From NCBI RefSeq assembly GCF_022834715.1, contig NZ_BQKC01000002.1, positions 1-64,000 of the forward strand: a stretch of 64,000 nucleotides of DNA, in the 5' to 3' direction. Every line of letters begins with the position of its first letter. The first letter of the stretch is position 1. Both the position numbers and the translations under genes were made by a program. The stretch comes from Granulimonas faecalis (GTDB lineage: Bacteria > Actinomycetota > Coriobacteriia > Coriobacteriales > Atopobiaceae). The notes under the pieces are model-generated. The model was not told the origin of the DNA. It ran no database searches and saw only the letters and a list, made by a program, of their open reading frames with translations. Below are positions 1-64,000 of this stretch, piece by piece.

Positions 1-3000
1 GGACGGGTCGCGCTCCAGGCGGGCGGCGTGGGCCGCCCCCATGGCGCTGACGAGGCACTCGCGGGCGTACTGACGCCTCGCGCCGGTGACCGACGCCCCC
101 ACGACCACGGAGAGGGCCCCGTCGGCCGACGGCCCGAACCCGAGCTCAACCACGTGATCGGAGCCGTCGAATAGCGCCTCCACCTTCGCCCGGGCGTCCT
201 CCTCGTCCAGGACGCGTGCGCCCCGCTCGGTGACGAAGGCCCCGTCGGGGCCGACCAGGGAGACGGCCTCGGGGAGCTCCGCCCTTCCCATGACCACCGG
301 GGCCTCGGGGATGACGAGGTCGGCCGGGTGGTCCATCATCTCGGCGAGGGTACCCCCGTTCAGGCGCGACAGGTTGGACCACCCCGAGGCCACCATGTCC
401 AGGTGGGGGTTGGCGGCGAACAGCCTCACGGCGGCGGCCTGGGCGTAGCCGAGGCGCCCGATGTCGGCGGCGGGGTCGGCGACGAAGCTGATGACGCCCT
501 TGTTGCCCGACTTGTCGCAGAGCTTGTCGCCGGCCATGAGGGGGCGCTCGCCACCGCGGCCGTCGGGGACCGGGTGGGCGGCGGCCCAGGCGGCGGACAC
601 CACGTAGGCGTCCTCCATGGTGAGCCCTCCGAGGCACATCTGGGCGACGCAGGCGGTCTGGTCGGCCCAGATGGCTACGCGGTTGTTGGACAGCGTCATG
701 CCGGCGCGGTCCGCGGGGTTGTTGGCCCTGGTGTAGGAGTGGCACCCCTTGGCCGTGAGGGGGCCGAAGACCTCGACCTGGTCGGCGGGCACGGGGTGGC
801 CGTCGGAGGCGATGGACACCCCCTCGCCCAGGACCTGGACCACGCCCTGCTTGGTGCTGGTGTAGACGAGGTCGAGGGCGTCGAACATGTGGTCGTGGCC
901 CGCGGTGCGGACGCACCGGCGCCCGGTGAGGTCGAGCCCGTCCGCCATGCGGTCCGCCCTCCAGCGGCGCCTGCCGTCGATGGTCTTGCAGGCGTCCTCC
1001 GCAGCGAACAGGGCGTCGACGCCGGCGGCGTCGGCGAGGGCCGTCGGGAACCGCACGGACCGGGCGTAGCGTCGGACGAGGGCGTCGACGTCGTGGCCGT
1101 GGTCACCCATGGCCTCGAGGCCGCCCTCCTCCCACTTCTCCTCCTCCATGGCCCGCCAGACCCGGTTGAGGGCCGTCTCCCCGTGGACCGGGGCGCAGGC
1201 GGCGCCGGCCTTGCGGGCCGAGGCCCGCCCGTCGGTCCTGCCCACGACCTGTGAGGCGACCTCCCGGGCGACGGCGTCGGCGAGCCTGCGGGCGGGGTCG
1301 CGGACCTCGATGCGGTCCTCCTTTTTCCCCGTGGCCTTGCCGGACTCGACGTAGCGCCCGGCCATGGAGGGGACAAACTCGTGGTTCTCCCTGCCGAGGA
1401 ACGTCGTGGTGGCCACGCCGCGCCCGTCCACATCGAAGACCTGGCCGAGATAGCCGGTGAACCGGGCCGCCGGGGTCCCGGGAAGTGTCCCCTCGTAGCG
1501 CATGACCCCGCGCCCGTCCACGGCGCAGGCGGTGTCGGTGAGGCCCAGGGAGGCCAGGGCCCCGAGGGCGGCCGCCGAGGCGGCGCGGGCCATGGGCCTG
1601 TCGTCGCCGAGCTCGGAGGAGTCCGTGGCGCTCGCCCCGTCGAAGGCCACCATGGCCTCGAGGTCCCTGCCGAAGGTGCCCTCGGCCCCGAAGACCTGGT
1701 CGACGGAGAGGGCCGCCTGGCGCATGAGGCAGTCCACCTTGTGGCCGCAGGTGATCGCCCCGTCCACGGAGGGGCAGAAGGCGGAGATCCTGCGGGGGGC
1801 GACGCGCAGGGCGCCGTCGACCTCCCCGCCGCACATGGAGCGTGCCCAATCCCCGGCGGCGCGGACGGCCTCGGCGGCGCGGGCCGCGGCGGTGGGAGCC
1901 AGGCCCCCGTCCACCGGGACGCCGTCCACCCCGTCGGACCTCCCGGAGAGGTAGTCCAGGAGCTGGCGCTGGAAGGAGGCGACCTCGCGGTCGACGTCGA
2001 GGGGGACCGCCGACGGGTCCGCCCCACCGGCCACCGCGGCGGCGAGGCTCATGGGAGACACCCGGTCCGCCATGGACCGTGCGGCCTCGTCGGCCATCCA
2101 CGCGAGCTCCCGGCGTGCCGTCTCGGCGTCCACGTTCTCCACGGACCAACCCTGGCCCCTGCCCGGCGACTCCACCTTCATGCCGTCGGACACCGTGTCG
2201 ACCGGGACCACGCACAGGCGCAGGCCCCGGCTCCTGTCGCTGCGGCCGGGCCGCAGCGACACCGAGTTCGCCCGGGTCGTGCCTGAGAGGCGCGCCTGCC
2301 TTTGCCCGGAACCGTCGAAAAGGCCCGGGCCCGTGGGCCGGCCGAGGGCATCCGCAGCCTCGGCGGGACGGCCGAGGAAGACCCTGGCCACGTTCCTGGC
2401 GTCCACGGGGCAGACGTCCGGGGAGGCCGCCATGGTGCGGACCTCGCCGGAGGCGTTGAGGCCGGCCCCCGTGTCCTCGACGACGCGCCAGGCGGCGGTG
2501 CCGTCGTAGATGTTCACCACGTCGCCGGCACAGTCGGCCTCGTCGAGGACCGCCCTCACGGCCTCGGGGGCCGAGCGGGGGGCGCCGTAGCCCGTGGCCA
2601 GGCACCGCACGTGGCACGAGGCACCGCCGTCGAAGGAGCAGGTGGCCTCGACCCTGAGGAAGTCGCCGCGGCCGGCGGCCCGACCCCCCAGGGCCGGGTC
2701 CACGGCGACCTCGGCCCCGGCCCCATAGAGCTCGTCCAGGCAGGCGGCGCCCACCGCCGCCGCCTGGCGGCTCCGGGAGAGACCGGCGCCGAGGCAGGCG
2801 GCCAGCGCGTCCTCCGAAGGCCTGCCCCCGATGGCCTCGGAGAGGGTCTTGGACACGCGTCGGGCCCAGGAGGCGAGGCCGCCGCGCTGGAAGACGGCGA
2901 AGCGCCCCCGCCTGCCCGTGGTGCCTCCCCGGTAGTCTCCGAACACCGACCGGTACCCGGCGACCCTCTCGGTGAGGTCGGCCCAGGTGCCGTGGTCGCA

Positions 3001-3696
3001 GTAGCGCGCCAGGGTCGTGAGGCCGCACTCGTCGGCCGGGGTGATGAGGCAGAAGAACGGGTCCTGGCCCCCCGCACGCCTGGAACGGGTCCGTGACTCC
3101 CGGCGCCCCTCGTCGCCCTTCGCCGCCGCGAGGGCGGCGGCGTCGGGGTCGAACGTGGCGGCCCCCTCGCGCATGGCCCGGGGCCCGAAGGCGCCCCGGG
3201 AGAGCGCGGGGACGAAGTAGATGGGGTCCACCCCCGCCTCGCAGACGGAGACCTCCCCCTCGCAGAGGGCGGGGTCGAGGGGCGAGAGCCTCATGACGCC
3301 CCCCTCGTAGGCGGTCGACGGGACCTCCGGGGCCCCGTCGAGGGTCCAGCCCCTCGCCTCGCACTCCGCCACCGCCGCCTCCATGAAGGATGCGAGGCCG
3401 TCCCTGTCGGCCGGGGAGACCACCGGGTGGCCGCCGGGTCCCGCCGTGTAGCCGGCCCTGCGCGCCGCGGCTTCCCTGACCGACAGGCAGGCCGCGGAAA
3501 GCGGCCTCTGACCGTCGGCGTCCCTGGCGGAGCGGACGATGTCGAGCACCGTCGCCTCGGCCATGAGACGCAGGGCGAGGGGGTCGTTGGGGTCCGCCAT
3601 GCGGGACGCGACGTCCTGGATGTCGTCAGAGGCTCCACCCTTGTAGACGTTCGATGCCGCGTAGGCGTTCTGGCCGAGGCCTTTACCGAGGGCCAT
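1..3696 (-). CDS. Divergent RNA polymerase beta-subunit-like protein, cut by left window edge
   Basis: The frame is open from an ATG at 3696, behind a GAAGGGAGGACC-type ribosome-binding site, to base 1, giving 1,232 codons without a stop. Near the visible end come, in order, GGLTMEDAYVVS (E1028/D1029), MAGDKLCDKSGNKGVIS (K1058, K1066) and LDMVASGWSNLSRLNGG (R1111). These match the catalytic barrel of bacterial RNAP beta: the ED pair, GDKMAGRHGNKGV and SRMNIG (E813/D814, K1065/K1073 and R1106 in E. coli), with the same eight-residue lysine spacing. A YTSTKQG segment near residue 945 may match the SNQ stretch of beta. Only 29 residues separate the ED pair from the first lysine, so the flap domain is absent. 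Residues 1-900 are unrecognised. It is the last visible gene of the operon starting at 10445, 18 bp after the LysM gene. A beta-prime partner is not in the window. Homology is well supported; transcriptional activity is inference. Confidence 0.75.
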   Translation of the reverse strand, partial: MALGKGLGQNAYAASNVYKGGASDDIQDVASRMADPNDPLALRLMAEATVLDIVRSARDADGQRPLSAACLSVREAAARRAGYTAGPGGHPVVSPADRDGLASFMEAAVAECEARGWTLDGAPEVPSTAYEGGVMRLSPLDPALCEGEVSVCEAGVDPIYFVPALSRGAFGPRAMREGAATFDPDAAALAAAKGDEGRRESRTRSRRAGGQDPFFCLITPADECGLTTLARYCDHGTWADLTERVAGYRSVFGDYRGGTTGRRGRFAVFQRGGLASWARRVSKTLSEAIGGRPSEDALAACLGAGLSRSRQAAAVGAACLDELYGAGAEVAVDPALGGRAAGRGDFLRVEATCSFDGGASCHVRCLATGYGAPRSAPEAVRAVLDEADCAGDVVNIYDGTAAWRVVEDTGAGLNASGEVRTMAASPDVCPVDARNVARVFLGRPAEAADALGRPTGPGLFDGSGQRQARLSGTTRANSVSLRPGRSDRSRGLRLCVVPVDTVSDGMKVESPGRGQGWSVENVDAETARRELAWMADEAARSMADRVSPMSLAAAVAGGADPSAVPLDVDREVASFQRQLLDYLSGRSDGVDGVPVDGGLAPTAAARAAEAVRAAGDWARSMCGGEVDGALRVAPRRISAFCPSVDGAITCGHKVDCLMRQAALSVDQVFGAEGTFGRDLEAMVAFDGASATDSSELGDDRPMARAASAAALGALASLGLTDTACAVDGRGVMRYEGTLPGTPAARFTGYLGQVFDVDGRGVATTTFLGRENHEFVPSMAGRYVESGKATGKKEDRIEVRDPARRLADAVAREVASQVVGRTDGRASARKAGAACAPVHGETALNRVWRAMEEEKWEEGGLEAMGDHGHDVDALVRRYARSVRFPTALADAAGVDALFAAEDACKTIDGRRRWRADRMADGLDLTGRRCVRTAGHDHMFDALDLVYTSTKQGVVQVLGEGVSIASDGHPVPADQVEVFGPLTAKGCHSYTRANNPADRAGMTLSNNRVAIWADQTACVAQMCLGGLTMEDAYVVSAAWAAAHPVPDGRGGERPLMAGDKLCDKSGNKGVISFVADPAADIGRLGYAQAAAVRLFAANPHLDMVASGWSNLSRLNGGTLAEMMDHPADLVIPEAPVVMGRAELPEAVSLVGPDGAFVTERGARVLDEEDARAKVEALFDGSDHVVELGFGPSADGALSVVVGASVTGARRQYARECLVSAMGAAHAARLERDPS

Positions 3697-3714
3697 GAGG
3701 TCCTCCCTTCGATG

Positions 3715-4080
3715 TCAGCGGTCCGCAGGGACCTGGATGTAGGTGCCGGCGAAGATGATGTCGGGGTCCGTGATCTGGGGGTTCGCGTCGCAGAGGGACC
3801 CCATGGGGACGCCCTCCTCGATGGCGATGCCGTAGAGGGTGTCGCCCACCTCTACCAGGCGGCGCCTGGCCGGCCTCGGCTCCCGGTCGTCCGGGCCCGC
3901 CGCGGCGGAGACTTGCGCCTCCGCGACGGGGAGCTGGCGGGAGAGCCTCCTGGCGGTCACGGCGGAGCCCGCCACGAGGCCCAGGAGGAGGCAGACGATG
4001 AGGGCGACGGCGAACGCCGCAGACAGGGTCTTGGGCACGGGCGCCGCGACGCCGCCGGTCAGGGTTTCGGTCCGGTCCAT
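3715..4080 (-). CDS. Membrane-anchored LysM protein
   Basis: 121 residues. One transmembrane helix (about residues 17-42) is followed by a short polar linker and a C-terminal LysM fold (about 78-119, with VGDTLYGIA and the closing GTYIQVP). LysM domains bind peptidoglycan glycan chains, so this protein probably tethers or positions the conjugation machine at the wall from the outer face of the membrane. The ATG at 4080 has a GGAAGGAG ribosome-binding site. It lies between the coupling-protein gene (23 bp upstream) and the RNA-polymerase-like gene (18 bp downstream) and must be co-transcribed with them. The exact partner is unknown. Confidence 0.8.
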   Translation of the reverse strand: MDRTETLTGGVAAPVPKTLSAAFAVALIVCLLLGLVAGSAVTARRLSRQLPVAEAQVSAAAGPDDREPRPARRRLVEVGDTLYGIAIEEGVPMGSLCDANPQITDPDIIFAGTYIQVPADR

Positions 4081-4103
4081 GGAACTCCTTCCGTCGGGAC
4101 GCC

Positions 4104-7100
4104 CTAGGCGTCCTCGCAGTCCTCGTACTCGACGTCGAACGGGTCCTGCCCGTCCTCCTCCAGCGAGTCGTAGCCGAGGACCTGGGGCCTCGCCACCTCG
4201 CAGTAGTGCTTGAAGACGCCCTCGAGCCGCCCCCGGGCGGCGCCGGTGGGCGCGTTCGGCCCGCAGAGCCAGCGGATGGCGTCGTCGGTGACCTCGTAGA
4301 GGTCGAAGGCCTCGTGCATCTGGCGCTCCAGGTCGTCGGCGGCGAGCTCGGCGGTGTCGGTGGGGTTCCGTCGCCGCTCGAGGACGACCGTGCCCTCGAC
4401 GCTCACCTCGCGCCCGGACTCCTGGGCTCCGAGGGCCTTCCTGACATCCCTGTGGTCGAGGGTCGCGGCGAGGGCGCACAGGAGGTCCCCGTCGATGTCC
4501 GGCCGGACGCCTCCGGGACCGTCGGGCCCAAGGACCACGAGGTGGGACGCCTTGAGGTCGTGCTCCCCGTCGACGGCGATCACGACCTTGGCGTCGAAGG
4601 CCGCGTGGATCTCGTTGGCCTCCCGCTCGCTGGTCTCGTACTCCACGTCGTCGTAGCGGTTCCTGGAGTAGTGGGGCAGGTCCCTGCCGGCGCCCCGGAG
4701 CTCTTCGCGGCGCTCCTCCACGAGGTGCTCGGCGATCTGGAGCACGTCCCGGGAGACCTTGTCGCGGTCGCGGTCGAGGGCGTTCTTGTACTCCACGACG
4801 TCGAGGCCCATATAGGCGCAGTAGGCCTTGACGGCCTCGTCCATGTGGGAGGCGAGCCACAGGACCCGGTCGAACTCGTCGTAGAAGTCGGGTGTGGCCT
4901 CGTCGAGGCTGAAGTCGTTGGGTCCCGAGGAGCTCGGCAGGGTGAAGGCCGTGTAGCGGCGATGCGGGTCGCTGATCTTCATCTGGCGGGACATGTGGTC
5001 CGGCGGCATCATGGTGTCCAGCTTGTTGAAGATGGGGTAGCCGCCGCGGTCGAGCACCAGGCACTGGCCCCTGGTCATCGTCCTCAGGGCGTTCACGGAG
5101 ATGACGTTGGCCTCGACCACCGACTTCTGCAGGCTGAACTCGTTTTTGACCTGTCCGCCGAGCTTGGCGGGGTTGTGGTCCTCCGTGGCGCTCGTGGGGC
5201 GCACCACGTGCTTGACGCCGGTGCGCTCGCTCATCTCCTTGAGGAACTCGTTGTCCTTGGACCCCATGAGGATCTCCACGAGGGCGTTGGACTCGATGGT
5301 GTCGCTCTCGCCGCTGTAGACCGACTTGAGCTGCTCCTTGGTCTGGAAGACCATGGTGAACCCCTGACGCTGGGCGAGGCCGAGGGAGAACTTCGTCGCG
5401 AGCTCGGGGATGCCGTTGGTGCCGCTCTTCAGGTTTCCGGCCTCGTCGAGGATGTAGAGGGTGGCCACCTGGGGCTTCTGGGTCGCCTTCCTGACATAGG
5501 CCTCGGAGACGTTGGCGTCGAACTGCTGGTGCAGGTAGATGAGCAGGATGGGCAGGTAGTGCGTCTTGGTGAGGTCGGTCATGAAGAACACGGCCTTGGG
5601 CCGCTCGCAGTAGGACACGCGGGTCTCGGAGACGCGGGGCACGTCGATGACGGTGACGCCGGCGGGGATCTTCTGGCGGGTGCCGAAGAAGCCCTCCCTC
5701 TCGTCGGCGGCGATCCGCTCCTTGACCCGGTCCCAGTGCCTCACGGCCATGGCGCAGTCGAAGGCCTCGGCGCGGTGCATGGAGCGCCCCTCGGCGAGCA
5801 GGCGGCGCCCGGAGGCGTCCTCGACCATGGTCATCTCGGTGAGCTGGCCGCCCTCGGCCACACGCTCGTCGGTGAACAGCGTCCGCACGTAGATCCTGCC
5901 GCCGTTGCGGGTCCGCCAACCCTTGGTGAAGCGGAAGTAGACGGGCTCGGCCACCTCCTGCATGCGGTTGCCGTCGAAGATGCGGCAGCGGATGTAGGCG
6001 GGCCCGTCGGGCATGATCCCCTCCCACACGTAGGAGACCCAGCCGTTGGAGTCCACCTCCTCCTCGTGCTCGTACTCCGGGCCCATGGGCTCGGTGAGCC
6101 CGCGGTCCCGGAAGGCCTCGAAACGGCAGAGCCGGCCGCGGATGTGGCGGCGCCGGGCATAGCCGCTCTCGAAGCGGAAGGAGATGCGCCTGGGGAAGCT
6201 GAAGGAGTAGATGTCGAGGTTCTGGCTCTTCCTGCCGGACGTGATGCGGGCGAGGTTCTCGTCCTTGAACTGCGACATCTGGGTCGAGGCCACGCCGTAG
6301 ATCGAGGCGATGGTCTTCTCGCTGTCCTTCATGGACGAGATGGAGGCGTTCGCGAAGCCGACCTGCTCCCTGACCTTGTTCTGGGGGAAGGACAGGAGCG
6401 CGTTGCAGTACACGGACATCATGTCCAGGGACTCATGGCCGTTCCAGAACCTGGAGGCCGGGTCGTTCTCGGCGGCCGCCTCGGTCTCCGCCGCCGTGCG
6501 ACGCAGGCGCACGACCTCGTCCTCGACGGCAGGGTCGCAGGGAAGCCCCGTCTCCTCGGTACGCTCGGCGGCCTCCTCCTCGAGCCTCTGGGCCTTGGCC
6601 CTCATGGACTTGGCGATCTCCTTGTAGGCGTTGGCCGGGTTCTGGACCTGGCTTCCGGCCATGGCGCGGAAGAACTGGTAGATGTTGCGGAACGACAGCG
6701 CCCCCCAGTTCTCGTCGATGAGGGTCTCGGCCCTGGAGGCACCGATCTCACCCCGGGCCTCGCTGGCCCGGATGCGGTCATCCGTGCGGTTCACGATGTC
6801 CACGAGCATCCACGCGCACATCTGGTAGCAGTTGGACGCGGCGTCGTTCCAGAAGGTGTCGTCGCCTTTCCCCTTGGGGAAGAAGCACTGGGTGATGCGC
6901 TCCATGGTCGAGCTCGCCTGGCCGCCCTTGCCGTCGGCCATGAACTCGGCGCAGATCTGGAGGCAGTTGATGACGTTGGAGTGCATCTCGTTGAAGAAGT
7001 TGAACTGGCGGATGTCGTAGCCGCTGTGCTCCAGGGAGGCGTAGAGCGAGGTGACGATCTCGCCCTTCATGTCGGCGACGATGAGGTTGGGCTTCTTCTC

Positions 7101-8279
7101 CTGGCGGCGCACGACGTCCAGGAACGGCAGGATGTAGTTCTGGGTCTTGCCCGTGCGCGTCGAGGCGACGATCATGACGTGGTTGTCCTCGGTGGAGACG
7201 CGGTAGGCCCCGGCGGGTCGCTGGGGCTCCTCGGGGTCCATGACCCACTTGGCGTTGATCTCGTCGGCAAGGGTCCCTCCCCCGAGCACCTCCACCTCGG
7301 TGGGGTCGAGGATGCGGCGGACCGACCGGTCCACCCCCGACCCGTCCAGGGCCCTCCTGACGGTCCTGGTCAAGAAGTTGTCCGGCAGGCCGTCGACGGC
7401 CTCGGCGAGCCTGCTTCTCACGGCGGTGCCCCCGACGGCGTGCCTGTCGAAGATGCGCCCGGCCATGGGCTCGTCGATCATGGGCACGCGCTCGGTGGCG
7501 ATTCGCCCCTCCTCGTCCTCCACGACCATGCCGGCGACGATGTCGCGGTCGGGGTCGTCCCCTTTGTGGCGCTTGGCCACCTCCACCTTCTTGAGGCCGG
7601 AGTTCGACAGGAAGCTGTGGCTGATGAGGGCCGAGCACTCGTAGGGGACGCTGGCGCCGGCGTCGGGGGCCCAGTGGTAGATGCCGTCGAGCTCCTTGGG
7701 CGTCAGCTGGTGCATGTCCTCCTCGTTGTCGTTGAGGAGGAAGTCCGAGGTGGCCCCGGCCCAGGCGGACGACAGGCGCAGGTGGCAGACGGCCGCGTAG
7801 GTGCCGACGGCCGCCACGACGGAGAAGGCCGCTATGGCGACGGGCTGGATACCGTCGCCGTCCCTGGGCACCCGGGCCTCGGCCACGGCATCGGAGTGCC
7901 ATGCGGGCTCGGGGACCTCGGACGGGTCGCCGTAGGGGCCGGACACCACCTGCTGGGCGGGGTCGATCTCGTAATACTCGTAGACCAGCCCATCGCCCAT
8001 GGTGTTCCCGATGTAGTCCGGGACCTCGAGGACACGGCCCTGCACGGCGGACTCGGCGACCGCCGAGGAGGCGAAGGTCCCGATGACCGCGGCGACCACG
8101 AGGGCCGCCACGGCCCAGAGCAGGGCCTCGGTGCGCGAGGCGTCGGCGTTGGCCCCGGCGCTGTTGCGCTCGGCCCTCCGCAGGTCCTGGTTGGAGACGT
8201 GGTCGAGCTGGGCGAGGTCGTTCTTCGACCGGTTCTCGACGAGGTCGCGCTCCACGGCCTCGAGCCTGTCCCTGGCCAT
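4104..8279 (-). CDS. VirD4/TraG-like type IV secretion coupling ATPase
   Basis: 1,391 residues. A transmembrane helix lies near residues 50-72 and a second hydrophobic stretch near 150-170. The Walker A motif is ASTRTGKTQ (about residue 373) and Walker B is LYILDEAGNL (about 941), followed by a TraG-like FQTKEQLKSVY sensor region. Coupling proteins link the relaxosome to the transfer channel and pump DNA. About 570 residues separate Walker A from Walker B, far more than in ordinary TraG/VirD4, including an Arg/Glu-rich block (about 690-800). The last 300 residues form an acidic, apparently soluble tail ending in EYEDCEDA. The ATG at 8279 follows a GGGGGGAGG site, 12 bp after the upstream gene. 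Family assignment is firm; the role of the insert is unknown. Confidence 0.9.
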   Translation of the reverse strand: MARDRLEAVERDLVENRSKNDLAQLDHVSNQDLRRAERNSAGANADASRTEALLWAVAALVVAAVIGTFASSAVAESAVQGRVLEVPDYIGNTMGDGLVYEYYEIDPAQQVVSGPYGDPSEVPEPAWHSDAVAEARVPRDGDGIQPVAIAAFSVVAAVGTYAAVCHLRLSSAWAGATSDFLLNDNEEDMHQLTPKELDGIYHWAPDAGASVPYECSALISHSFLSNSGLKKVEVAKRHKGDDPDRDIVAGMVVEDEEGRIATERVPMIDEPMAGRIFDRHAVGGTAVRSRLAEAVDGLPDNFLTRTVRRALDGSGVDRSVRRILDPTEVEVLGGGTLADEINAKWVMDPEEPQRPAGAYRVSTEDNHVMIVASTRTGKTQNYILPFLDVVRRQEKKPNLIVADMKGEIVTSLYASLEHSGYDIRQFNFFNEMHSNVINCLQICAEFMADGKGGQASSTMERITQCFFPKGKGDDTFWNDAASNCYQMCAWMLVDIVNRTDDRIRASEARGEIGASRAETLIDENWGALSFRNIYQFFRAMAGSQVQNPANAYKEIAKSMRAKAQRLEEEAAERTEETGLPCDPAVEDEVVRLRRTAAETEAAAENDPASRFWNGHESLDMMSVYCNALLSFPQNKVREQVGFANASISSMKDSEKTIASIYGVASTQMSQFKDENLARITSGRKSQNLDIYSFSFPRRISFRFESGYARRRHIRGRLCRFEAFRDRGLTEPMGPEYEHEEEVDSNGWVSYVWEGIMPDGPAYIRCRIFDGNRMQEVAEPVYFRFTKGWRTRNGGRIYVRTLFTDERVAEGGQLTEMTMVEDASGRRLLAEGRSMHRAEAFDCAMAVRHWDRVKERIAADEREGFFGTRQKIPAGVTVIDVPRVSETRVSYCERPKAVFFMTDLTKTHYLPILLIYLHQQFDANVSEAYVRKATQKPQVATLYILDEAGNLKSGTNGIPELATKFSLGLAQRQGFTMVFQTKEQLKSVYSGESDTIESNALVEILMGSKDNEFLKEMSERTGVKHVVRPTSATEDHNPAKLGGQVKNEFSLQKSVVEANVISVNALRTMTRGQCLVLDRGGYPIFNKLDTMMPPDHMSRQMKISDPHRRYTAFTLPSSSGPNDFSLDEATPDFYDEFDRVLWLASHMDEAVKAYCAYMGLDVVEYKNALDRDRDKVSRDVLQIAEHLVEERREELRGAGRDLPHYSRNRYDDVEYETSEREANEIHAAFDAKVVIAVDGEHDLKASHLVVLGPDGPGGVRPDIDGDLLCALAATLDHRDVRKALGAQESGREVSVEGTVVLERRRNPTDTAELAADDLERQMHEAFDLYEVTDDAIRWLCGPNAPTGAARGRLEGVFKHYCEVARPQVLGYDSLEEDGQDPFDVEYEDCEDA

Positions 8280-8291
8280 AGCCCTCCCCCC

Positions 8292-10445
8292 TTACGAGAT
8301 GGCGCCCACGACGGCGAAGACCGCCATGAACAGCACGATGCAGACGACGATGGTGGCCGCCACGGCCCAGAGGGTGCGCCTGAGCGACGCCTCCCTGAGC
8401 TCCTCGAGCTGGCGGGAGTTGCGGTCCAGCTGGTCGCGGTAGGTGGCCGCCTGGGCCTCGGCGTTCTCCCGGAGCTCCCGGGCGGCGCGCTCGGAGTCCT
8501 CGCGCAGGGCCGCCTGGCGCTCCTCAAGGCGGCGGATCTGGCCGTCGCGCTCCTCCACCATGGTCTTGTAACGGGCGGTCTCGGCCTCGGCCGCCTGGCG
8601 GGCCGAGGCGACGAGGCCGTCGGCCTGGCTCTTGCCGTCCTCGATGGCATGGGTGGAGCGGCGCCGCTCCTCGGCGATGGCCCGCTGGGACTCCTCCTTG
8701 ATGCGGACGACCTCGCCCTGGAGCAGGTTGTGCTCGGCGGCGAGCTTGTCGTAGGGGCGGGCCTCCTCGATCTTCTCGGCCACGGCCTCGATGGCGTTGA
8801 GGCGCAGGCGGTCGATGCGGCCCGAGCTCTTGCGCCACACCGCCACCATGGCGTCGGTCGCCTGCTGGCGGGCCACGGTCATGCCGGCGTCGAGCTCCAT
8901 GCGGAAGACCTCCTTGGCCTCCGCGTCGAGCTTGAGCCTGTCGTCGGCGTCGGCGACCTCGGCCCGGGCGCGGATGCTCTCGACCACGGAGTCGAAGTTC
9001 TTCGCGAACTCGGCGTCCCACTCGAGCTCCGCGACGCGGGTGCGCGACGCCACGAAGGCCGCGCGGTCCTTGCGGGCCTTCTCGAGCTGGGCCTCCACCT
9101 CCTCCGTGGCCTTGTCGTGGCGCTCCCTGGCCCTGACGTCCAGGTCGCGCCGGCCCTCCTCGATGAAGGACTCTCGGCGCTCCTTGGCCCTGGCCACGGC
9201 GTCGTCGGCGAGCTGGCGCAGGGTGTTCCAGTAGACGAGGCGCGCCTCGGCCTGCTGGTTCTCGCTGAGGCCCACGAGCTCGCGGTCGAAGTAGCGCACC
9301 AGGGGCGCCACGTAGCCGGCGGAGGGGCGGTCGAGGTCGATGGGGATGGCGAGTTCGGTGGAGGACCCGGGCCCGCCGCCCAGGACGGAGGAGAGCACGG
9401 CCTCGGCCTCGCCGGGAGAGATCGACACCGAGTAGGTGCCGTCGCCCACGAGCATCACCGCGACGTCCTCCCCCTTGGGCACCTCGACGGAGGTCCCGTC
9501 GTCGGCCAGCTCGTAGACCCCCTCGGCAGACCCTCCCCCAGGGTTCGCGGGGGTGTCCGCGGGGGCGTCCTCGTAGTCCCCGAAGGGGTTTCCGAGGTCG
9601 TCGTCGACGGGCTCGTAGGCGTCGGGGGCGACGTCCGCGTAGGGTCCCGGGATGTCGCCGTAGGGGTCCTCCCCGGCGGGGGGCTGGCCGAAGGCCCCGG
9701 GGAGGGCCGCCATGGCCACCGTGGAGCCGTCCGCGAGCGGGTCCCCGAAGGCGCCGTCTGGGTCCTCCCAGGCGCCTGCGTAGGGGTCCTCCCCGCCGAA
9801 GGGGTCGTAGTCGCCCTCATCGAGGTCCTCCCAGGCGTCGACCCGGGAGGTGGGACCGGCGGGCGCCTCCGCAGGGTCCTTGGCCGGGACGTCCGGGGCC
9901 GGTTTCGACGGGGCCTCCGCCGGCGGGGTCTGGGGGCTGCGGCCGAAGGCCGCGACCAGCATGGGCTCCGCCGAGTCGTTGGCACGGACGTGCTCGGCGA
10001 CGTCCTTCAGGGAGACCCCCGTCCGGGCCCGCTCCACCACCTTGCCCGAACCGTCCATGAGGGCGAGGTTCAGGGTGGCCCCGGCACGGCCGCCGGAGAA
10101 ATAGGGCTGGTCGCTCATGACCTCGAGGGACAGCCGCGTGGGACAGAGAAGGAACCGCCCCTGGCCGAGGAGCTCGGGGGTGACCACCGACACGATGGCC
10201 CCGGTCTCCACGTCCGCCTGGAGCGACCCCCAGACGGTGTCGTTGCTGGAGGCGCGGCCCTTGAAACCCATGGCCTCCGCGTCGCACTCGATGACGAGGT
10301 AGCGCCTCTCCCCCTCGGGGGAGGACGTCGTCAGGGCGGGCTCCTCGTCCATGGTCTCGCAGACGACGGCCACGTTGCTCTCGGGCAGGTAGTAGGCGAG
10401 GTCGTCCCGACCGGCCTTCCTACCGCGCTTCTTACCAAAGGCCAT
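8292..10445 (-). CDS. Tail-anchored coiled-coil protein of the transfer operon
   Basis: 717 residues, first gene of the operon behind the shared promoter element. Residues 1-150 look folded, about 150-260 are Asp/Pro/Gly-rich with repeated EDPYG or DPFG motifs, about 350-690 form a long Ala/Glu/Arg coiled coil, and the C-terminus is a single transmembrane helix (about 690-713) with almost nothing after it. This topology places the bulk in the cytoplasm. An in-frame ATG 18 codons upstream at 10499 is possible, but the ATG at 10445 behind GAAAGGGGG is preferred. No family is recognised; position next to VirD4 suggests an organiser of the cytoplasmic side of the secretion channel. Confidence 0.75.
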   Translation of the reverse strand: MAFGKKRGRKAGRDDLAYYLPESNVAVVCETMDEEPALTTSSPEGERRYLVIECDAEAMGFKGRASSNDTVWGSLQADVETGAIVSVVTPELLGQGRFLLCPTRLSLEVMSDQPYFSGGRAGATLNLALMDGSGKVVERARTGVSLKDVAEHVRANDSAEPMLVAAFGRSPQTPPAEAPSKPAPDVPAKDPAEAPAGPTSRVDAWEDLDEGDYDPFGGEDPYAGAWEDPDGAFGDPLADGSTVAMAALPGAFGQPPAGEDPYGDIPGPYADVAPDAYEPVDDDLGNPFGDYEDAPADTPANPGGGSAEGVYELADDGTSVEVPKGEDVAVMLVGDGTYSVSISPGEAEAVLSSVLGGGPGSSTELAIPIDLDRPSAGYVAPLVRYFDRELVGLSENQQAEARLVYWNTLRQLADDAVARAKERRESFIEEGRRDLDVRARERHDKATEEVEAQLEKARKDRAAFVASRTRVAELEWDAEFAKNFDSVVESIRARAEVADADDRLKLDAEAKEVFRMELDAGMTVARQQATDAMVAVWRKSSGRIDRLRLNAIEAVAEKIEEARPYDKLAAEHNLLQGEVVRIKEESQRAIAEERRRSTHAIEDGKSQADGLVASARQAAEAETARYKTMVEERDGQIRRLEERQAALREDSERAARELRENAEAQAATYRDQLDRNSRQLEELREASLRRTLWAVAATIVVCIVLFMAVFAVVGAIS

Positions 10446-10553
10446 GGAAAGGCCCCCTTTCGTGTCTCGGGCGCACCGCCCGACGGACGCATCTGACACG
10501 AATGCTAGGGGGCTCCACGGGAACCGTTTCGGTCACGGATTTCTATCAGGCCG

Positions 10554-10604
10554 TCTACCTGCGGTTATATGGGACAGCCCGCAAATTCGGTGACGAACAG
10601 GACG
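10554..10604 (-). promoter_or_regulatory. Shared transfer-gene promoter element, copy a
   Basis: On the minus strand, CGTCCTGTTCGTC (10604-10592) begins six bases after the stop of the preceding gene and is followed 20 bases later by CATATAACCGCAGGTAGA (10571-10554). The first block recurs upstream of four other leftward operons. The start codon lies 147 bases downstream, leaving a long leader. Promoter function is inferred from recurrence and position. Confidence 0.55.
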
Positions 10605-10609
10605 ACCCC

Positions 10610-11203
10610 TCAGCCCAAGGGGGTGATGGTGAGCTCCTCCACACGCCCCTCGGAGGCTGTCCCGGTGACCCTGGCCTCGACGGCCACGGCGGCTTCGGCC
10701 GTGCCGGTCACCATGGCCCGGTTCCTGAAGCGCAGGTGGGCCACGGCGACGATCCGCTCCGGGTCGCCCTCGACCTCGCCCATCTCCACGGACCCGAGGG
10801 AGAGGGTCCCGCCTTGGTAGCCGGCCCCCTCCCCCGTCCCCTCGGGCATGAACTCGGTCAGGGCCTGGGAGTCGGCGGGCACGCCGTAGCGTTCCTGGAG
10901 GTCCTGCCTCACCCGAGCCACGTCGCCGTAGTCGGAGGTGGAGAAGCAGGTCTCGAGGCACTCTTTCAGCAGGTCCCGGCGCCAGGAGCCGTCCCCGTCC
11001 CCCTCGGGGACGGCGGCGGCGGTCCCGGCGCCCTCCTCCGCTCCGGCCGCGGCCGAGGCTGCGGTCGGCGCCTCCGCGGGACCCCCGTCGTCCGACGGAG
11101 CAGCGGTGAGGACCGCGCCCCAGAGCAGGGCCGCGCACAGGCAGACGGCCCCTGCGGCCACCATGGCCGCGGCCCTGCCCCTCCCCATGGTCGGGACCCT
11201 CAT
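10610..11203 (-). CDS. Membrane-anchored transfer protein, possibly VirB8/TcpC-like
   Basis: 197 residues: an N-terminal transmembrane helix (about 12-35), an Ala/Glu/Gly-rich linker (36-70) and an alpha+beta extracytoplasmic domain (about 72-197) with a short helical start and then several beta strands. This matches the architecture of NTF2-fold VirB8/TcpC proteins, but I see no diagnostic motif. The start at 11203 is chosen because it lies one base after the stop of the upstream gene; longer in-frame starts would overlap that gene. It is the last gene of the operon beginning at 21256. Confidence 0.7.
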   Translation of the reverse strand: MRVPTMGRGRAAAMVAAGAVCLCAALLWGAVLTAAPSDDGGPAEAPTAASAAAGAEEGAGTAAAVPEGDGDGSWRRDLLKECLETCFSTSDYGDVARVRQDLQERYGVPADSQALTEFMPEGTGEGAGYQGGTLSLGSVEMGEVEGDPERIVAVAHLRFRNRAMVTGTAEAAVAVEARVTGTASEGRVEELTITPLG

Positions 11204-11204
11204 G

Positions 11205-11978
11205 TCACTCACCGCTCCCCTCATCGTCGTCCCCCTTCCCGAGGATCCGGTCGTAGACGCCGGCATCCTCCATCATCCGGGCCCTGGCCGCCCCATTCTG
11301 CTCCCGGGCCTCGTCGGTGACGCGGTCCAGGTCCCTCCTGGACTGCTCGTCGTACCCGTCGGGCTCGCCGAGGCCGGGGTAGGCGTCCCGCACCGGGTCG
11401 TAGTCGCCGTCGAGCATGTCGTCGGTGGCCTGGGCCCAGAAAAGATCCGCCTCGGTGAAGCCCTCCCGCTCGGCGTCGTAGACGGCCACGACCGTGGAGT
11501 GGGCCCTCCCCGTCGCCGCCTTGCGGGCGAAGAAGACCACGCCCACCTCCCCGTCCCCGGCGCCTTCCGGGGCGAAGAGGGCGAACGGGACCTCGAGCCC
11601 GCCTTCGACGCCGTCGGAAGCCCCCCAGTTGACGCGGAGCTGCGAGGCGGCGGCGTCGGCCACGAGCCTGTCGACGGCCTCCATCCTCTCGGCCTCGCCC
11701 ATGGTGGTCTGGGCGAGGACCACGGCGCGGGCGGCCTCTGCGGCCCGGTCGCGGTCCCAGTCCCCCATGGCGCCTTCCTCTCCCTGGGGCGTCTCGCCCT
11801 GGACCGTCCCGGCCTGGGCTCCCTCCGCCCGGGCCGCCTGGCCGCCCGCGGCGGGCCGTCCCAGGCAGAGGACGAGGACCGCCACGGCGGACGCGACCAT
11901 GGCCGCCGTGGCGACGACGCACGCGACGGTCGCGGCCGGCCCCAGCCGCCCGGACCCCTCCTTCGGATTCCTGCTCAT
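11205..11978 (-). CDS. Membrane-anchored transfer protein, unknown family
   Basis: 257 residues. A transmembrane helix (about 14-38) is followed by an extracytoplasmic Ala/Gly/Gln linker and a folded domain with many Asp/Glu residues and a strand segment (GEVGVVFFARKA). The acidic C-terminus ends in DDDEGSGE. The ATG at 11978 has a strong GGGGAGG site; the longer frame upstream overlaps the preceding gene. It is one of three consecutive single-pass proteins (10610-12481) that probably form the periplasm-like stalk of the secretion apparatus. An NTF2-like fold is possible but not demonstrated. Confidence 0.7.
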   Translation of the reverse strand: MSRNPKEGSGRLGPAATVACVVATAAMVASAVAVLVLCLGRPAAGGQAARAEGAQAGTVQGETPQGEEGAMGDWDRDRAAEAARAVVLAQTTMGEAERMEAVDRLVADAAASQLRVNWGASDGVEGGLEVPFALFAPEGAGDGEVGVVFFARKAATGRAHSTVVAVYDAEREGFTEADLFWAQATDDMLDGDYDPVRDAYPGLGEPDGYDEQSRRDLDRVTDEAREQNGAARARMMEDAGVYDRILGKGDDDEGSGE

Positions 11979-11992
11979 CTCGGTGCCTCCCC

Positions 11993-12481
11993 TCAGTACT
12001 TCACGGAACACGAGAAACCGGCGCCGCGCTCCCAGACCACCTCGAAGGAGACCCGGGACCCATCCGAGGCCTCGCCCGAGAACGACCAGACCCACGGGCC
12101 GTCGGCGCCCTCCTCCGGGCGGTCCACGAGGGAGCCGTCGACAGGGTCGATGGCGGGCACCGACGACGCCTCGGCCCAGAGCCTCACGGCCTCCCTGAGG
12201 TCGTCGGCCGAGGTCCCCTCGGGGAGCTCGTCGCCGACGGGGAGCCCGTCTGCGGAGAACGGCTCCCCCGTCGGGTCGGGGAGCTCCTCGACCGGGGCCG
12301 CCCCCGCCACCGGGCGCACGTCGGCCGCCCGCTCCAGGGCGGACGCCTCGACGTACCTGAGGGCGGCCAGGGCCAGACAGACCGCCCCGATGACGAACAG
12401 GGCCGCAGCGGCCGAGCGCCGGCGCCCCGCCGCGTCCTGCCGCGCCCCCGGGCCGGTCGGGCCCACTCCCAATCTGTCCAT
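11993..12481 (-). CDS. Small membrane-anchored transfer protein
   Basis: 162 residues with an N-terminal transmembrane helix (about 24-44) and an extracytoplasmic domain of about 110 residues ending in beta strands (SFEVVWERGAGFSCSVKY). It resembles its two downstream neighbours in size, charge and topology, so the three may be divergent paralogues of a VirB8-like anchor. The ATG at 12481 has a GGAAGGGGAG site and lies 14 bp after the hydrolase gene. Function is inferred from context only. Confidence 0.65.
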   Translation of the reverse strand: MDRLGVGPTGPGARQDAAGRRRSAAAALFVIGAVCLALAALRYVEASALERAADVRPVAGAAPVEELPDPTGEPFSADGLPVGDELPEGTSADDLREAVRLWAEASSVPAIDPVDGSLVDRPEEGADGPWVWSFSGEASDGSRVSFEVVWERGAGFSCSVKY

Positions 12482-12495
12482 GGGTCTCCCCTTCC

Positions 12496-15315
12496 TCAAC
12501 CTATGGAGCGGGTGGTGGCGAAGCCCCACCTCGGGGTCTGGGTCGCCCCGTAGTAACCCACCCACTGCAGGATGTTCGTGGTGTCGATGGTCCCGGTGTT
12601 GTGCATGACGAGGCCGTCCCCGACATAGACCCCCACGTGGCCGTAGACCGACCCGGCGGCGGTGTGGGGGTGGCTCGGCACGGCCACGATCATGCCCACC
12701 TTGAGCTCGTCGAGGTTCGTGCTCGTGCACCACCGGGCGTACTGGTCGCAGGCGTTGCCCGAGACATAGCCGAGGCCGGCGGCCTGGTAGACCTGGGAGA
12801 CCCACATGGCGCAGTAGCCGGCCCCGGGGGACGGGACCGAGCGGGCCGCGTCCACGATGCGCCTCTGGGCCTGGCTCGCCCCGGCCAGGGCCTGCCCGTC
12901 GGTGCCCCCCGAGACATCCTCCCCCGCACCCCCGTTGTCCGGGGCTACGCAGCGGTAGGCCTCGTATGAGCGCGCGTCGGACAGCAGGGACGCCGTGGAC
13001 GCGGCGGCCGGCGAGTAGGTGTTGAGCGACGCCTGGACCATATCGAAGGCCGGGTCGACCCCGTCGATGGAGGACAGCAGGCCGCCGCCGGTGAACACGG
13101 CGGTGTGGCCGCAGCCCATGTCGTGGCCGTCGGCGGCCGTCTTGTCGGCGATGAGCACGTCCCCCGGCCTCAGGAGACCCACCTTGTCGGCCCCGTCGAA
13201 GTCGCAGACCTTCTCCCACTTGGAGGAGGAGCGCAGGTACGGGAGCTGGTTGGCCGTGGTGTCGGCCAGGGGGTAGTCGAGGTCGGCGCCGCTCGTGCGG
13301 ACGGCGGTAGCCACGGCTATGCCGCAGTCCTTGTAATTCGCGCCTGGGCCATGCACCTCGTCGTGGGCCCGCCTGTAGGCCTCGGTGCCGTCGTTGTATG
13401 CCCGCTCCTTCGAGGGCCACGCCCAGGAGGCCGCGGCCCGGGCGATGGAGGCCGCCCCCTTGCCGAGGTCCTTCCCCTGGGGGGTGCAGCGCTCCACGGC
13501 GGGGTTGTCACGCACGGCGGACGCGACGCTCGACGCGGCCGCGTCCTGGCCCATGGAGGAGACGATGGAGGTGTAGAAGCCCTGGGCCTCCGTGGACATG
13601 GACCTGGGCTGGGCGCCGGCGATGGCGGGCAGCCAGCGGTCGGCTGCCTCGAGGCGAACGTCGCCGCGGTTGCCCATGGTCTGGCCGTGGAAGACGTCGA
13701 CGTAACGGGATACGCACTCGGCCACGGTCTTGCCCTCGCACCAGGAGGCGTAGTCGGCCAGGAACTCGGTGCCGTTGGCGAACCCTCCCCTGCCCGTGGT
13801 CTCGTTGTTGCCGTAGGCGAGCCAGTAGGCGATCTGGAAGTCCCTGTCCCACCAATCGGCGCCTGCGGCCTGGGCGCGGCTGTAGAGGCGGTAGGCCTGA
13901 CCCCCGGTCCAGCTGCAGAACCCCAGGGCCGGCCAGTAGTTGCCGTCGGCCTCGCTCAGGTAGGCGTCCCGGTTGATGGACAGGCCCGACGACGCGTAGC
14001 TGGCGAAAAGCCCGCGGGTGTAGACATCGATGTCGGACAGGGCCCCCGTCTTCTTGGGGCCGGGCGCACCCCACTCGTCGTAGATGCCCTCGACCTGGGA
14101 GAAGTCGAACCCACACTCCGCCGCCACATTGCCGACGATGCCGGCGATGGCGTTGTCCGAGAGCCCCTGGCCCTTGAGGATGCCCGCCAGCTCGTCGACG
14201 ATCTCGCGGTAGGCCTCCTCGCCCTCGACCACGACGTCCTCGTCCCCGGTGACGCTGTCCTGGGCGGCCCTGTTCGCCGCGACGTCGGCCACGAGGGCGC
14301 ACGGGTCCCCGTCGTCTGCCTGCTGGGGGGAGAAAACCGCCACGGAGCCGACCACCGCGACGCAGGCGACGGTGGCCCCGACCACGGCCCCCGAGGCGCC
14401 GAGGCCGGAGAGGAACGCCCCGATGGAGGTGAACAGTCCGACCACGGCGCCGGCGACCGACTGCACGAGGCCCACGACGCCGCCCGAGACGAGGTTCTGG
14501 ACCGCCACCACCGCCGTGGACAGGAGCGACACGAAGGTCTTCTTCACCGTGGACGCCACCTGCATGAGGACGAGGGTCGGCGCGGCGGCCCCGACACCGC
14601 CCTCGGCAGCCTTTCCCGCGACCTTCCTGGCGACGTCCCTGACGCGGCCCTCGACGCCCCCCTCGGCAGGGGCCCCTTCGGGGCCGTCGTGGGATGTCCC
14701 CAAGGCGGCCTCGGCCCGCCCGTTTCCGGAGACGCCCTCGTCGGACGTCCCGTCGGGCGTCCCCTCGCCATGGGCGCCATGGGCGTCCGGGACGTCCCCG
14801 TCCGCAGGGGTCCTGCCGGCGTCGGCCGCCAAGGCCTGCGCCGGGGCCTCCCCCCTAGGGTCCCCGGGGAGGTCCCCGGGAGTCCCTGCGTGCCCCTCTG
14901 TCGCAGGGCCCGGAACGGTGCGCCCGTCGTCGGCGACCCCAGGGCCTGCCATGGGCATATCGACGGGACGCCCTGCAGGTTCCGCCCCATTGCCGACCTT
15001 CAGGGACCCGCCCAAGGGGGCCTCTGCCTGGGGCCCTTGGACAGGGGGAGCCGCCACACGGCCCCGGCCGTGGCCCGGCGCCATGTCCTGGAATGCCCGC
15101 TGAGCAGGCGGCGGGCAGCACGCCTCGCCCGAGGGTCCCCCGGGCACGGGCCGGGTGCCTTCCGGGACGGCCGCCACGGACCCCACCCGGAAAGGCCTGG
15201 CCGCGGGCTTTGCCGGCTCCTTCGCAGGGACCGGCTCCGGGGCGGCCCTCCTCACCTGCCCCTGGGACCTCTCGGGGCGGCCCTGCACGGGACCCCGGTC
15301 GTCTACGCGACCCAT
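12496..15315 (-). CDS. Three-domain peptidoglycan hydrolase of the transfer system (VirB1-like)
   Basis: 939 residues. Residues 1-250 are Pro/Ala/Gly-rich and disordered; 265-335 are strongly hydrophobic and membrane-spanning. Residues about 375-580 resemble phage-tail lysozymes (IAGIVGNVAAECGFD, then FCSWTGGQAYRLY). About 650-770 look like a cysteine peptidase (DCGIAVATAV, RPGDVLI, GHTAVFTGG). About 815-939 are NlpC/P60-like, with catalytic Cys in GYCAMWVSQVY and His in YGHVGVYVGDG. Such proteins open the cell wall for the conjugation channel. The start at 15315 overlaps the previous gene by 13 bp, suggesting translational coupling. Having two consecutive cysteine-peptidase-like modules is unusual. 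Confidence 0.85.
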   Translation of the reverse strand: MGRVDDRGPVQGRPERSQGQVRRAAPEPVPAKEPAKPAARPFRVGSVAAVPEGTRPVPGGPSGEACCPPPAQRAFQDMAPGHGRGRVAAPPVQGPQAEAPLGGSLKVGNGAEPAGRPVDMPMAGPGVADDGRTVPGPATEGHAGTPGDLPGDPRGEAPAQALAADAGRTPADGDVPDAHGAHGEGTPDGTSDEGVSGNGRAEAALGTSHDGPEGAPAEGGVEGRVRDVARKVAGKAAEGGVGAAAPTLVLMQVASTVKKTFVSLLSTAVVAVQNLVSGGVVGLVQSVAGAVVGLFTSIGAFLSGLGASGAVVGATVACVAVVGSVAVFSPQQADDGDPCALVADVAANRAAQDSVTGDEDVVVEGEEAYREIVDELAGILKGQGLSDNAIAGIVGNVAAECGFDFSQVEGIYDEWGAPGPKKTGALSDIDVYTRGLFASYASSGLSINRDAYLSEADGNYWPALGFCSWTGGQAYRLYSRAQAAGADWWDRDFQIAYWLAYGNNETTGRGGFANGTEFLADYASWCEGKTVAECVSRYVDVFHGQTMGNRGDVRLEAADRWLPAIAGAQPRSMSTEAQGFYTSIVSSMGQDAAASSVASAVRDNPAVERCTPQGKDLGKGAASIARAAASWAWPSKERAYNDGTEAYRRAHDEVHGPGANYKDCGIAVATAVRTSGADLDYPLADTTANQLPYLRSSSKWEKVCDFDGADKVGLLRPGDVLIADKTAADGHDMGCGHTAVFTGGGLLSSIDGVDPAFDMVQASLNTYSPAAASTASLLSDARSYEAYRCVAPDNGGAGEDVSGGTDGQALAGASQAQRRIVDAARSVPSPGAGYCAMWVSQVYQAAGLGYVSGNACDQYARWCTSTNLDELKVGMIVAVPSHPHTAAGSVYGHVGVYVGDGLVMHNTGTIDTTNILQWVGYYGATQTPRWGFATTRSIG

Positions 15316-16598
15316 AGCTGGTCCTCGGTGGACGACACCTTGAAGGCGCAGGCGACGTCGGCCTCCGCCTCGAGGTCGACGAGGTTCGCCAGGGAGTCCA
15401 GGTAGGTCTTCCTGACCCCGACGTAGTTCGCCCAGGCTTGCTCCAGGTCGGCCTTGGCCTGCTCGGCCCTCTGGGCGGCGGTGCGGGCGAGGCCGGCCGT
15501 GTCGAAGGGCTTCCCGTCGAGGGTCCACGAGACGTCGGCGAACGTCGCCGCCAGGGCGTCCTTCTCGGAGGCCTCGATGGCGGCCGCCAGGGCCTCGGCC
15601 CCCGACGACCCCGCCTTGCAGGTGGCGGCGTAGGACCCACCTTGGGAGATCGCGGTGTCCGCCCAGGCGATGTCCGTGCCGCCGTCGTCGTCGGCGCGGG
15701 AGAGCGTCTGGGCGTCGAGGTCGACGGAGTCGGACTCGACGACCGCGACGGTAGATCCCCCGGTGTGGCCGACGCCGGCGTTGGCGGCGCGGGTCTCATA
15801 CTCGTCGATGCGGGCCCTGGCCTGGGCGAGGTCGGCCAAGGCGCGGCCGCAGTCGCCCCTCAGGGCCTCCTCGTCGGCCGACGCCGCCTGGCCGCGGTAG
15901 AGGGCGTCGACGTCGACCGTCTCCCCCTCCATGTAGCGGGTCAGGTCGACGGCGCCCGCGGCCACGGGGTTCACGTCGACACGCAGCACGTTGCCGCCGT
16001 CGAAGCCCGCCTCCGGGTCGGCGGCCACGGTGGGGGCCACCTCTTCCGCCTGGCCGGAGCCCCCGGTGATCCGGGCCTTCGACTCGAGGCGGACCGCCAG
16101 CACCTCGTTGGGGAACGGGGTGTCGTCCACGGAGTCCATGACAACGAGGCAGTAGCCCGTGTCGGAGAAGAACGTGATCCTGCCCACGGGCACGCAGAGC
16201 GGCTCGTCGCTGTTGCCGGGGACGTCGGACCGGCCGAGCACGATGCGCCACTGGGCCGGGTCGAGGGAGACCTGGCCCGGGGAGTCGAAACGCAGGAGGA
16301 CGAAGGCATGGCGGCCGGTCCGGTCTGAGCCGCACGAGACGACGCTGCCCGAGGCCCCCGACCCGCTCATGACGAAGGTCGGGGTGTAGACGGCCTGCTC
16401 GGCGAGGACCACCTTCTGGGAGTCCACGTAGTAGAAGGCCGAGACGACGACGATGGCCGCCATGGCGACGGCGAGCACCGAGGTCTCGAGGATGAAGCGC
16501 TCCATGCGGGCGTGGGGGCCGAGGATGCCGGTGACCGCCCTCGCCACCCGCTCGACGGGGGCCGGCACGGGGCGTCTGGCCGCTGACTTCGTGGTCAC
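15303..16598 (-). CDS. Single-pass surface protein of the transfer operon
   Basis: 431 residues starting with GTG behind AAGGAGAG. A transmembrane helix (about 40-62) follows a basic N-terminus; the rest is extracytoplasmic, with a beta-rich first half (about 70-200) and a helical, Ala-rich second half (about 245-420) likely to form coiled coils. No sortase signal is visible. Being between the VirB2-like gene and the hydrolase gene, it is probably a structural component of the secretion apparatus or a mating-contact protein. No known family is recognised. Confidence 0.7.
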   Translation of the reverse strand: MTTKSAARRPVPAPVERVARAVTGILGPHARMERFILETSVLAVAMAAIVVVSAFYYVDSQKVVLAEQAVYTPTFVMSGSGASGSVVSCGSDRTGRHAFVLLRFDSPGQVSLDPAQWRIVLGRSDVPGNSDEPLCVPVGRITFFSDTGYCLVVMDSVDDTPFPNEVLAVRLESKARITGGSGQAEEVAPTVAADPEAGFDGGNVLRVDVNPVAAGAVDLTRYMEGETVDVDALYRGQAASADEEALRGDCGRALADLAQARARIDEYETRAANAGVGHTGGSTVAVVESDSVDLDAQTLSRADDDGGTDIAWADTAISQGGSYAATCKAGSSGAEALAAAIEASEKDALAATFADVSWTLDGKPFDTAGLARTAAQRAEQAKADLEQAWANYVGVRKTYLDSLANLVDLEAEADVACAFKVSSTEDQLWVA

Positions 16599-16667
16599 TG
16601 TGTCTCTCCTTGGTGGGTGTGCGGAAGGTGGCGCCCCCGCCGTGGCGGGGGCGCCGTTGGCCGGGCC

Positions 16668-17093
16668 CTAGGCGAACATCACCCAGGCCCAGGTGCGGAC
16701 GGCCTCGGCCTGGGCGGCGAGGTCGACGGCACCGGACCCGGCGAGGCCGGTCGAGCCCTTGAGGTTGGGGTTGATGGAGATGCCGGAGGAGGTGGAGTTG
16801 CCCCACTTGACGAGGGTGTCCTGGCCGCCGCGGGAGATCTCCGCGAACATCACGTAGCCTCCGAAGAGGCACACGCCGGCGAAGATGCCGCCGGCGACGA
16901 CCATCGACCACTTGACCGGCGGCGGGCCGCCGTGGCCGTGGGAGCTGGCCCAGACGTTGCGGGAGATGGAGACGATGGCCCAGAGCAGGATGACCGCACC
17001 GACGAGCAGGACGGCCCTCTGGGCGTTTTCGGTGAACCAGTTGAGGCCGGACTCCAGCATGCTGCCGAGGTCCCAAGCACAGAGGTTGCTCAT
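16668..17093 (-). CDS. VirB2/TrbC-like small membrane protein
   Basis: 141 residues with two transmembrane helices (about 28-46 and 60-82) separated by a short basic loop, and a Gly/Ser/Ala-rich tail. Size, topology and position just ahead of the VirB6-like gene product resemble VirB2/TrbC or PrgF-type subunits of type IV secretion systems. There is no clear signal-peptidase site. The ATG at 17093 has an AAAGGGGGG site; the frame extends upstream but without a better start. Assignment rests on topology and synteny. Confidence 0.65.
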   Translation of the reverse strand: MSNLCAWDLGSMLESGLNWFTENAQRAVLLVGAVILLWAIVSISRNVWASSHGHGGPPPVKWSMVVAGGIFAGVCLFGGYVMFAEISRGGQDTLVKWGNSTSSGISINPNLKGSTGLAGSGAVDLAAQAEAVRTWAWVMFA

Positions 17094-17164
17094 GGCCCCC
17101 CCTTTCATAGACGGATGACTTGCCGATCGCGGACGGCCCGGCGGCCCTCGGCCCGCGGCGCCCA

Positions 17165-20100
17165 TCAGGAGCCCCCTTCCCTCGAGGCGGCGGATGCGGC
17201 CGCCCCCAGACGCGACTCGCCGATGGCCTGGGCCACGGAAAGCGCCCGCTCCATGGCCTCGGGATGGGCGAAGAGGTAGGCCTTGGCCGCCCGGGAGCCG
17301 GCGTCGTCGGCGGCGACCGCGCCGGCGGCGTAGTCGTCGTGCAGGTCCCTCACCACGGAGGGCAGGTCGAGGAGCGCCTGACGGGTGGCGGGGTCGGCCG
17401 CCGCCGCGGCGGCGGCGGCCCCCTGGCCGCCGGCCCTCAGGGACGAGGCGACCGACTGGACCAGGCCGTCGGTCTCCTGGAGCGAGCGGGCGGCCCTGGC
17501 GAGACGGCAGGCCCCGTCCGGGTCGCAGGAGCGCAGCATGCGCTCGAGCCTCTCCTTGGACCCCTTGGTCCTGGTCCCGGCGGGACCGCTGAGGTCGCGC
17601 CTCAGCCTCACCGCGGCGTCCCGCGCCTCCCTGTGGGCGGTGGCCGCCTGGAGGTGGCGCCCGTAGGCGGCACGGTCCCTGGCGTCGGTGCCGGCCTCGG
17701 CGGCCGCCCTGGCGACGCCTCCCGCCGCGGCCGCGAGGCCGGAGCCGGCACCGGTGCCGGTGCGGGGGCCTGCCCCGTACTGGTCGCTGTGGAGCCTCGG
17801 GACCCGCGCGGGCTCGCCCGTGGACTGGGAGACGAGGGCGGCCTTCTGGAGCCTGATGAGGTCGTCGACCTGCTCCCTCTGGGTGACCTGGTCGACCTGG
17901 GCCCGGTTCCCGAGGTGGTGGCCGAGCCTCTCGGCGCCGCCGACCGCCTTGGCGGCCGCATCCGCCAAGGGGGCCATCCTGCGGGCCGCCGCGGTGGGGG
18001 GCTCGGAGAGCGAGCCCTTGTGCCTCTGGTCGTAGGCGCCGTCGATGCGGTCGTCCACGGCGGACCAGGGCTTGGACGGGGCGGCGGCCCCCGGCGCGGC
18101 GTCTTCGGCACCCGGGGCCTCGGGGGCGCCGATAGCGTCCGCGAGGGCGCGGTCCCGTGCCGATGCGGCCCTCGACGCCTCGCGGGCGGCGACCATGGAG
18201 GAGAGGCCCGGTCCGTCCGATGGGGCCGACGCGGCATCCTCGATGCCGTCGACCGCGGCGGAGGCGGCGGTCGCAGACCCGTGGCGGTCCCGGTCGTCGC
18301 CGACGAGACCGGCGGCGGCCCCGGGGACGGGTGCCCCGCCCGACGCCGTGACCCCGTCCGGGGAGGTGCCGGCCGTCCCGGGAGCACCGGGCACACCCGG
18401 CGCGTCTGCGGGTCGGCCCGCGGCCACCGCGGCCGCGGACGTCCCGTCGGCGGCACCGTCGACCCGGACACCATCGGCGGGCGCCTCCCCGATGCCTTCC
18501 GAGGGTGCAGAGCCGTCGGCGCCGGACAGCTCGCCGTCGCCGCCCTCGTAGGCGTCCGGGGGGAGGTAGTCGTCCGGGGCGTCGTCAAAGGACCCCCCGT
18601 CGGGGTCTCCGCCGCCGTAGACGGCTTCCACGGCGTCGTCGCAGGTCTCGGCCCCGGCGGCGTCCGCCGCCCGGGCGATGTCGGCATCGGTCGGCTCGCC
18701 GCCGCGGTCCTGGGGCCCCTCGGCGGAGCTCCCGGGGGCGTCGGCCGGTCCCCCCTCGCTGCCGTCCTGGACGTCTCCGGCGGGACCGCCTTCGGCGGTG
18801 TCCGTGTCGCGGTCGGCGTCCCAGGCACCCGGGGGCGCCTGCTCGCCCTGGGGCCCCTTGTCGTGGGCCCCCTTCCCACCCAAGGCGTCCATGGCCGAGG
18901 AGAGGGCCCCGGCGCCGAGGGGGGCCGCCTTGTTGATGGCGTCGCCCATCTCGTGGCCGGCGCCCTGGCCGTCCTTGCCCTCGGACGCGGTGTCGAAGAC
19001 GCGGTCCACCGTACGGCCGACCATCTCATCGAAGGCGCCCACAAGGCCCTTCCGGGCCTTGACGACGACGACCACGACCAAGATGTTAACGGCGACCATC
19101 AGCAGGTTGAACACGGACCCGAACACCGACGCGGTGCCGGCGATGGGGGTGCGGGAGACGACGTTGCCGACGACCTGGGGCACGGCCGTGGAGATGGAGA
19201 CGACCATGTCCACCAAGACCGTGTAGACGGCCACCGAGAGAAGGATCTCCACGACCACGAGGAAGACGCCGGTCACGAGCTTGGCGGCGCCGGCCAGGGA
19301 GCCCATGACCGCCACGGGGACCTGGACGACCGTCATGAAGAGGCGCTTCAGCGCGGTGAAGATCATGGAGATGCCGTAGAACCACCCCACGACCCCCATG
19401 GCCACGAGGAGCGACACCGCCTTGGCCCAGTTGACCGCCTTCACAAGGAAGTTCCCGCCGGCGAGGTTGGCGCTGTTGTGGCTCTTGACGGTCATCGAGC
19501 TCAGGAGCTTGCCGGAGCCGTAGGTCTTGATATCGGATTCCTCGAAGGACGTGGTGAGGTAGTTGTAGGTGGAGAGGCTCGAGAGTCCGCGCGACCCCTC
19601 CGGGCAGGAGCCGCCGGAAAAGACGATCATCGCCCCGCGGTAGCCGACCCGCCCGTACTCCTCGTCGGGGGCGGTCTGCCCGGAGAGCGCCGCCCTGAGG
19701 GCGGTGGGACTGCCGTCGTGCATGGCGGACAGGGCGGAGTAGCCCGAGTCCGCGCCGTCACCGATCTCGGCGTCGAACTCGTCGGCGTCCTCGTCGGGGT
19801 GGAAGTAGCTGTTCCCGGTGGTCTTGACCAGGTTGGACACCTGGGCGACGTCGTTGATCTTCTCGTAGAGCTCGGTTCGGGCCGCCGCCGAGAGGCGGGC
19901 CTTGTACGAGCTCTCGAAGCTAGATGCCGCGTAGAGGGAGTTGTTGGTGTAGCGGTCCAGGAGGTCGGCCGCATAGGCGCTCTTGGTGACCGAGCCCGAG
20001 GCGTCGGTGAGGCCGGCGTTGACGCCCTGGTCGGCGTCGCCCGACACCTCCTGGACCCGGCGGCCCCACTTGTCGTTGATCGCCTTGACGATGCCGTCAT

Positions 20101-21256
20101 AGACCACCTCGGCGTTCCCGGAGGGGCCCGAGACCCGGGTGACCTGCCCGGGGCCCTTGTCGGAGCACGAGACCTCGACCGAGTAGCCCTCGGGCAGGGC
20201 CAGCCCGCCGTTGGACGACCATCCCTCGAAGTCGACGAGGGTCTGCATGACGACGTTGTCCTGTTGGGTCGAGCCGCCCGCCCCGCTCTCGCCGAGGTTG
20301 TCGGCGATGCCGTCGAGGATCCCCGTGTAGGCGAAGGCGAGGAGGGGGACGCCCAGGAGGATGAAGGCGACCCTCCTCACCCAGCGGCCGGCCCTCGGGC
20401 GGTCGAACCTCCGGCGCATGATCGACGAGGCCCCGAGGAAGACCAGGCCGAGGACGAGGAGGGCGAAGCCGTAGCGGTAGGCGATGTCGTAGTAGCCGGA
20501 GACGACGAAGCGAACCGGCTGCAGGATGCCACCGACCTCCTCGCTGCCGATCGATGCGGCGAGGTCGGCCTTCGAGGCCGAGGTCCCCCGCACCGGGCCG
20601 ACCATGTCGCCCGTCGAGGAACCTGCGGTCTGCCCCATGAAGGCGCTCATGTAGTCGGAGTCGGTGAAGAGGGTGAACGGGTTCAGGAAGCGGAGGAACT
20701 CGACGGCGGCCCCCATGACCGAGTCCGCGGAGTCGGCGAAGAAGTAGGCGAAACGCATCAGGTTGCCCGAAACGGCCCGGACGGCGGTGCCGATGGGGTC
20801 GGCGGAGCCCTTCACCTCGTCGAGGCCGAGGGAGGAGAGGGCGTGGCCGTAGGCGGTGTAGGCGTAGAGGGCCTGGGACCCGTCGTTCTGGAAGGTCTCG
20901 TAATGGATCTGCTGCTCGCCCGTGGAGACCTTCGCGATGATGCCGACGATGCCCTCGGCCTCGTCGGAGAAGCCCACGAGGCCGCCCGCCTGGACCATGT
21001 TGGAGGCGTCGTCCATGGCCTCGTCGTCCACGAACTGACTCACGGTCTTGCCGTCGGAGTCGCTCGTGGTCTGGCTGAGGGAGTAGTAGGAGGAGGTGGC
21101 GCTCGCCAGGCGGTAGAAGGAGAGGTCCTTCTCGTCGTCCGCCAAGGCCAGGCCGGCCCCCGCCAGCAACAGGCACATCGCGGCCACGGCCATGACCGCT
21201 CCCAGGCGGCGCAGGGCGCCCGGCCGTCCCCTACCGTTTCGCTTCCCGTGGCCCAT
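17165..21256 (-). CDS. VirB6/TrbL-like polytopic channel protein with long soluble tail
   Basis: 1,363 residues. A signal peptide (about 15-38, ending ALADD) is followed by a 200-residue external domain, a helix pair (about 245-310), an external loop of about 290 residues, then a run of five or six helices (about 600-760). This is the layout of VirB6/TrbL/PrgH-type inner-membrane channel proteins. The last 600 residues are Ala/Gly/Asp/Pro-rich, low-complexity and presumably cytoplasmic, ending in helices (TQREQVDDLIRLQ). The ATG at 21256 is preferred; a GTG at 21295 adds 13 residues but lacks a ribosome-binding site. It is the first gene behind promoter copy b. Confidence 0.8.
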   Translation of the reverse strand: MGHGKRNGRGRPGALRRLGAVMAVAAMCLLLAGAGLALADDEKDLSFYRLASATSSYYSLSQTTSDSDGKTVSQFVDDEAMDDASNMVQAGGLVGFSDEAEGIVGIIAKVSTGEQQIHYETFQNDGSQALYAYTAYGHALSSLGLDEVKGSADPIGTAVRAVSGNLMRFAYFFADSADSVMGAAVEFLRFLNPFTLFTDSDYMSAFMGQTAGSSTGDMVGPVRGTSASKADLAASIGSEEVGGILQPVRFVVSGYYDIAYRYGFALLVLGLVFLGASSIMRRRFDRPRAGRWVRRVAFILLGVPLLAFAYTGILDGIADNLGESGAGGSTQQDNVVMQTLVDFEGWSSNGGLALPEGYSVEVSCSDKGPGQVTRVSGPSGNAEVVYDGIVKAINDKWGRRVQEVSGDADQGVNAGLTDASGSVTKSAYAADLLDRYTNNSLYAASSFESSYKARLSAAARTELYEKINDVAQVSNLVKTTGNSYFHPDEDADEFDAEIGDGADSGYSALSAMHDGSPTALRAALSGQTAPDEEYGRVGYRGAMIVFSGGSCPEGSRGLSSLSTYNYLTTSFEESDIKTYGSGKLLSSMTVKSHNSANLAGGNFLVKAVNWAKAVSLLVAMGVVGWFYGISMIFTALKRLFMTVVQVPVAVMGSLAGAAKLVTGVFLVVVEILLSVAVYTVLVDMVVSISTAVPQVVGNVVSRTPIAGTASVFGSVFNLLMVAVNILVVVVVVKARKGLVGAFDEMVGRTVDRVFDTASEGKDGQGAGHEMGDAINKAAPLGAGALSSAMDALGGKGAHDKGPQGEQAPPGAWDADRDTDTAEGGPAGDVQDGSEGGPADAPGSSAEGPQDRGGEPTDADIARAADAAGAETCDDAVEAVYGGGDPDGGSFDDAPDDYLPPDAYEGGDGELSGADGSAPSEGIGEAPADGVRVDGAADGTSAAAVAAGRPADAPGVPGAPGTAGTSPDGVTASGGAPVPGAAAGLVGDDRDRHGSATAASAAVDGIEDAASAPSDGPGLSSMVAAREASRAASARDRALADAIGAPEAPGAEDAAPGAAAPSKPWSAVDDRIDGAYDQRHKGSLSEPPTAAARRMAPLADAAAKAVGGAERLGHHLGNRAQVDQVTQREQVDDLIRLQKAALVSQSTGEPARVPRLHSDQYGAGPRTGTGAGSGLAAAAGGVARAAAEAGTDARDRAAYGRHLQAATAHREARDAAVRLRRDLSGPAGTRTKGSKERLERMLRSCDPDGACRLARAARSLQETDGLVQSVASSLRAGGQGAAAAAAAADPATRQALLDLPSVVRDLHDDYAAGAVAADDAGSRAAKAYLFAHPEAMERALSVAQAIGESRLGAAASAASREGGS

Positions 21257-21353
21257 GACGTGTGCCACCCCCAAAGACTGTCTCGCGTTTTTCACGAGTC
21301 CATCGTCTTGAAGGCGGCGTCCGCCGTTTGAGTCATCGTTTTAGGGTGTTGGT

Positions 21354-21406
21354 GTCTAGCTGGCGTCTCTCAAAATGGCCCCACAAAGTCGGTGACGAAC
21401 GGGACG
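21354..21406 (-). promoter_or_regulatory. Shared transfer-gene promoter element, copy b
   Basis: The minus strand reads CGTCCCGTTCGTC (21406-21394), identical to copy a for 12 of 13 bases and continuing with ACCGACTTTGTGGG as in copy a. A weaker second block (CAT...GCTAGAC) ends at 21354. The first start codon downstream is 138 bases away. The element begins 13 bases after the stop of the VirB4-like gene. Confidence 0.55.
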
Positions 21407-21418
21407 ACCCGGGCCCCG

Positions 21419-23293
21419 TCAAGGGCGCACGGGGACGTCGAGCTTGAAGACGACGTTCTCGAAGTCCCTGTGGAGGTAGGCGAGGTCCGGGGACCGGCTC
21501 GTCACGAGGTCGGCGAGGTCCTTCGGGACCTGCCCGTCCACGATCTTCTGGTAACGGCCGGCCTCCTCCTTCGTCATGGTCCCGAACACGGTGTAGTCGG
21601 CCGCGTGGAACCGGTTCTCCTTGTATGAGTCGAACATGGCATCGAAGGACCCATAGGCGAGGGCGGTGCGCCCCCCGCGCTCGTGGAGCGAGCCCAGGCA
21701 GGTGTCGAGGTACTCCCAGACGGGCGGCGAGAGCCTCTCGGCACCGGTGACGATGCAGAGGTCCCCCGAGCCCAGGGACTGGATGGCATAGGAGACGACG
21801 TTGACGAACTGCGCCAAGGCGACGCCCCGGCCCCTGGTGAGGAGGCTCGAGAAGTCGTAGACCACCCGGCTAGCCTGCCTGACGCTGTCGATGGCGTCAG
21901 AGGTGGGGGTGTCGAAGAGGTCGCCGTTGTATTGGACGAGGTTCGTGAAGGTGAGCCTGATCTGGTTGAGGGCGCTCAGGAGCTCGGGGTCGATGCCGCG
22001 GGACTCCTTCTCGCTCTCGTAGGCGTCGGTGATGTAGCTGATGAACTCGCGGAGGAGCGGCGCCTGGTCGTGGGCGACGCCCAGGACCCTGACCTTGCCT
22101 CCGCGGTCGGCCCACATGCCGCGGTGGATGTAGAACTTGTTGAGCATCTTTCCGAGCTGCTCCCGGATGATGACCGACGACTCGTCGGCCTTGTCCGAGT
22201 AGGCCAGGTCCGCCATGAGGCAGACCTTCTGGCGGTGAGCAGCGAACGACGCCCTGTCGGTTCCCGGGGCCCCGAACACCTCGAACATGTTCACATCGCC
22301 GCGGTTCATGTCGATGCGCGTCTCCGAGAGACCCTCCGGGTGGAGGCCCGAGTCGTCGATGGAGTCCAGCTTCAGGTGCACGACCCGGTGCCCGTTGGAC
22401 AGGCACGCGTGCACCATGGCGGCCGACCAGACCGCATAGACCGGGGCGCCGTAACGTTGGGCCTCGCGGGTGTCGGAGCAGACCACCACGTTGCGGCCGA
22501 ACCGGTCGATGTCGCACAGGACGGCGGAGTCGTTGACGTCCCCCATCATGTAGCCGACGTACTCGCCCGCAGGGTCCTCGAGGCCGTGGGTCACCAAGGG
22601 GTAGGAGCCGGCGAACTCGGTGGAGGTGAAGTGGTGGCCCCTGCCCATCTTGTCCTTGTTCCAGGATAGGAGCCCCTGGAGCTCGGAGCGCTGGCAGCCC
22701 ATGTAGCTTCCGAGGTAGACGCCGGAGAAGGCCTCGGTGTAGTAGCGGTTGAGCCGCTCGCAGGCCCTGTCGAGGGTCTCCAGGTCCGGGGCGCACACGA
22801 TCATCCGCATCTTGTCCTGGAGGTACGAGGAGCCGTTGTTGACCTCGACGGCGATCTGGGCGAGCTGCCGCTGGCGGACCGACGCCCTGTGGCGCGAGGT
22901 CACGGTGCCGGCCTCCGCCTGGGCTCCGGCGTCCATGTTGCCGAGGCCCTCGGCACGGGACAGGGCGTCGGTGACCCACGACTCCGGCATGCGCTCCACC
23001 GAGTCGAGGACCGTGACGCTGACCCCTTGCTCCAGCCCCCGGGGGATCCGCGCGAGGCCCCAGAAGAACCCGAGGCCGTCCGTCACCCCCTGATTGGCGG
23101 CGAACTCGAGGATGCAGGCCACCCTGTCGTCGACATTGAAGTGGTCGCTGTGGAAGCGGTAGCCCCAGGCGGGCTTCACCGCCATGAGCAGACCGTCGTC
23201 CCGGATGGCGTCGGCCTCGGGGCGGTCCCGGGTCCTGTCCCGACGGAACCCGAGGCCCCTGCGGACGGCCTTCTCCCTCTTTCCCTTGAACAT
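21419..23293 (-). CDS. VirB4-like protein without a P-loop
   Basis: 624 residues aligning with the ATPase part of VirB4/TraE: an N-terminal region, HHFTSTEFAG and GEYVGYMMG (which in VirB4 precede the nucleotide site), then the position where GxxGSGKS should be. Here it reads RNVVVCSDTREAQRYGAP (about residue 271) with no Gly-Lys-Ser/Thr. The Walker B position (about 515) reads LCIVTGAERL instead of four hydrophobics plus DE. I therefore infer a structural, probably ATPase-dead VirB4 homologue. The frame is otherwise intact, so this is not simple decay. The ATG at 23293 follows an AGGGG site, nine bases after the VirB3-like gene. Confidence 0.75.
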   Translation of the reverse strand: MFKGKREKAVRRGLGFRRDRTRDRPEADAIRDDGLLMAVKPAWGYRFHSDHFNVDDRVACILEFAANQGVTDGLGFFWGLARIPRGLEQGVSVTVLDSVERMPESWVTDALSRAEGLGNMDAGAQAEAGTVTSRHRASVRQRQLAQIAVEVNNGSSYLQDKMRMIVCAPDLETLDRACERLNRYYTEAFSGVYLGSYMGCQRSELQGLLSWNKDKMGRGHHFTSTEFAGSYPLVTHGLEDPAGEYVGYMMGDVNDSAVLCDIDRFGRNVVVCSDTREAQRYGAPVYAVWSAAMVHACLSNGHRVVHLKLDSIDDSGLHPEGLSETRIDMNRGDVNMFEVFGAPGTDRASFAAHRQKVCLMADLAYSDKADESSVIIREQLGKMLNKFYIHRGMWADRGGKVRVLGVAHDQAPLLREFISYITDAYESEKESRGIDPELLSALNQIRLTFTNLVQYNGDLFDTPTSDAIDSVRQASRVVYDFSSLLTRGRGVALAQFVNVVSYAIQSLGSGDLCIVTGAERLSPPVWEYLDTCLGSLHERGGRTALAYGSFDAMFDSYKENRFHAADYTVFGTMTKEEAGRYQKIVDGQVPKDLADLVTSRSPDLAYLHRDFENVVFKLDVPVRP

Positions 23294-23302
23294 CGGTAAC
23301 CC

Positions 23303-24175
23303 CTAACAGGTGAAGATCGACTTGACCACGGCCTCGGCCTCGCGAGCCCCGAGGCGCTCGACGCGCTTGAAGACGAGGGACGAGTTCTCCGCCTCCCCCT
23401 GCACGTGGCTGCAGCAGCGACGGAGGGACTCCGGGTTCTCGGCCCGGACAAGGAGGTACTGGTGGGTGCTGCGGAACTCGTCGCCGACGTAGCCCTTCAA
23501 GACCTTGTACTTCGCGTTGATGAGGGACCTCAGGGCGTCATCCGTGCACCCGTGGCATCGCCTGACCATGGCCCCGCATTGCGAGTCGACGCGCATGGGG
23601 GCCTTGGTGGACACGAGGATGTACTGGCAGGCGACATCGAGCTTCCGGAAGAAGCTGTCGTAGCGCGACACGATCCTCGCCCGGTCCTCCTCGAAGAGCA
23701 GCCGGCTGCCGTTGCCGACCACCTCGTAGATATAGCCGCAGGACCCGTCGGTGAAGCCCAACCTCCCGTCCGAGCGCCCCCCGTCCTCGACCGACGCGAT
23801 TCCCACCATGGCCCTGAAGGGCCTGGCGGGCTCGGTGCGACGGGTCGGCAGGGACCTGGAACGGCTCCGGAGGTACTCGATGGCGGGCACGACATAGACC
23901 CACATCTGCTGCCCGAGCCTGTCCCGGCGAAGCAGCAGCCAGGTGGCCAGCAGCCAGACCAGCGAGAAGCATCCTCTGAGCCAGAGCGGTCCTGCGGCGA
24001 TGAAGGTGCCCGTCACGGCCCACATGAGGCCGAGGGCAGAGGCCATCCACACCAGGAGGAAGCCGAGGGGTATGGGCCTCGGCCCGACGCCGCTCTTCCC
24101 CGTGATGGCGATCTCGACATCCAGGGGGCTCTCCCCGAGGGAGACCGGGATACGATAGTTCTCCTTGATTGCCAT
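23303..24175 (-). CDS. VirB3/PrgI-like membrane protein fused to a VirB4 N-terminal-like domain
   Basis: 290 residues. Two close transmembrane helices (about 36-80) follow a short cytoplasmic beta segment, as in PrgI/TcpE/VirB3 proteins. The remaining 200 residues are soluble and resemble the N-terminal domain that normally begins VirB4 (a single residue track ending with paired Cys in RRCCSHVQGE). It therefore looks as if the VirB4 N-terminus is joined to VirB3 here and the ATPase-like part is encoded separately by the next gene. The ATG at 24175 has a TGAGGACC site. It is the first gene behind promoter copy d. Confidence 0.65.
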   Translation of the reverse strand: MAIKENYRIPVSLGESPLDVEIAITGKSGVGPRPIPLGFLLVWMASALGLMWAVTGTFIAAGPLWLRGCFSLVWLLATWLLLRRDRLGQQMWVYVVPAIEYLRSRSRSLPTRRTEPARPFRAMVGIASVEDGGRSDGRLGFTDGSCGYIYEVVGNGSRLLFEEDRARIVSRYDSFFRKLDVACQYILVSTKAPMRVDSQCGAMVRRCHGCTDDALRSLINAKYKVLKGYVGDEFRSTHQYLLVRAENPESLRRCCSHVQGEAENSSLVFKRVERLGAREAEAVVKSIFTC

Positions 24176-24299
24176 AGGTCCTCAGCGGCCGCGGGCCGCA
24201 TCCCCCTTCCATCCGGTGCCGTCACTTTGGATCGTGGGCCTTCGGGCCCCGACGCGCGGCGTCGGTGCGCCTCGGACCCGTGGTTTGGGAAAAGCCGCG

Positions 24300-24312
24300 G
24301 ACAGACGGGACG
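24300..24312 (-). promoter_or_regulatory. Shared transfer-gene promoter element, copy d
   Basis: The minus strand reads CGTCCCGTCTGTC directly after the topoisomerase stop codon; it matches the consensus CGTCCYGTYYGTC at every position and is followed by CGCGGCTTTTCCC. The downstream start (VirB3-like, 24175) is 125 bases away. No clear second block is seen here, making this the weakest copy. Confidence 0.45.
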
Positions 24313-24313
24313 C

Positions 24314-26938
24314 TCAGGAGGCCTTCCTACCCCTGCGCGTCGACCCCTTCCGTCCCTTGGCGCCGGTCGTCCCCTTCCCCTTCCGGGGGACGAACTCGAC
24401 CTTGCCGGCCTCGGCGTCCCAGTACAGCTCCCTCGAGTAGGTGCACCCGTCCTTCCTGACGAGGTTCTCCACCATGACGCGCTTTCCCGCGAGAAGCGCC
24501 TCGACCTCGGTATCGGTGAAGGTGTGGCCGGAGAAGCGGGTGGGGCGGTCCGCCCTGCTGGACGAGACGAACACGATCTTCCTCGCGTCGGGGTCCCATG
24601 CGATGTCGGCCACGTAGGTGCTCCCGTCCGCCGTGCGCCTGAGCTGCATGTCGGAAAGCACCTCGCCGGCCGACAGCCTCCCCATCTCCTCGTCGGTGAA
24701 GGTGTGGCCCGAGAAGCGCCTCCACACTCCGCCGGCACCGAGCTCCCGCTTACAGAACGTGATCCTGCCGTCCTTCCACTCCACCTCGCGGCGGTAGGTC
24801 CGGCCGTCCCGGGTGACGAGGCCCTCGAGCATCACGGTCTCCCCGGCCTGGAGGCGGTCCCTCTCGTCCTGGGTGAGGATGCGCCCGGAGAACGAGTCCG
24901 GCACCCCCCAGCCCCTGCGGTCGACGGCCACGTAGAGGCGCCCGTCTTCGGTACGGGAGAGCTTGGCGGGGGCGTCGAAGACGCGGACGCGCCCGCTGAC
25001 TCGGTCCTTGGCCCTGAGGCCCTCGATGAAGACCTCGGAGCCCCTGAGAAGGGCCTCAACCTCGGAGTCATCGAGCCTGTGACCGAGGACGGTCCGCGGG
25101 AAGTCCACCAGCACCCCGCCGAAGACACCGCTCGCCCGCTCGGTCACGGGGCCGTCCGGCACCTCGCCGCCCGATCTTCTGACGTTTGCCGCCATCACCT
25201 CTATGTCGTGCACGACGAGGGCCGTCACGTCGGCCGCAGCGTCGTCGACGGAGAGGGTGCCGGCCGCGGCGGCGCGCATCGCCTCCTGGACCCGTTCGGT
25301 CGTGGCCAGGTCCGCGATGGAGGTGCCGCGGGTGACGTCGTACACCGTCCTTCCGAGATCGGTGAGCGAGATCTTGCCGGTCTTGGTCTGCTCCATGAGG
25401 CGCCGGCGCCTCGGCTTGGCCGCTCCGGGACGTCCCTTGGGGTCCGCCCTGCAGACGTCTGCCAATGTCGACACCCTGGTGGAGCCCGTGCCGACGTCGT
25501 GCTTCTCCAGCCGCTTGCGGATCCAGTCGACCGACGGTTCCTCCGGGCGCTTGTTCACGTGCTCGTGCACGAAGGCCGTGGCCTTGCCGCCGGGGACCGG
25601 CTGCTCCTTGGCCCCTCCGTCGTCGAGGACGTCCCTCCAACCGGGACGCAGGGTCCTTCGGCTGGACCCCTTGAAGGAGGGGTGCCCCTTGATGTGGGCC
25701 TCGGTGAGCTCGTAGACGTAGTCCTCCGCGAATATCCGAAGGGCACCGAGGGCCACCTGGCGCCAGATCTCCGAAGCACCCTCGCCGTAACGGTCGAGCT
25801 CGGACAGGTCCTGGGGTACCTTGGACCCGGGGCGAATGGCGCCGTGGGCGAGCCCCTCACCCACATGGCGCTTCCTGGGCTCGGTGTGGGTGAGCAGCTC
25901 GAGGCCCACGCCGCAGACGGCGGCGATTCGGAGCCGGTCGCCCTTCAAGGCCTCGAACTGCTCCTGGGTGACCTTCTTGTCCTCGGTCCTTGGATAGGAC
26001 ACGTAACCCGCCTCGTACAGGGCCTGGTATGTGGAGAGGAAGGTGTCCGCCGCCATACCCCGCTTGGCGAAGACGGCGGCGATGGCCATGAGGTCGGGGA
26101 GGTCCGGCGGCGTGTTCCCGCGGCGGCGGATGCCGTCGACCTCCACCACGTCGTCGCCCAGGCGGCCCAGGTCCACCTTGTCCGGGCTCTCCTCGTAGGG
26201 CTCGTCCTCGTCGGTGAACACGCACCCCGTCTCGTCCTTGTAGCGTGCCTGGTAGGTGGGGCGCCTCACCCAGGTCCTGCGGGCCTCCTCCTGGTCGCCG
26301 ACCAGGGTGACCATGGCGCTCTTGAGCCTTCCCACGCGGCAGATGGAGTCAGACCCTCCCGCCATGCGGGTGGCGGCCCGGGTGAGCTGCATCGAGAGGT
26401 AGTCCCAACGGCAGCGGTAGGTCGCCTTGCGGCAGTCGGGGTCCGACTCCGAGTCGATGAGGGTGTCCCTCTCCTCGAAGGCCTCGACGAGGGACGCCGG
26501 CTCCTCATCGGCGAAGCGCATCCGGGTGACGAGTCGGTCCTCTCCCACCCCGAGCTGGTCGATGATCTCCCATGCGAGGAGGCTTCCCTCGCCGGTGGGG
26601 TCGTCGTCGGTGGCGATGACGATCTCGTCGGCCTCGGTGAGGTCCCTCTTGAGGCGGTCCCAGGCGTCCGAGGCCGACCGGGTCGGCACCGCCTGGCGCC
26701 TCCAGGAGAGCCTGGCAGCGTCCCATGGCAGGAGGCCGAGGTCCCACCGCCGGTAGCGCCAGGCCAGCGAGGGGTCGACCTGGAGGTGTGGCGGCGCGTA
26801 CTCGAGGATGTGGCCCGACGCCCAACTCACACAGATGTCCTCCCCCTCCCTCTGGAAGCGGTTCGGCCCGTCCGTGCCGGAGAGGGCAAGGATCATGTGG
26901 TTTGCCGCAGAGGCCTTCTCAGCCATGATGCAGATCAT
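24314..26938 (-). CDS. Type IA DNA topoisomerase (topoisomerase III, TraE-like)
   Basis: 874 residues. The Toprim domain begins at the start (ICIMAEKAS, catalytic Glu) and holds IATDDDPTGEGS (about 111) as the metal-binding motif. The active-site tyrosine is in GYVSYPRTEDK (about 316). Residues about 620-860 contain at least three copies of a topoisomerase C-terminal repeat (FSGHTFTDEE, then a Lys/Arg-rich strand pair), and the tail is basic. Plasmid topoisomerases of this kind resolve DNA during transfer or replication. The ATG at 26938 overlaps the stop of the previous gene by four bases. An upstream in-frame extension to 27373 is an antisense-like artefact. Confidence 0.9.
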   Translation of the reverse strand: MICIMAEKASAANHMILALSGTDGPNRFQREGEDICVSWASGHILEYAPPHLQVDPSLAWRYRRWDLGLLPWDAARLSWRRQAVPTRSASDAWDRLKRDLTEADEIVIATDDDPTGEGSLLAWEIIDQLGVGEDRLVTRMRFADEEPASLVEAFEERDTLIDSESDPDCRKATYRCRWDYLSMQLTRAATRMAGGSDSICRVGRLKSAMVTLVGDQEEARRTWVRRPTYQARYKDETGCVFTDEDEPYEESPDKVDLGRLGDDVVEVDGIRRRGNTPPDLPDLMAIAAVFAKRGMAADTFLSTYQALYEAGYVSYPRTEDKKVTQEQFEALKGDRLRIAAVCGVGLELLTHTEPRKRHVGEGLAHGAIRPGSKVPQDLSELDRYGEGASEIWRQVALGALRIFAEDYVYELTEAHIKGHPSFKGSSRRTLRPGWRDVLDDGGAKEQPVPGGKATAFVHEHVNKRPEEPSVDWIRKRLEKHDVGTGSTRVSTLADVCRADPKGRPGAAKPRRRRLMEQTKTGKISLTDLGRTVYDVTRGTSIADLATTERVQEAMRAAAAGTLSVDDAAADVTALVVHDIEVMAANVRRSGGEVPDGPVTERASGVFGGVLVDFPRTVLGHRLDDSEVEALLRGSEVFIEGLRAKDRVSGRVRVFDAPAKLSRTEDGRLYVAVDRRGWGVPDSFSGRILTQDERDRLQAGETVMLEGLVTRDGRTYRREVEWKDGRITFCKRELGAGGVWRRFSGHTFTDEEMGRLSAGEVLSDMQLRRTADGSTYVADIAWDPDARKIVFVSSSRADRPTRFSGHTFTDTEVEALLAGKRVMVENLVRKDGCTYSRELYWDAEAGKVEFVPRKGKGTTGAKGRKGSTRRGRKAS

Positions 26939-27723
26939 TGGGCCACCTTCCTGGGGCGGTCGTGGTTTCCCGTGCCGGAAAGGGCCCTGTCTGCGGCCCT
27001 TTCCGCCCGCTCGTTCACAGCTACGCTCCGTACAGACGACCGTACGGCCGGCCCCGGGATCATCCGGTCGAGGGCCCTGGCGACAAACGGGTCCCTCTCC
27101 GGGTCTGCCATGGTCGAGCTCGAGTTCCATCCCCGCAGGGCCTCTTCCAAGGGACGGTCCCTGACACCGCCTGCGAGGGAGGCGAGGGAGCAGAGCGCCG
27201 CCACGGCACCCATGGAGGCGGCGGCACGACATGCTTCGACAGGGTCTGTCGGTCCCATCTCGGCGATCCTGTCGGCGGCCCTGATGGCGAGGGAGCCCGG
27301 GCAGAACCGACCGATGGCCTCGGAGAACGCACGGTCGACGTCGCTGTCGGAGGCCTTGGAAACCGTGTTCCACGTCCTCAATGCCTCTTCCAAGGGGCGG
27401 TCGCGGACCTCTCCCGAGAGCAGCGCCATCGAGACGACGGCCCCCACGAGGGAGGCGGCCGCGGCCCTTCTTGCCTCCTCGGCGGCGGACTCCAGAGCCG
27501 TGTCGGAAGACAGCCGGCGGGCCCTCGCCGACACCTTCCCGGCCACGAAGATGGAGTCGTCGGGAAGGCCGTCGGGGTCCCCGTGCTGGGCGACCCAGCA
27601 GAGCGCCCCCGCGACGAGGGCGCGGTCGGAAACGTCCTCGCTCAGACCGAGCACCGACCGTGCCTCTTCCATGACCTTGGACGGGACCCTCACCCGGCGG
27701 GCGTCGGCGGCACGCTCAGCCAT
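26935..27723 (-). CDS. Uncharacterised protein with an internal duplication
   Basis: 262 residues. The N-terminus (RRVRVPSKVMEEARSVLG) resembles a ribbon-helix-helix or other DNA-binding strand-helix start. Two copies of GEVRDRPLEEALRxWN (about residues 104 and 187) mark an internal duplication of about 80 residues, each preceded by an Ala-rich helical stretch. No enzyme motif is visible. It overlaps its neighbours on both sides (8 bp upstream, 4 bp with the topoisomerase gene), so it is translationally coupled. Role unknown. Confidence 0.65.
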   Translation of the reverse strand: MAERAADARRVRVPSKVMEEARSVLGLSEDVSDRALVAGALCWVAQHGDPDGLPDDSIFVAGKVSARARRLSSDTALESAAEEARRAAAASLVGAVVSMALLSGEVRDRPLEEALRTWNTVSKASDSDVDRAFSEAIGRFCPGSLAIRAADRIAEMGPTDPVEACRAAASMGAVAALCSLASLAGGVRDRPLEEALRGWNSSSTMADPERDPFVARALDRMIPGPAVRSSVRSVAVNERAERAADRALSGTGNHDRPRKVAQ

Positions 27724-28102
27724 GGCTCTCCCCCACCACCTGCTCGTAGGCCCGCACGGCCTCGTCGAATCCGGCAGCGCCCACGCCTAGGGCGTGGGCC
27801 AGGAACCGCCCGACGGAAAGGTTCGCGTCGGTGGCAGCCAGCGCAGTCTTCTGAAGGGCCTCCATGGATGCGGTCCAGTCGGCCAGCGAGGCCTCCATGG
27901 AGGCCACCGCGAGGGCCATGGGGGCCTCGACCTCCCGACCGTGGCTGACCTCGTCATAGAGGTAGAGGGACCGCTCGACGTACTCCGAGCGGGAGACCCC
28001 ATCCCTTCTGGCCCCGAGCTCCAACAGGCGGGCCGTCTCGGGGCTCAGCCGCAGCTGCACGCGGACGTTCTTCTCCTTTACGGCCTGGGCGGCCACGGTC
28101 AC
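27716..28102 (-). CDS. Ribbon-helix-helix-like accessory protein
   Basis: 128 residues starting at a GTG at 28102 that overlaps the upstream stop (GTGA). Residues 10-50 (NVRVQLRLSPETARLLELG, then GVSRSEYVERS) have the strand-helix-helix pattern of ribbon-helix-helix DNA-binding proteins; the rest is helical. In conjugation operons such proteins often nick-site-bind as relaxosome accessories, or repress the operon. No relaxase is nearby, so either role is possible. Confidence 0.6.
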   Translation of the reverse strand: MTVAAQAVKEKNVRVQLRLSPETARLLELGARRDGVSRSEYVERSLYLYDEVSHGREVEAPMALAVASMEASLADWTASMEALQKTALAATDANLSVGRFLAHALGVGAAGFDEAVRAYEQVVGESHG

Positions 28103-28428
28103 TGCCCCACGGCGCAGGTGGCGGGCAGCCTGTCGCCCCGCCAGTCGTACAGCACGAGATCCCCGAGGCGGATCGAGCGGAGGCCGCACCCGCCGTAGCG
28201 GGGCTCCTCGACGGCCTTGGAGATCAGGTCGTCGATGTCGTCGAACTCGTCGAGGGACCCGGTGGCCACAAGGCACTGGCCGAGGGTCACGTCCCCGTCC
28301 GCGGCCTTGCTCACCACCTCGATGGCGATGTCGGACATGGGCAGGGACACCATTTTCAGGCCGACCCCGCAGCCCTCGGGCACATCGAAGGTCTCGAAGG
28401 AAGTGCTCGTCTCAATGGTTACTCTCAT
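28099..28428 (-). CDS. Small protein of unknown function, first gene of the topoisomerase operon
   Basis: 109 residues, predicted mixed alpha/beta, acidic, with no transmembrane segment. The ATG at 28428 has a GAGGAG site seven bases upstream, which settles the start; longer frames reading to 28827 lie in the promoter region. Two cysteines lie close together in YGGCGLRSIRL. It heads the four-gene unit driven by promoter copy c and is coupled to the next gene by a four-base overlap. No family recognised. Confidence 0.6.
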   Translation of the reverse strand: MRVTIETSTSFETFDVPEGCGVGLKMVSLPMSDIAIEVVSKAADGDVTLGQCLVATGSLDEFDDIDDLISKAVEEPRYGGCGLRSIRLGDLVLYDWRGDRLPATCAVGQ

Positions 28429-28528
28429 TGGCTCTCCTCGATTTCTCGCCGGGTCCAAAGCCGGCTGTCGTTGACGCTCTCGACCCAAGAATCGCCGAAC
28501 GGGGCCCCGGGGGTCTGGATGCGGCACC

Positions 28529-28570
28529 ACCCACCTGCGGCTATCCGCAAAGTCCGTGACGAACGGGACG
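28529..28570 (-). promoter_or_regulatory. Shared transfer-gene promoter element, copy c, in the 28429-28770 non-coding stretch
   Basis: The minus strand carries CGTCCCGTTCGTC (28570-28558), then ACGGACTTTGCG and, only 12 bases after the first block, GATAGCCGCAGGTGGGT. Compared with copies a and e the second block is closer. The start of the first gene is 130 bases downstream. The rest of this 340-bp stretch holds nothing else I recognise. Confidence 0.55.
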
Positions 28571-28770
28571 AGGGTGACGAGAGAATGGGGCCTTGGATCG
28601 ACCCCTACCGCCCGTCCCGGCGGCGCCCGTGAAGGCGGGCGGCAACCGAGCACCCGAGGGCCGAGAGCCCCCAAAGCCCCCAGACGATGCCCGGGCCGCC
28701 TGTCTCGGGCAGGACCACCGCCAGGAGCCCCACGGGGACCTCCACCCGCACCGTCCCGGAAGAGACCGTC

Positions 28771-28932
28771 GTGTCGGGGTCCCAGGGGCAGGCGGCCGTG
28801 GCCGAGACGTCTGTCGTCGCCCTGCATGTCCTGCAGGGCGCCTACTACACTCTTGGCGTTGTGTACATGGTGGTGAGGATTCGCCGCCTCGTGCGCGAGG
28901 ACGCTATCCGCAACAAAAAAGAGAACCGGTAG
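28771..28932 (+). CDS. Small single-helix membrane peptide, possible type I toxin
   Basis: 53 codons from a GTG behind GGAAGAG; an alternative GTG at 28798 behind AGGGGCAGG gives 44 residues. The peptide has one hydrophobic helix (VVALHVLQGAYYTLGVVYMV) and a strongly basic tail ending RNKKENR. Its last codons run into the hairpin of the terminator at 28921-28950, whose U-tract serves the opposite strand. A short hydrophobic-then-charged peptide facing a convergent short transcript is the layout of Fst/TxpA-type toxin-antitoxin RNAs. Low confidence: no close family is recognised. Confidence 0.35.
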   Translation: MSGSQGQAAVAETSVVALHVLQGAYYTLGVVYMVVRIRRLVREDAIRNKKENR

Positions 28933-29010
28933 TCTAGGCTACCGGTTCTCAGCTCAACAATCACGGGTGGCGCCCACTTCCCAAGGCGGACGTTCCCGTC
29001 GCGTGCCCAC
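28915..29010 (-). ncRNA. Possible antisense RNA ending at the 28921-28950 terminator
   Basis: On the minus strand a TACAAT hexamer (in TTGTACAATGTG, about 29012) is followed after some 60 bases by a perfect 12-bp hairpin and a run of six U residues. No reading frame of interest lies between, so a transcript of about 90 bases is plausible. It would overlap the 3' end of the small membrane peptide gene. The minus-35 region is not convincing. The remaining bases to 29188 show nothing else. Confidence 0.3.
28921..28950 (-). terminator. Rho-independent terminator
   Basis: GAGAACCGGTAG, a six-base loop and CTACCGGTTCTC form a perfect 12-bp stem. The six A residues on the left make a U-tract for leftward transcripts only. 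Confidence 0.8.
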
Positions 29011-29199
29011 ATTGTACAACAGATGCCGACGGCCGTGGCCGGAGACGGACAGTGTCCCACAGAGCCTCGACCCCGGGCGCGGGGCGCCCCTGCGGTACGG
29101 GAGGGGGTGCCCCTCCGGCCAGAGGGTGTGCAGCCAGGATTCAACGCGAACGTTGCCGTCTCCTTATTTTCCCGGTTCTATCAGCTGTTTCCCTTGGTT

Positions 29200-29224
29200 C
29201 GTGCTATACTGTTTTCAACAGTAT
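29200..29224 (+). promoter_or_regulatory. Extended minus-10 promoter with overlapping operator palindrome
   Basis: TGCTATACT (29202-29210) is an extended minus-10 box. ATACTGTT-TTC-AACAGTAT (29206-29224) is a perfect 8-bp inverted repeat overlapping the minus-10 box and the likely transcription start, 25 bases before the next ATG. A repressor bound here would block the promoter. Confidence 0.5.
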
Positions 29225-29248
29225 GCCACGACCGAAGGGAAGTTCTCT

Positions 29249-30556
29249 ATGGCCGACCACCAGCCCCTGCAAGAGCTCCGCGAGGCCTCCAGACGGGTCC
29301 TCGTCTCCATAAAGGCCGTCCCGGGTCGCCTGAGGGAGGCCCTGACGGCGTCGCCGAACAAGGTCCGCAACCGCATCCTGGCCGCCGGCTGCTGCGCCGC
29401 CGCGGCCCTGCTGGTCGGCGCCGGGGCCTGGGCGGCGGCCGCCCCCGTCGCCCTGCCGGTGCCGGGGGAGCCGCCCGCCGCGGCCGACCAGGCCGCCGAC
29501 GACGGGGCGGCGGGGCCCGTGGCCGTGGCCCTGGAGGTGAGCGCCGAGGGCTACACGGAGCAGTCCAGCCCGCTCGTGGCCGTGGTGGAGCCCGTGGCCG
29601 ACGCCGGGGGCGACGGGGCCGACGGCCAGGGATCCGACGACGGCCCTGCGTCCCCCACCGAGGCCTTCGCCCACGCCGTGAGCGCGGAGGAGGTGTCCTC
29701 CGGCACGGCGTCGGTGGAGCTCAAGCCCGGCACCTACACCGTCTCCTTCGTCTCCCCCGTCAACCAGGACGGCTCCGTCTACAAGGTGCCCGAGCCCCAG
29801 GAGGTGACCGTGGCCGCACCGGAGGGCGAGGCCGACGACGGCGGTACGGCGCCCGAGTCCCCCAAGGTCGACGTAAAGCTCGACCCGGTGCCCGCCGACC
29901 AGGTGACCAAGGAGGACCTGGACAAGATCAAGTCCGACCTCGCCGACGCCGTGGCCAAGGGCGACGGCACCCTCTCCGGCGACGCCGGGTCCCAGGCCAC
30001 GGACAAGGCGGAGGAGAACGCCTCCAAGGCGCCGGCGTCCAAGCCGGCCGAGGGGGGGCAGAAGCCCGAGGAGAAACCCGCGGAGGAGAAGCCGTCAGAC
30101 GGCGGTCAGACGTCCGGGTCGTCCGGCAGCGGATCCTCCGGCGGCGGGCAGTCGTCCGGCGGCGGCAGCTCCTCCGGGGGCCAGTCCTCGAGCTCCGTCG
30201 GCTCCTCCGGTGGCGGCCAGTCTTCCGGCGGCAGCGGCTCCTCGGGCGGCGGCTCCACCGCCCCGGCCAAGAAGTGGGTCCCCGAGCAGGGCCACTACGA
30301 GCCCGTCTACGAGAACGTGTGGGTGCCGAACGTGCAGTACATCCGTCACCCGAAGTTCGTGTGCAACGGGTGCGGGGCGTCGTTCAGCTCCGTGGACGCC
30401 TGGGGCGATCACGACTTCGCCTACTGCGAGAAGGGAGACTTCTCCCACGGCACCTACCTCGACGACTCCTACACCGAAACCGTCGACAACGGCCGCTACG
30501 AGAAGAAGCAGACCGGCCAGAAGTGGGTCGTGGACGTCCCCGGCCACTGGGAGTGA
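29249..30556 (+). CDS. Membrane-anchored surface protein with a Ser/Gly stalk and C-terminal zinc-like module
   Basis: 435 residues. A basic N-terminus and one transmembrane helix (about 43-68) are followed by an extracellular region: a beta domain (about 80-210) with an SpaA-like end (GTYTVSFVSPVNQDG), a charged linker, a Ser/Gly repeat stalk (about 290-345) and a terminal module with CNGCGASFSS, a His and a further Cys that could bind zinc. The end (WVVDVPGHWE) is typical of secreted proteins in gut actinomycetes. The ATG at 29249 has a GAAGGGAAG site; longer frames upstream have no coding character. It has its own promoter and terminator. Confidence 0.75.
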   Translation: MADHQPLQELREASRRVLVSIKAVPGRLREALTASPNKVRNRILAAGCCAAAALLVGAGAWAAAAPVALPVPGEPPAAADQAADDGAAGPVAVALEVSAEGYTEQSSPLVAVVEPVADAGGDGADGQGSDDGPASPTEAFAHAVSAEEVSSGTASVELKPGTYTVSFVSPVNQDGSVYKVPEPQEVTVAAPEGEADDGGTAPESPKVDVKLDPVPADQVTKEDLDKIKSDLADAVAKGDGTLSGDAGSQATDKAEENASKAPASKPAEGGQKPEEKPAEEKPSDGGQTSGSSGSGSSGGGQSSGGGSSSGGQSSSSVGSSGGGQSSGGSGSSGGGSTAPAKKWVPEQGHYEPVYENVWVPNVQYIRHPKFVCNGCGASFSSVDAWGDHDFAYCEKGDFSHGTYLDDSYTETVDNGRYEKKQTGQKWVVDVPGHWE

Positions 30557-30605
30557 GGCCGGGACCGCGAAGGGGGCACCCGTCGCGAACCTCGACTCGT
30601 AACCA

Positions 30606-30638
30606 AGGAGGGGCCCCATACGGGGCCCCTCCTTTTTC
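30606..30638 (+). terminator. Rho-independent terminator of the surface-protein gene
   Basis: AGGAGGGGCCCC (30606-30617) pairs with GGGGCCCCTCCT (30622-30633), followed by five T residues, 50 bases after the stop codon. Confidence 0.9.
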
Positions 30639-30745
30639 CTGCCACTGACCGCCTCAAGGCCCTCCTCCCCCGCCGGGGCCATGACCGGCAGACGCCGTCG
30701 GCGCGCCGCCCTCTTGTTCGGGCATGGGGAAGCCCCTGTGGCCGC

Positions 30746-31012
30746 CTATTCCTCACCGGCCTCGTCGGACGCGTCCCAGAGGTCGTCGGCTTGAAGCGTC
30801 GAATCCAGACCCTGCTCCACCTCGGCCACCCCCGCGAGGGCCACGGCCACCCCCGCCCGGGCATCCCGCAGCCTCTTCGCTATCTCCCTCTGCTCCTCGA
30901 TGGGTGGGAGGTAGACCAGCACCTTGCCGAAGTCGTCCTCCTGGGTCCTCCTACGGTTGCTGTGACCGGTGTTGATGGCCTGGAAGGCCTTCTGGAACCT
31001 CTTGCTCCGGCC
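30746..31012 (-). pseudogene. hsdS: Remnant of a type I restriction specificity subunit (3' end)
   Basis: About 88 codons ending in a TAG at 30746. The peptide (FQKAFQAINTGHSNRRR, then LVYLPPIEEQREIAKRL) is the characteristic end of an HsdS target-recognition half-subunit, followed by an acidic tail (DDLWDASDEAGEE). HsdS directs type I restriction-modification enzymes to their target. There is no start, and upstream sequence changes abruptly at about 31012 to the surface-protein gene in another frame. It is therefore a fragment left by recombination or deletion; no hsdM or hsdR is present in the window. Confidence 0.75.
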
Positions 31013-32814
31013 GAGAGGTCGACGGCGACGTTGTTGACGTGGGACACGCGGTACGGGACCTCCACCACGTCGCCGGCCCTGACCGAGAAGGTCATGGACT
31101 CCCTGTCCATGCGGGGCGTCCACCTCTCCAGGCGGGCCAGGTCGATCGAGACCGACACCTCCCGGGGCTCCTTGCCCTCGGCCGACAGCGTGACGGTCCC
31201 CGTCCACACCCCTGCGTCCACCTGCTCCTGGGTCGGGGCGATGTACAGGGGGACGTACGTGGAGAACTGGATGGTGCTCGTGTATCCCGGCGACACGTCT
31301 CCCTCGAGGTGCCACGGGGTGCCGTCGACCATGACGAAGTCGTCGGACGAGGCCGTGACCTTGCAGGCCCCCGTGTTGGCGACCACGAGGTCGACCTGGG
31401 CCCGCTCGCCCGCGAACATCGCGCCGGTGCCCCAGGTCCAGCTGTCGAAGGTGTCCCAGCGGAGGGCCACGTCGGCCTCCATGGGGGCGGGGTCGTAGTC
31501 GAGCGCGACGCCGGACGCCTCGACGGTCTGGGCGTGGCAGTCGCGCTCGTCCCGGGTGTAGAGGTTCACGATGCCGTCGGAGGGGCCCGCGTGGCCGTCG
31601 GACGCTGCGAAGGAGACGTAGATGGAGCGGGTCTCGCCGGGGGCGACCACGTCGTCGCACCAGGTCACCGAGAACGGGTCGTCGTCGGTGCCGTAGCCGA
31701 CCTGGTACCCCGACATGGCGACGTTGAAGGACGGGGACGGGACCTTGAAGCCGACGGTGTCCTCCCCGGGCACCGAGAAGTCCAGGGCGAAGGTCACGGT
31801 GTCGCCGTCGAGCACCGGCTTGGAGGTGTCGCCGACCCTCCTCACGGCCACGGTCGGCGCCTCCGCCCTGTGGGGGATCATGTTGCGGTAGATTCCGACG
31901 CTCCCGTCGGCGGCGAGCAGGTCCGTGCCGTCCCCGTCGGTCGACCGGCGGCCGACGAAGACGGTGACCCCGGTCTGCTCGTAGGAGGGGTCCCAGACCA
32001 CGGTCGCCGTCACGACGGCGGTGCCGTCCGGGGCCACGTCGACGCCCAGGGGAGTGACGCCGCCGGGGACCCGGTACAGCCCTTGGTCGGACCCGTCGGG
32101 GTAGACGGTGTCGGGCCAGGTGCCGGAGACGAAGTAGCCCGCGTCCGTGAGGGCGACGTTGCCGGTGACCTCGACCTCCAGCTCCACCGGCACCTCCTGG
32201 CCCGCCTCGAAGATCGGGAGCACGTCCGGCCATGCCTCCCCCTCGGAGGGGGCGACCCCGGCGATGGAGCGGAAGCAGACCCGGAGCCCGGGTGAGCGGA
32301 GCATGGAGACGGGGAAGGACCCGCCGCCGACGGTGGCGGAGTCGAGCATCTCCTGGGTGACGGTGAGGCGCACCTCGACGGCGTCGGTGGTGTGGTTGTA
32401 GAGGAGGCCGGAGTTCCAGTTGAGCGATCTGGTGGTGCCCGACGTGGAGGTCTGGCGCCCGTTGTCGAGGAACCTCAGGGTCCCCCACCCCTCGCCGTCG
32501 TCGAGGCCGAGCGACCCCAGGATGGCCCTGACGCCCGTGTCCGCCTGGTTCCTGCTGAGGGGGTTCGGGTGGGTGTTGGCTACGGTCAGGGTGCATAGGG
32601 CCCTGTCCCCCACCCGCGGGGCCCTGAGGTCGCTCTCCCCCTCGGGGGTCACGACGTCGTTGGTGACCCTCAAGGCCCTCAGCTCGACGTTGCCCGAGGA
32701 CGGGCACCCCTCGGCGACCGCGGCCGGGAGGCCGAGGGGGAGGGGGGTGACGACGACCGCCGCCGCGAGGAGCAGGGTCGTCAGGAGCCTGGCGGGTGTC
32801 GGCCATTTTGACAT
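30880..32814 (-). CDS. Secreted surface protein, C-terminus replaced by out-of-frame hsdS sequence
   Basis: The frame encodes 644 residues. Residues 1-35 form a signal peptide (hydrophobic AAAVVVTPLPLGLPAAVA). Residues 36-598 are beta-rich, with repeated segments of the CARDB or immunoglobulin-like adhesin type. From about residue 600 the frame reads through the hsdS remnant in the wrong phase (GSRRPSRPSTP and onward). No sortase signal or membrane anchor remains, so the native end is lost. The start (ATG 32814) has a perfect AGGAGG site. It follows the pilin genes and was probably the tip or an accessory adhesin. It is now likely released or non-functional. Confidence 0.7.
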   Translation of the reverse strand: MSKWPTPARLLTTLLLAAAVVVTPLPLGLPAAVAEGCPSSGNVELRALRVTNDVVTPEGESDLRAPRVGDRALCTLTVANTHPNPLSRNQADTGVRAILGSLGLDDGEGWGTLRFLDNGRQTSTSGTTRSLNWNSGLLYNHTTDAVEVRLTVTQEMLDSATVGGGSFPVSMLRSPGLRVCFRSIAGVAPSEGEAWPDVLPIFEAGQEVPVELEVEVTGNVALTDAGYFVSGTWPDTVYPDGSDQGLYRVPGGVTPLGVDVAPDGTAVVTATVVWDPSYEQTGVTVFVGRRSTDGDGTDLLAADGSVGIYRNMIPHRAEAPTVAVRRVGDTSKPVLDGDTVTFALDFSVPGEDTVGFKVPSPSFNVAMSGYQVGYGTDDDPFSVTWCDDVVAPGETRSIYVSFAASDGHAGPSDGIVNLYTRDERDCHAQTVEASGVALDYDPAPMEADVALRWDTFDSWTWGTGAMFAGERAQVDLVVANTGACKVTASSDDFVMVDGTPWHLEGDVSPGYTSTIQFSTYVPLYIAPTQEQVDAGVWTGTVTLSAEGKEPREVSVSIDLARLERWTPRMDRESMTFSVRAGDVVEVPYRVSHVNNVAVDLSAGARGSRRPSRPSTPVTATVGGPRRTTSARCWSTSHPSRSRGR

Positions 32815-32924
32815 GGGAACCTCCTGGTATGGGTCTGCACGGGCCCTCGCCTCCCTGAAAGGCCCGGCCCCTCAGGGAGGCGGCCCCGGATATACCGGGG
32901 CCGCCCGCGGGGGACGTCCGGGGC

Positions 32925-35507
32925 CTAGCGGCCGCGGCGCCCCGTGAGGGAACGGACGAGCGGGACGAGGCCCGCGAGGCCGGCGGCCAGGAGGCCCGCG
33001 GCGGCGCCGACGGGGGCGCCGAGGGCCGGGACGGACCCCGTGCGGGCACCGTCGGGACGCGGCGCGGCGGCCGTGGCCGCACCTTGGCCGATACCGTCTG
33101 CGCCGTCGGCAGGGACGGCGGCGGTTCCGCCGGTCACGCCCCGGCCGTCACCGGTGCCATCGGGGCCGGAGGGGGTGCCGTCACCGGGGTCCGCGACTGG
33201 GTCGTCGGCCGGGTCGTCGCCGGGGGCGTCGGGAGCGTCGCCCGGGTCCTCCCCGGTAGCGTCGTCCGGGTCGTCGGCCGGGTCGTCGCCGGGGGTGTCG
33301 GGGCCGTCGTCGCCGGGCAGGTCGCCGGGACCCTCGGCGTCACCGTCACCCGGGCCACCGGTCTCGCCGTCGGAGGGGCCCTCCGGGACCTCGGCGAACA
33401 GGTCGCCGAGGTCCTCGTGGGAGAGCATGCGGGCGACGGTGCCCAAGGGCCCCTCGAGGGAGCAGGGCACCGAGAAGCTCAGCCTCCCGGTGGAGGGGTC
33501 GACAGCCGAGGGGGGAAGGACGACGGGGACGACGCCGGCGGCGCCAGACTCGAGGGAGAGTGTCCGGCCGCGGACCTCGATGGAGAGGGGCGCGGCACCG
33601 ACGTTTCTCACGGCCACGGGGACCGTCACGGTGCCGTCGTCGGCCACGGGGAGGGCGGAGGGGTCGGCCCCGTCGGCCAGGGCGAACGAGGCCCTCGGGG
33701 CGAGGGCGGCCTCGCGGCACCCGTCGGAGACGGCGGCGCGGCAGGAGGCGGAGACGGAGGGGCCGCCGTCCCACGAGGCCGAGGCGCCCACGTCGAGGGC
33801 GCCGGCCACGATGTCGTCGACGGTCAGGGGCACGTCCACCGCGACGGTGCGGGTGGCGCCGGCGTCGAGCCCCACGGTGCGGGCGGTGCCGGCCACCTCG
33901 ACCGTGACGGGGCCGGACGCGCCGCCGACGGAGGCCACCTCGACCGCCACGGGCACCGTCCAGACGCCGTCGTCGGAGAGGCGGGCGTCGCCGGCCTGGA
34001 AGACGGTCAGCCCGAGGGAGGGATCCGGCTGCGGGATCTCGACGTCGACCGGGGCATGGACGGCGTTCTTCTGCACGTACGCCACCAGGTCGCGCGAGAT
34101 CCTACCGGTGGTGACGTCCCAGGAGAGCACGGTATAGGGGACGTCGACCAGGCGGGTCTCGCCGGGGGCGAGGTCGTCCCCGATCTCCACGGTGGGGCCG
34201 TTGAGGCCGATCCTCACCGGTCCCCGCAAGGCGGAGCCGGTGCGGTTGGTGACGGAGACGCGGAACGTCGCCACGTCGCCCTCCGACGCCCCCTTGGGCA
34301 CCGAGGCCGACACGAGCTCGAGACCCACGGGGCACGTCTCGTCGTCGGCCCTGTAGTAGCGGTCGGGAAGGTGGGACTGGAGCCGGAGGGTGTGGGTCTC
34401 CCCGTGGAGGGTCACCTCCACGGAGACGTCGACGTAGTCGTCTGCCCACTCCTCCTCGGTCGGGTAGTAGGCGGCCGAGATGTAGCGGCGCTCGCCGGCG
34501 GCGAGGGGGCCGTGGTCCTCGGTGGCGACCCTCTCGCCGGAGACCCGGAGGGTGTCGGCGGAGGCGACCGGTCCGTTGGAGACCGCTATGGCGATCGGCA
34601 GGAGCCAGCGGCCCTCGTCGTCGCGCTGGGCGCCGTAGGCGTAGGACTCCGGGTCGAGGCGGGCCCTCCACTCCCCCCTCGGCACCTCGCACCTCACGGG
34701 CGCCACCATGTCGCTCGTGATGGAGGCCGGCGTGAGGGCGCCGGCGACGTCGTCGGTGGAGGTGTAGCCGCGGTAGGGCAGCTCCCAGGTCAGGGTGCCG
34801 TCGGAGGCGATGGAGGTGACCTTGACTGGCCAGGACACGGTGCGGGTGGCCCCGGGCGTGAAGTAGGGGCTCCCCACGCCGTCGATGAACAGGCAGGCCC
34901 AGAGCCGCGTCCCGTCGGCGGCGACGCTCGCGTTGGTGACGGTGAGGTCGATGACGGCCGTCATGGCGTCGCGGTCCACCTCGACGTGGTCGGCGTCGAA
35001 GCCCTCGGCGAGGGACACCTGGAAGGTCGGCGCGGGCATGTCCTCCTTGGCGAGGGCGCGCCGGAGGGCCGGGGCGGCCTCGGCCGGGCCCTGGGTCGGG
35101 ACGGGGGCCGGGGCGGGCTCCGGGGAGACCTCGGCGTCCCCGGCGAAGACTCCGATCGACGCGGGGGGCTCCGCTGCCGGCTCCTCCCCCGCGGGCCCGT
35201 CCGCGACGGTCTCGGCCGCTGTCGGCTCGGCCGCTGTCGGCTCGACGGCGGGCTCCTCGGCGGCGGGGCCGCCGTCGCCTTCCGTCGGGTCCTCCCCGGC
35301 GCCCTCCGGGGGCGCCTCCTGCGGCCCCGCGGGGGCGCCGTCCTCGACGCCCCCGGCCAGGACGTCTCCCGCGACGTCGGCGGAGGGATCCTGGGCCTGG
35401 ACGGCGGTCGCGGCGACGGCCAGGGTCGGCTGGGCGGCCAGGGTGGCGGCCATGGCGATGGACAGGATGGTGCGCTTGGGGTCCGCGCAGCGGGTACGAC
35501 GTGACAT
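32925..35507 (-). CDS. Large secreted surface protein with Asp/Pro repeat region, pilus-operon member
   Basis: 860 residues: a signal peptide (about 10-35), a Pro/Glu/Ala-rich region to about 145, then about 550 residues of repeated beta domains (each ending in a DVTV-like strand), a DDPxD-repeat spacer (about 725-790) that resembles wall-spanning segments, and a C-terminal hydrophobic helix followed by RRGR. Just before the helix is SVPALG, in the place where LPXTG would be; it may be a variant sorting signal or a simple membrane anchor. Probable tip or adhesin subunit of the pilus. The ATG at 35507 has an AAAGGGA site. Confidence 0.75.
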   Translation of the reverse strand: MSRRTRCADPKRTILSIAMAATLAAQPTLAVAATAVQAQDPSADVAGDVLAGGVEDGAPAGPQEAPPEGAGEDPTEGDGGPAAEEPAVEPTAAEPTAAETVADGPAGEEPAAEPPASIGVFAGDAEVSPEPAPAPVPTQGPAEAAPALRRALAKEDMPAPTFQVSLAEGFDADHVEVDRDAMTAVIDLTVTNASVAADGTRLWACLFIDGVGSPYFTPGATRTVSWPVKVTSIASDGTLTWELPYRGYTSTDDVAGALTPASITSDMVAPVRCEVPRGEWRARLDPESYAYGAQRDDEGRWLLPIAIAVSNGPVASADTLRVSGERVATEDHGPLAAGERRYISAAYYPTEEEWADDYVDVSVEVTLHGETHTLRLQSHLPDRYYRADDETCPVGLELVSASVPKGASEGDVATFRVSVTNRTGSALRGPVRIGLNGPTVEIGDDLAPGETRLVDVPYTVLSWDVTTGRISRDLVAYVQKNAVHAPVDVEIPQPDPSLGLTVFQAGDARLSDDGVWTVPVAVEVASVGGASGPVTVEVAGTARTVGLDAGATRTVAVDVPLTVDDIVAGALDVGASASWDGGPSVSASCRAAVSDGCREAALAPRASFALADGADPSALPVADDGTVTVPVAVRNVGAAPLSIEVRGRTLSLESGAAGVVPVVLPPSAVDPSTGRLSFSVPCSLEGPLGTVARMLSHEDLGDLFAEVPEGPSDGETGGPGDGDAEGPGDLPGDDGPDTPGDDPADDPDDATGEDPGDAPDAPGDDPADDPVADPGDGTPSGPDGTGDGRGVTGGTAAVPADGADGIGQGAATAAAPRPDGARTGSVPALGAPVGAAAGLLAAGLAGLVPLVRSLTGRRGR

Positions 35508-35542
35508 CTCGAGATCCCTTTCCTCTACCTACCGGCACTCCC

Positions 35543-37261
35543 CTACTCGGGGTCCTCGGAGTCCTTCTTGGCGCGGGCGAGCTTGACGCCGGACACGGCG
35601 ATGAGCACGCCGCCGGCCAGGATGCCGCCCGCGATGCCGGCCATACCGGTGACGGGCATCTGGGGGCCGGACAGGTTGACGACGGTGGCGACCACGGTGG
35701 CGTCGTCGACGGTGAAGGTGGCGGCGTTGGAGGGGTCGGCCGTCTCGGTGGCCGAGATGGCCGTGATCTCGTCACCCTCGGCGGAGACGGTGGCGGCGAT
35801 CTTGAACTTGATCGGGTCGATGGCCTTGTGGCCGGCGGGGACGGTGGTCTCGGTCAGGGTGTACTCCACGCCCGAGTCGAGGCCGGTGAAGGTGAAGGTG
35901 CCGTCGTCGGCCGCGGTGATGTCCTTGCCGATGACGGTGCCGTCGGCCTCGGTCAGGGTGAACTTGGCGCCCTTCAGGGCCTCGGCGTCCCCATCCACCT
36001 TGTCGACCTTGAGGCTGTAGCTGTAGAGCTTGGCCTGGTCCTCGGCGGTCTTGTTGGTCTCCCCGCCCATGAAGCCGTAGGTGTAGGGCTTGTAGGTGGC
36101 GTAGGCGGTGCTGACGAGCGGGTCGGCCAGGGAGGTGCGGGAGCCGAGGAGGGCGTCGAGGTTGCCCTCGGCGCCGTCGATGATGCGGGAGCCGTTGTAG
36201 ACGTACTCGATGTGGTAGCCGCCCATCTCGGAGGGGGTGACGCCGGCGTCGGCGAGGACCTTCCTCACGTCGCCGAAGTCGAGGACCATCTCGTCGCCGA
36301 CCCCGTCGACGGCGTTGAGGATGCTGATGTTGTCACTCGAGAACTGGATCGGGACGGTCTTGGACCCGTCCTCGTTGACGAGCGTGGCGCTGACCCAGCT
36401 CTCCTTGGCGTTGGGGCCGAACTTGAGCCCCGAGCCCAGGGTGCTGTGGACGGTGACCGGGTAGGAGTCCATGTCGCCCATGATGTCGGGGAGGGACACC
36501 TCGACCTTGTAGCGGACGTCCTTGACGTTGGCGATGTCGCCCGCGTTGTGGATGTCGAAGTCGGAGACCTTGGTGAACTCCTTGTCCCAGTCCTCGCGGC
36601 CGTCGGGGTCGTGGGCGAAGTTGTCGGCCACGGTCTTGACGAGGACGGGGACCTCGGTCTTGGTGGCAACGGTGGTGTCGCCGGCGACGGGGGTCAGCAC
36701 GGCCTGGGTGCCGGACTCGCCCACCTTGCCCCACACGCTGCTGGGGTCGGAGACGATCAGGTAGTAGCCGTCGGAGGGGGCGGTCAGGGTCGCGGTGCCG
36801 GACTGGCCGGCCGCGGTGCCCACCACGTAGGAACCCGTGGAGGAGGCGAGCGGGGTGTAGTTCTCCCCGCCGACGTTGCCGGCGGCGACGGAGTTGGCGA
36901 ACGCCTGCATCTCGTCCTCGGAGAGGGAGGCGATGCCGTCCGCGAGCTGCTGGTCCGTGGCGGTCTCCCACTTCGGGTCGTGGGCGTAGGTGTTGAGCGT
37001 GTTGCGCAGGACCTTAGCCACGGCCTCGTCGGAGACCTTGGCGTCGCCCATGTGGAGCCTGCCCTCGGCGTCGGTGGTGAAGGTGCCGTCGAAGAGCTTG
37101 ATCAGCTTGTAGGTGTGGGTCTGGGCGGAGGTGACGGTCACGGTGTGGTCGCCCTCGGCCGCGAGGGCCTGGACGGCCGGGGCGCAGACGCCGCCGACGA
37201 GGGACAGGGACAGGCCCGCGACGCAGGCGGCACGGGCGATCTTGGACTTGGGGCTGAACAT
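35543..37261 (-). CDS. Major pilin, isopeptide-forming (SpaA-like) with MPVTG sorting signal
   Basis: 572 residues. Signal peptide at about 7-35. Domain order resembles SpaA/FimA-type backbone pilins: N-terminal domain, central isopeptide D2-like domain, and a Cna-B domain near the end with the E-box YTLTETTVPAGH. A candidate pilin lysine is in VPVLVKTV. The sorting signal is QMPVTG, followed by a hydrophobic helix and a charged tail (KLARAKKDSEDPE). The ATG at 37261 has AGAAGGAG. The adjacent class C sortase would polymerise it into a covalent fibre. Function firm by family; the host contact made is unknown. Confidence 0.9.
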   Translation of the reverse strand: MFSPKSKIARAACVAGLSLSLVGGVCAPAVQALAAEGDHTVTVTSAQTHTYKLIKLFDGTFTTDAEGRLHMGDAKVSDEAVAKVLRNTLNTYAHDPKWETATDQQLADGIASLSEDEMQAFANSVAAGNVGGENYTPLASSTGSYVVGTAAGQSGTATLTAPSDGYYLIVSDPSSVWGKVGESGTQAVLTPVAGDTTVATKTEVPVLVKTVADNFAHDPDGREDWDKEFTKVSDFDIHNAGDIANVKDVRYKVEVSLPDIMGDMDSYPVTVHSTLGSGLKFGPNAKESWVSATLVNEDGSKTVPIQFSSDNISILNAVDGVGDEMVLDFGDVRKVLADAGVTPSEMGGYHIEYVYNGSRIIDGAEGNLDALLGSRTSLADPLVSTAYATYKPYTYGFMGGETNKTAEDQAKLYSYSLKVDKVDGDAEALKGAKFTLTEADGTVIGKDITAADDGTFTFTGLDSGVEYTLTETTVPAGHKAIDPIKFKIAATVSAEGDEITAISATETADPSNAATFTVDDATVVATVVNLSGPQMPVTGMAGIAGGILAGGVLIAVSGVKLARAKKDSEDPE

Positions 37262-37342
37262 GTGTCTCTCCTTCTCTCTGCCCCGGGTCTCCCGGGGCCT
37301 CTGTCTTCCTGGGGCTCCCCGGCCCCGTTCACGAGGGCGGCT

Positions 37343-38212
37343 CTAGGTCATAGGCCCTCCCCTCCCCTCGCAGCCGCCGCCCCGCCCCTTGCGGAGCGCC
37401 TTCGAGACCCTCCTCCCGGCGAAGACGCCGAGGAGGACGAGGATCGCCAGGAGCAGGACCCAGACGCGCGTGTCGTGGGCCATGGACTCCACGACGCCCA
37501 CGGAGCCGTCGAAGCCCGCGGGGACCTCGCAGCGCTCGCCATGGACCAAAAGGCGGTGGGAGTTGATGCCGTAGGGGGTGCAGGTGACGAGGGTCGCCCT
37601 GTCGGCGCCGGGCTCGATGGAGAGGCTCGAGAGGTCGTCGGGCTCCACCACCTCCGAGGAGGTGACCCGGTAGCACACCGTGCGGCCGAGGACCTTGAAG
37701 CCGAAGACGTCGCCTTCCTCGAGGCGGCGCAGGTCGTCGAAGGCGCGCATGCCCTCCATGCCGGAGTGGCCGGTGACCACGGCGTGGGTGGAGGGGCCGC
37801 CGACGGGCAGGGACGTGCCCTCCATGTGGCCGGCGCCGGCGGACAGCGACGCGTCGGAGGTGCCCCGGTACATCGGCATGACGAGGCCGATCGCGGGGAC
37901 CTTGACGTAGCCGAAGGCCGTGTCGTGGCCGTCCCTGGAGAGCTGGAGCCCGTAGGGGAGCACCTCTACGCCGTCTGCGCCCTTCCCCGCCAGCCGTGCG
38001 TTGTAGGCCTCGGCGTTGGCGAGGAGGGCCTCGTCGGCGCTGCAGTCGGCCTCCCTGTCGGCGAGGTCCATGGAGGCGGCCACGTCGGCCCTGCGGGCGG
38101 CGTCGACGGCCTCGACCAGGGGGAAGTAGGCCATGAGGGCGAGGCCGAGCGCCATGCCCAGGACGGGCATGATGCGGCCGAGGCGACGGCGCTTGTCGGA
38201 TCCCCTAGCCAC
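37343..38212 (-). CDS. Class C (pilus-assembly) sortase
   Basis: 289 residues from a GTG at 38212 behind AAGGG, overlapping the upstream stop by eight bases; a longer frame begins at 38251. One transmembrane helix lies near residue 20-40 and a second near 245-265, as in pilin sortases. The catalytic His is in VVTGHSG, the Cys in TLVTCTPYG and the Arg in HRLLVHGER, which are the expected residues and order. It links pilin lysines to sorting signals, here MPVTG and perhaps LKTG, at the outer face of the membrane. It lies between its two pilin genes. Confidence 0.9.
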   Translation of the reverse strand: MARGSDKRRRLGRIMPVLGMALGLALMAYFPLVEAVDAARRADVAASMDLADREADCSADEALLANAEAYNARLAGKGADGVEVLPYGLQLSRDGHDTAFGYVKVPAIGLVMPMYRGTSDASLSAGAGHMEGTSLPVGGPSTHAVVTGHSGMEGMRAFDDLRRLEEGDVFGFKVLGRTVCYRVTSSEVVEPDDLSSLSIEPGADRATLVTCTPYGINSHRLLVHGERCEVPAGFDGSVGVVESMAHDTRVWVLLLAILVLLGVFAGRRVSKALRKGRGGGCEGRGGPMT

Positions 38213-38903
38213 GGCGACCCTTGGAGGCGAACTTGGCGAAGAGGGCGACAAGGAGCGCGGTCAGAGCGACCGACGAGACGGCCGGGGCCCAAGTGATGTC
38301 GTCGTCACCGGTCTTGAGAATGTTGCCGAGCCTGATCGCACTAAGACTCTTGGTCTTGGGCATCTCGGGGTCAGCGAAATCGACCGAGACCGCGCTCTCC
38401 TTGGTCCTCGATGTCGCAACGTCTTCGGGATTCTCGGGATAGAAGGCGCATACGCAGTTCTCATAAGACCCGGGCCTCTCCCCCACCGCCGAATACGAGA
38501 TGGAGATCTCACCGTTTGACTCGACTCCGAACGCCTTGACGTCGTCGATGAGAACCGTCACGGACCCGTCGCTTCCGACGACCTCGAATCCGCTCTCGAC
38601 CTGCTTGCCGGACACCGAGACCTGGACCGAGGAGACATCGATCGCCAAGCCTGCATCAGGTTGGTCCAAGAGAGTCAACGGGTAGCGCTCAAAGGCATCG
38701 AGATTGCTAGGTGCGGTCACGCACACGGAGAAACGGACGGCCTCACCGGCGGTGGCGTACTCTCGGTCCACAGTTTTCACGACGGTCGGAACGACGACCT
38801 TCTCCGCAGTCGCAGCGGACGAGACCGCAGGACAGCCGATCGCCGTCGCGACGAGAAGGAGGAGACCGACGAGAAGGTGCCTGGTGCGAGGACGGGCCGC
38901 CAT
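38205..38903 (-). CDS. Minor pilin or pilus base subunit with variant sorting signal
   Basis: 232 residues. Signal peptide (about 8-32, ending VSSAATA), a VVVPTVVKTV segment that mirrors the pilin-lysine region of the major pilin, a beta-rich body, then LKTGD, a hydrophobic helix (about 205-225) and KGRRG. The LKTGD sequence sits exactly where LPXTG would. The ATG at 38903 has a GGAG site; the frame could extend to 38966, but that part lies in the leader. Being first in the operon and small, it resembles basal pilins that anchor the fibre. Confidence 0.75.
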   Translation of the reverse strand: MAARPRTRHLLVGLLLLVATAIGCPAVSSAATAEKVVVPTVVKTVDREYATAGEAVRFSVCVTAPSNLDAFERYPLTLLDQPDAGLAIDVSSVQVSVSGKQVESGFEVVGSDGSVTVLIDDVKAFGVESNGEISISYSAVGERPGSYENCVCAFYPENPEDVATSRTKESAVSVDFADPEMPKTKSLSAIRLGNILKTGDDDITWAPAVSSVALTALLVALFAKFASKGRRG

Positions 38904-39021
38904 GGGACTCCAAACATGCAGCCGGTCAACCCATTCGGATGACTGACCGGTGATTTCAGGTCCCATTCACGATATTGACTAAGACTGCGCCAATCGGCGA
39001 TGCCTGCTGTGCAAACGTGCC

Positions 39022-39073
39022 TCTACCTGCTGTTTTATGGTCGGTCATCCCAGGGTTGCAGACAGACGGGACG
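39022..39073 (-). promoter_or_regulatory. Shared promoter element, copy e, ahead of the pilus operon
   Basis: The minus strand reads CGTCCCGTCTGTC (39073-39061) and then CATAAAACAGCAGGTAGA (39039-39022). The second block equals copy a at 16 of 18 positions, and the spacing (34 versus 33 bases) is nearly the same. The pilin start is 158 bases from the first block. It abuts the terminator hairpin of the gene upstream. Confidence 0.6.
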
Positions 39074-39108
39074 AGGGGTGTCCATCTAGACCAGATGGAC
39101 ACCCCTCG
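39072..39108. terminator. Perfect 16-bp hairpin, probable terminator
   Basis: CGAGGGGTGTCCATCT, a five-base loop and its exact complement lie 80 bases after the stop of the leftward gene at 39188. There is no U-tract, and the left arm merges into promoter element e. It may insulate the two leftward units. Confidence 0.6.
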
Positions 39109-39187
39109 TAGGAGAGCCTGAATGTGGTTCACCCCGCGACCGAAACCATAGGCAACCTTGCCTTGCCCTTGGAAACCGGTCCCTCCC

Positions 39188-40111
39188 CTATTCCGTACGG
39201 GAGGTCTCATCGACCTCATAGGTGGGGTTCTCATCCAAGACCTTCTGCTTGGAGCTCTCGATCAAGGCATGGAACCGAGCAGGGAGAAGCCTGGTGGTAA
39301 GAGGGGCAGCCCCAATATCATCCACCACACTCTTTATCTGACCGAAGCAGATGGCATAGCGCTCGATGCGATCGTGGAGGTACCGGACCTCATTCTGGGA
39401 GAATCGGAGGTTCTCCTCTCCCCTCTTCCTCTCATCACCGAGCTCCTGCTTCAGAGAGGCGATTTCGTCGTCCTTCTCCTTGATCCTGTCCCTGAGCTCC
39501 TGGATCAACTCGGGAAGATAATCCCGGGCGGGCTGAGAGGAGAACGCTCGCCCCCCGTCCTGTGCCCCCGGCTGCCCCGTATCCCCAAGGTCACCGCCCG
39601 TAGGACCCGCCTCCTTGGCAGGCTCTGCCCCATCGCCGTCCAGACCTGAGGAGACGGAGACGAAGTCGACGTCCTCGGCCTCGTCGTCGGGACCGAAATG
39701 CCCGATCAGGCTGTCCCTGGCGACGGCATCGAGGTAGATGGACTCCCGACCGAAGCTCATGAAGCTCCATTTGACCCAGTGGCCGTTGTTGATGGGCCTT
39801 TTGATGAACTGCAGAGCGGTGGTGTATTTGAGGTCAAGTTGCTCCTGGACGAGCTTGAAGGGATATGGGAAGCGGTGGATCTTCTTAATCTCGGCGGCGC
39901 CATCGGCCGTAAGGAAGTAGTCTCCGTCCCTCTGGAGGCTGTTCAGCTCCACAAGCCGCGTCTTCTCGGTGCCGATCGTCGAGAAGAACTCGTCGACGGT
40001 CTCGCCATAGGAATCTATGAGCAGATTCTTCAGAGAGACTATGTACTGGTCCTTGCTCACGACGACCCCTTTACGTTCATAGCGACCCAGCAGGTTCCTA
40101 GTTACTGCCAT
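39188..40111 (-). CDS. Putative DNA-binding maintenance protein with C-terminal coiled coil
   Basis: 307 residues. The first 135 residues are compact and basic/aromatic (RNLLGRYERKG, then FPYPFKLVQEQLDLKYTTA), compatible with a winged-helix DNA-binding domain. A Gly/Asp-rich linker follows, then a coiled coil (about 195-240; ELIQELRDRIKEKDDEIASLKQELG) and a helical end. Its start (ATG 40111) is immediately beside the field of GTGAGTTCA sites, with one inverted pair ten bases upstream, so autoregulation and binding to that field are likely. Candidates are a replication co-factor, a centromere protein or a copy-control regulator. No close family recognised; no clear ribosome-binding site. Confidence 0.6.
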   Translation of the reverse strand: MAVTRNLLGRYERKGVVVSKDQYIVSLKNLLIDSYGETVDEFFSTIGTEKTRLVELNSLQRDGDYFLTADGAAEIKKIHRFPYPFKLVQEQLDLKYTTALQFIKRPINNGHWVKWSFMSFGRESIYLDAVARDSLIGHFGPDDEAEDVDFVSVSSGLDGDGAEPAKEAGPTGGDLGDTGQPGAQDGGRAFSSQPARDYLPELIQELRDRIKEKDDEIASLKQELGDERKRGEENLRFSQNEVRYLHDRIERYAICFGQIKSVVDDIGAAPLTTRLLPARFHALIESSKQKVLDENPTYEVDETSRTE

Positions 40112-40120
40112 TATGGACTA

Positions 40121-40990
40121 TGAACTTGTGAGTTCAAGTGGTAGTGCATATGTACCAGCATGTGAACTCAACTTGAGTCCACCTTGCAGTTCCAACTACA
40201 CATGCTGTCACGGAGACTACTCGACCAGATACCATCATGGGTTAGGTATTACGTGAGCTCAGAGTTGGTTTTACTGTCATCTTGCCATCCATCTGCACTC
40301 AATGTGAACTCATAGGTGCATCGATGTATGAATCCATGAGTTCACAGTCCATGGACTATTCGATGCTGTGAGTTCAGAATGCACTTTGAGGTCAATACAC
40401 CGTCACTTCTTGAGTTCAGAATGAACTCCCAGAATCACCCCATAATGTGACAATCAGAACCCGTGAGTTCAGATGCACTCTTCCCTTTTGACAACGCAAA
40501 GCGTCTACTATACGTTTTCCCAGCTACATATCGATAGGCTGGATGCATGCTTCATTATGGTTCTCTCAGTTCATGCGCCTGTGAGCTCAAAGTGAACTCA
40601 CAGGCGCATGAACCCTGGTCCCTTGTGCAACGGAAAAGCAAACCCAAAAACTCAGATTGAGCTCATAGCCAGACAACCAGCGAAACCCTGTGAGTTCATA
40701 TCGAGTGCAAACTGCACTCGTGAGAGTGAACCGTATGCTGGAGCTACCCGGACAAGATCGCCATAGACAGCCATCTAGCAGGCGCTACTTCAAGGACGGG
40801 TGCTTAAGCATGGACTTTTGAAATTCGACTCGGGAAAAACGGAGGGCTAGTTCCTTGAACTCAGAGAAACGCCTTTCTATGTGGGAGTGAGTTGACAGTG
40901 AACTCCCAAGTTCGTAGATAGTGCATCGCGAACTCTTGGCTTCATCGTCGTCGGAGTCTGCGAACTCAGGGGCCCCGAGCGAAAGACCGA
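40121..40990. repeat. Field of GTGAGTTCA / TGAACTCAC sites in a low-GC non-coding region
   Basis: At least a dozen copies of TGAGTTCA or its complement occur in both orientations, for example 40121-40136 (TGAACT-4-AGTTCA), 40161-40170, 40303-40312, 40334-40343, 40368-40376, 40410-40428, 40463-40471, 40580-40601, 40690-40698 and 40888-40903. The base composition drops sharply compared with the genes. No reading frame has coding character. This pattern suggests a protein-loading site such as a centromere or replication control region. Further copies lie at 41972-42000 and 43849-43900. Confidence 0.6.
40570..40612. repeat. 43-base palindrome inside the repeat field
   Basis: A 20-base arm, a three-base centre (AAG) and an inverted arm match at 19 of 20 positions. 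Each arm holds one TGAGNTCA site at its inner end and TTCATGCGCC at its outer end. It could form a cruciform or a strong paired binding site. Confidence 0.7.
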
Positions 40991-40999
40991 CAACCTGGA

Positions 41000-41760
41000 C
41001 ACAGCGGCCGACCCGTCGCAGGCAGGCGCCTCGGACGGGCCGCGGGCAGAGAAAGCTGTCTTCCCATGGCACCCGACGGAGGGGTGGGGGAGTGGTCGAG
41101 GAGCCCCAGGCTCCGAAGCCTTGGCCCGGTGATCTCCAGGACCCGTACCCCGGCAGGAAGACCTATCCACCGAAGCCAACGCACTGGACACCCCGAGACA
41201 CACCCGAAATCGCCTCGAACAGGCCCCCTCGCAACCTGGACTTTGGGCGAGACCCCACCACAGGCCTAGGTGAGGCGCCTCAGGTCGACCGGGGGAGGGC
41301 TCGACGGGCCTACAGGGCCACTGCCAAGGCCCTTCGAGCCACCGAAGAGGACAGGACGGCAGGGAAGGGCCCCACCAATCTACGGCTTGACATAACGACT
41401 GGTAGCAGAGATCCCCATCATGGCGGACCCCACCTCGATGGAGACGCAAGGTGCGAAGCGACCAAAGACGCTCGAACGGTATAGGAGACAGAGCCAGGCC
41501 TTCGAAGGCCGGAGAAGGCGGGTGAGAGCGATCCGCACGGCTCCAAACGAATCCGGTGGCCGAAGGAAGAGGTCGACGGACCATCAACGATCCCTCCCGT
41601 GGCACCAGCCACGGGAGGGTAAGGGAGTGGGGAGGGTGAGGACAGTCTTCCCGAAGCCTCTTCCTCACCCTCACCCTCCAGCACTGCCGTGAGTGGTGAG
41701 AAGGCCGGGTCCACCCCAGGCATACAGTCCAGGCTGATTCCCGCCCTTAGGTTGGCTCCT
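41000..41760. other. Non-coding stretch without a recognised gene
   Basis: Open frames here on both strands (for example leftward 40877-41674) have no start signals, biased composition or recognisable domains. The only structure I see is an 11-bp hairpin at 41592-41619 (CCCTCCCGTGG, six-base loop, CCACGGGAGGG) without a U-tract. Together with its flanks it makes a 2-kb gene-free zone between the putative DNA-binding protein and parR. Confidence 0.5.
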
Positions 41761-41763
41761 GTT

Positions 41764-41815
41764 CCTGTTAGCCTGTTGGCCTATTTGGCTGTCAGGATAA
41801 CAGGCTTACAGGATT
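41764..41815. repeat. 8-bp-phased array, possible centromere part 1
   Basis: Successive octamers TGTTAGCC, TGTTGGCC, TATTTGGC, TGTCAGGA, TAACAGGC and TTACAGGA share the TnTTnGCC pattern or its complement. It lies 310 bases before parR. Phased short repeats upstream of a ribbon-helix-helix gene are typical of parC sites. Confidence 0.45.
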
Positions 41816-41971
41816 TGTGGCCTTGGAACGAGTCGTAGGGGAGTGCGGCACCCGAAGAGATCCGCTGCATCGACTTCCGCCACTTTCACTGCATCATTTT
41901 GCTGTTTTTACCGGATTCAGTATTTTACATCTGTGTTTCTACAGCTTCATAGCTGCCGTCACACCATCTGT

Positions 41972-42000
41972 TTCTCCGAGTTCATCTTGAACTCGGAGAA
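41972..42000. repeat. 13-bp inverted repeat built from the GAGTTCA site
   Basis: TTCTCCGAGTTCA, TCT, TGAACTCGGAGAA: a perfect palindrome carrying the same core as the field at 40.1-41.0 kb, so probably another site for the same protein, 125 bases upstream of parR. Confidence 0.6.
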
Positions 42001-42031
42001 ACGTCCGTCGAAGTTCGTCGATTCGCCTGGA

Positions 42032-42085
42032 TTAGCTTCTGTTAGTCTATTAGCCTATCAGTCTGATAGACTAGTCAGGGAGTTT
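42032..42085. repeat. 8-bp-phased array, possible centromere part 2 (parC)
   Basis: The units TTAGTCTA, TTAGCCTA, TCAGTCTG, ATAGACTA follow one another without gaps, flanked by related sequence (TTAGCTTC, GTCAGGGA). The array ends about 40 bases before parR. ParR dimers of ribbon-helix-helix type load on such tandem repeats, and the same repeats usually repress the par promoter. Confidence 0.5.
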
Positions 42086-42125
42086 TCATTCAGCCTGGCT
42101 TTGCAGATCGGGAGGGGAGGTGACC

Positions 42126-42491
42126 ATGGCCACAATCACCATTTGGGTCCCGGAGGGCGAGCAGGAGGACACGACCTGGGAGTGGATCGAGAACCAAAGG
42201 AACCTCTCCCAGTCGATCAGGCTCCTCATCTCGGACCGGATAGAGGAGTCCGGCACGGCCGACATCTCTCCCGCCCCCCAGCGGAACACGCGAAGGCACC
42301 GCAGGGGAAGCACGAAGAGCGGCGGAGAAGGGGAGGGGAGCGCCCCCGCAAGCCCCACCGAGAGCAACCCGACCCACGGAACCCCGGGCAGCAACGCTGC
42401 AGAGACGACCGAGAAGGCGGCTGCCAAACCCGCGCAAACCGGCATCTCGGACCTCTTGGGAGACATGGGCTTCTCATCGGCCCTGAGCTAG
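42126..42491 (+). CDS. parR: ParR-like ribbon-helix-helix centromere-binding adaptor
   Basis: 121 residues. The N-terminal 45 residues (ITIWVPEGEQEDTTWEWI, then NLSQSIRLLISDRIEE) have the strand-helix-helix pattern of ribbon-helix-helix proteins. The rest is Ser/Pro/Glu-rich and disordered, ending in a hydrophobic patch (ISDLLGDMGFSSAL) that may contact the actin-like partner. The ATG at 42126 follows AGGGGAGG; a GTG two codons earlier is less well spaced. It precedes the actin gene by 34 bp. The order adaptor-then-filament is the reverse of classical parMR but like tubRZ. Confidence 0.7.
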   Translation: MATITIWVPEGEQEDTTWEWIENQRNLSQSIRLLISDRIEESGTADISPAPQRNTRRHRRGSTKSGGEGEGSAPASPTESNPTHGTPGSNAAETTEKAAAKPAQTGISDLLGDMGFSSALS

Positions 42492-42525
42492 ACCAACTCG
42501 ACATCAAAGGCAGAGAGGACATACT

Positions 42526-43746
42526 TTGGCGACCAGTAAGAAGCAGGGAAACACCTATTCCGTGACCGCCGGCCTCGACATCGGCAACGGCTATACCAAG
42601 GGCCGCGTCGACGTCGGCGGCACCGTCTACCCCGTGGACATCCCGAGTGCGATGGCCTACACCTCGGCCGCGCGCCTCGCTCAGCCGGTCTCCGAGGAGT
42701 CCCTCAGCGACCTTGCGAACTCCCTGGATGCGACGGTCCTTTCCCCGGCCATCCCCTCCGTCGACCGGGGCCGGGTCCTGTTCGGCAAGCGTGCCATCAC
42801 GAGCAAGTGGGACGAGATCCAGTTCCAAATCGACAGCCCCGTACCCAAGAGCCGCGAGTCCCTCTCGGTGATGCTCATCCTCGACGCGATCGTCAGCCAG
42901 GTCATCGCCGTCGCCGGCTTCAAGGGAACGCTTCCGACCGACATCGAGGTCGACGCCAAGCTGGCCCTCGCCCTGCCCATCGACGACTACCTCGGGCACC
43001 ACACCGAGTACCGCGAGTCGCTGATGCGTGAGCCCCACCGCGTCATCGTCCATAACTTCGGCACCGACGTGGAGGTAAAGACCACCTTCTCCGACGTGGT
43101 CGTCGTCGCGGAGGGCGTGGCGGCCCTCGCGGCGCTGAAGAACCGTGGCGAGGACTTCCTGGACAAGGTCGTCTCGTTCGAGAGGGCCTCTGGGGCCACG
43201 TTCGACGCGGCCTACACGGGGGAGGCCCTCGCCGCGGCACAGAACATCGTCGGTATCGACATCGGCGAGGGGACGACCAACTTCGCCGTCTTCACCAACG
43301 GAACCATCGACACGGACAACTCCAAATCCATCAACCGAGGGTTCGGAACGATCCTCGACGAGGTCCTCGACCTGCTTCGTCAGACGGACAGCGGTATTCC
43401 CGCAGATTCCCGCGGCGCGCTAGAGAAGATCCTTCTCAGCGAGCCCACGCTCCCGAAGCAGCAGAGAATCAAGGCCCGCGTGGAGAAAGAGCTTCAAAAG
43501 GTGATCCCGACCTTCGTCAACCGGGTCACCAAGACCTTCTCCAACGTCTGGCGCAGCGTCGGTGCCCAGGTGGAGGTGGTCTACATCTACGGCGGGGGAG
43601 CGAGCTTCGTCCGGGACGCCTTGGTCCCGAGGATCTCCCAGGCGACCGAGTCCGACGGGATGGAGACCCCGGTCATCTGCCTCGACTCCTCCTACTCACG
43701 CGTCCTGAACGCGGACGGCCTCTTCCGAGCCGCAAAGAACCTCTAG
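42526..43746 (+). CDS. parM: ParM-like actin ATPase for plasmid segregation
   Basis: 406 residues from a TTG at 42526 behind AGAGAGGA; the preceding frame offers no ATG in a better place. Actin-fold signatures are visible: phosphate 1 (TAGLDIGNGYTKGR, about 14-27), phosphate 2 (VGIDIGEGTTNFAVF, about 242-256) and the adenosine motif (YIYGGGASF, about 349-357). The protein would polymerise with ATP and push plasmid copies apart via ParR bound to the upstream repeats. A strong terminator follows. Family assignment firm; which ParM/Alp subgroup cannot be told by eye. Confidence 0.85.
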   Translation: MATSKKQGNTYSVTAGLDIGNGYTKGRVDVGGTVYPVDIPSAMAYTSAARLAQPVSEESLSDLANSLDATVLSPAIPSVDRGRVLFGKRAITSKWDEIQFQIDSPVPKSRESLSVMLILDAIVSQVIAVAGFKGTLPTDIEVDAKLALALPIDDYLGHHTEYRESLMREPHRVIVHNFGTDVEVKTTFSDVVVVAEGVAALAALKNRGEDFLDKVVSFERASGATFDAAYTGEALAAAQNIVGIDIGEGTTNFAVFTNGTIDTDNSKSINRGFGTILDEVLDLLRQTDSGIPADSRGALEKILLSEPTLPKQQRIKARVEKELQKVIPTFVNRVTKTFSNVWRSVGAQVEVVYIYGGGASFVRDALVPRISQATESDGMETPVICLDSSYSRVLNADGLFRAAKNL

Positions 43747-43767
43747 CCCCGAGGCAGCTCTTAGGCG

Positions 43768-43801
43768 AAAGGCCCCCGGACTTCGGTCCGGGGGCCTTTT
43801 C
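43768..43801 (+). terminator. Rho-independent terminator of parRM
   Basis: AAAGGCCCCCGGAC, TTCG tetraloop, GTCCGGGGGCCTTTT: a 14-bp stem with a T-run, 22 bases after the parM stop. Confidence 0.95.
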
Positions 43802-44135
43802 TTACGGCGCTCGAAGGTTCATGGATGCAATCGGATCAATGAGTCTGCGAGTTCATATTCATTTTCATGTTGATGCACTTCAACGGCCCTTCTTGAACTC
43901 ATTTTGGACTCAGGGGGTCAAAGCCGTCGTCGTTGCCAACTTACACCGTCGTTTACCTGCGCGTTTTTGGAAACTCACTTGGGGTCGGCCGGAGTCTCTG
44001 AGTCCACGGCCACAGCAAAGCCGGTTACATGCGTTGCGCTTGAAGGCCATCTGGCACTCACTGCCTCTGGGGAAGGGTTCGAGACGGCGCCGTCGATCCG
44101 AAGTCACAGGACCACGGACCAAGGAGGACCGCCGG
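43802..44135. other. Non-coding stretch before the iterons
   Basis: No gene recognised. It contains further GAGTTCA/TGAACTCA half-sites (43849-43857, 43893-43900), suggesting that the protein encoded at 39188 may also act at the origin. Open frames on both strands lack coding character. Confidence 0.5.
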
Positions 44136-44560
44136 CCCATGTCGGGATCTTCAAGCCCCCGCCTCGACCCATGTCGGGATTCATTCCGGGCCATGTCGGG
44201 AAAAGGGGCCAGCACGAAGGGGGTCACACGGATCCGAAGGGGGATAACCGCTGGTAGAACCTTGTCGGGAAACACCCGAGGGACCTAGTCGGGATTCACC
44301 CGAAACAGAGGGGCCGACCTAGTCGGGAAGTAAGAGCCCGAGAGCGGAGGAGATGGCCCAGGTCTCCAGCCCCCCAGGTGAGACCTAGTCGGGAAATAGC
44401 CGTGAACAGGGAGCGCCACGCCCCGGGGAGCCACCGGCGGAAGAGGCGGCCGTCACCCGGAGGGGAAGGGAAACCAGTCGGCAACAAAGGGGAAAGGCAA
44501 CCTATAGGCGCAATTCCCGACATAGATACTGATAAGAAGATAGGGATAAGAGATTTGGAT
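44136..44560. other. oriV: Putative iteron-type origin of replication
   Basis: Seven direct copies of CCWWGTCGGGA occur at 44138-44147, 44169-44179, 44191-44201, 44261-44270, 44284-44294, 44318-44328 and 44384-44394 (boundaries within a base or two), plus one inverted copy (CCCGACATAG) at 44515-44524. Spacing is irregular (22-70 bp). An AT-rich stretch with GATA motifs (44520-44560) lies beside the inverted copy and could be the unwinding region. The array lies upstream of the initiator candidate at 44974. Origin function is inferred. Confidence 0.65.
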
Positions 44561-44679
44561 GGGCGCCCACCGGTTCGAGTCAGGGAAGGGGGGGGGGCGG
44601 GTGAGGGAAGCCGTCTGCCGACGTGGTGAATCTTCCGATGGGAACAGGTCTTAGGCCGCATGGATAACCGCTGGTAGAA
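44242..44679. repeat. 18-bp direct repeat flanking the origin
   Basis: GGATAACCGCTGGTAGAA occurs at 44242-44259 and again at 44662-44679, 420 bases apart and in the same orientation, enclosing four of the direct iterons and the inverted one. Confidence 0.8.
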
Positions 44680-44740
44680 GGCCGCTTTCCTCATCATCAT
44701 GTAAGATAAACCGAACCTGCGAATCAGCATTTCAATCACA

Positions 44741-44767
44741 ACGAGAATAACGTGTCGATATTCTCGT
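44741..44767. repeat. 9-bp inverted repeat, possible operator or small-RNA stem
   Basis: ACGAGAATA, nine bases, TATTCTCGT. It lies in the 300-bp leader between the iterons and the terminator before the initiator gene; nothing else is recognised in 44561-44880. Confidence 0.5.
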
Positions 44768-44885
44768 CCATGAGTGCACGGATTTGATATACGATATGGG
44801 CAGGGCAGGCAGGGGTGTCGGATCGTCCCTCCCGTTGCCTGCCAGGCGCCCAGGTCCTTCGGGACACAGCGTCGATCCATAAGAA

Positions 44886-44913
44886 AAAACCCGGAGTTGG
44901 CTCTCCGGGTTTT
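44886..44913. terminator. Bidirectional terminator ahead of the initiator gene
   Basis: AAAACCCGGAG, six-base loop, CTCCGGGTTTT: an 11-bp stem with A-run on the left and T-run on the right, so it can stop transcripts from both sides. If a rightward leader reads through it, it could attenuate the initiator gene 60 bases downstream. Confidence 0.8.
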
Positions 44914-44973
44914 CGAGGGGTGACGACCCAATTTGTGTGACAGCAAACTTCGTCAGCCCCAGAAAGAAAAACT

Positions 44974-46602
44974 ATGGCTATTATCACCTCTCCCTCAACG
45001 AAATGCAAGACCCACAACCCCGCAACCGGGTGCCCATCTCGCCGCACCCATGGGAGGAAGTCGCCCCGCCGCGGTCTGGTGGCAGACCAGGGGCTTGAGG
45101 TCGGGATGCGTGTCGTGGCACCGGAGGTCTCGGTCTACAGGCCGAACCTGGCCATCAACCACCACAACAGGATCGACGCATCCCTCGTCGCCGTCGTTGC
45201 CGAGGAGGCCCGGGAGCACCCGGAGACCCCCATCCTGTCGCTGCCCTCCATGCCCCGATGCGCCGTCAAGGCCCTCGACGCCATATCCCGCAGGGCCTGG
45301 GCCCTCTGGGCGGCGAAGGGGGAGTCCTGCGGCGGGGCCGACGCGTCCTTCACCGCTTCCCGGGCCGAGCTCATGGACGCCTGCGGCCTCAGCAAGGACC
45401 TCTACTACTCGGCCATCGCCTTCTTGGTCCTCTGCGGGTACATCGCGCTCTACAACACCGGCTACAGCGGGGGGCGCTGGACGTGCGGCAGGGTCGTCTG
45501 CCTCGTCGCCCCCGAGGTGGCCGGCGTCTCCTCCGACGACTACTCGTCGGCCGCCGCCTCCGCCATGGGCGCCGTCGATCTCGGCCGCGAGCCTGTGGCC
45601 GTGGACCCCGCCTCCACGGCCCGCAAGGCCCTCACCGACGCCGCCGGCGCCCTGTGGCGGGCCCGCGAGAGGCGCTGTGGCGCCCAGGCCATGGCGGGTC
45701 TCGGCGCCGACGCCCCCAAGAAGGTGGCGGACGCCATCGAGGCCCTGATCGGCGACGGCCTCATCCGCACCCCCGAGGATGCCGTGACCGCCTGGGAGCT
45801 CTACTGCGCCGACCAGGACCGTCAGGGGGTGGCCGTCGCCAAGACGGCCCATCTGATGAAATTCCTCGACATTTCCTGGCCCTTGGGCATCGTGCACTAC
45901 CTCTCCGTCGTCTGTCCCCCGGACATCTCCCCCGACTCCGACCGGGTGCTCGAGAGGGCGCGGGAGAGGGCGCGGGGGCTCGCGGCAGCCCAGCCGCGCC
46001 GGGACGACGCTGGTGGGACCGATGGCGACGGGGTCAAGGAACCGGCAAGCCCGTTCGCTGCGCCGCTGCCCGGGGAGGGGCCCTGCCCGGAGCACCCCCT
46101 CGACCCGTCGCTCGTCATCGACGGACGCGCCTCCGGGCCGATCTCCTACGAGGAGGTCCTCGCGGCCTCCTACTGGGTCTGCGGTTGCGGGGCCGTTGTC
46201 GCCAAAGACTTCTTCGGGTGGATGGAGAAGGATGGGTGGACCCGGAGGAACGGCACCGTCAAGGTGAGCCGGGCGAACCTCGTCGAGTCCGTTCACGAGT
46301 GCGCCCGCAGGGACCACGGGGTCCACAGCTTCTCACTCGAGCCCAAGGAGATGCTCGTCGTCCAGTACCCCGACCAGCAGGCCTACGAGGCCATGACCCC
46401 CAGGGACGGGCCCGCCGACTACGAGTCCTACAACCTCGACCTCAGGTCGAGGGTCGCCAGGAAGGCCATGGAGGCCGGTGTCTGGCCCGTCTTCGTTTCC
46501 GTCGCCCCGGATGCCTACCGCTCCGTGGACCCATGGTCCGCGTCCATGACCCCCGAGCAACAGGTCTCACAGCGCCATGCGATGGAGGCGGGGATCCTCT
46601 GA
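44974..46602 (+). CDS. Putative plasmid replication initiator
   Basis: 542 residues. Residues about 80-170 (MPRCAVKALDAISRRAWALW, then SRAELMDACGLSKDLYYSAI) look like a winged-helix DNA-binding domain of the RepA/DnaD type. A helical middle part (about 200-320) follows, and a C-terminal region with a CGCG motif (YWVCGCGAVVAKDFFG) that may bind zinc. Position directly downstream of an iteron array and AT-rich zone supports an initiator role. The ATG at 44974 has only a weak purine stretch upstream. No specific Rep family is recognised, so the call rests on fold pattern and context. Confidence 0.5.
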   Translation: MAIITSPSTKCKTHNPATGCPSRRTHGRKSPRRGLVADQGLEVGMRVVAPEVSVYRPNLAINHHNRIDASLVAVVAEEAREHPETPILSLPSMPRCAVKALDAISRRAWALWAAKGESCGGADASFTASRAELMDACGLSKDLYYSAIAFLVLCGYIALYNTGYSGGRWTCGRVVCLVAPEVAGVSSDDYSSAAASAMGAVDLGREPVAVDPASTARKALTDAAGALWRARERRCGAQAMAGLGADAPKKVADAIEALIGDGLIRTPEDAVTAWELYCADQDRQGVAVAKTAHLMKFLDISWPLGIVHYLSVVCPPDISPDSDRVLERARERARGLAAAQPRRDDAGGTDGDGVKEPASPFAAPLPGEGPCPEHPLDPSLVIDGRASGPISYEEVLAASYWVCGCGAVVAKDFFGWMEKDGWTRRNGTVKVSRANLVESVHECARRDHGVHSFSLEPKEMLVVQYPDQQAYEAMTPRDGPADYESYNLDLRSRVARKAMEAGVWPVFVSVAPDAYRSVDPWSASMTPEQQVSQRHAMEAGIL

Positions 46603-46615
46603 GGCTGCGGGTTCC

Positions 46616-46641
46616 TCCCGCGCGGCAACGCGCGGGAGGCC
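46616..46641 (+). other. GC-rich hairpin with GCAA tetraloop after the initiator gene
   Basis: CCTCCCGCGCG, GCAA, CGCGCGGGAGG: a perfect 11-bp stem closed by a GNRA loop, 14 bases after the stop codon. No U-tract follows, so it may protect or process mRNA rather than end it. Confidence 0.55.
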
Positions 46642-46738
46642 GCACCCGTGGGCAGGCCGACGGTCCGCCTGCGGCGCCCGTCCGGTGGGGGTCGCCCGAT
46701 GCGGCCGCCTTCGGGCGGACAGAAAGGCCGTGATCGCC

Positions 46739-46972
46739 ATGTTCGCAGTGATCAGCGTCATCGACGAGGACTGCACCGAGCGCGTGTGCCTGTGTGACTC
46801 CGAGTGCCGCGCCTACGACATCGCCCACCATATGAGCGTCCTCGAGGGGGTCCCCTGCAAGGTTGTCCGCACACCCTCCCCCTGGGGTGCCGCGAGGAAG
46901 GCCAAGGAGGCCATCCGCGGGCACCTCGACCGGGGCGTCTCCGGCGGAGGCGCCGTCGGGGGCCTCGCATGA
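46739..46972 (+). CDS. Small protein of unknown function
   Basis: 77 residues, mixed alpha/beta, starting ATG 46739 (GAAAGG about 11 bases upstream). It has four cysteines, two of them in RVCLCDSEC. No membrane segment. It overlaps the next gene by four bases (ATGA), so the two are coupled. Longer frames to the left lie in non-coding sequence. No family recognised. Confidence 0.55.
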   Translation: MFAVISVIDEDCTERVCLCDSECRAYDIAHHMSVLEGVPCKVVRTPSPWGAARKAKEAIRGHLDRGVSGGGAVGGLA

Positions 46973-47247
46973 GCGCCCAGGACAACCCCTGGGGGCTCGT
47001 CGCCGGGCACACCGAGGAGACCGAGGTGTGGCTCGGCTTCTGGCACTCCGACACGCTCCACCCAGACCACCTGCTCTGCGTCTGTTCCTCCCGCAGCCTC
47101 GCCGGGGGGTCCCGCACGACGGTGGCCCTCGAATGCGACGGCGACGGGGCCCTCATCGGCCCCATCGGTCCCCGGTCCTTCCTGGAGGACCGCGACGAGG
47201 CCGTCGGCCAGGTGCTCCGCGACGTCTCCCTGCTCCCAGGGGTCTGA
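46969..47247 (+). CDS. Small protein of unknown function, coupled to its neighbour
   Basis: 92 residues, beta-rich in the first two-thirds (EVWLGFWHSD, LLCVCSSRSL, TVALECDGDG), ending in a helix. Starts within the stop codon of the previous gene. No transmembrane segment or recognised motif. Confidence 0.55.
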   Translation: MSAQDNPWGLVAGHTEETEVWLGFWHSDTLHPDHLLCVCSSRSLAGGSRTTVALECDGDGALIGPIGPRSFLEDRDEAVGQVLRDVSLLPGV

Positions 47248-47328
47248 GGGGAGGTGCCGCGGAGACCCCCCTATGGAAGCGCACCCATGGGCCGCGGCGG
47301 GCGGCGTCGGCGGGTTCCGCGGAATCGG

Positions 47329-47341
47329 GACGGACGGGACG
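47329..47341. promoter_or_regulatory. Orphan copy (f) of the transfer-operon element
   Basis: The minus strand reads CGTCCCGTCCGTC, a full match to CGTCCYGTYYGTC, but unlike the other copies it faces a rightward gene. The plus-strand start at 47501 is 160 bases to the right. It may be a two-way binding site, may drive an antisense transcript, or may be chance. Confidence 0.3.
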
Positions 47342-47433
47342 AGTTTCGAGGCCCCTTTCGGGACGACACCCGCCCTACCTGCGGTCTTCCTGCCGCCGTC
47401 CCCTTCGACCTCTGAAAAGATTCCAAAAGACGA

Positions 47434-47526
47434 ATGAGCGGGCCTCCCGGGGTGAGGAAATTGGGCTGTCTGAAGACGCCGCGACCACCCGGGAGGCACC
47501 ATGCTCACATTCGCCAGGACCGATGA
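47434..47526 (+). promoter_or_regulatory. Leader ORF and ribosome-site-masking hairpin before the next gene
   Basis: GCCTCCCGGG (47442-47451) is the exact complement of CCCGGGAGGC (47488-47497), which contains the GGGAGG ribosome-binding site of the ATG at 47501. Pairing would hide that site. A 30-codon frame starting at ATG 47434 runs through both arms and ends at 47526, inside the gene. This arrangement resembles translational attenuation; whether the leader is translated is unknown. Confidence 0.45.
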
Positions 47527-49513
47527 GTACCGGGGCTCCGAAAGAAGCATCTGCTATCTCCTGACCAGGACCCACGGGGCCCCGGCCGGTGCCCTGTCGC
47601 CGAAAGGGGTCGTGCCCGGCCCCTCGGTCACCGACGGCGTGTCCTACGCGCGCCAGCTGGCCGCGGACGATGAGGGAGAGCGCTGGCTCGCCGGGCTGGC
47701 CGGGGCCGCCACATCGCCGGAGGCCGACGTGTGGGTGCTCTCCGGAGGGGAGGCTCACCTCGACACGCCCCGGGGCGTCGTGGCCGGCATCCTCCAGGCG
47801 CGCGGACTTCCCACCCCGGGCATCGACTCCGACATGAGGTACTTCGGCCAGGTCTACGACAGCGAGCGCGCCCGGGTCCACTCCATCGGCGAGGTCTTCG
47901 GCCATGGGGTACCGCAGGACCGGGGGCCCGCGGCGGCGCCGAAGGTCCGAGCCCGGACTGCCCCCGAGCCCACACCGGCCCCGCCGTCGACGTCCGCGAC
48001 CCCCTCGGCCACCCCCGAGTCGGAGGCGGTCTCCCGGACCGCTGAGGCCGCGGTCAAGGCGCCCCGCCGGTCCCGCGACGACTACGACCCGAGGTCCACC
48101 ATCCACTCGTCCCCCGTGGCCGTGGAGGTCCCCGGCCACGGGACCATGAGCTTCCCGACCGTGGGCCATGCCTACATGGCGGTCATGCACCCGACGGCGG
48201 CACCCCAGATCTTCGCCATCGCCTGCGACGGCGGGTCGCCGGAGGTGCTCTACGGGGACCGGGAACTCGTCCGGCGGCACCCCACCCCCGAAGGGATGGA
48301 CCCCGCGGCGGTCATGGGCAACATCCTCTGCCTCCACGTGGAGCAGCACCCCGGCGAGGGGGAGCGCCTCCTCGCCGCCATGGACGCCGAGTTCCCCGAG
48401 AAGGGGTGGCTCTCGGTGCCGGGCCTCGACGAGGAGTCCTATCTGTCCGGCCCCGTGGCCCGGGCCCTCGCCCTTGCCTGCGGGACACCCCTCGACGGGT
48501 GCCTGGCGGAGGTGACCGTCGACGGGTCCCCCTGGACGGGCAGGCCGGACGGGCCGGCCTCCCAGGGGAGGTCTCCCGAAGAGGGGTTCCGCGCCATGGC
48601 GGACACCTGCGACGGGCCCTCAGTGTGCCTCGCCGCCCCCGAGGGGCGCGGCATGGTCCACAGCCTCTGCAGGGCCCTGTCGCCGGCAGCGGGGACCGAC
48701 CTCTCCCAGGACCGGACCTGGGGGTCCGTCTTCCGGGCGGCCTACGGGATGGTGGACGAGCTCGTCTCCTCCGGTGCCCGGCGAATCGTGGTCCCCTTCG
48801 GCCTCGGGGCGCCCCAGGCGGTGCTTGCCGCCGCCACCCAGCGCGTCCGGGATGGCCGTGCCCGCCAGGAGCCCCTGTGGGACTCCGTGGAGGTGGTCGC
48901 TGCGGCCCGGTCCCTGGACTCGGTGGAGTTCCTCGACTCGGCGGAGTCGGCTTTTTCCACCCAGGCTGCCGCGGGTTTCGCCAAAGACCAGCTCATGGCG
49001 GCGGATGCCGTGGTCTGGACGGCTCCTGCCCAGGCCTCGTGCAGGGACGCCACCCGGATGCTGAGGCGGGCCGTGACGTCCCTGTGCGACTGCGCCGTCA
49101 TCATGGCCCCTCCGGGCTCCCTGTTCGGCGAGTCCGACCTCTGGCGGGACTCGGCCGGGGCGAAAGAGGGGGTGGCGGCCGACACGAAAGCCGGCATCGG
49201 CACCCGCTGGTCCCTCGACGACATGGCCCGGCTCGCCCGGGTCATGAGCCACGGGGGCAGGGAGGTGGCCGTCGTGCCCAGCACCCTGGACGCCTCCGGG
49301 GCCCCGGTCGTCGACCCTTCCCGGGTCCGGGTTGTGGAGCCGGACGGCAAGGGGGCCGAGACCTCTGCCCGCGAAGCCGCCCAGGAGCGCTGGGACCGGG
49401 AGTTCCGGACGACGAGGTCCATCGAGATGGAGCGCTCCGAGCCCCGGGCCGCGTCATATGGCCGCATCCCCGCCGTGTCGGCGTCGAAGGGCGCGGACGT
49501 CGGCCTCGGGTGA
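47501..49513 (+). CDS. Large accessory protein with NADAR-like and SLOG-like regions
   Basis: 670 residues. Residues 1-130 form an unrecognised folded region, followed by a Pro/Ala linker. Residues about 205-300 contain SFPTVGHAYMAVMH, then GMDPAAVMGNILCLHVEQHP and LLAAMDAEFPE. The order resembles NADAR/YbiA domains, which act on ADP-ribose-type ligands. Residues about 370-600 look Rossmann-like (RIVVPFGLGAPQAVLAAA, then AADAVVWTAPAQAS and CAVIMAPPGSLFG), similar to SLOG/DprA nucleotide-binding folds. Such domains co-occur in nucleotide-based conflict systems. The assignment is by eye and remote. The start is fixed by GGGAGGCACC. First gene of the rightward accessory block. Confidence 0.55.
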   Translation: MLTFARTDEYRGSERSICYLLTRTHGAPAGALSPKGVVPGPSVTDGVSYARQLAADDEGERWLAGLAGAATSPEADVWVLSGGEAHLDTPRGVVAGILQARGLPTPGIDSDMRYFGQVYDSERARVHSIGEVFGHGVPQDRGPAAAPKVRARTAPEPTPAPPSTSATPSATPESEAVSRTAEAAVKAPRRSRDDYDPRSTIHSSPVAVEVPGHGTMSFPTVGHAYMAVMHPTAAPQIFAIACDGGSPEVLYGDRELVRRHPTPEGMDPAAVMGNILCLHVEQHPGEGERLLAAMDAEFPEKGWLSVPGLDEESYLSGPVARALALACGTPLDGCLAEVTVDGSPWTGRPDGPASQGRSPEEGFRAMADTCDGPSVCLAAPEGRGMVHSLCRALSPAAGTDLSQDRTWGSVFRAAYGMVDELVSSGARRIVVPFGLGAPQAVLAAATQRVRDGRARQEPLWDSVEVVAAARSLDSVEFLDSAESAFSTQAAAGFAKDQLMAADAVVWTAPAQASCRDATRMLRRAVTSLCDCAVIMAPPGSLFGESDLWRDSAGAKEGVAADTKAGIGTRWSLDDMARLARVMSHGGREVAVVPSTLDASGAPVVDPSRVRVVEPDGKGAETSAREAAQERWDREFRTTRSIEMERSEPRAASYGRIPAVSASKGADVGLG

Positions 49514-49537
49514 CGTAGAAGCGCGTGAAGGAGGCCC

Positions 49538-49882
49538 ATGACCGAAGAGACCAGCCAGAACGTAGGCACCGGGAAGGACCCGGTCGCGGCAGAGCTCGAG
49601 GCCTGCGCCCGGACGGCCCCGGGCCGAAAGTGCCTGCGCCAGGTCCTCCGCGCCTGCCCGACCCTGGCGGAGTCCCTGGCATCCCGCCACGGCTTCGCGA
49701 TGGGCACCGCGGGGAGCTGTTGGACCGCGGAGGAGGACGAGCTCCTCCTTGCCGCCGCGGCCCTCGGGATGACCTACAGGCAGATGTCGTGCATGACCGG
49801 CAGGAGCGCCCAGGCGGTGAGGCAGCGGATCAAACGACTTTCGAAGACCCGCCCCTTGCAGGCGCCCTTGGTCGGCGCCTAG
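49538..49882 (+). CDS. Myb/SANT-like DNA-binding protein, one repeat
   Basis: 114 residues. The C-terminal half (CWTAEEDELLLAAAALGMTY, then MTGRSAQAVRQRIKRL) has the three-helix Myb/SANT pattern with an early Trp and an acidic ED pair; the N-terminal half is helical. The ATG at 49538 has a perfect AAGGAGG site. Probably a small transcription factor of the accessory block, related to the multi-repeat proteins at 53.2-54.2 kb. Confidence 0.7.
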   Translation: MTEETSQNVGTGKDPVAAELEACARTAPGRKCLRQVLRACPTLAESLASRHGFAMGTAGSCWTAEEDELLLAAAALGMTYRQMSCMTGRSAQAVRQRIKRLSKTRPLQAPLVGA

Positions 49883-49909
49883 GAACCGTTCGGAGAGAGA
49901 GGAGAGAGA

Positions 49910-50731
49910 ATGGCCGAGACGATCATGAGGAAGCGGGGTACGCGCGGCCTCTGGATCACCCCTAGGGAGGCAAGGTCCCTCCTTGTCCCCGTCATCATCG
50001 GAGACGTCGACGCCGCGGCGGTATGGACGGGGACCGAGAGGGTCCACATCCTGTCCGCCGTCATCGACGGCAACGACGACGCCCACTCCATGGGGGCTCT
50101 GCGAAGCCTCTGCAGGGCCTACGGCCTGCCCCTCCCCGTCGCAGACGGGGCCCCGTCTGCCAGGGCGTGCCTGTTCGCCGAGCGCCTCGCGTTCTGCATG
50201 GACGCCCTGTCCCTGGACAAGAGCGAGGTCGTGCAGAGGACGGGCTTCACCCCCCAGGCGGTGGACAGCTGGCTTACCGCCTCCAGGCAGAGCCCCTGGA
50301 CCTCCTCCATGAACCGCATGGCCAAGACCCTGGGGGTCCCCCCGAAGGACCTCTACGAGAGCAAGACCCCCTCCCAGCGCCTCGTGAAGGACATCGTGAA
50401 GAGGGCCATGAGGGCATCGGGCCACACCGTCATGTCCCTGGCGGACCGCTGCGGCACCGCCCCGGCCACCATGAATGCCCTGATCGACGGCCGCTGCCCG
50501 GTCCCCTTGGGCACCCTCGATTCGATCTCCGGGGTTCTCGGTGTCGCACCCTCGGCCATGTGCGAGGGCATGAGGGACGTCTCCGGCGAGATCGAGCAGG
50601 CCGTCGCCGTCCTGTCCTCCCACGCCAGGCACCTCACGGGCTCCCAGGCCAACCGCCTGGCCGACGCCATGGATACCTGGTACCGCGTGAACGACGTGTC
50701 GGTCGTCTCGCTCGTCGGCACGGGTCTGTGA
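49910..50731 (+). CDS. Regulator with two helix-turn-helix domains
   Basis: 273 residues. Residues 1-70 are beta-rich. About 90-145 (LDKSEVVQRTGFTPQAVDSW) and 160-215 (MSLADRCGTAPATMNALIDG) each match a Cro/C1-type helix-turn-helix. Two such domains in tandem are uncommon in small regulators. The ATG at 49910 has a long GA-rich ribosome-binding site. It lies 13 bp before nrdD and might regulate it, but no operator is visible. Confidence 0.65.
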   Translation: MAETIMRKRGTRGLWITPREARSLLVPVIIGDVDAAAVWTGTERVHILSAVIDGNDDAHSMGALRSLCRAYGLPLPVADGAPSARACLFAERLAFCMDALSLDKSEVVQRTGFTPQAVDSWLTASRQSPWTSSMNRMAKTLGVPPKDLYESKTPSQRLVKDIVKRAMRASGHTVMSLADRCGTAPATMNALIDGRCPVPLGTLDSISGVLGVAPSAMCEGMRDVSGEIEQAVAVLSSHARHLTGSQANRLADAMDTWYRVNDVSVVSLVGTGL

Positions 50732-50744
50732 GAGAGGGTTCGTC

Positions 50745-52952
50745 ATGAAGATCATCAAGCGAGACGGCACCGAGCAGGCCTTTGACCGTTCCAAGATAGA
50801 GGCCGCCATCCGCGGGGCCAACGGCGACGTGGCCGAGGCCGACCGCATCAGCGACCTTCAGGTCCGGATCACCTGCGACGCGGTGTGCGCCGTGGTGCAG
50901 AACCGCTTCGAGATGGAGGGGCGCGTCCCGGAGGTGGAGGAGGTCCAGGACCTCATCGAGGACCAGTTCATGCTCCTCAACCGCTTCGAGCTTGCCCGGG
51001 CCTTCGAGCGCTACCGCCACAGGCGCGAGCTCGCCCGCCGCGCCAACACCACCGACGACGCGGTCCTGTCGCTTCTGGCCCTGGCCAACGAGGAGGCCAA
51101 GGGGGAGAACGCCAACAAGGACCCCGTGCTCATCTCCACACAGCGCGACTACATGGCAGGGGAGGTCTCCCGCGACATCACGAGGCGTATCCTGCTCCCC
51201 GAGGAGGTCTCCAGGGCCCACGACGAGGGCGTCATCCACTTCCACGACGCCGATTACTTCGCTCAAAACTCATATAATTGCGAGCTTGTTAACCTCGAGG
51301 ACATGCTGCAGAACGGCACCGTCATCTCCGAGACCCGCATCGAGAAGCCCCACTCCTTCTCCACGGCCTGCAACATCGCCACCCAGATCATCGCCCAGGT
51401 GGCCTCCAACACCTACGGGGGCCAGACCCTGTCTTTGGCCCACCTCTCGCCCTTCGTGGAGGTGTCGCGCCGCCGCATCCGCGAGAGGGTGCGCTCCGAG
51501 CTCTCCGACGCCGGCGTCCGCGCCTCCGACGACCAGGTGGCCTCCATCGTCTCCGAGCGCCTGGCCGACGAGGTGACCCGCGGCGTCCAGACCATCCAGT
51601 ACCAGATCCTGACCCTGCTCACCACCAACGGCCAGACCCCCTTCGTCTCGCTCAACCTCGACCTCGGGGAGGTGCCCGAGGGGCCCGAGCGAGACGACCT
51701 GGCCATGGTCGTGGCCGAGGTGCTGCGCCAGCGCATCCAGGGGGTGCAGAACGAGGCGGGGGCCTGGATCACCCCGGCCTTCCCGAAGCTCCTCTACGTC
51801 CTCGACGACCACAACGTCGGCGAGGGCGCCCCCTACGGGTGGCTGACGAGGCTCGCCGCCGAGTGCACCGCGAGGCGCATGGTGCCCGACTACATCAGCG
51901 CCAAGGTCATGCGCCGGGAGAAGGGCGACGTGTACCCCTGCATGGGCTGCCGCTCCTTCCTCACCCCCGACCGCTTCAGCGAGACTACCGGGGACCCCTC
52001 CGGGGCACTCACGGCGTCTGCCCACCCCCGCAAGTATTACGGGCGCTTCAACCAGGGTGTGGTCACCGTCAACCTGCCCGACGTGGCCCTCTCCGCCGCG
52101 GGCGACGAGGGGCGCTTCTGGGAGATCCTCGACGAGCGCCTGGAGCTCTGCCACAGGGCCCTGCGCATCCGCCACGAGCACCTCCTGGGCACACCCTCCG
52201 ACGTCGCCCCGATCCTCTGGCAGCACGGCGCCATCGCCCGCCTGCCACGCCACGCCGTCATCGACCCGCTGCTCTACGGGGGCTACTCCACGATCTCCCT
52301 GGGCTACGCCGGGCTCCACGAGTGCTGCGTGGCCATGTTCGGCCGCGGCCACACCGACCCCGCCGTCACGCCGTTCGCCCTGGCCGTCATGGAGCGCCTG
52401 AACGACAGGTGCGCCCAGTGGAAGGCCGCCGAGGACATCGACTACTCGGTCTACGGCACGCCCCTGGAGTCCACCACCTACAAGTTCGCCAGGTGCCTCA
52501 GACGCCGCTTCGGCGTCGTGGAAGGCGTCACCGACCACGATTACATCACCAACAGCTACCACGTGAACGTCAGGGAGCAGATCGACGCCTTCGCCAAGCT
52601 TGCCTTCGAGAGCGACTTCCAGCGCCTGTCCCCGGGAGGGGCCATCTCCTACGTGGAGGTGCCCGACATGAAGGGCAACGTCGAGGCCGTCATGGCCCTT
52701 ATCTCCTTCATCCACGACCACATCATGTACGCCGAGCTCAACACCAAGAGTGACTACTGCCAGGAGTGCGGCTACGACGGCGAGGTGGCGGTCGTGGAGG
52801 AGGACGGCAGGCTCCTGTGGGAGTGCCCCCGCTGCGGCAACCGCGACCAGTCGACCCTGAACGTCGCGAGGCGCACCTGTGGCTACATCGGGACCCAGTT
52901 CTGGAACCAGGGCCGCACCGAGGAGATCCGCGACCGCGTCCTGCACCTTTGA
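50745..52952 (+). CDS. nrdD: Anaerobic (class III) ribonucleoside-triphosphate reductase
   Basis: 735 residues, near the usual length. An ATP-cone domain (KIIKRDGTEQAFDRSKIEAA) begins the protein, the active-site cysteine region is VYPCMGCRSFL (about 400), two CxxC pairs near the end (YCQECG and CPRCG) bind zinc, and the glycyl-radical site is RRTCGYIGTQFWNQGR. It reduces NTPs to dNTPs without oxygen, providing DNA precursors in an anaerobe. The activating enzyme NrdG is not in the window and would have to come from elsewhere on the element or the host. A short low-GC patch (51259-51294) encodes the conserved AQNSYNCELVN segment. Confidence 0.95.
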   Translation: MKIIKRDGTEQAFDRSKIEAAIRGANGDVAEADRISDLQVRITCDAVCAVVQNRFEMEGRVPEVEEVQDLIEDQFMLLNRFELARAFERYRHRRELARRANTTDDAVLSLLALANEEAKGENANKDPVLISTQRDYMAGEVSRDITRRILLPEEVSRAHDEGVIHFHDADYFAQNSYNCELVNLEDMLQNGTVISETRIEKPHSFSTACNIATQIIAQVASNTYGGQTLSLAHLSPFVEVSRRRIRERVRSELSDAGVRASDDQVASIVSERLADEVTRGVQTIQYQILTLLTTNGQTPFVSLNLDLGEVPEGPERDDLAMVVAEVLRQRIQGVQNEAGAWITPAFPKLLYVLDDHNVGEGAPYGWLTRLAAECTARRMVPDYISAKVMRREKGDVYPCMGCRSFLTPDRFSETTGDPSGALTASAHPRKYYGRFNQGVVTVNLPDVALSAAGDEGRFWEILDERLELCHRALRIRHEHLLGTPSDVAPILWQHGAIARLPRHAVIDPLLYGGYSTISLGYAGLHECCVAMFGRGHTDPAVTPFALAVMERLNDRCAQWKAAEDIDYSVYGTPLESTTYKFARCLRRRFGVVEGVTDHDYITNSYHVNVREQIDAFAKLAFESDFQRLSPGGAISYVEVPDMKGNVEAVMALISFIHDHIMYAELNTKSDYCQECGYDGEVAVVEEDGRLLWECPRCGNRDQSTLNVARRTCGYIGTQFWNQGRTEEIRDRVLHL

Positions 52953-52968
52953 GAGGAAGGGGAGAGCC

Positions 52969-53214
52969 ATGGCCGGAACCGACGGGAAGGGCCCGGCGCA
53001 GCGCTGGTACGCCCTCTGGCACAGCGGGGGCCTCCGGCACGACCCCACCGCGGCGGTCCTGCATATCTTCCCCACGAGGTCCTTGAGGGACCTCTGGGTG
53101 GAGGGGTCGGCCGACGACCCGCCGGGGCCCTCCTGGCGGTCGGTGTGCCGGGCCCAGGAGGCCCGCATCCTGCTCAACAACCAGACGAACACGATCTTCC
53201 ACGGGGCCCTGTGA
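52969..53214 (+). CDS. Small protein of unknown function downstream of nrdD
   Basis: 81 residues from ATG 52969 behind AGGAAGGGGAG. Rich in Trp, His and Arg, with FPTRSLRDLWVEG in the middle; no membrane segment. The ribosome-binding site and tight packing support it, but no domain is recognised. Confidence 0.6.
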   Translation: MAGTDGKGPAQRWYALWHSGGLRHDPTAAVLHIFPTRSLRDLWVEGSADDPPGPSWRSVCRAQEARILLNNQTNTIFHGAL

Positions 53215-53237
53215 GGCCCAGGGGAGGGGAGGTGACC

Positions 53238-53864
53238 GTGGGACAGACGGAGCGAAGGCCCTGGGACGGGCGCGAGGACTCCCTGATCAGGGAGCACTAC
53301 CCCGTCCACGGCAAGGGCTGGGACGGCTGGGGGGAGCTCCTGCCGGGCCGGAGCCTCGAGGCCATCTCCTTCCGGGCCAGCCGCATCGGGGCCACCCGCA
53401 GGCCCCGCTGGACGGCCGGGGAGGACAGGGCCCTGAGGGAGCTCGCCGCCTCCGGGGCCGACGACTGGGCCTCCCGCCTCGAGGGGCGCAGCCCCGAGGC
53501 ATGCCTCGCTAGGGCCAAGGCCCTGGGCATCGTCCCCAAGAGGTCGAGGGCGCCCCGGTGGACCCCCGAGGAGACCCGCACCCTCCTGGTGCTCTCCCTC
53601 GTCCACGGCCAGTCCTGGGAGGGGTGGGCCGAGGCGCTGCCCGGAAGGAACCCGAGCGCCCGCAGGAACCGCCTCGCGAGGGTCGCCTCCACGGGGTGGT
53701 CCGTCGAGGAAGACCACTGCCTCATCCTCCACTACGGGACCTGGGGCCCGAGGTGGACCGGCTGGGCCAAGCGCCTCCCGGGGCGCAGCGAGACCTCGAT
53801 CCGCGCCCGGGCGGCCTTCCTCGGGATCTGTCACATCGTTCGCAGGAAGGGAGCCGCGGCATGA
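53238..53864 (+). CDS. Protein made of four Myb/SANT-like repeats
   Basis: 208 residues from GTG 53238 behind GGGGAGG; an in-frame GTG at 53232 is an alternative. The whole protein is four modules of about 45 residues. Each has an early Trp (RPWDGRED, RWTAGED, RWTPEET, GWSVEED), then W-GW and LPGRS, then a recognition helix RAxxLG. Several consecutive Myb/SANT units suggest binding to a long or repeated DNA site. It overlaps the next gene by four bases. Confidence 0.75.
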   Translation: MGQTERRPWDGREDSLIREHYPVHGKGWDGWGELLPGRSLEAISFRASRIGATRRPRWTAGEDRALRELAASGADDWASRLEGRSPEACLARAKALGIVPKRSRAPRWTPEETRTLLVLSLVHGQSWEGWAEALPGRNPSARRNRLARVASTGWSVEEDHCLILHYGTWGPRWTGWAKRLPGRSETSIRARAAFLGICHIVRRKGAAA

Positions 53865-54224
53865 CCGGAACCGAAACCCAAGAAAGGCCCTGGGCGGCCC
53901 GGGAGGACGCCGTCGTCCGCTGCTGCGCGGGGCCCCACGACGCCGCCTGGGAGGGCTGGGGCCGCCTGCTCCCCGGCAGGACGGAACTTGCCATCCGCGC
54001 CCGGGCGAAACGCCTCGGCCCCAAGGCCGGGGGCGGCCGTCCCCGGCCTTGGGGCCGAGGGGGAGATCGGGCGCCTCAAGGAGCGCTACCCGGCCCACGG
54101 CCCGTCCTGGGACGGGTGGGCAAGGGTTCTCCCCGGCAGGGCGCCCGCCGCCATCGCGGCCATGGCGCGCCGCCTGCGGGTCCTGCCGCCAGGAGGCCCC
54201 GCGACCGCCCACGGGGCCTCCTGA
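53861..54224 (+). pseudogene. Two-repeat Myb/SANT-like protein interrupted by a one-base frameshift
   Basis: The first repeat (RPWAAREDAV, GWGRLLPGRTELAIRARA) is read from ATG 53861. The second (AEGEIGRLKERYPAHGPSW, ARVLPGRAPAAI) is in the next frame and ends at 54224. One extra G in TTGGGGCC at about 54045 accounts for the shift. Removing it gives one continuous two-repeat protein of about 120 residues. Either the gene is broken, it uses programmed frameshifting, or the base is a sequence error. Confidence 0.65.
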
Positions 54225-54480
54225 TGGCCCTTCTGGCGGCCGCAGGCTGCGCCCTCGTGGTGTCGACCCTCTGGGGGCTTGGTCGGCGGCGTCCTGCTGC
54301 TGCCCCCGGTCGTGGCCCCCGTGGCCATGGGCGGCGTCGCTCGCGGCGTTCGCGGTGGCGGCCCTCTTCGACACGCTGCGGAAAGACACCCCCCACCTGG
54401 GGGCGACCCTGGGGTTCATCGGGGCGGCGGCGTCCTGCTGCCTGGCCGTTCTGGCCCACCTGATCTGCACCGCGGCCTGA
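54224..54480 (+). pseudogene. Small polytopic membrane protein with two one-base frameshifts
   Basis: Hydrophobic segments appear in three successive frames: MALLAAAGCALVVSTLWG (from ATG 54224), VGGVLLLPPVVAPVAMG and AASLAAFAVAALFDTL through to a TGA at 54480. One extra G in CTGGGGGC (about 54263) and one in ATGGGCGG (about 54328) explain the shifts. Corrected, it would be about 84 residues with three or four helices. Same alternatives as for the neighbouring gene. Confidence 0.55.
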
Positions 54481-54526
54481 CGGGGCCGCACCGACAAGAC
54501 ATCCATAGGAGAGCGAGGGAGGAGAC

Positions 54527-55540
54527 ATGGACCAAGACATCATCCGCGGCTACTGGCCGCTCTACGAGGACGGCGCTCCCGTCCGCATCGGGGACCGTAT
54601 CATGGGGACCTTCGACCCGATGACGGTCGAGAGCGTCACGGTGTATCCCAACACCACCAACGTCAGGAGCACCCCAGACGTCGCGGGCACCCGCGACCAC
54701 CTGCACCTCTCTCCCGGCGAGCGAGTCAAACGCGTGGGCGACGCCCCGGAAGGCGTGCCGTGCCTGGGCACGGGCCCCGACGGCGACATCGGGACATGCA
54801 TCCTTGAGGAGGACCACCAAACCTGGCACATCGTCATCGACGGCGTGCGTTACGGCGTGGGCAACTACGCCCGCCGCGCCATCGCCGAGGCGCTGGACCT
54901 CACCACGAGCCGGAAAACGCTCCCGTCCGGCATCGCGTGGCCCGAGGTGGACGGAGAGCCGGTGGTGCCGGGCGACACGCTGTGGGACGACGAGGGGTTC
55001 ATGATCAATGTGACGGGGGTGGAGTTCAAAGGCGATGGCTACTGCGTCCTTCACGTGTTCAACGAGCACATCAGGAACGTGGCTTGCACCGTCGACACCA
55101 CGTCCAAGTGCTTCCCCACCCTCACTCGCACCGAACCCGAGACCGTGCTCGACCGCGACGGGGTGCCCATCGAGGTGGGCGACACGGTGTGGCACGAGGC
55201 CGATGGCACAGAACTTCACGTTATCGGGTTTCAGCATGAAGAGGACGGCGAGCGTATCGTCACCGTCGAGCGCGTGCGCGGTCCGATCGACTGGGATGGG
55301 TGCCGATGCCTTTCGCTCTCCCACGTGCGCCCTGACAGCTGGGAGCGGCTGGCGGAGGACGCGCGGAATGGCCTGTGCGACTACTGGTCGTGTCATGACG
55401 CCCGCTGCGTCGACTGCCCGGCGACGGTCGACGGCAAGGACCCAGCTCAGCGGTACGGCACGGACAGCTGTGCCCATGCGATGGCTGTCGACATCGTGGC
55501 CCGCGCCAAGGCCCTCGCTGGGGTGGTCGGCGATGAGTGA
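54527..55540 (+). CDS. Conserved mobile-element protein of unknown function
   Basis: 337 residues from ATG 54527 behind GGGAGGAG. Repeated short beta modules begin with G-PVRIGD or G-PIEVGD (residues about 17, 147 and 212), each followed by an Asp-rich turn. The C-terminal 50 residues hold four close Cys (LCDYWSCHDARCVDCPA) and a further one, suggesting zinc binding. Proteins of this plan are common in prophages and plasmids of gut actinobacteria, but no function is known to me. Confidence 0.65.
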   Translation: MDQDIIRGYWPLYEDGAPVRIGDRIMGTFDPMTVESVTVYPNTTNVRSTPDVAGTRDHLHLSPGERVKRVGDAPEGVPCLGTGPDGDIGTCILEEDHQTWHIVIDGVRYGVGNYARRAIAEALDLTTSRKTLPSGIAWPEVDGEPVVPGDTLWDDEGFMINVTGVEFKGDGYCVLHVFNEHIRNVACTVDTTSKCFPTLTRTEPETVLDRDGVPIEVGDTVWHEADGTELHVIGFQHEEDGERIVTVERVRGPIDWDGCRCLSLSHVRPDSWERLAEDARNGLCDYWSCHDARCVDCPATVDGKDPAQRYGTDSCAHAMAVDIVARAKALAGVVGDE

Positions 55541-55751
55541 CACCACGGAGGTGCTCGTGCTGCTGAGCACGTCCCTCTCCATGACCAAGGGCGTGCAGGG
55601 GCTACTCGGATGGGCCTACGAGTACGGCGACCTGGACTTCCGCGAGATCGAAGCCAGCGATGAGGTCGATAAAGCGGTGAAGCACCTAGCGAAAGCGATG
55701 ACCCTCATCGGTGAGGGGAAGAGCTGCGACGGGGGTGAGCGGCTGCTATGA
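55533..55751 (+). CDS. Small protein of unknown function
   Basis: 72 residues, helical (VLVLLSTSLSMTKGVQGLLG, then DKAVKHLAKAMTLIG). Starts eight bases inside the end of the previous gene and overlaps the next by four, so the chain 54527-56844 is translationally coupled. Similar small helical proteins accompany phage-like gene strings. Confidence 0.55.
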   Translation: MSDTTEVLVLLSTSLSMTKGVQGLLGWAYEYGDLDFREIEASDEVDKAVKHLAKAMTLIGEGKSCDGGERLL

Positions 55752-56113
55752 GTGAGCGGACCCACGTGAGCGACACCGGGCTCACCTGCACCTTCGACCC
55801 CGAAGAGTACGCCACCCGCTGGGACGAGGACGACGTGGAGCACGAGACCGGTGGGACGGGATGCCGAGAGAGGAGCGAGACGATGGGTGACCGACTGAGG
55901 CCCTACGCGCTGGTCGTCCTCGACGAGTGCGACGAGTACGACGGCGAACGTGGGTGGTGCATGGCCGAGTACGACTCCGAGGATGAGCTGGGCCGGTGGA
56001 TGTCCATCGTCGGCAGGTGCGGGTACCGCATGGCCCACAAGACGTGGGCCAGGGACCGTGACGGGCGCCCCACCGGCGCCACCGTGGTCATGGTCAGGGA
56101 GGGGAAGCGATGA
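55748..56113 (+). CDS. Small acidic protein of unknown function
   Basis: 121 residues from ATG 55748 overlapping the previous stop. An internal ATG at 55883 behind GAGAGGAG would give a 76-residue product (MGDRLRPYALVVLDE) that looks like the folded core, so the first 45 residues may belong to a separate short peptide. The core has alternating beta strands and an acidic helix (DSEDELGRWMSIVG). No family recognised. Confidence 0.5.
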   Translation: MSERTHVSDTGLTCTFDPEEYATRWDEDDVEHETGGTGCRERSETMGDRLRPYALVVLDECDEYDGERGWCMAEYDSEDELGRWMSIVGRCGYRMAHKTWARDRDGRPTGATVVMVREGKR

Positions 56114-56349
56114 GTGACGAGGAGCTGGCAGACGACGGCCTCATGTACATCGCCGCCCCCGGGGTGGATAAGGTGCCCCTGGACGGGTCCGAGCACATCA
56201 CCACCATCGACGACCCGCAGGTGTGCGAATTCTACGGCCCGTGGGACTGTCCGCAGGTGCCCGCGGTCATCGTGCCCGAGGACACCGTCAGGGGCGGAGA
56301 CCGCCTGCACGTGACAGTGGAGCTGGTGAGAGGGGGAGACGATGGGTGA
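56110..56349 (+). CDS. Small acidic protein of unknown function
   Basis: 79 residues from ATG 56110 (ATGA overlap). Acidic, with strands near the end (RLHVTVELVRGG). No motif recognised; the tight overlaps support that it is translated. Confidence 0.5.
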   Translation: MSDEELADDGLMYIAAPGVDKVPLDGSEHITTIDDPQVCEFYGPWDCPQVPAVIVPEDTVRGGDRLHVTVELVRGGDDG

Positions 56350-56593
56350 CCTCACCGCCGAGGACCGCGCCGCCCTGCTGGCGGCGTCCATGGCCTGCGA
56401 GAACGCGAAGGCAGCGCTGTGGCGGGCGTACGCCAAGCTCTTGGATGTCGAGGACAGGCTCGGCAAGAGAGCCAAGGACGACGAGGGCAACCTGCTCACG
56501 GACCGACTGGTCGACACCTGGTGCGGCGCGGCCCACTGCTACGTGCTCATGGACATGGCGATGACGGACAGGAGGTGCGTCGAATGGGAGTGA
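56342..56593 (+). CDS. Small helical protein of unknown function
   Basis: 83 residues, nearly all helical (AEDRAALLAASMACENAKAA), starting inside the previous gene's end behind GAGAGGGGG. Overlaps the Lar-like gene by ten bases. No domain recognised. Confidence 0.5.
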   Translation: MGDLTAEDRAALLAASMACENAKAALWRAYAKLLDVEDRLGKRAKDDEGNLLTDRLVDTWCGAAHCYVLMDMAMTDRRCVEWE

Positions 56594-56844
56594 GCAAGCC
56601 CTGCCCGTTCTGCGGGTCCCACGACACGACGGCGGTCTGGGACCGCGCCGGCGACGACCCCTTCTTCGTCCGTCTCCCCGGCGCCTGCGAGGTCCTGGTC
56701 CGGGTCCGGTGCCTGCGCTGCGGCGCGGAGGGCTCCACGTTCTCCGTGGAGATCGAACCCCCGCTCCGGGACGGCGAGACCTACTACCACCCCAGCGCCT
56801 TCGGCGAGGCCGCGAGGCTCTGGGACGAGAGAAAGGAAGGCTAG
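56584..56844 (+). CDS. Lar-like zinc-ribbon protein (restriction-alleviation family)
   Basis: 86 residues. Begins KPCPFCGSHDTTAVW and later has VRCLRCGAEGSTF, the paired CxxC zinc ribbon of Lar/restriction-alleviation proteins found in phages and plasmids; ends with an Ala-rich helix (EAARLWDERKEG). Lar proteins modulate host type I restriction, but many family members are uncharacterised, so the role is tentative. Its stop directly abuts the SSB start. Confidence 0.65.
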   Translation: MGVSKPCPFCGSHDTTAVWDRAGDDPFFVRLPGACEVLVRVRCLRCGAEGSTFSVEIEPPLRDGETYYHPSAFGEAARLWDERKEG

Positions 56845-57369
56845 ATGAGCGTCAACCGAGTCATCATCACCGGCAACCTCACCCGTGACGGCGAGCTCGC
56901 CGCCACCCAGTCGGGCTCCAGCGTCCTGCGCCTGGGCGTGGCGGTCAACGACCGCTGGCGCAACCCCCAGACCGACCAGTGGGAGGACCGCCCCAACTAC
57001 ATCGATTGCGTCATGTTCGGCAACCGCGCCCAGTCCATCTCCCGTTTCCTCACCAAGGGGACCAAGGTCGCCGTCGAGGGGCGCCTGCGCTGGAGCCAGT
57101 GGGTCGACCGCGACACCCAGAAGAACCGCTCCAAGGTGGAGGTCGTCGTGGACGACATCGAGTTCATGGGCCCCCGCCGCGAGGCCTCCGGCGGCGGTGC
57201 CCCCGGCACCCCCGCCCCGCAGGCCCCTCAGGCCCCGACCTTCCAGACCCCTCCGGCCCCGGTGCCCCCGCAAGCCCCCGCGGGACCTGCCTTCCAGGTG
57301 CCCCCGGCGCCCCCGGTGGTGCCCCCCGGGGCGCCCCAGGGGGTCTACGACGACGTGGTGCCCTTCTGA
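56845..57369 (+). CDS. ssb: Single-stranded DNA-binding protein
   Basis: 174 residues. The OB fold occupies 1-115 (SVNRVIITGNLTRDGEL, NYIDCVMFGNRA, KVAVEGRL). A Pro/Ala/Gln-rich linker leads to the acidic tip DDVVPF, which recruits replication and repair partners. It coats single strands during plasmid replication and conjugation. The ATG immediately follows the Lar stop and its own stop overlaps the next start by one base. Confidence 0.9.
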   Translation: MSVNRVIITGNLTRDGELAATQSGSSVLRLGVAVNDRWRNPQTDQWEDRPNYIDCVMFGNRAQSISRFLTKGTKVAVEGRLRWSQWVDRDTQKNRSKVEVVVDDIEFMGPRREASGGGAPGTPAPQAPQAPTFQTPPAPVPPQAPAGPAFQVPPAPPVVPPGAPQGVYDDVVPF

Positions 57370-57563
57370 TGGCCCCGGGCAAGGACCCGGCGAGGCCTCC
57401 GCGGCTTTCCGCGGAGGGGCTCTTCGAGGCTGTGTTCGGCGGCGCCCGCGAGGATCCCCGCAAGGTGTCGGGCGGGGCGCGTCCGGGCAGACCGGACGCC
57501 CCTCCCGCCGGCGGCCCCGGCGGGCGTCCGGGGGTCGGTGCCGTCCGGGGGTGCCGGCGGTGA
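57369..57563 (+). CDS. Small basic protein of unknown function
   Basis: 64 residues, Pro/Gly/Arg-rich, starting within the ssb stop (TGATG). Only the first 30 residues (RLSAEGLFEAVFGGA) look structured. Overlaps the next gene by four bases. Coding status is moderately supported by packing. Confidence 0.4.
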   Translation: MAPGKDPARPPRLSAEGLFEAVFGGAREDPRKVSGGARPGRPDAPPAGGPGGRPGVGAVRGCRR

Positions 57564-57856
57564 GCCGGGCCGGGGCCTGCCGGGGGAGGGCCTGCCGCAC
57601 CGTCCGCTGCGCCTCATGCGGGCAGGTGCTCGCGGTCGCCGGCGGCGTGACGTCGGCCCTGGGCCACTCCTCCGGAAGGTGCCGCACGAAGGCCTGCTGC
57701 CTCGCCTGCGGCACCGCCGCAGCCGTCTCCCACAGGGCCGGGGAGGGCCCCTCTGCCGCAGCCAAGGCGAGGGCCCTTTCCGAGGCCCGCCCACAGGACC
57801 CACCCCCGGTCGGGGGCCCTCGACGATCGGATAGGAGAACCCATGAACAAAGATAA
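57560..57856 (+). CDS. Small cysteine-rich protein, possible zinc finger
   Basis: 98 residues from GTG 57560. Cysteines in VRCASCG and CRTKACCLACG, plus a His between, suggest a small zinc-binding domain; the tail is helical and charged. It overlaps neighbours on both sides (4 and 14 bases). No family recognised. Confidence 0.45.
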   Translation: MSRAGACRGRACRTVRCASCGQVLAVAGGVTSALGHSSGRCRTKACCLACGTAAAVSHRAGEGPSAAAKARALSEARPQDPPPVGGPRRSDRRTHEQR

Positions 57857-58331
57857 CGAACCGCGCAGGAGCGTCCTCAACGTCGTCCTCGACCACCTGG
57901 GACGGTCCGCCGCGGTCGTCGCGGCCCTGTCGGGGGTGGCCACAGCCGCGGTGGCCTCGCTTGTGGGGTGCGGGACCGACATGGTCGTGCCGAAGGTGTT
58001 CTGCCTGTTCCTCGTCGCGAACCTGTGCGTCTGGACAGTCATATGCGAGGCGCTCCTCGTCAGCATCCACCGCGGCCGGCACCGGCCGGACTCCATCAGG
58101 CGCTACGGCAACACGTCCCTGGCCATGGTGCTCTGCGGCGTGGCGGTGGGGGTCTGCGTCGCCTGCGCCGTCTTCACCGCCGTCCCGGGCTGGGACGCCC
58201 TCGACTCCATTTGGGACTCGGTCCGCTCCGCCTCCGTCGCCCTCGTCGCATGCTCCGCCGGCGCCCTGGCCGTCCCGGTCATCGTCCTCGCCCTGATGCA
58301 CGTCGCCGGAAGCGACGACGGGGGCGCCTAG
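57843..58331 (+). CDS. Four-helix membrane protein of unknown function
   Basis: 162 residues with hydrophobic helices near 22-45, 50-73, 92-114 and 130-155, a basic N-terminus and short loops. The ATG at 57843 follows TAGGAGA. No signature of a transporter or enzyme is visible. Lies between the ssb cluster and the beta-clamp gene. Confidence 0.65.
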   Translation: MNKDNEPRRSVLNVVLDHLGRSAAVVAALSGVATAAVASLVGCGTDMVVPKVFCLFLVANLCVWTVICEALLVSIHRGRHRPDSIRRYGNTSLAMVLCGVAVGVCVACAVFTAVPGWDALDSIWDSVRSASVALVACSAGALAVPVIVLALMHVAGSDDGGA

Positions 58332-58378
58332 GGGCCCCGTCCGCCGCACCCCCCGCGTCCGAGAGAAGGGACGAACCC

Positions 58379-59479
58379 ATGATCGTATCCGTGGCACCCG
58401 ACGCCCTGGCCGCCGCCGTGGCCTCGGTGTCCAAGGTCACCGCCACCGTGGCCGAGACCCCGGTGCTCGCCGGCGTGCTCCTCGTCGCCGACGCCTCCGG
58501 GACCCTTTCCGTGACCGGCACCGACGGCCTTCGCTCGGCCAGGCTCTCCGTGCCCGCCCAGGTGGAGGAGCCTGGGGCTGCCGTGGTGTCCGCCAGGACC
58601 CTGGCGAGGGTGGCCAAGAGCCTTCCCGGCGGCGTCTGCTCCCTGGAGGGCTCGGGGGCCTTCTTGAAGGTCTCCTCCGGGCGCTCCCGGTTCAGCCTCC
58701 AGGCCCTACCCCCGAAGGACTTCCCGGCGTTTCCCGAGGTGTCCCCGGACTCGTCGGCGGAGCTTCCCGCGGAGGTCCTGGCAGACCTCGTCGGCCGGGT
58801 CCGCCGGTTCGCCTCCAAGGACCTGTCCCGGCCGATCCTGTGCTCGGTGGCCGTGGAGGTGGCCTCGGGGCGCCTCACCCTGAAGGCCACCGACGGCTAC
58901 CGCCTGGCGGTGGCCTCGGCGGGGCTCGCAGACGATGGCGCCTCCTTCTCGGCCCTGCTTCCGGCCGACGCCCTGGCCGAGGCCGTGGCCATGGCCTCCG
59001 GGGCCGAGGGCCTGTCCGTGGGCCGCGGGGGAGGCCAGTGGGTGGTCTCCTGGCGGGGCGGCTCCTACGTGTGCCGCCTCGTGGAGGGGTGCTACCCCGA
59101 GGCGGAGAGCCTCTTCCCCACGACGACCTCCTGCACCCTGGGGCTCCCTTTGGGCCCCTTCCTCGACGCCCTGTCCCGGGTGGCCCTGGTGGCCAAGGAG
59201 AACCCCCGGGTGCGCCTGGACGTCCGCGCCTCAGAGGGGGAGGTGGCGGTCTCGGCCGCCAGCGGCGAGGTGGGGGACGCCTCGGACTCGGTGGGGTGCT
59301 CCGTGGAGGGCACGCCGGTGGCCGTGGGTCTCAACTATCGCTTCCTCGCCGACGCCCTGGCGGCCTTCGACGGCCGGGAGGCGGTGTCCCTGGGGATGTC
59401 CGGCGAGATGGCCCCGGCGGTGCTCTCCTCCCCGGGGTCCCCTGAGGTGCGCTGCCTCGTCATGCCTACCCGGCTCTGA
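58379..59479 (+). CDS. dnaN: DNA polymerase III beta sliding clamp
   Basis: 366 residues, the normal length for the clamp. Three repeated domains can be followed, with PVLAGVLLVADASGTLSVTG at the end of the first, DGYRLAVA in the second (the usual TDxxRLA motif) and CLVMPTRL at the C-terminus, like the LIMPxRL end of DnaN. The clamp tethers polymerases, including Y-family enzymes such as the one encoded at 60725. A plasmid-borne copy suggests partly independent replication or repair. ATG at 58379 behind GAGAGAAGGG. Confidence 0.9.
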   Translation: MIVSVAPDALAAAVASVSKVTATVAETPVLAGVLLVADASGTLSVTGTDGLRSARLSVPAQVEEPGAAVVSARTLARVAKSLPGGVCSLEGSGAFLKVSSGRSRFSLQALPPKDFPAFPEVSPDSSAELPAEVLADLVGRVRRFASKDLSRPILCSVAVEVASGRLTLKATDGYRLAVASAGLADDGASFSALLPADALAEAVAMASGAEGLSVGRGGGQWVVSWRGGSYVCRLVEGCYPEAESLFPTTTSCTLGLPLGPFLDALSRVALVAKENPRVRLDVRASEGEVAVSAASGEVGDASDSVGCSVEGTPVAVGLNYRFLADALAAFDGREAVSLGMSGEMAPAVLSSPGSPEVRCLVMPTRL

Positions 59480-59556
59480 GGGGGCGGGGCGGTATGGACG
59501 GGGAGGGGCCCCTTAGGTCCCCTCCCCCTTGGAACGCGACTCGGAAGGAGCGGACC

Positions 59557-60563
59557 ATGGAACAGATACTTGCAGGTGCGGGCCCCCTCGGCGGCGGGGA
59601 CGAAGGGGCCCGGGCGCCGGTCGGCGCCCTGAGGGGCCGGCTTCCCGGGCGCCCTCGTGGCAACCGAAAGGCCGCGCTACAGGAGCGCGTGGCGGCCCTG
59701 GTGAGCACCGTGGGGGCCCTGGAAGAGGCATTGGCGGAGGAGAGGCGGCGCCTGGAGGAGTCCGAGGATGACCGCCGCAGGGCCAAGGCCCGCCTCATGG
59801 CCCTCTTGAAGGATGCCCGGGCCGATTCCGCGGCCGCCCGCAAGGAGGCTGCGGACCTCAAGGAGAGGCTCAAGGAGGCCGAGGCCGCGGCGCCGGGCGT
59901 GGCCGGCGAGGGGCGGGGGACCGACGAGGAGCGGGCCCGCTCGGAGGCCCTGGAGGCCGTCGTGGGGCGCCTGGAGGGGGAGGTCTCGGGGCGAGATGAC
60001 GAGATCCGCAGGCTCAAGGCCCGCCTCGCCGCCCTCGAGGCCTCCCGGGCCCGGGAGCAGGAGGCGGCCCGGGGCGAGACCTCCATGGTGGTCTCGGAGA
60101 TGGCCTCGGTGCCGAGGACCCTGGACGACGTCCTGACCCTGGCGGAGCGGGCGTGGCCGGAGCGGCTCCTCGTGCTCGAGAGCGCCCACGACGCGGCCCG
60201 GGCGTGGTCGGGCAGGGACCTGGACAGGCCCTGGACAGGCCCTGGAGGGCCCTCTGCGCCGTGGCGGAGTGCCTCTGGCCCCTGCACTTCGTGGAGGCAT
60301 CGGCCGACCCCGTGAGGGAGTTCGCCTCCCGCACGGGGTTCAGGTTCACCCCGACCGAGTCCTTCACGGTCTCCACCATGCCCAGGCTCCGCGAGGCCCG
60401 CACCTTCCCCTGGGAGGGGAGGCGCACCTACATGCCTGCCCACGTGGCCGTCACCGGGGGCTCCGGCGACAGCAACATCCGCATGCACCTCTGCTTCGAC
60501 GAGGAGGGGCGCCGCATCGTCGTCGGGCACCTGGGAAGGCACCTGGACAACACCCTCACCTAG
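59557..60563 (+). pseudogene. Coiled-coil protein broken by an 11-bp tandem duplication
   Basis: From ATG 59557 (GGAAGGAG site) the first frame gives a basic start, a coiled coil (about 45-185) and a folded segment to LDRPW. There CTGGACAGGCC is present twice in tandem (60220-60230 and 60231-60241), shifting the frame. The other frame continues naturally with RALCAVAECLWPLHF and ends in a conserved-looking domain (RIVVGHLGRHLDNTL) at 60563. Removing one copy restores a protein of about 330 residues. The C-terminal pattern is familiar from uncharacterised Gram-positive proteins. Strand slippage could switch the gene on and off. Confidence 0.75.
60220..60241. repeat. 11-bp perfect tandem duplication
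   Basis: CTGGACAGGCC twice, followed by a third partial unit (CTGGAGGGCC). It alters the frame of the host gene by two bases. Confidence 0.95.
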
Positions 60564-60585
60564 AAGGCGCACCGGTCCGGCCGTC

Positions 60586-60627
60586 GGGTCCCCGACCTCG
60601 AGGAAGAGGTCGGGGACCCCTTCTTTT
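60586..60627 (+). terminator. Rho-independent terminator
   Basis: GGGTCCCCGACCTC, six-base loop, GAGGTCGGGGACCC: a perfect 14-bp stem followed by CTTCTTTT, 23 bases after the preceding stop. Confidence 0.9.
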
Positions 60628-60631
60628 CCCA

Positions 60632-60645
60632 CTTCGGTACGGAGG
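60632..60645. repeat. CTTCGGTACGGAGG element, copy 1
   Basis: An identical 14-mer is found at 63641-63654. Both copies lie shortly after the end of a rightward gene in otherwise unrelated sequence. Role unknown. Confidence 0.5.
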
Positions 60646-60674
60646 AGGGGGCCTTCCTCCGAGGCCTCCGAGGC

Positions 60675-60698
60675 GCTACACTGTAGAACGGATGTTCG
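60675..60698 (+). promoter_or_regulatory. SOS (LexA) box and promoter of the Y-family polymerase cassette
   Basis: AGAACGGATGTTCG (60685-60698) fits the Gram-positive/actinobacterial LexA operator pattern GAAC-N4-GTTC. A TACACT minus-10-like hexamer lies just upstream (60678-60683). LexA would therefore repress the cassette until DNA damage. Confidence 0.7.
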
Positions 60699-60724
60699 GT
60701 AACGGGGTCTTCAGGGGGTGTGCC

Positions 60725-61981
60725 ATGGGGGAGGCGGCCAGGGTCTGCCTGTGCATCGACCTTCGGAGCTTCTACGCCACGGTGGAGGCGGTTGACCGCG
60801 GCCTGGACCCCATGGAGGCCCGGCTCGTGGTGGCCGACCCCGACCGCTCCGCCAACACCATCTGCCTGGCCGTCTCCCCGCGCCTGAAGGCCGAGGGCGT
60901 CAGGAACCGCTGCCGGATGCGCGAGGTGCCGAAGGACCGTGGCATCGTCGTCGCGAGGCCCCGCATGGCCCGGTACCTGGAGGCCTCCTGCGAGGTGGTG
61001 GCGTGCCTTCTGGAGCACGTCTCGGCCGACGACGTCCACGTCTACTCCGTGGACGAGTCCTTCATAGAGATCGGTCCCTACCTGCCCTACTACGGCCTCA
61101 CACCGAGGGCCATGGCCAAGCGCCTCCAGGAGGCGGTGGCGGAGCGGCTCGGATACCCCGCCACCTGCGGGCTGGGGCCGAACCTGTTCGTGGCCAAGGT
61201 GGCCCTGGACGTGCTCGCCAAGCACGACACCGAGGGCATCTGCGAGCTGGACCTGCCCGCCTTCTACCGTGACATCTGGTTCCACCGCCCCATCACCGAC
61301 ATCTGGCAGGTGGGGCCGGGCACGGCCCGGAGGCTCGCCTCCGCGGGGATCGTCGACCTCGCGGGGGTGGCCGCGGCAGACCCCAAGGAGATCTCCCGCC
61401 TCCTGGGACCTGCCCGGGCCCGGCTCCTCGTGGACCACGCCTGGGGCCTGGAGCCTGCGACCGTTTCCGAGGTCTCGGCCTGGGAGCCCAAGGGCAAGAG
61501 CCTCACCCGGGGCCAGGTGCTCATGAGGGACTACACCACGGCCGAGGCCGCCACGGTGGTCCGGGAGATGGCCGACGAGCTGGCGCTTTCCGCCGAGGCC
61601 GACGGCTGGGACGCCCAAGGGGTGTCGCTTTACGTGGGCTACTCCGGCGACACGTGGCCGGCCACGGGAGGGTCCCGTCCCCTGGAGGGCCGCCTCACCG
61701 CCCACGGGGTCGCCGAGGCGGCGGTTGCGGTGTTTGCCGCCACGGCCTATCCCGGGGTGCCCATAAGGAGGGTCAACGTGACCCTCACGGGGCTTACCCG
61801 CGAGGGCCAGCCGCGGCTCTTCGACCCGGCCTCCGCCGACCCCCGCCGACAGCGCCTGGACGAGGCCCGAAGGGCCGTGGCGGCCCGCTTCGGGAAGGCC
61901 TCGGTGCTCCTCGCCTCGAGCCTCCTTCCCGAGGGCACCGCCAGGGACCTCGCCGGGCGCATCGGGGGCCACCGTGCGTGA
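60725..61981 (+). CDS. Y-family (UmuC/DinB-type) error-prone DNA polymerase
   Basis: 418 residues. Motif CIDLRSFYATVEAV at the start supplies the first metal-binding Asp; VYSVDESFIEIG (about 120) supplies the catalytic DE pair; GLGPNLFVAKVALD and the helix-hairpin-helix-like WQVGPGTARRLASAGI follow, then the little-finger domain. Gram-positive mobile elements often carry this UvrX/UmuC type. The ATG at 60725 behind AGGGGG is preferred over ATG 60692, which overlaps the SOS box. It heads a cassette with YolD-like and DUF6504-like genes. It permits damage tolerance or mutagenesis; the nearby clamp could be its processivity factor. Confidence 0.9.
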   Translation: MGEAARVCLCIDLRSFYATVEAVDRGLDPMEARLVVADPDRSANTICLAVSPRLKAEGVRNRCRMREVPKDRGIVVARPRMARYLEASCEVVACLLEHVSADDVHVYSVDESFIEIGPYLPYYGLTPRAMAKRLQEAVAERLGYPATCGLGPNLFVAKVALDVLAKHDTEGICELDLPAFYRDIWFHRPITDIWQVGPGTARRLASAGIVDLAGVAAADPKEISRLLGPARARLLVDHAWGLEPATVSEVSAWEPKGKSLTRGQVLMRDYTTAEAATVVREMADELALSAEADGWDAQGVSLYVGYSGDTWPATGGSRPLEGRLTAHGVAEAAVAVFAATAYPGVPIRRVNVTLTGLTREGQPRLFDPASADPRRQRLDEARRAVAARFGKASVLLASSLLPEGTARDLAGRIGGHRA

Positions 61982-62228
61982 GCAGGCCCCGGAGCTCACG
62001 GCGGGGCTCCTGGCCCGGGTGCTCGCGGGGGCGCCCACGGTGGCCGAGGCGGAGCGCCGTCGGAAGATGCTGGGGAGGATCCGGGAGAGGCAGGCCGCGG
62101 ACGGGTGCCGGGAGGCCGTGGCGGATCTATCCCGGTGCGCCCAGTTCGCCCCCTTCGACGCCCTGGAGGGGTTCCGGGAGATGGTGGGGGAGGTCCGCGA
62201 GAGGTCCCGCGGCGGTCCGCGGACGTGA
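61974..62228 (+). CDS. YolD-like protein
   Basis: 84 residues from GTG 61974, overlapping the polymerase gene by eight bases. The C-terminal CAQFAPFDALEGFREMV fits the YolD-like signature (RAxQFAPFAALxGY). YolD-like proteins are habitually encoded next to UvrX/UmuC polymerases and are thought to assist them; the mechanism is not established. Confidence 0.7.
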   Translation: MREQAPELTAGLLARVLAGAPTVAEAERRRKMLGRIRERQAADGCREAVADLSRCAQFAPFDALEGFREMVGEVRERSRGGPRT

Positions 62229-62244
62229 TCTCTAAGGGGGTGCC

Positions 62245-62550
62245 ATGGGGAGGGTCAAAGACAGGCGCGTGTTCGTCGACGTCGAGTCCTCCTGCGACCG
62301 ACGCGGGCGGGTGACGCCCTCCTGCATCGTCTGGGAGGACGGGCGGAGGCTGCCTGTCCGGGTGGTACGGCGGAGCCCCGCCAGGACCGAGCGGCCGGAC
62401 TGCGCCCGGGGGGTGCGCTACACCGTGGAGGTGGGGCCCGGGAGGGCGCGGAGGACCCTCTGGCTGGACCCGCCGGGGCTCTGGCACGTGCTAGCCGGCG
62501 GGGGACCTGAGGGGGTGCGTCCTGAAGGGTCTCGGGGTCGGACGTTTTGA
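62245..62550 (+). CDS. Small Y-polymerase-associated protein (DUF6504-like)
   Basis: 101 residues from ATG 62245 behind AAGGGGG. The pattern RVFVDVESSCDRRGRVTPS, then IVWEDGRRLPV and GVRYTVEVG, resembles the short beta-rich protein commonly encoded beside DinB-type polymerases in Gram-positive bacteria. Function unknown; synteny suggests it belongs to the SOS cassette. Confidence 0.6.
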   Translation: MGRVKDRRVFVDVESSCDRRGRVTPSCIVWEDGRRLPVRVVRRSPARTERPDCARGVRYTVEVGPGRARRTLWLDPPGLWHVLAGGGPEGVRPEGSRGRTF

Positions 62551-62651
62551 CCCGAGGCCCACCCGGGAGAGGGCGGACGCCTAAATGTAGGCCAAGGCAG
62601 ACACTGTGGCCTGCGCTTCTGTCTCAAACGGGTTTCTCGGCTCGGCCAGCC

Positions 62652-62936
62652 TCAGGGTGTCGCCCCCAGCACGCTTGCAGCCTTCTCCACGGCGGCCTCC
62701 CTCATGAAGGCCGACTTCTTCACACCCAGGGCTTCCGCGGCCCGCGCTATGAGCTCGGCGGACGATTCCGGGCACTTGAACGAGAGGTTGGCATTGGGCT
62801 CGTCAGACAGGCGAGGTCTCCCGGCACGGACCACCTCGAGGTGGCCGTCCCAGGTGCCGTCCTCCCACTCCCTTGCCCGGCGCTCGATCTCGTCGTCGGT
62901 GAGGACATATCCGTTGTCAAGCAGGTACTCGGCCAT
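62652..62936 (-). CDS. Ribbon-helix-helix antitoxin-like protein
   Basis: 94 residues. The C-terminal part (ANLSFKCPESSAELIARAAE, then GVKKSAFMREA) is a ribbon-helix-helix DNA-binding domain; the N-terminal part (YVLTDDEIERRAREWEDG) is acidic and probably wraps the toxin. Its ATG (62936) shares a base with the toxin stop (TGATG), so the two are strictly coupled. Order toxin-then-antitoxin. Expected to neutralise the toxin and repress the promoter. Confidence 0.7.
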   Translation of the reverse strand: MAEYLLDNGYVLTDDEIERRAREWEDGTWDGHLEVVRAGRPRLSDEPNANLSFKCPESSAELIARAAEALGVKKSAFMREAAVEKAASVLGATP

Positions 62937-63211
62937 CAGAGCTCCCTTCCGCATCTCTTCAACTCGTCTCGCGTCCTCTTGGACAAGGGTGTGTTCGCGT
63001 GGTAGATGATCCAACCCCCTTTGTAGGGGGCGGCGACCATCTCGACCTCGCGCCCTTTGTCGTCGAAGCCGACTCGCAGATACTCGGGCCAGTTCGGGCT
63101 TCCGACCCTTGCAGCCTCGACGAAGGCTGTGTCCCATGCCCTCCTCACGTCCTCCTCGGTAAGCTGCGGATGTCGCTCGAGAACTCTCGGGTGTACCTCC
63201 ACGTACTCCAA
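62936..63211 (-). CDS. Toxin-like protein of a type II toxin-antitoxin pair
   Basis: 91 residues from TTG 63211 behind GGAGG; the frame is open back to a TTG at 63253, but the likely transcription start near 63243 lies inside that extension. The sequence VHPRVLERHPQLTEEDVRRAW, truncated here as in small actinobacterial toxins, leads to GREVEMVAAP, GGWIIYHANTP and RDEL, a beta-rich body reminiscent of BrnT/RelE-like folds. The target (probably RNA) is a guess from the family resemblance. Confidence 0.6.
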   Translation of the reverse strand: MEYVEVHPRVLERHPQLTEEDVRRAWDTAFVEAARVGSPNWPEYLRVGFDDKGREVEMVAAPYKGGWIIYHANTPLSKRTRDELKRCGREL

Positions 63212-63249
63212 GCAATCCTCCAAGCACGACCGCGGAATCCTGTCTTTGG

Positions 63250-63278
63250 ACAATATTCTACTACTAAATCGATGTCAA
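63250..63278 (-). promoter_or_regulatory. Sigma-70-type promoter of the toxin-antitoxin pair
   Basis: The minus strand has a perfect TTGACA (63278-63273), 17 bases, then TATTGT (63255-63250). It is the clearest housekeeping-type promoter in the window and contrasts with the elements in front of the transfer operons. Confidence 0.7.
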
Positions 63279-63436
63279 ACTCTCGACATGACTCTGGGTG
63301 CACCCCCGACCCTCACCCCATGGAGAACCCCCCGAAGCCCTGCCCCGGCGCGATGCCCGGGCAGGGCTTTGGGCAGGAACCCGTGGAGGGGGCCCTCGGG
63401 CAGGGCCTTGGCCGAACTCCGGGGAAGGGGCCCGCT

Positions 63437-63634
63437 ATGGGCGAGGACATGTTGTATAGGGGCGCCGTGAGGGCCTGGGCGGAAGGGCTCGGCCGGAGGG
63501 CCGCCGGGATGGGGCCCGCAAAGGCCCGGGAGCTGATCTTGGGGGAGGTCCTCGAGAACCCCGCTGTGGCCTCCGAGGAGGAGGCCGTGTGGGCCGCCAT
63601 GGTGGCTCTGGAGGTGGCCTTGAAGGACCGTTGA
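63437..63634 (+). CDS. Small helical protein of unknown function
   Basis: 65 residues from ATG 63437 behind GGAAGGGG; an upstream ATG at 63320 would add 39 Gly/Pro-rich residues but lacks a ribosome-binding site. Helical throughout (YRGAVRAWAEGLGRRAAGMG, then EEEAVWAAMVALEVAL). No family recognised. Confidence 0.5.
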   Translation: MGEDMLYRGAVRAWAEGLGRRAAGMGPAKARELILGEVLENPAVASEEEAVWAAMVALEVALKDR

Positions 63635-63703
63635 GGGGGCTTCGGTACGGAGGTAGTAGCTCCTCTCCTTCGGCCTCCGTTCCCCTTTGCAGGATCGAGG
63701 CTG

Positions 63704-64000
63704 TCAGAGGGTATGGCGGAGGTCCGGCGGCGTACGGTCGATGACATCCTGTTCGGTGAGGGGTTTCCAGAGGCGCACAGCGTTCCCATACCTCCTCGCA
63801 CTGGCCTCCTTGGCCTTGATCTGGAGCCTCCTGAGGCCCTTCCCATCGACCATCTCCACGCCGGCGTCCCTAGCGAATTTCTTCGCCTCTGGTGTGAAGT
63901 AGCTCGTGGTGATGAACACCATGTGCTCGGCCCCTTCTGTGAAGTTGGCGCCTACGAGCTTCTGCACATCGGGGCGACCTACGGTGGTGTTCTTGCCGTA
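63704..64000 (-). CDS. Mrr-like restriction endonuclease, C-terminal part (5' end beyond window)
   Basis: The frame is open to the right edge; 98 codons are visible. The sequence VGRPDVQKLVGANF, HMVFITTSYFTPEAKKFARD and GVEMVDGKGLRRL is the end of the Mrr_cat fold (restriction endonuclease-like, cutting modified DNA). The catalytic QAK motif should lie just outside the window, or its tail only is seen. Probably a defence gene of the element facing the toxin-antitoxin module. Confidence 0.8.
   Translation of the reverse strand, partial: YGKNTTVGRPDVQKLVGANFTEGAEHMVFITTSYFTPEAKKFARDAGVEMVDGKGLRRLQIKAKEASARRYGNAVRLWKPLTEQDVIDRTPPDLRHTL

What the first reader, a model, noticed from the sequence alone, without database searches (positions are those of the whole stretch)
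40112..44000. A dispersed family of GTGAGTTCA sites spanning the maintenance region
More than a dozen sites in both orientations fill 40.1-41.0 kb, recur as a palindrome at 41972-42000, and reappear at 43849-43900 next to the iterons. They begin ten bases from the start of the 307-residue coiled-coil protein. It looks like a second, non-ParR partition or replication-control system built on one protein and many sites.
Basis: partly seen in the sequence, partly recalled or inferred. Interest (0 to 1): 0.6.

Follow-up and report, generated by a model that had tools for sequence, protein, structure and literature searches.

The report
Dispersed partition sites around a ParRM operon
A large circular plasmid carries about two dozen copies of a short near-palindromic DNA sequence clustered around its partition genes; their paired, one-helical-turn spacing is what known ParR partition proteins bind, so they are most likely an unusually long, scattered plasmid centromere and not a new one-protein system.

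Summary
The 147-kb circular element carries 14 exact TGARYTCA boxes, all between 40129 and 43901; 13 lie in 40129-40863 (0.14 expected from shuffles of that stretch). The box is nearly its own reverse complement, so "both orientations" means little. The added finding is geometry: boxes are often paired as 8 bp + 3 bp + 8 bp, an 11-bp repeat. Nine such units (up to 2 mismatches) lie at 40163-43912; the 2.08-Mb chromosome has one poor match. The clusters bracket a parR-parM operon (42126-43746). Upstream of several related par operons 11 bp is the leading repeat period, and a Clostridium ParR was shown by others to bind two imperfect 8-bp repeats separated by 3 bp. Best reading: an extended, scattered parC centromere plus parR operator, read by ParR. 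The rival, that the orphan coiled-coil protein (39188-40111) reads them as a StbA/KfrA/pSK1-Par-like system, stays open: the main array abuts that gene, and R388 StbA boxes also repeat every 11 bp. A second, unrelated box family (tandem CTRWYAGN) also sits at the parR promoter, so which protein binds which family needs a binding assay. Nothing about function was shown directly.

The parts
40112..41010 (.). Main array: AT-rich (about 45-53% GC against 70% for the element) non-coding stretch with 13 exact and 22 near TGARYTCA boxes
40163..40181 (.). Two-box unit TGAACTCA-act-TGAGTCCA (8+3+8)
40294..40312 (.). Two-box unit TGCACTCA-atg-TGAACTCA
40411..40429 (.). Two-box unit TGAGTTCA-gaa-TGAACTCC
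40569..40613 (.). Long palindrome (21-bp arms, 95%) centred on the perfect two-box unit TGAGCTCA-aag-TGAACTCA (40582-40600)
40647..40665 (.). Two-box unit AAAACTCA-gat-TGAGCTCA (2 mismatches)
40691..40709 (.). Two-box unit TGAGTTCA-tat-CGAGTGCA (2 mismatches)
40888..40906 (.). Two-box unit TGAGTTGA-cag-TGAACTCC (2 mismatches)
41970..42002 (.). Perfect palindrome (15-bp arms) around two-box unit CGAGTTCA-tct-TGAACTCG (41977-41995), about 130 bp upstream of parR: probable parR operator
43848..43912 (.). Downstream cluster: single box 43848 and two-box unit TGAACTCA-ttt-TGGACTCA (43894-43912), between the parM terminator hairpin and the Rep iterons
42126..42491 (+). parR-like gene (121 aa); N-terminus aligns with ParR-position proteins of Streptomyces and Rhodococcus plasmids (30, 19, 18% identity); ribbon-helix-helix assignment by sequence inspection; proposed reader of the boxes
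42526..43746 (+). parM-like actin-family ATPase gene (406 aa)
39188..40111 (-). Orphan protein, 307 aa (or 290 aa from GTG 40060): N-terminal domain of unknown fold plus a C-terminal coiled coil; rival reader of the boxes
41765..41812 (.). Second, different box family: tandem 8-bp CTRWYAGN boxes (first cluster)
42039..42078 (.). Second box family, tandem CTRWYAGN, just upstream of parR (further clusters at element positions 109503-109542 and 111025-111056, outside the window)
43768..43799 (+). Hairpin (14-bp arms) then T-rich stretch after parM: probable terminator
44133..44398 (+). GTCGGGA iterons upstream of a putative replication gene (44974-46602); a separate repeat family

Best explanation
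The TGARYTCA boxes are binding sites of the ParR protein encoded at 42126-42491. Together they form an extended, scattered parC centromere of the plasmid's own type II (ParMRC) partition system. ParR is inferred to be a ribbon-helix-helix dimer; one dimer would sit on each 8-bp near-palindromic box, and two dimers pair on an 8+3+8 bp unit, one helical turn apart on the same face. Many ParR copies on the 0.9-kb AT-rich array would build the complex that captures ParM filaments. The palindromic unit about 130 bp before parR would serve as the operator for autoregulation, and the downstream copies extend the region or link it to the rep iterons. Shown: sites, spacing, confinement, operon, relatives' 11-bp repeats. 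Inferred: binding by ParR, wrapping, autoregulation, partition.
For: (1) Units of 8+3+8 bp: ten matches at up to 2 mismatches in the whole genome, nine at plasmid 40163-43912 and one weak in 2.08 Mb of chromosome; reversed control 0. Five lag-11 pairs among 22 array sites: 39 of 20000 random placements reach that at any lag of 8-30. (2) Clusters lie before parR, at its promoter and after parM, nowhere else on 147 kb. (3) Upstream of relatives' par operons 11 bp is the leading repeat lag in Streptomyces L021, R. fascians L023, L026, L028, L029 and L030; B. subtilis L042 leads with 22 then 11, and L024 and L039 have 11 second. In L021 the 11-bp boxes (GTGTCTC/GGGACAC) are scattered in both orientations over about 0.45 kb before parR. 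(4) Published: ParR_B of pJIR4165 binds two imperfect 8-bp repeats separated by 3 bp, and deleting the 3 bp abolishes binding; R1 ParR needs at least two 11-bp repeats (PMC9426499). (5) parM is an actin-family match and the parR N-terminus aligns with relatives.
Against: The main array lies 1.1-2 kb from parR but directly next to the orphan gene. A second family of tandem 8-bp boxes (CTRWYAGN), a layout also typical of ribbon-helix-helix proteins, sits nearer the parR start and could be ParR's instead. An 11-bp period is not specific to ParR: R388 StbA boxes have it. Several relatives do not lead with 11 bp (L022, L027, L031, L033, L034, L036, L037, L038, L040, L041), and L029/L030 are not independent. 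ParR has no significant Pfam hit. Known parC sites are mostly compact direct repeats.
Confidence: 0.5

Rival explanations
1. The orphan protein at 39188-40111 binds the boxes through its N-terminal domain and oligomerises by its coiled coil. It controls its own gene, parRM and rep, and acts as a second, motor-less stability system, working like R388 StbA, pSK1 Par or KfrA.
For: The array fills the 0.9 kb directly upstream of this gene. In the R388 control, StbA boxes sit before stbA and again as 11-bp-spaced pairs or triplets in other maintenance promoters, the same layout (PMC3098194). A coiled coil is predicted with confidence (pLDDT about 90 at residues 201-230).
Against: No similarity to StbA or KfrA, no KfrA_N or other DNA-binding domain in Pfam or NCBIfam, no relative in plasmids, phages, IMG/VR or 395 genomes of the order beyond coiled-coil matches. 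The N-terminal fold is not predicted. The unit geometry is met by ParR relatives that lack this protein in the stretch read.
Confidence: 0.32
2. The boxes are read by another plasmid or host factor (for example the ribbon-helix-helix protein at 27716-28102, or a regulator elsewhere on the element) and serve as a copy-number or transfer-control region.
For: Other DNA-binding proteins are encoded on the element (RHH at 27716-28102, HTH at 49910-50731). Sites also lie beside the rep iterons.
Against: No boxes occur near those genes or near the relaxase (140592-142289), and the chromosome has no comparable units, which argues against a host regulator.
Confidence: 0.13
3. Chance or repeat drift in an AT-rich stretch without function.
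For: The stretch is AT-rich relative to the element, and some boxes share flanks, as duplications would.
Against: 13 exact boxes against 0.14 in shuffles of the same stretch; a fixed 11-bp pairing; copies at three separated places.
Confidence: 0.02

Closest known systems
Type II ParMRC partition systems, in particular ParR_B/parC_B of C. perfringens pJIR4165 (PMC9426499) and R1 parC
   Same: Actin-like ParM gene with a small parR gene, repeats upstream of the operon, 8-bp boxes separated by 3 bp (11-bp period).
   Different: Here parR precedes parM. Boxes are near-palindromic and sparse, spread over 0.9 kb plus separate copies at the parR promoter and downstream of parM; R1 parC is two compact sets of 11-bp direct repeats.
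ParRM region of the Streptomyces sp. NBC_01454 plasmid (L021)
   Same: parR-parM order, ParM about 30% identical, scattered 7-8-bp boxes in both orientations repeating at 11 bp before parR.
   Different: Different box sequence (GTGTCTC/GGGACAC), array directly before parR, no orphan coiled-coil gene in the stretch read.
StbA/stbDR of plasmid R388 (PMC3098194)
   Same: Short boxes at an 11-bp period, one array upstream of the protein gene and further copies in other maintenance promoters.
   Different: StbA is a 141-aa protein without similarity to the orphan here, and the R388 repeats are direct.
KfrA of RA3 (PMC7783346) and the single-protein Par of pSK1 (cited in PMC5016525)
   Same: DNA-binding protein with coiled coil encoded beside its repeated operator.
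   Different: No sequence similarity to RA3 KfrA; the KfrA operator is five 9-bp repeats over one promoter; the pSK1 protein was not compared here.
Omega/parS of pSM19035 (reviewed in PMC5016525)
   Same: One ribbon-helix-helix protein reads repeat clusters at several promoters, including copy control, and these also act as centromere.
   Different: 7-bp contiguous heptads and a ParA-type motor; here an actin-like motor gene.

Membership tests
Type II ParMRC partition system | Actin-like ParM ATPase | tested here: met
   Pfam MreB-like_C 1.6e-10 and ALP_N 6.9e-7, above cut-offs; glycine-rich nucleotide-binding residues invariant in the alignment with relatives
Type II ParMRC partition system | Adjacent small DNA-binding ParR (ribbon-helix-helix) | tested here: inconclusive
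   Gene of 121 aa directly before parM; N-terminus aligns with ParR-position proteins of relatives but no significant family hit
Type II ParMRC partition system | parC: repeats near the operon with the spacing that ParR uses | tested here: met
   8+3+8 units, 11-bp lag, as in several relatives and PMC9426499
Type II ParMRC partition system | ParR binds these repeats; array stabilises the plasmid and shows incompatibility | not testable with these tools
   needs SPR/EMSA and stability assays
R388 StbA family | Sequence similarity of the array-adjacent protein to StbA | tested here: not met
   BLASTP against R388 StbA, E 0.12 over 20 residues
KfrA family | KfrA_N DNA-binding domain / similarity to KfrA | tested here: not met
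   No KfrA_N hit at E up to 10; BLASTP against RA3 KfrA E 4.2, coiled coil only
KfrA family | Long C-terminal coiled coil | tested here: inconclusive
   Single-sequence model gives helix 193-265, confident only at 201-230
pSK1 Par (single-protein partition) | Sequence similarity to pSK1 Par | not tested
   pSK1 Par was not fetched; only literature mention
ParB/parS (type I) | ParB or ParA homologue beside the sites | tested here: not met
   No ParA/ParB family hit for the four proteins flanking the sites

The most novel reading that the evidence does not exclude
The orphan coiled-coil protein reads the TGARYTCA boxes as a self-sufficient, motor-less partition and regulation system that works alongside ParMRC and also controls the parR promoter and the rep region, from a protein family with no known relatives.
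Probability: 0.25. Interest if true: 0.6.

Novelty: new variant of a known kind. Interest (0 to 1): 0.42.

Why it matters
If right, it shows that a plasmid centromere for an actin-like motor need not be a compact block of direct repeats: about ten paired boxes can be scattered over 0.9 kb with outliers at the operon promoter and downstream of the motor gene. The 8+3+8 rule gives a simple way to predict ParR sites, and thus partition incompatibility, in diverged ParRM systems whose box sequences share nothing. It also leaves a sharp question: why an orphan coiled-coil gene sits against the array.

Tried and rejected
Arrangement by helical phase of the single boxes: not significant once 11-bp pairs are collapsed (p 0.43). 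Structured RNA in 40990-41700: weak folding z-scores (-1.5 and -2.2), no bacterial Rfam family. Structure prediction of the orphan, whole and N-terminal domain: unusable (mean pLDDT 45 and 34), so no fold search was run. Homologues of the orphan: none in plasmids, phages, IMG/VR, genome contigs or the order. Relatives of the putative Rep: none useful. ParM relatives in 396 genomes of the phylum: none beyond the window's own. The closest ParM relative, L026, has only a few 11-bp boxes (TGTCCAAAAA) before parR, not a long array. LexA-type operator (GAAC-N4-GTTC) considered and dropped: the half-sites point the other way (sequence inspection). Chromosomal TGARYTCA sites are mostly TGAGCTCA and unpaired, so not followed.

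Full report
Context. The window is bases 1-64000 of a 146,863-bp contig in a 2.23-Mb, two-contig genome. The contig is very probably a circle: one minus-strand reading frame stays open across its two ends. It encodes type IV secretion genes, a coupling protein and a MobL-type relaxase, so it is probably a conjugative plasmid; its overall GC content is 70%. The host was not identified.

Observation. TGAGTTCA occurs 11 times in the window (0.57 expected) and TGARYTCA 14 times on the whole plasmid, all between 40129 and 43901. The stretch 40112-41010 holds 13 exact and 22 near boxes, against 0.14 and 2.2 in shuffles of the same AT-rich stretch. The palindromes and the 43.8-43.9 kb copies are as described. 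The box is nearly its own reverse complement, so its orientation is not informative. The orphan gene probably starts at GTG 40060 rather than ATG 40111.

Anatomy. The boxes are often paired with a 3-bp gap (8+3+8, period 11). At up to two mismatches the genome has ten such units: nine on the plasmid at 40163-43912 and one weak match in the chromosome; the reversed control pattern has none. Lag 11 is the most over-used short spacing between boxes (7 pairs in 40112-44010; p about 0.002 against random placement within the array for any lag 8-30). Clusters lie in the array, about 130 bp before parR inside a perfect palindrome, and after the parM terminator. They bracket parR (42126-42491) and parM (42526-43746). 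parM is an actin-family match above the Pfam cut-offs.

Relatives. The nearest annotated ParM relatives are on Rhodococcus, Gordonia and Streptomyces plasmids (30-33% identity). Those whose surroundings were read (two Rhodococcus, one Streptomyces) have a small gene directly before parM whose N-terminus aligns with parR here. A lag analysis upstream of the par operons found 11 bp as the leading repeat period in Streptomyces L021, R. fascians L023, IMG/VR L026, L028, L029 and L030; B. subtilis L042 leads with 22 bp then 11, and L024 and L039 have 11 bp second. Other relatives do not show it. In the Streptomyces plasmid the boxes are scattered in both orientations over about 0.45 kb before parR, the layout closest to the window.

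Literature. [quoted passage not shown] R1 ParR needs at least two 11-bp repeats (PMC9426499). The same geometry in the window is the strongest argument for ParR as reader.

The rival. The orphan 307-aa protein abuts the array. R388 StbA shows that an 11-bp box period with copies in several maintenance promoters can belong to a single-protein system (PMC3098194). But the orphan has no similarity to StbA or RA3 KfrA, no family hit, no relatives and no usable model, so nothing ties it to DNA binding except position.

A complication. A second family, tandem 8-bp CTRWYAGN boxes without gaps, lies at 41765-41812 and 42039-42078, just before parR, and again at 109503-109542 and 111025-111056, far from any par gene. 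It could be ParR's operator instead. I favour TGARYTCA for ParR because relatives use the 11-bp period and because TGARYTCA, unlike CTRWYAGN, is confined to the par region; this is inference.

Verdict. Real feature; most likely an extended, scattered parC of a type II partition system (0.5), with the orphan-protein system as rival (0.32). No binding or stability was measured.

Noticed in passing
window 1-3696 (-) continuing across the contig ends to element position 144437: One minus-strand frame stays open for about 2,000 codons across the contig ends, with RNA polymerase beta-like (GDKLCDKSGNKGVIS; Rpb2_6 E 6e-4, below cut-off) and beta'-like (YDGDFDGD; Rpb1_2 E 3e-8) motifs: a plasmid-encoded fused RNA-polymerase-like protein.
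   Followed up: partly
41765-41812, 42039-42078; element 109503-109542 and 111025-111056 (L013:5503-5542, 7025-7056): Second dispersed box family: three to five gapless tandem 8-bp boxes (CTRWYAGN) at exactly four places on the plasmid, two before parR and two at the edges of a 1.5-kb GC-rich stretch without an apparent gene.
   Followed up: partly
L012:10538-13796 (element 94538-97796): Plasmid-borne type I-C-like cas5, Csd1 (cas8c) and cas7 genes; cas3 and a repeat array were not looked for.
   Followed up: no
58379-59479, 60692-61981, 50745-52952; L013:8522-10300: The plasmid carries its own DNA polymerase III beta clamp, Y-family polymerase, anaerobic ribonucleotide reductase and a RecJ-like protein.
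   Followed up: no
29249-30556 (+) and element 132664-133971 (+): Two predicted 435-aa proteins of equal length whose first 40 residues are identical: probably a duplicated mobile-element gene.
   Followed up: no
41010-41750: GC-rich stretch without a convincing gene, ending in two strong hairpins (41591-41690); no bacterial Rfam match.
   Followed up: partly
L011:1297-4193 (element 65296-68193): MmeI-like fused restriction-modification protein.
   Followed up: no
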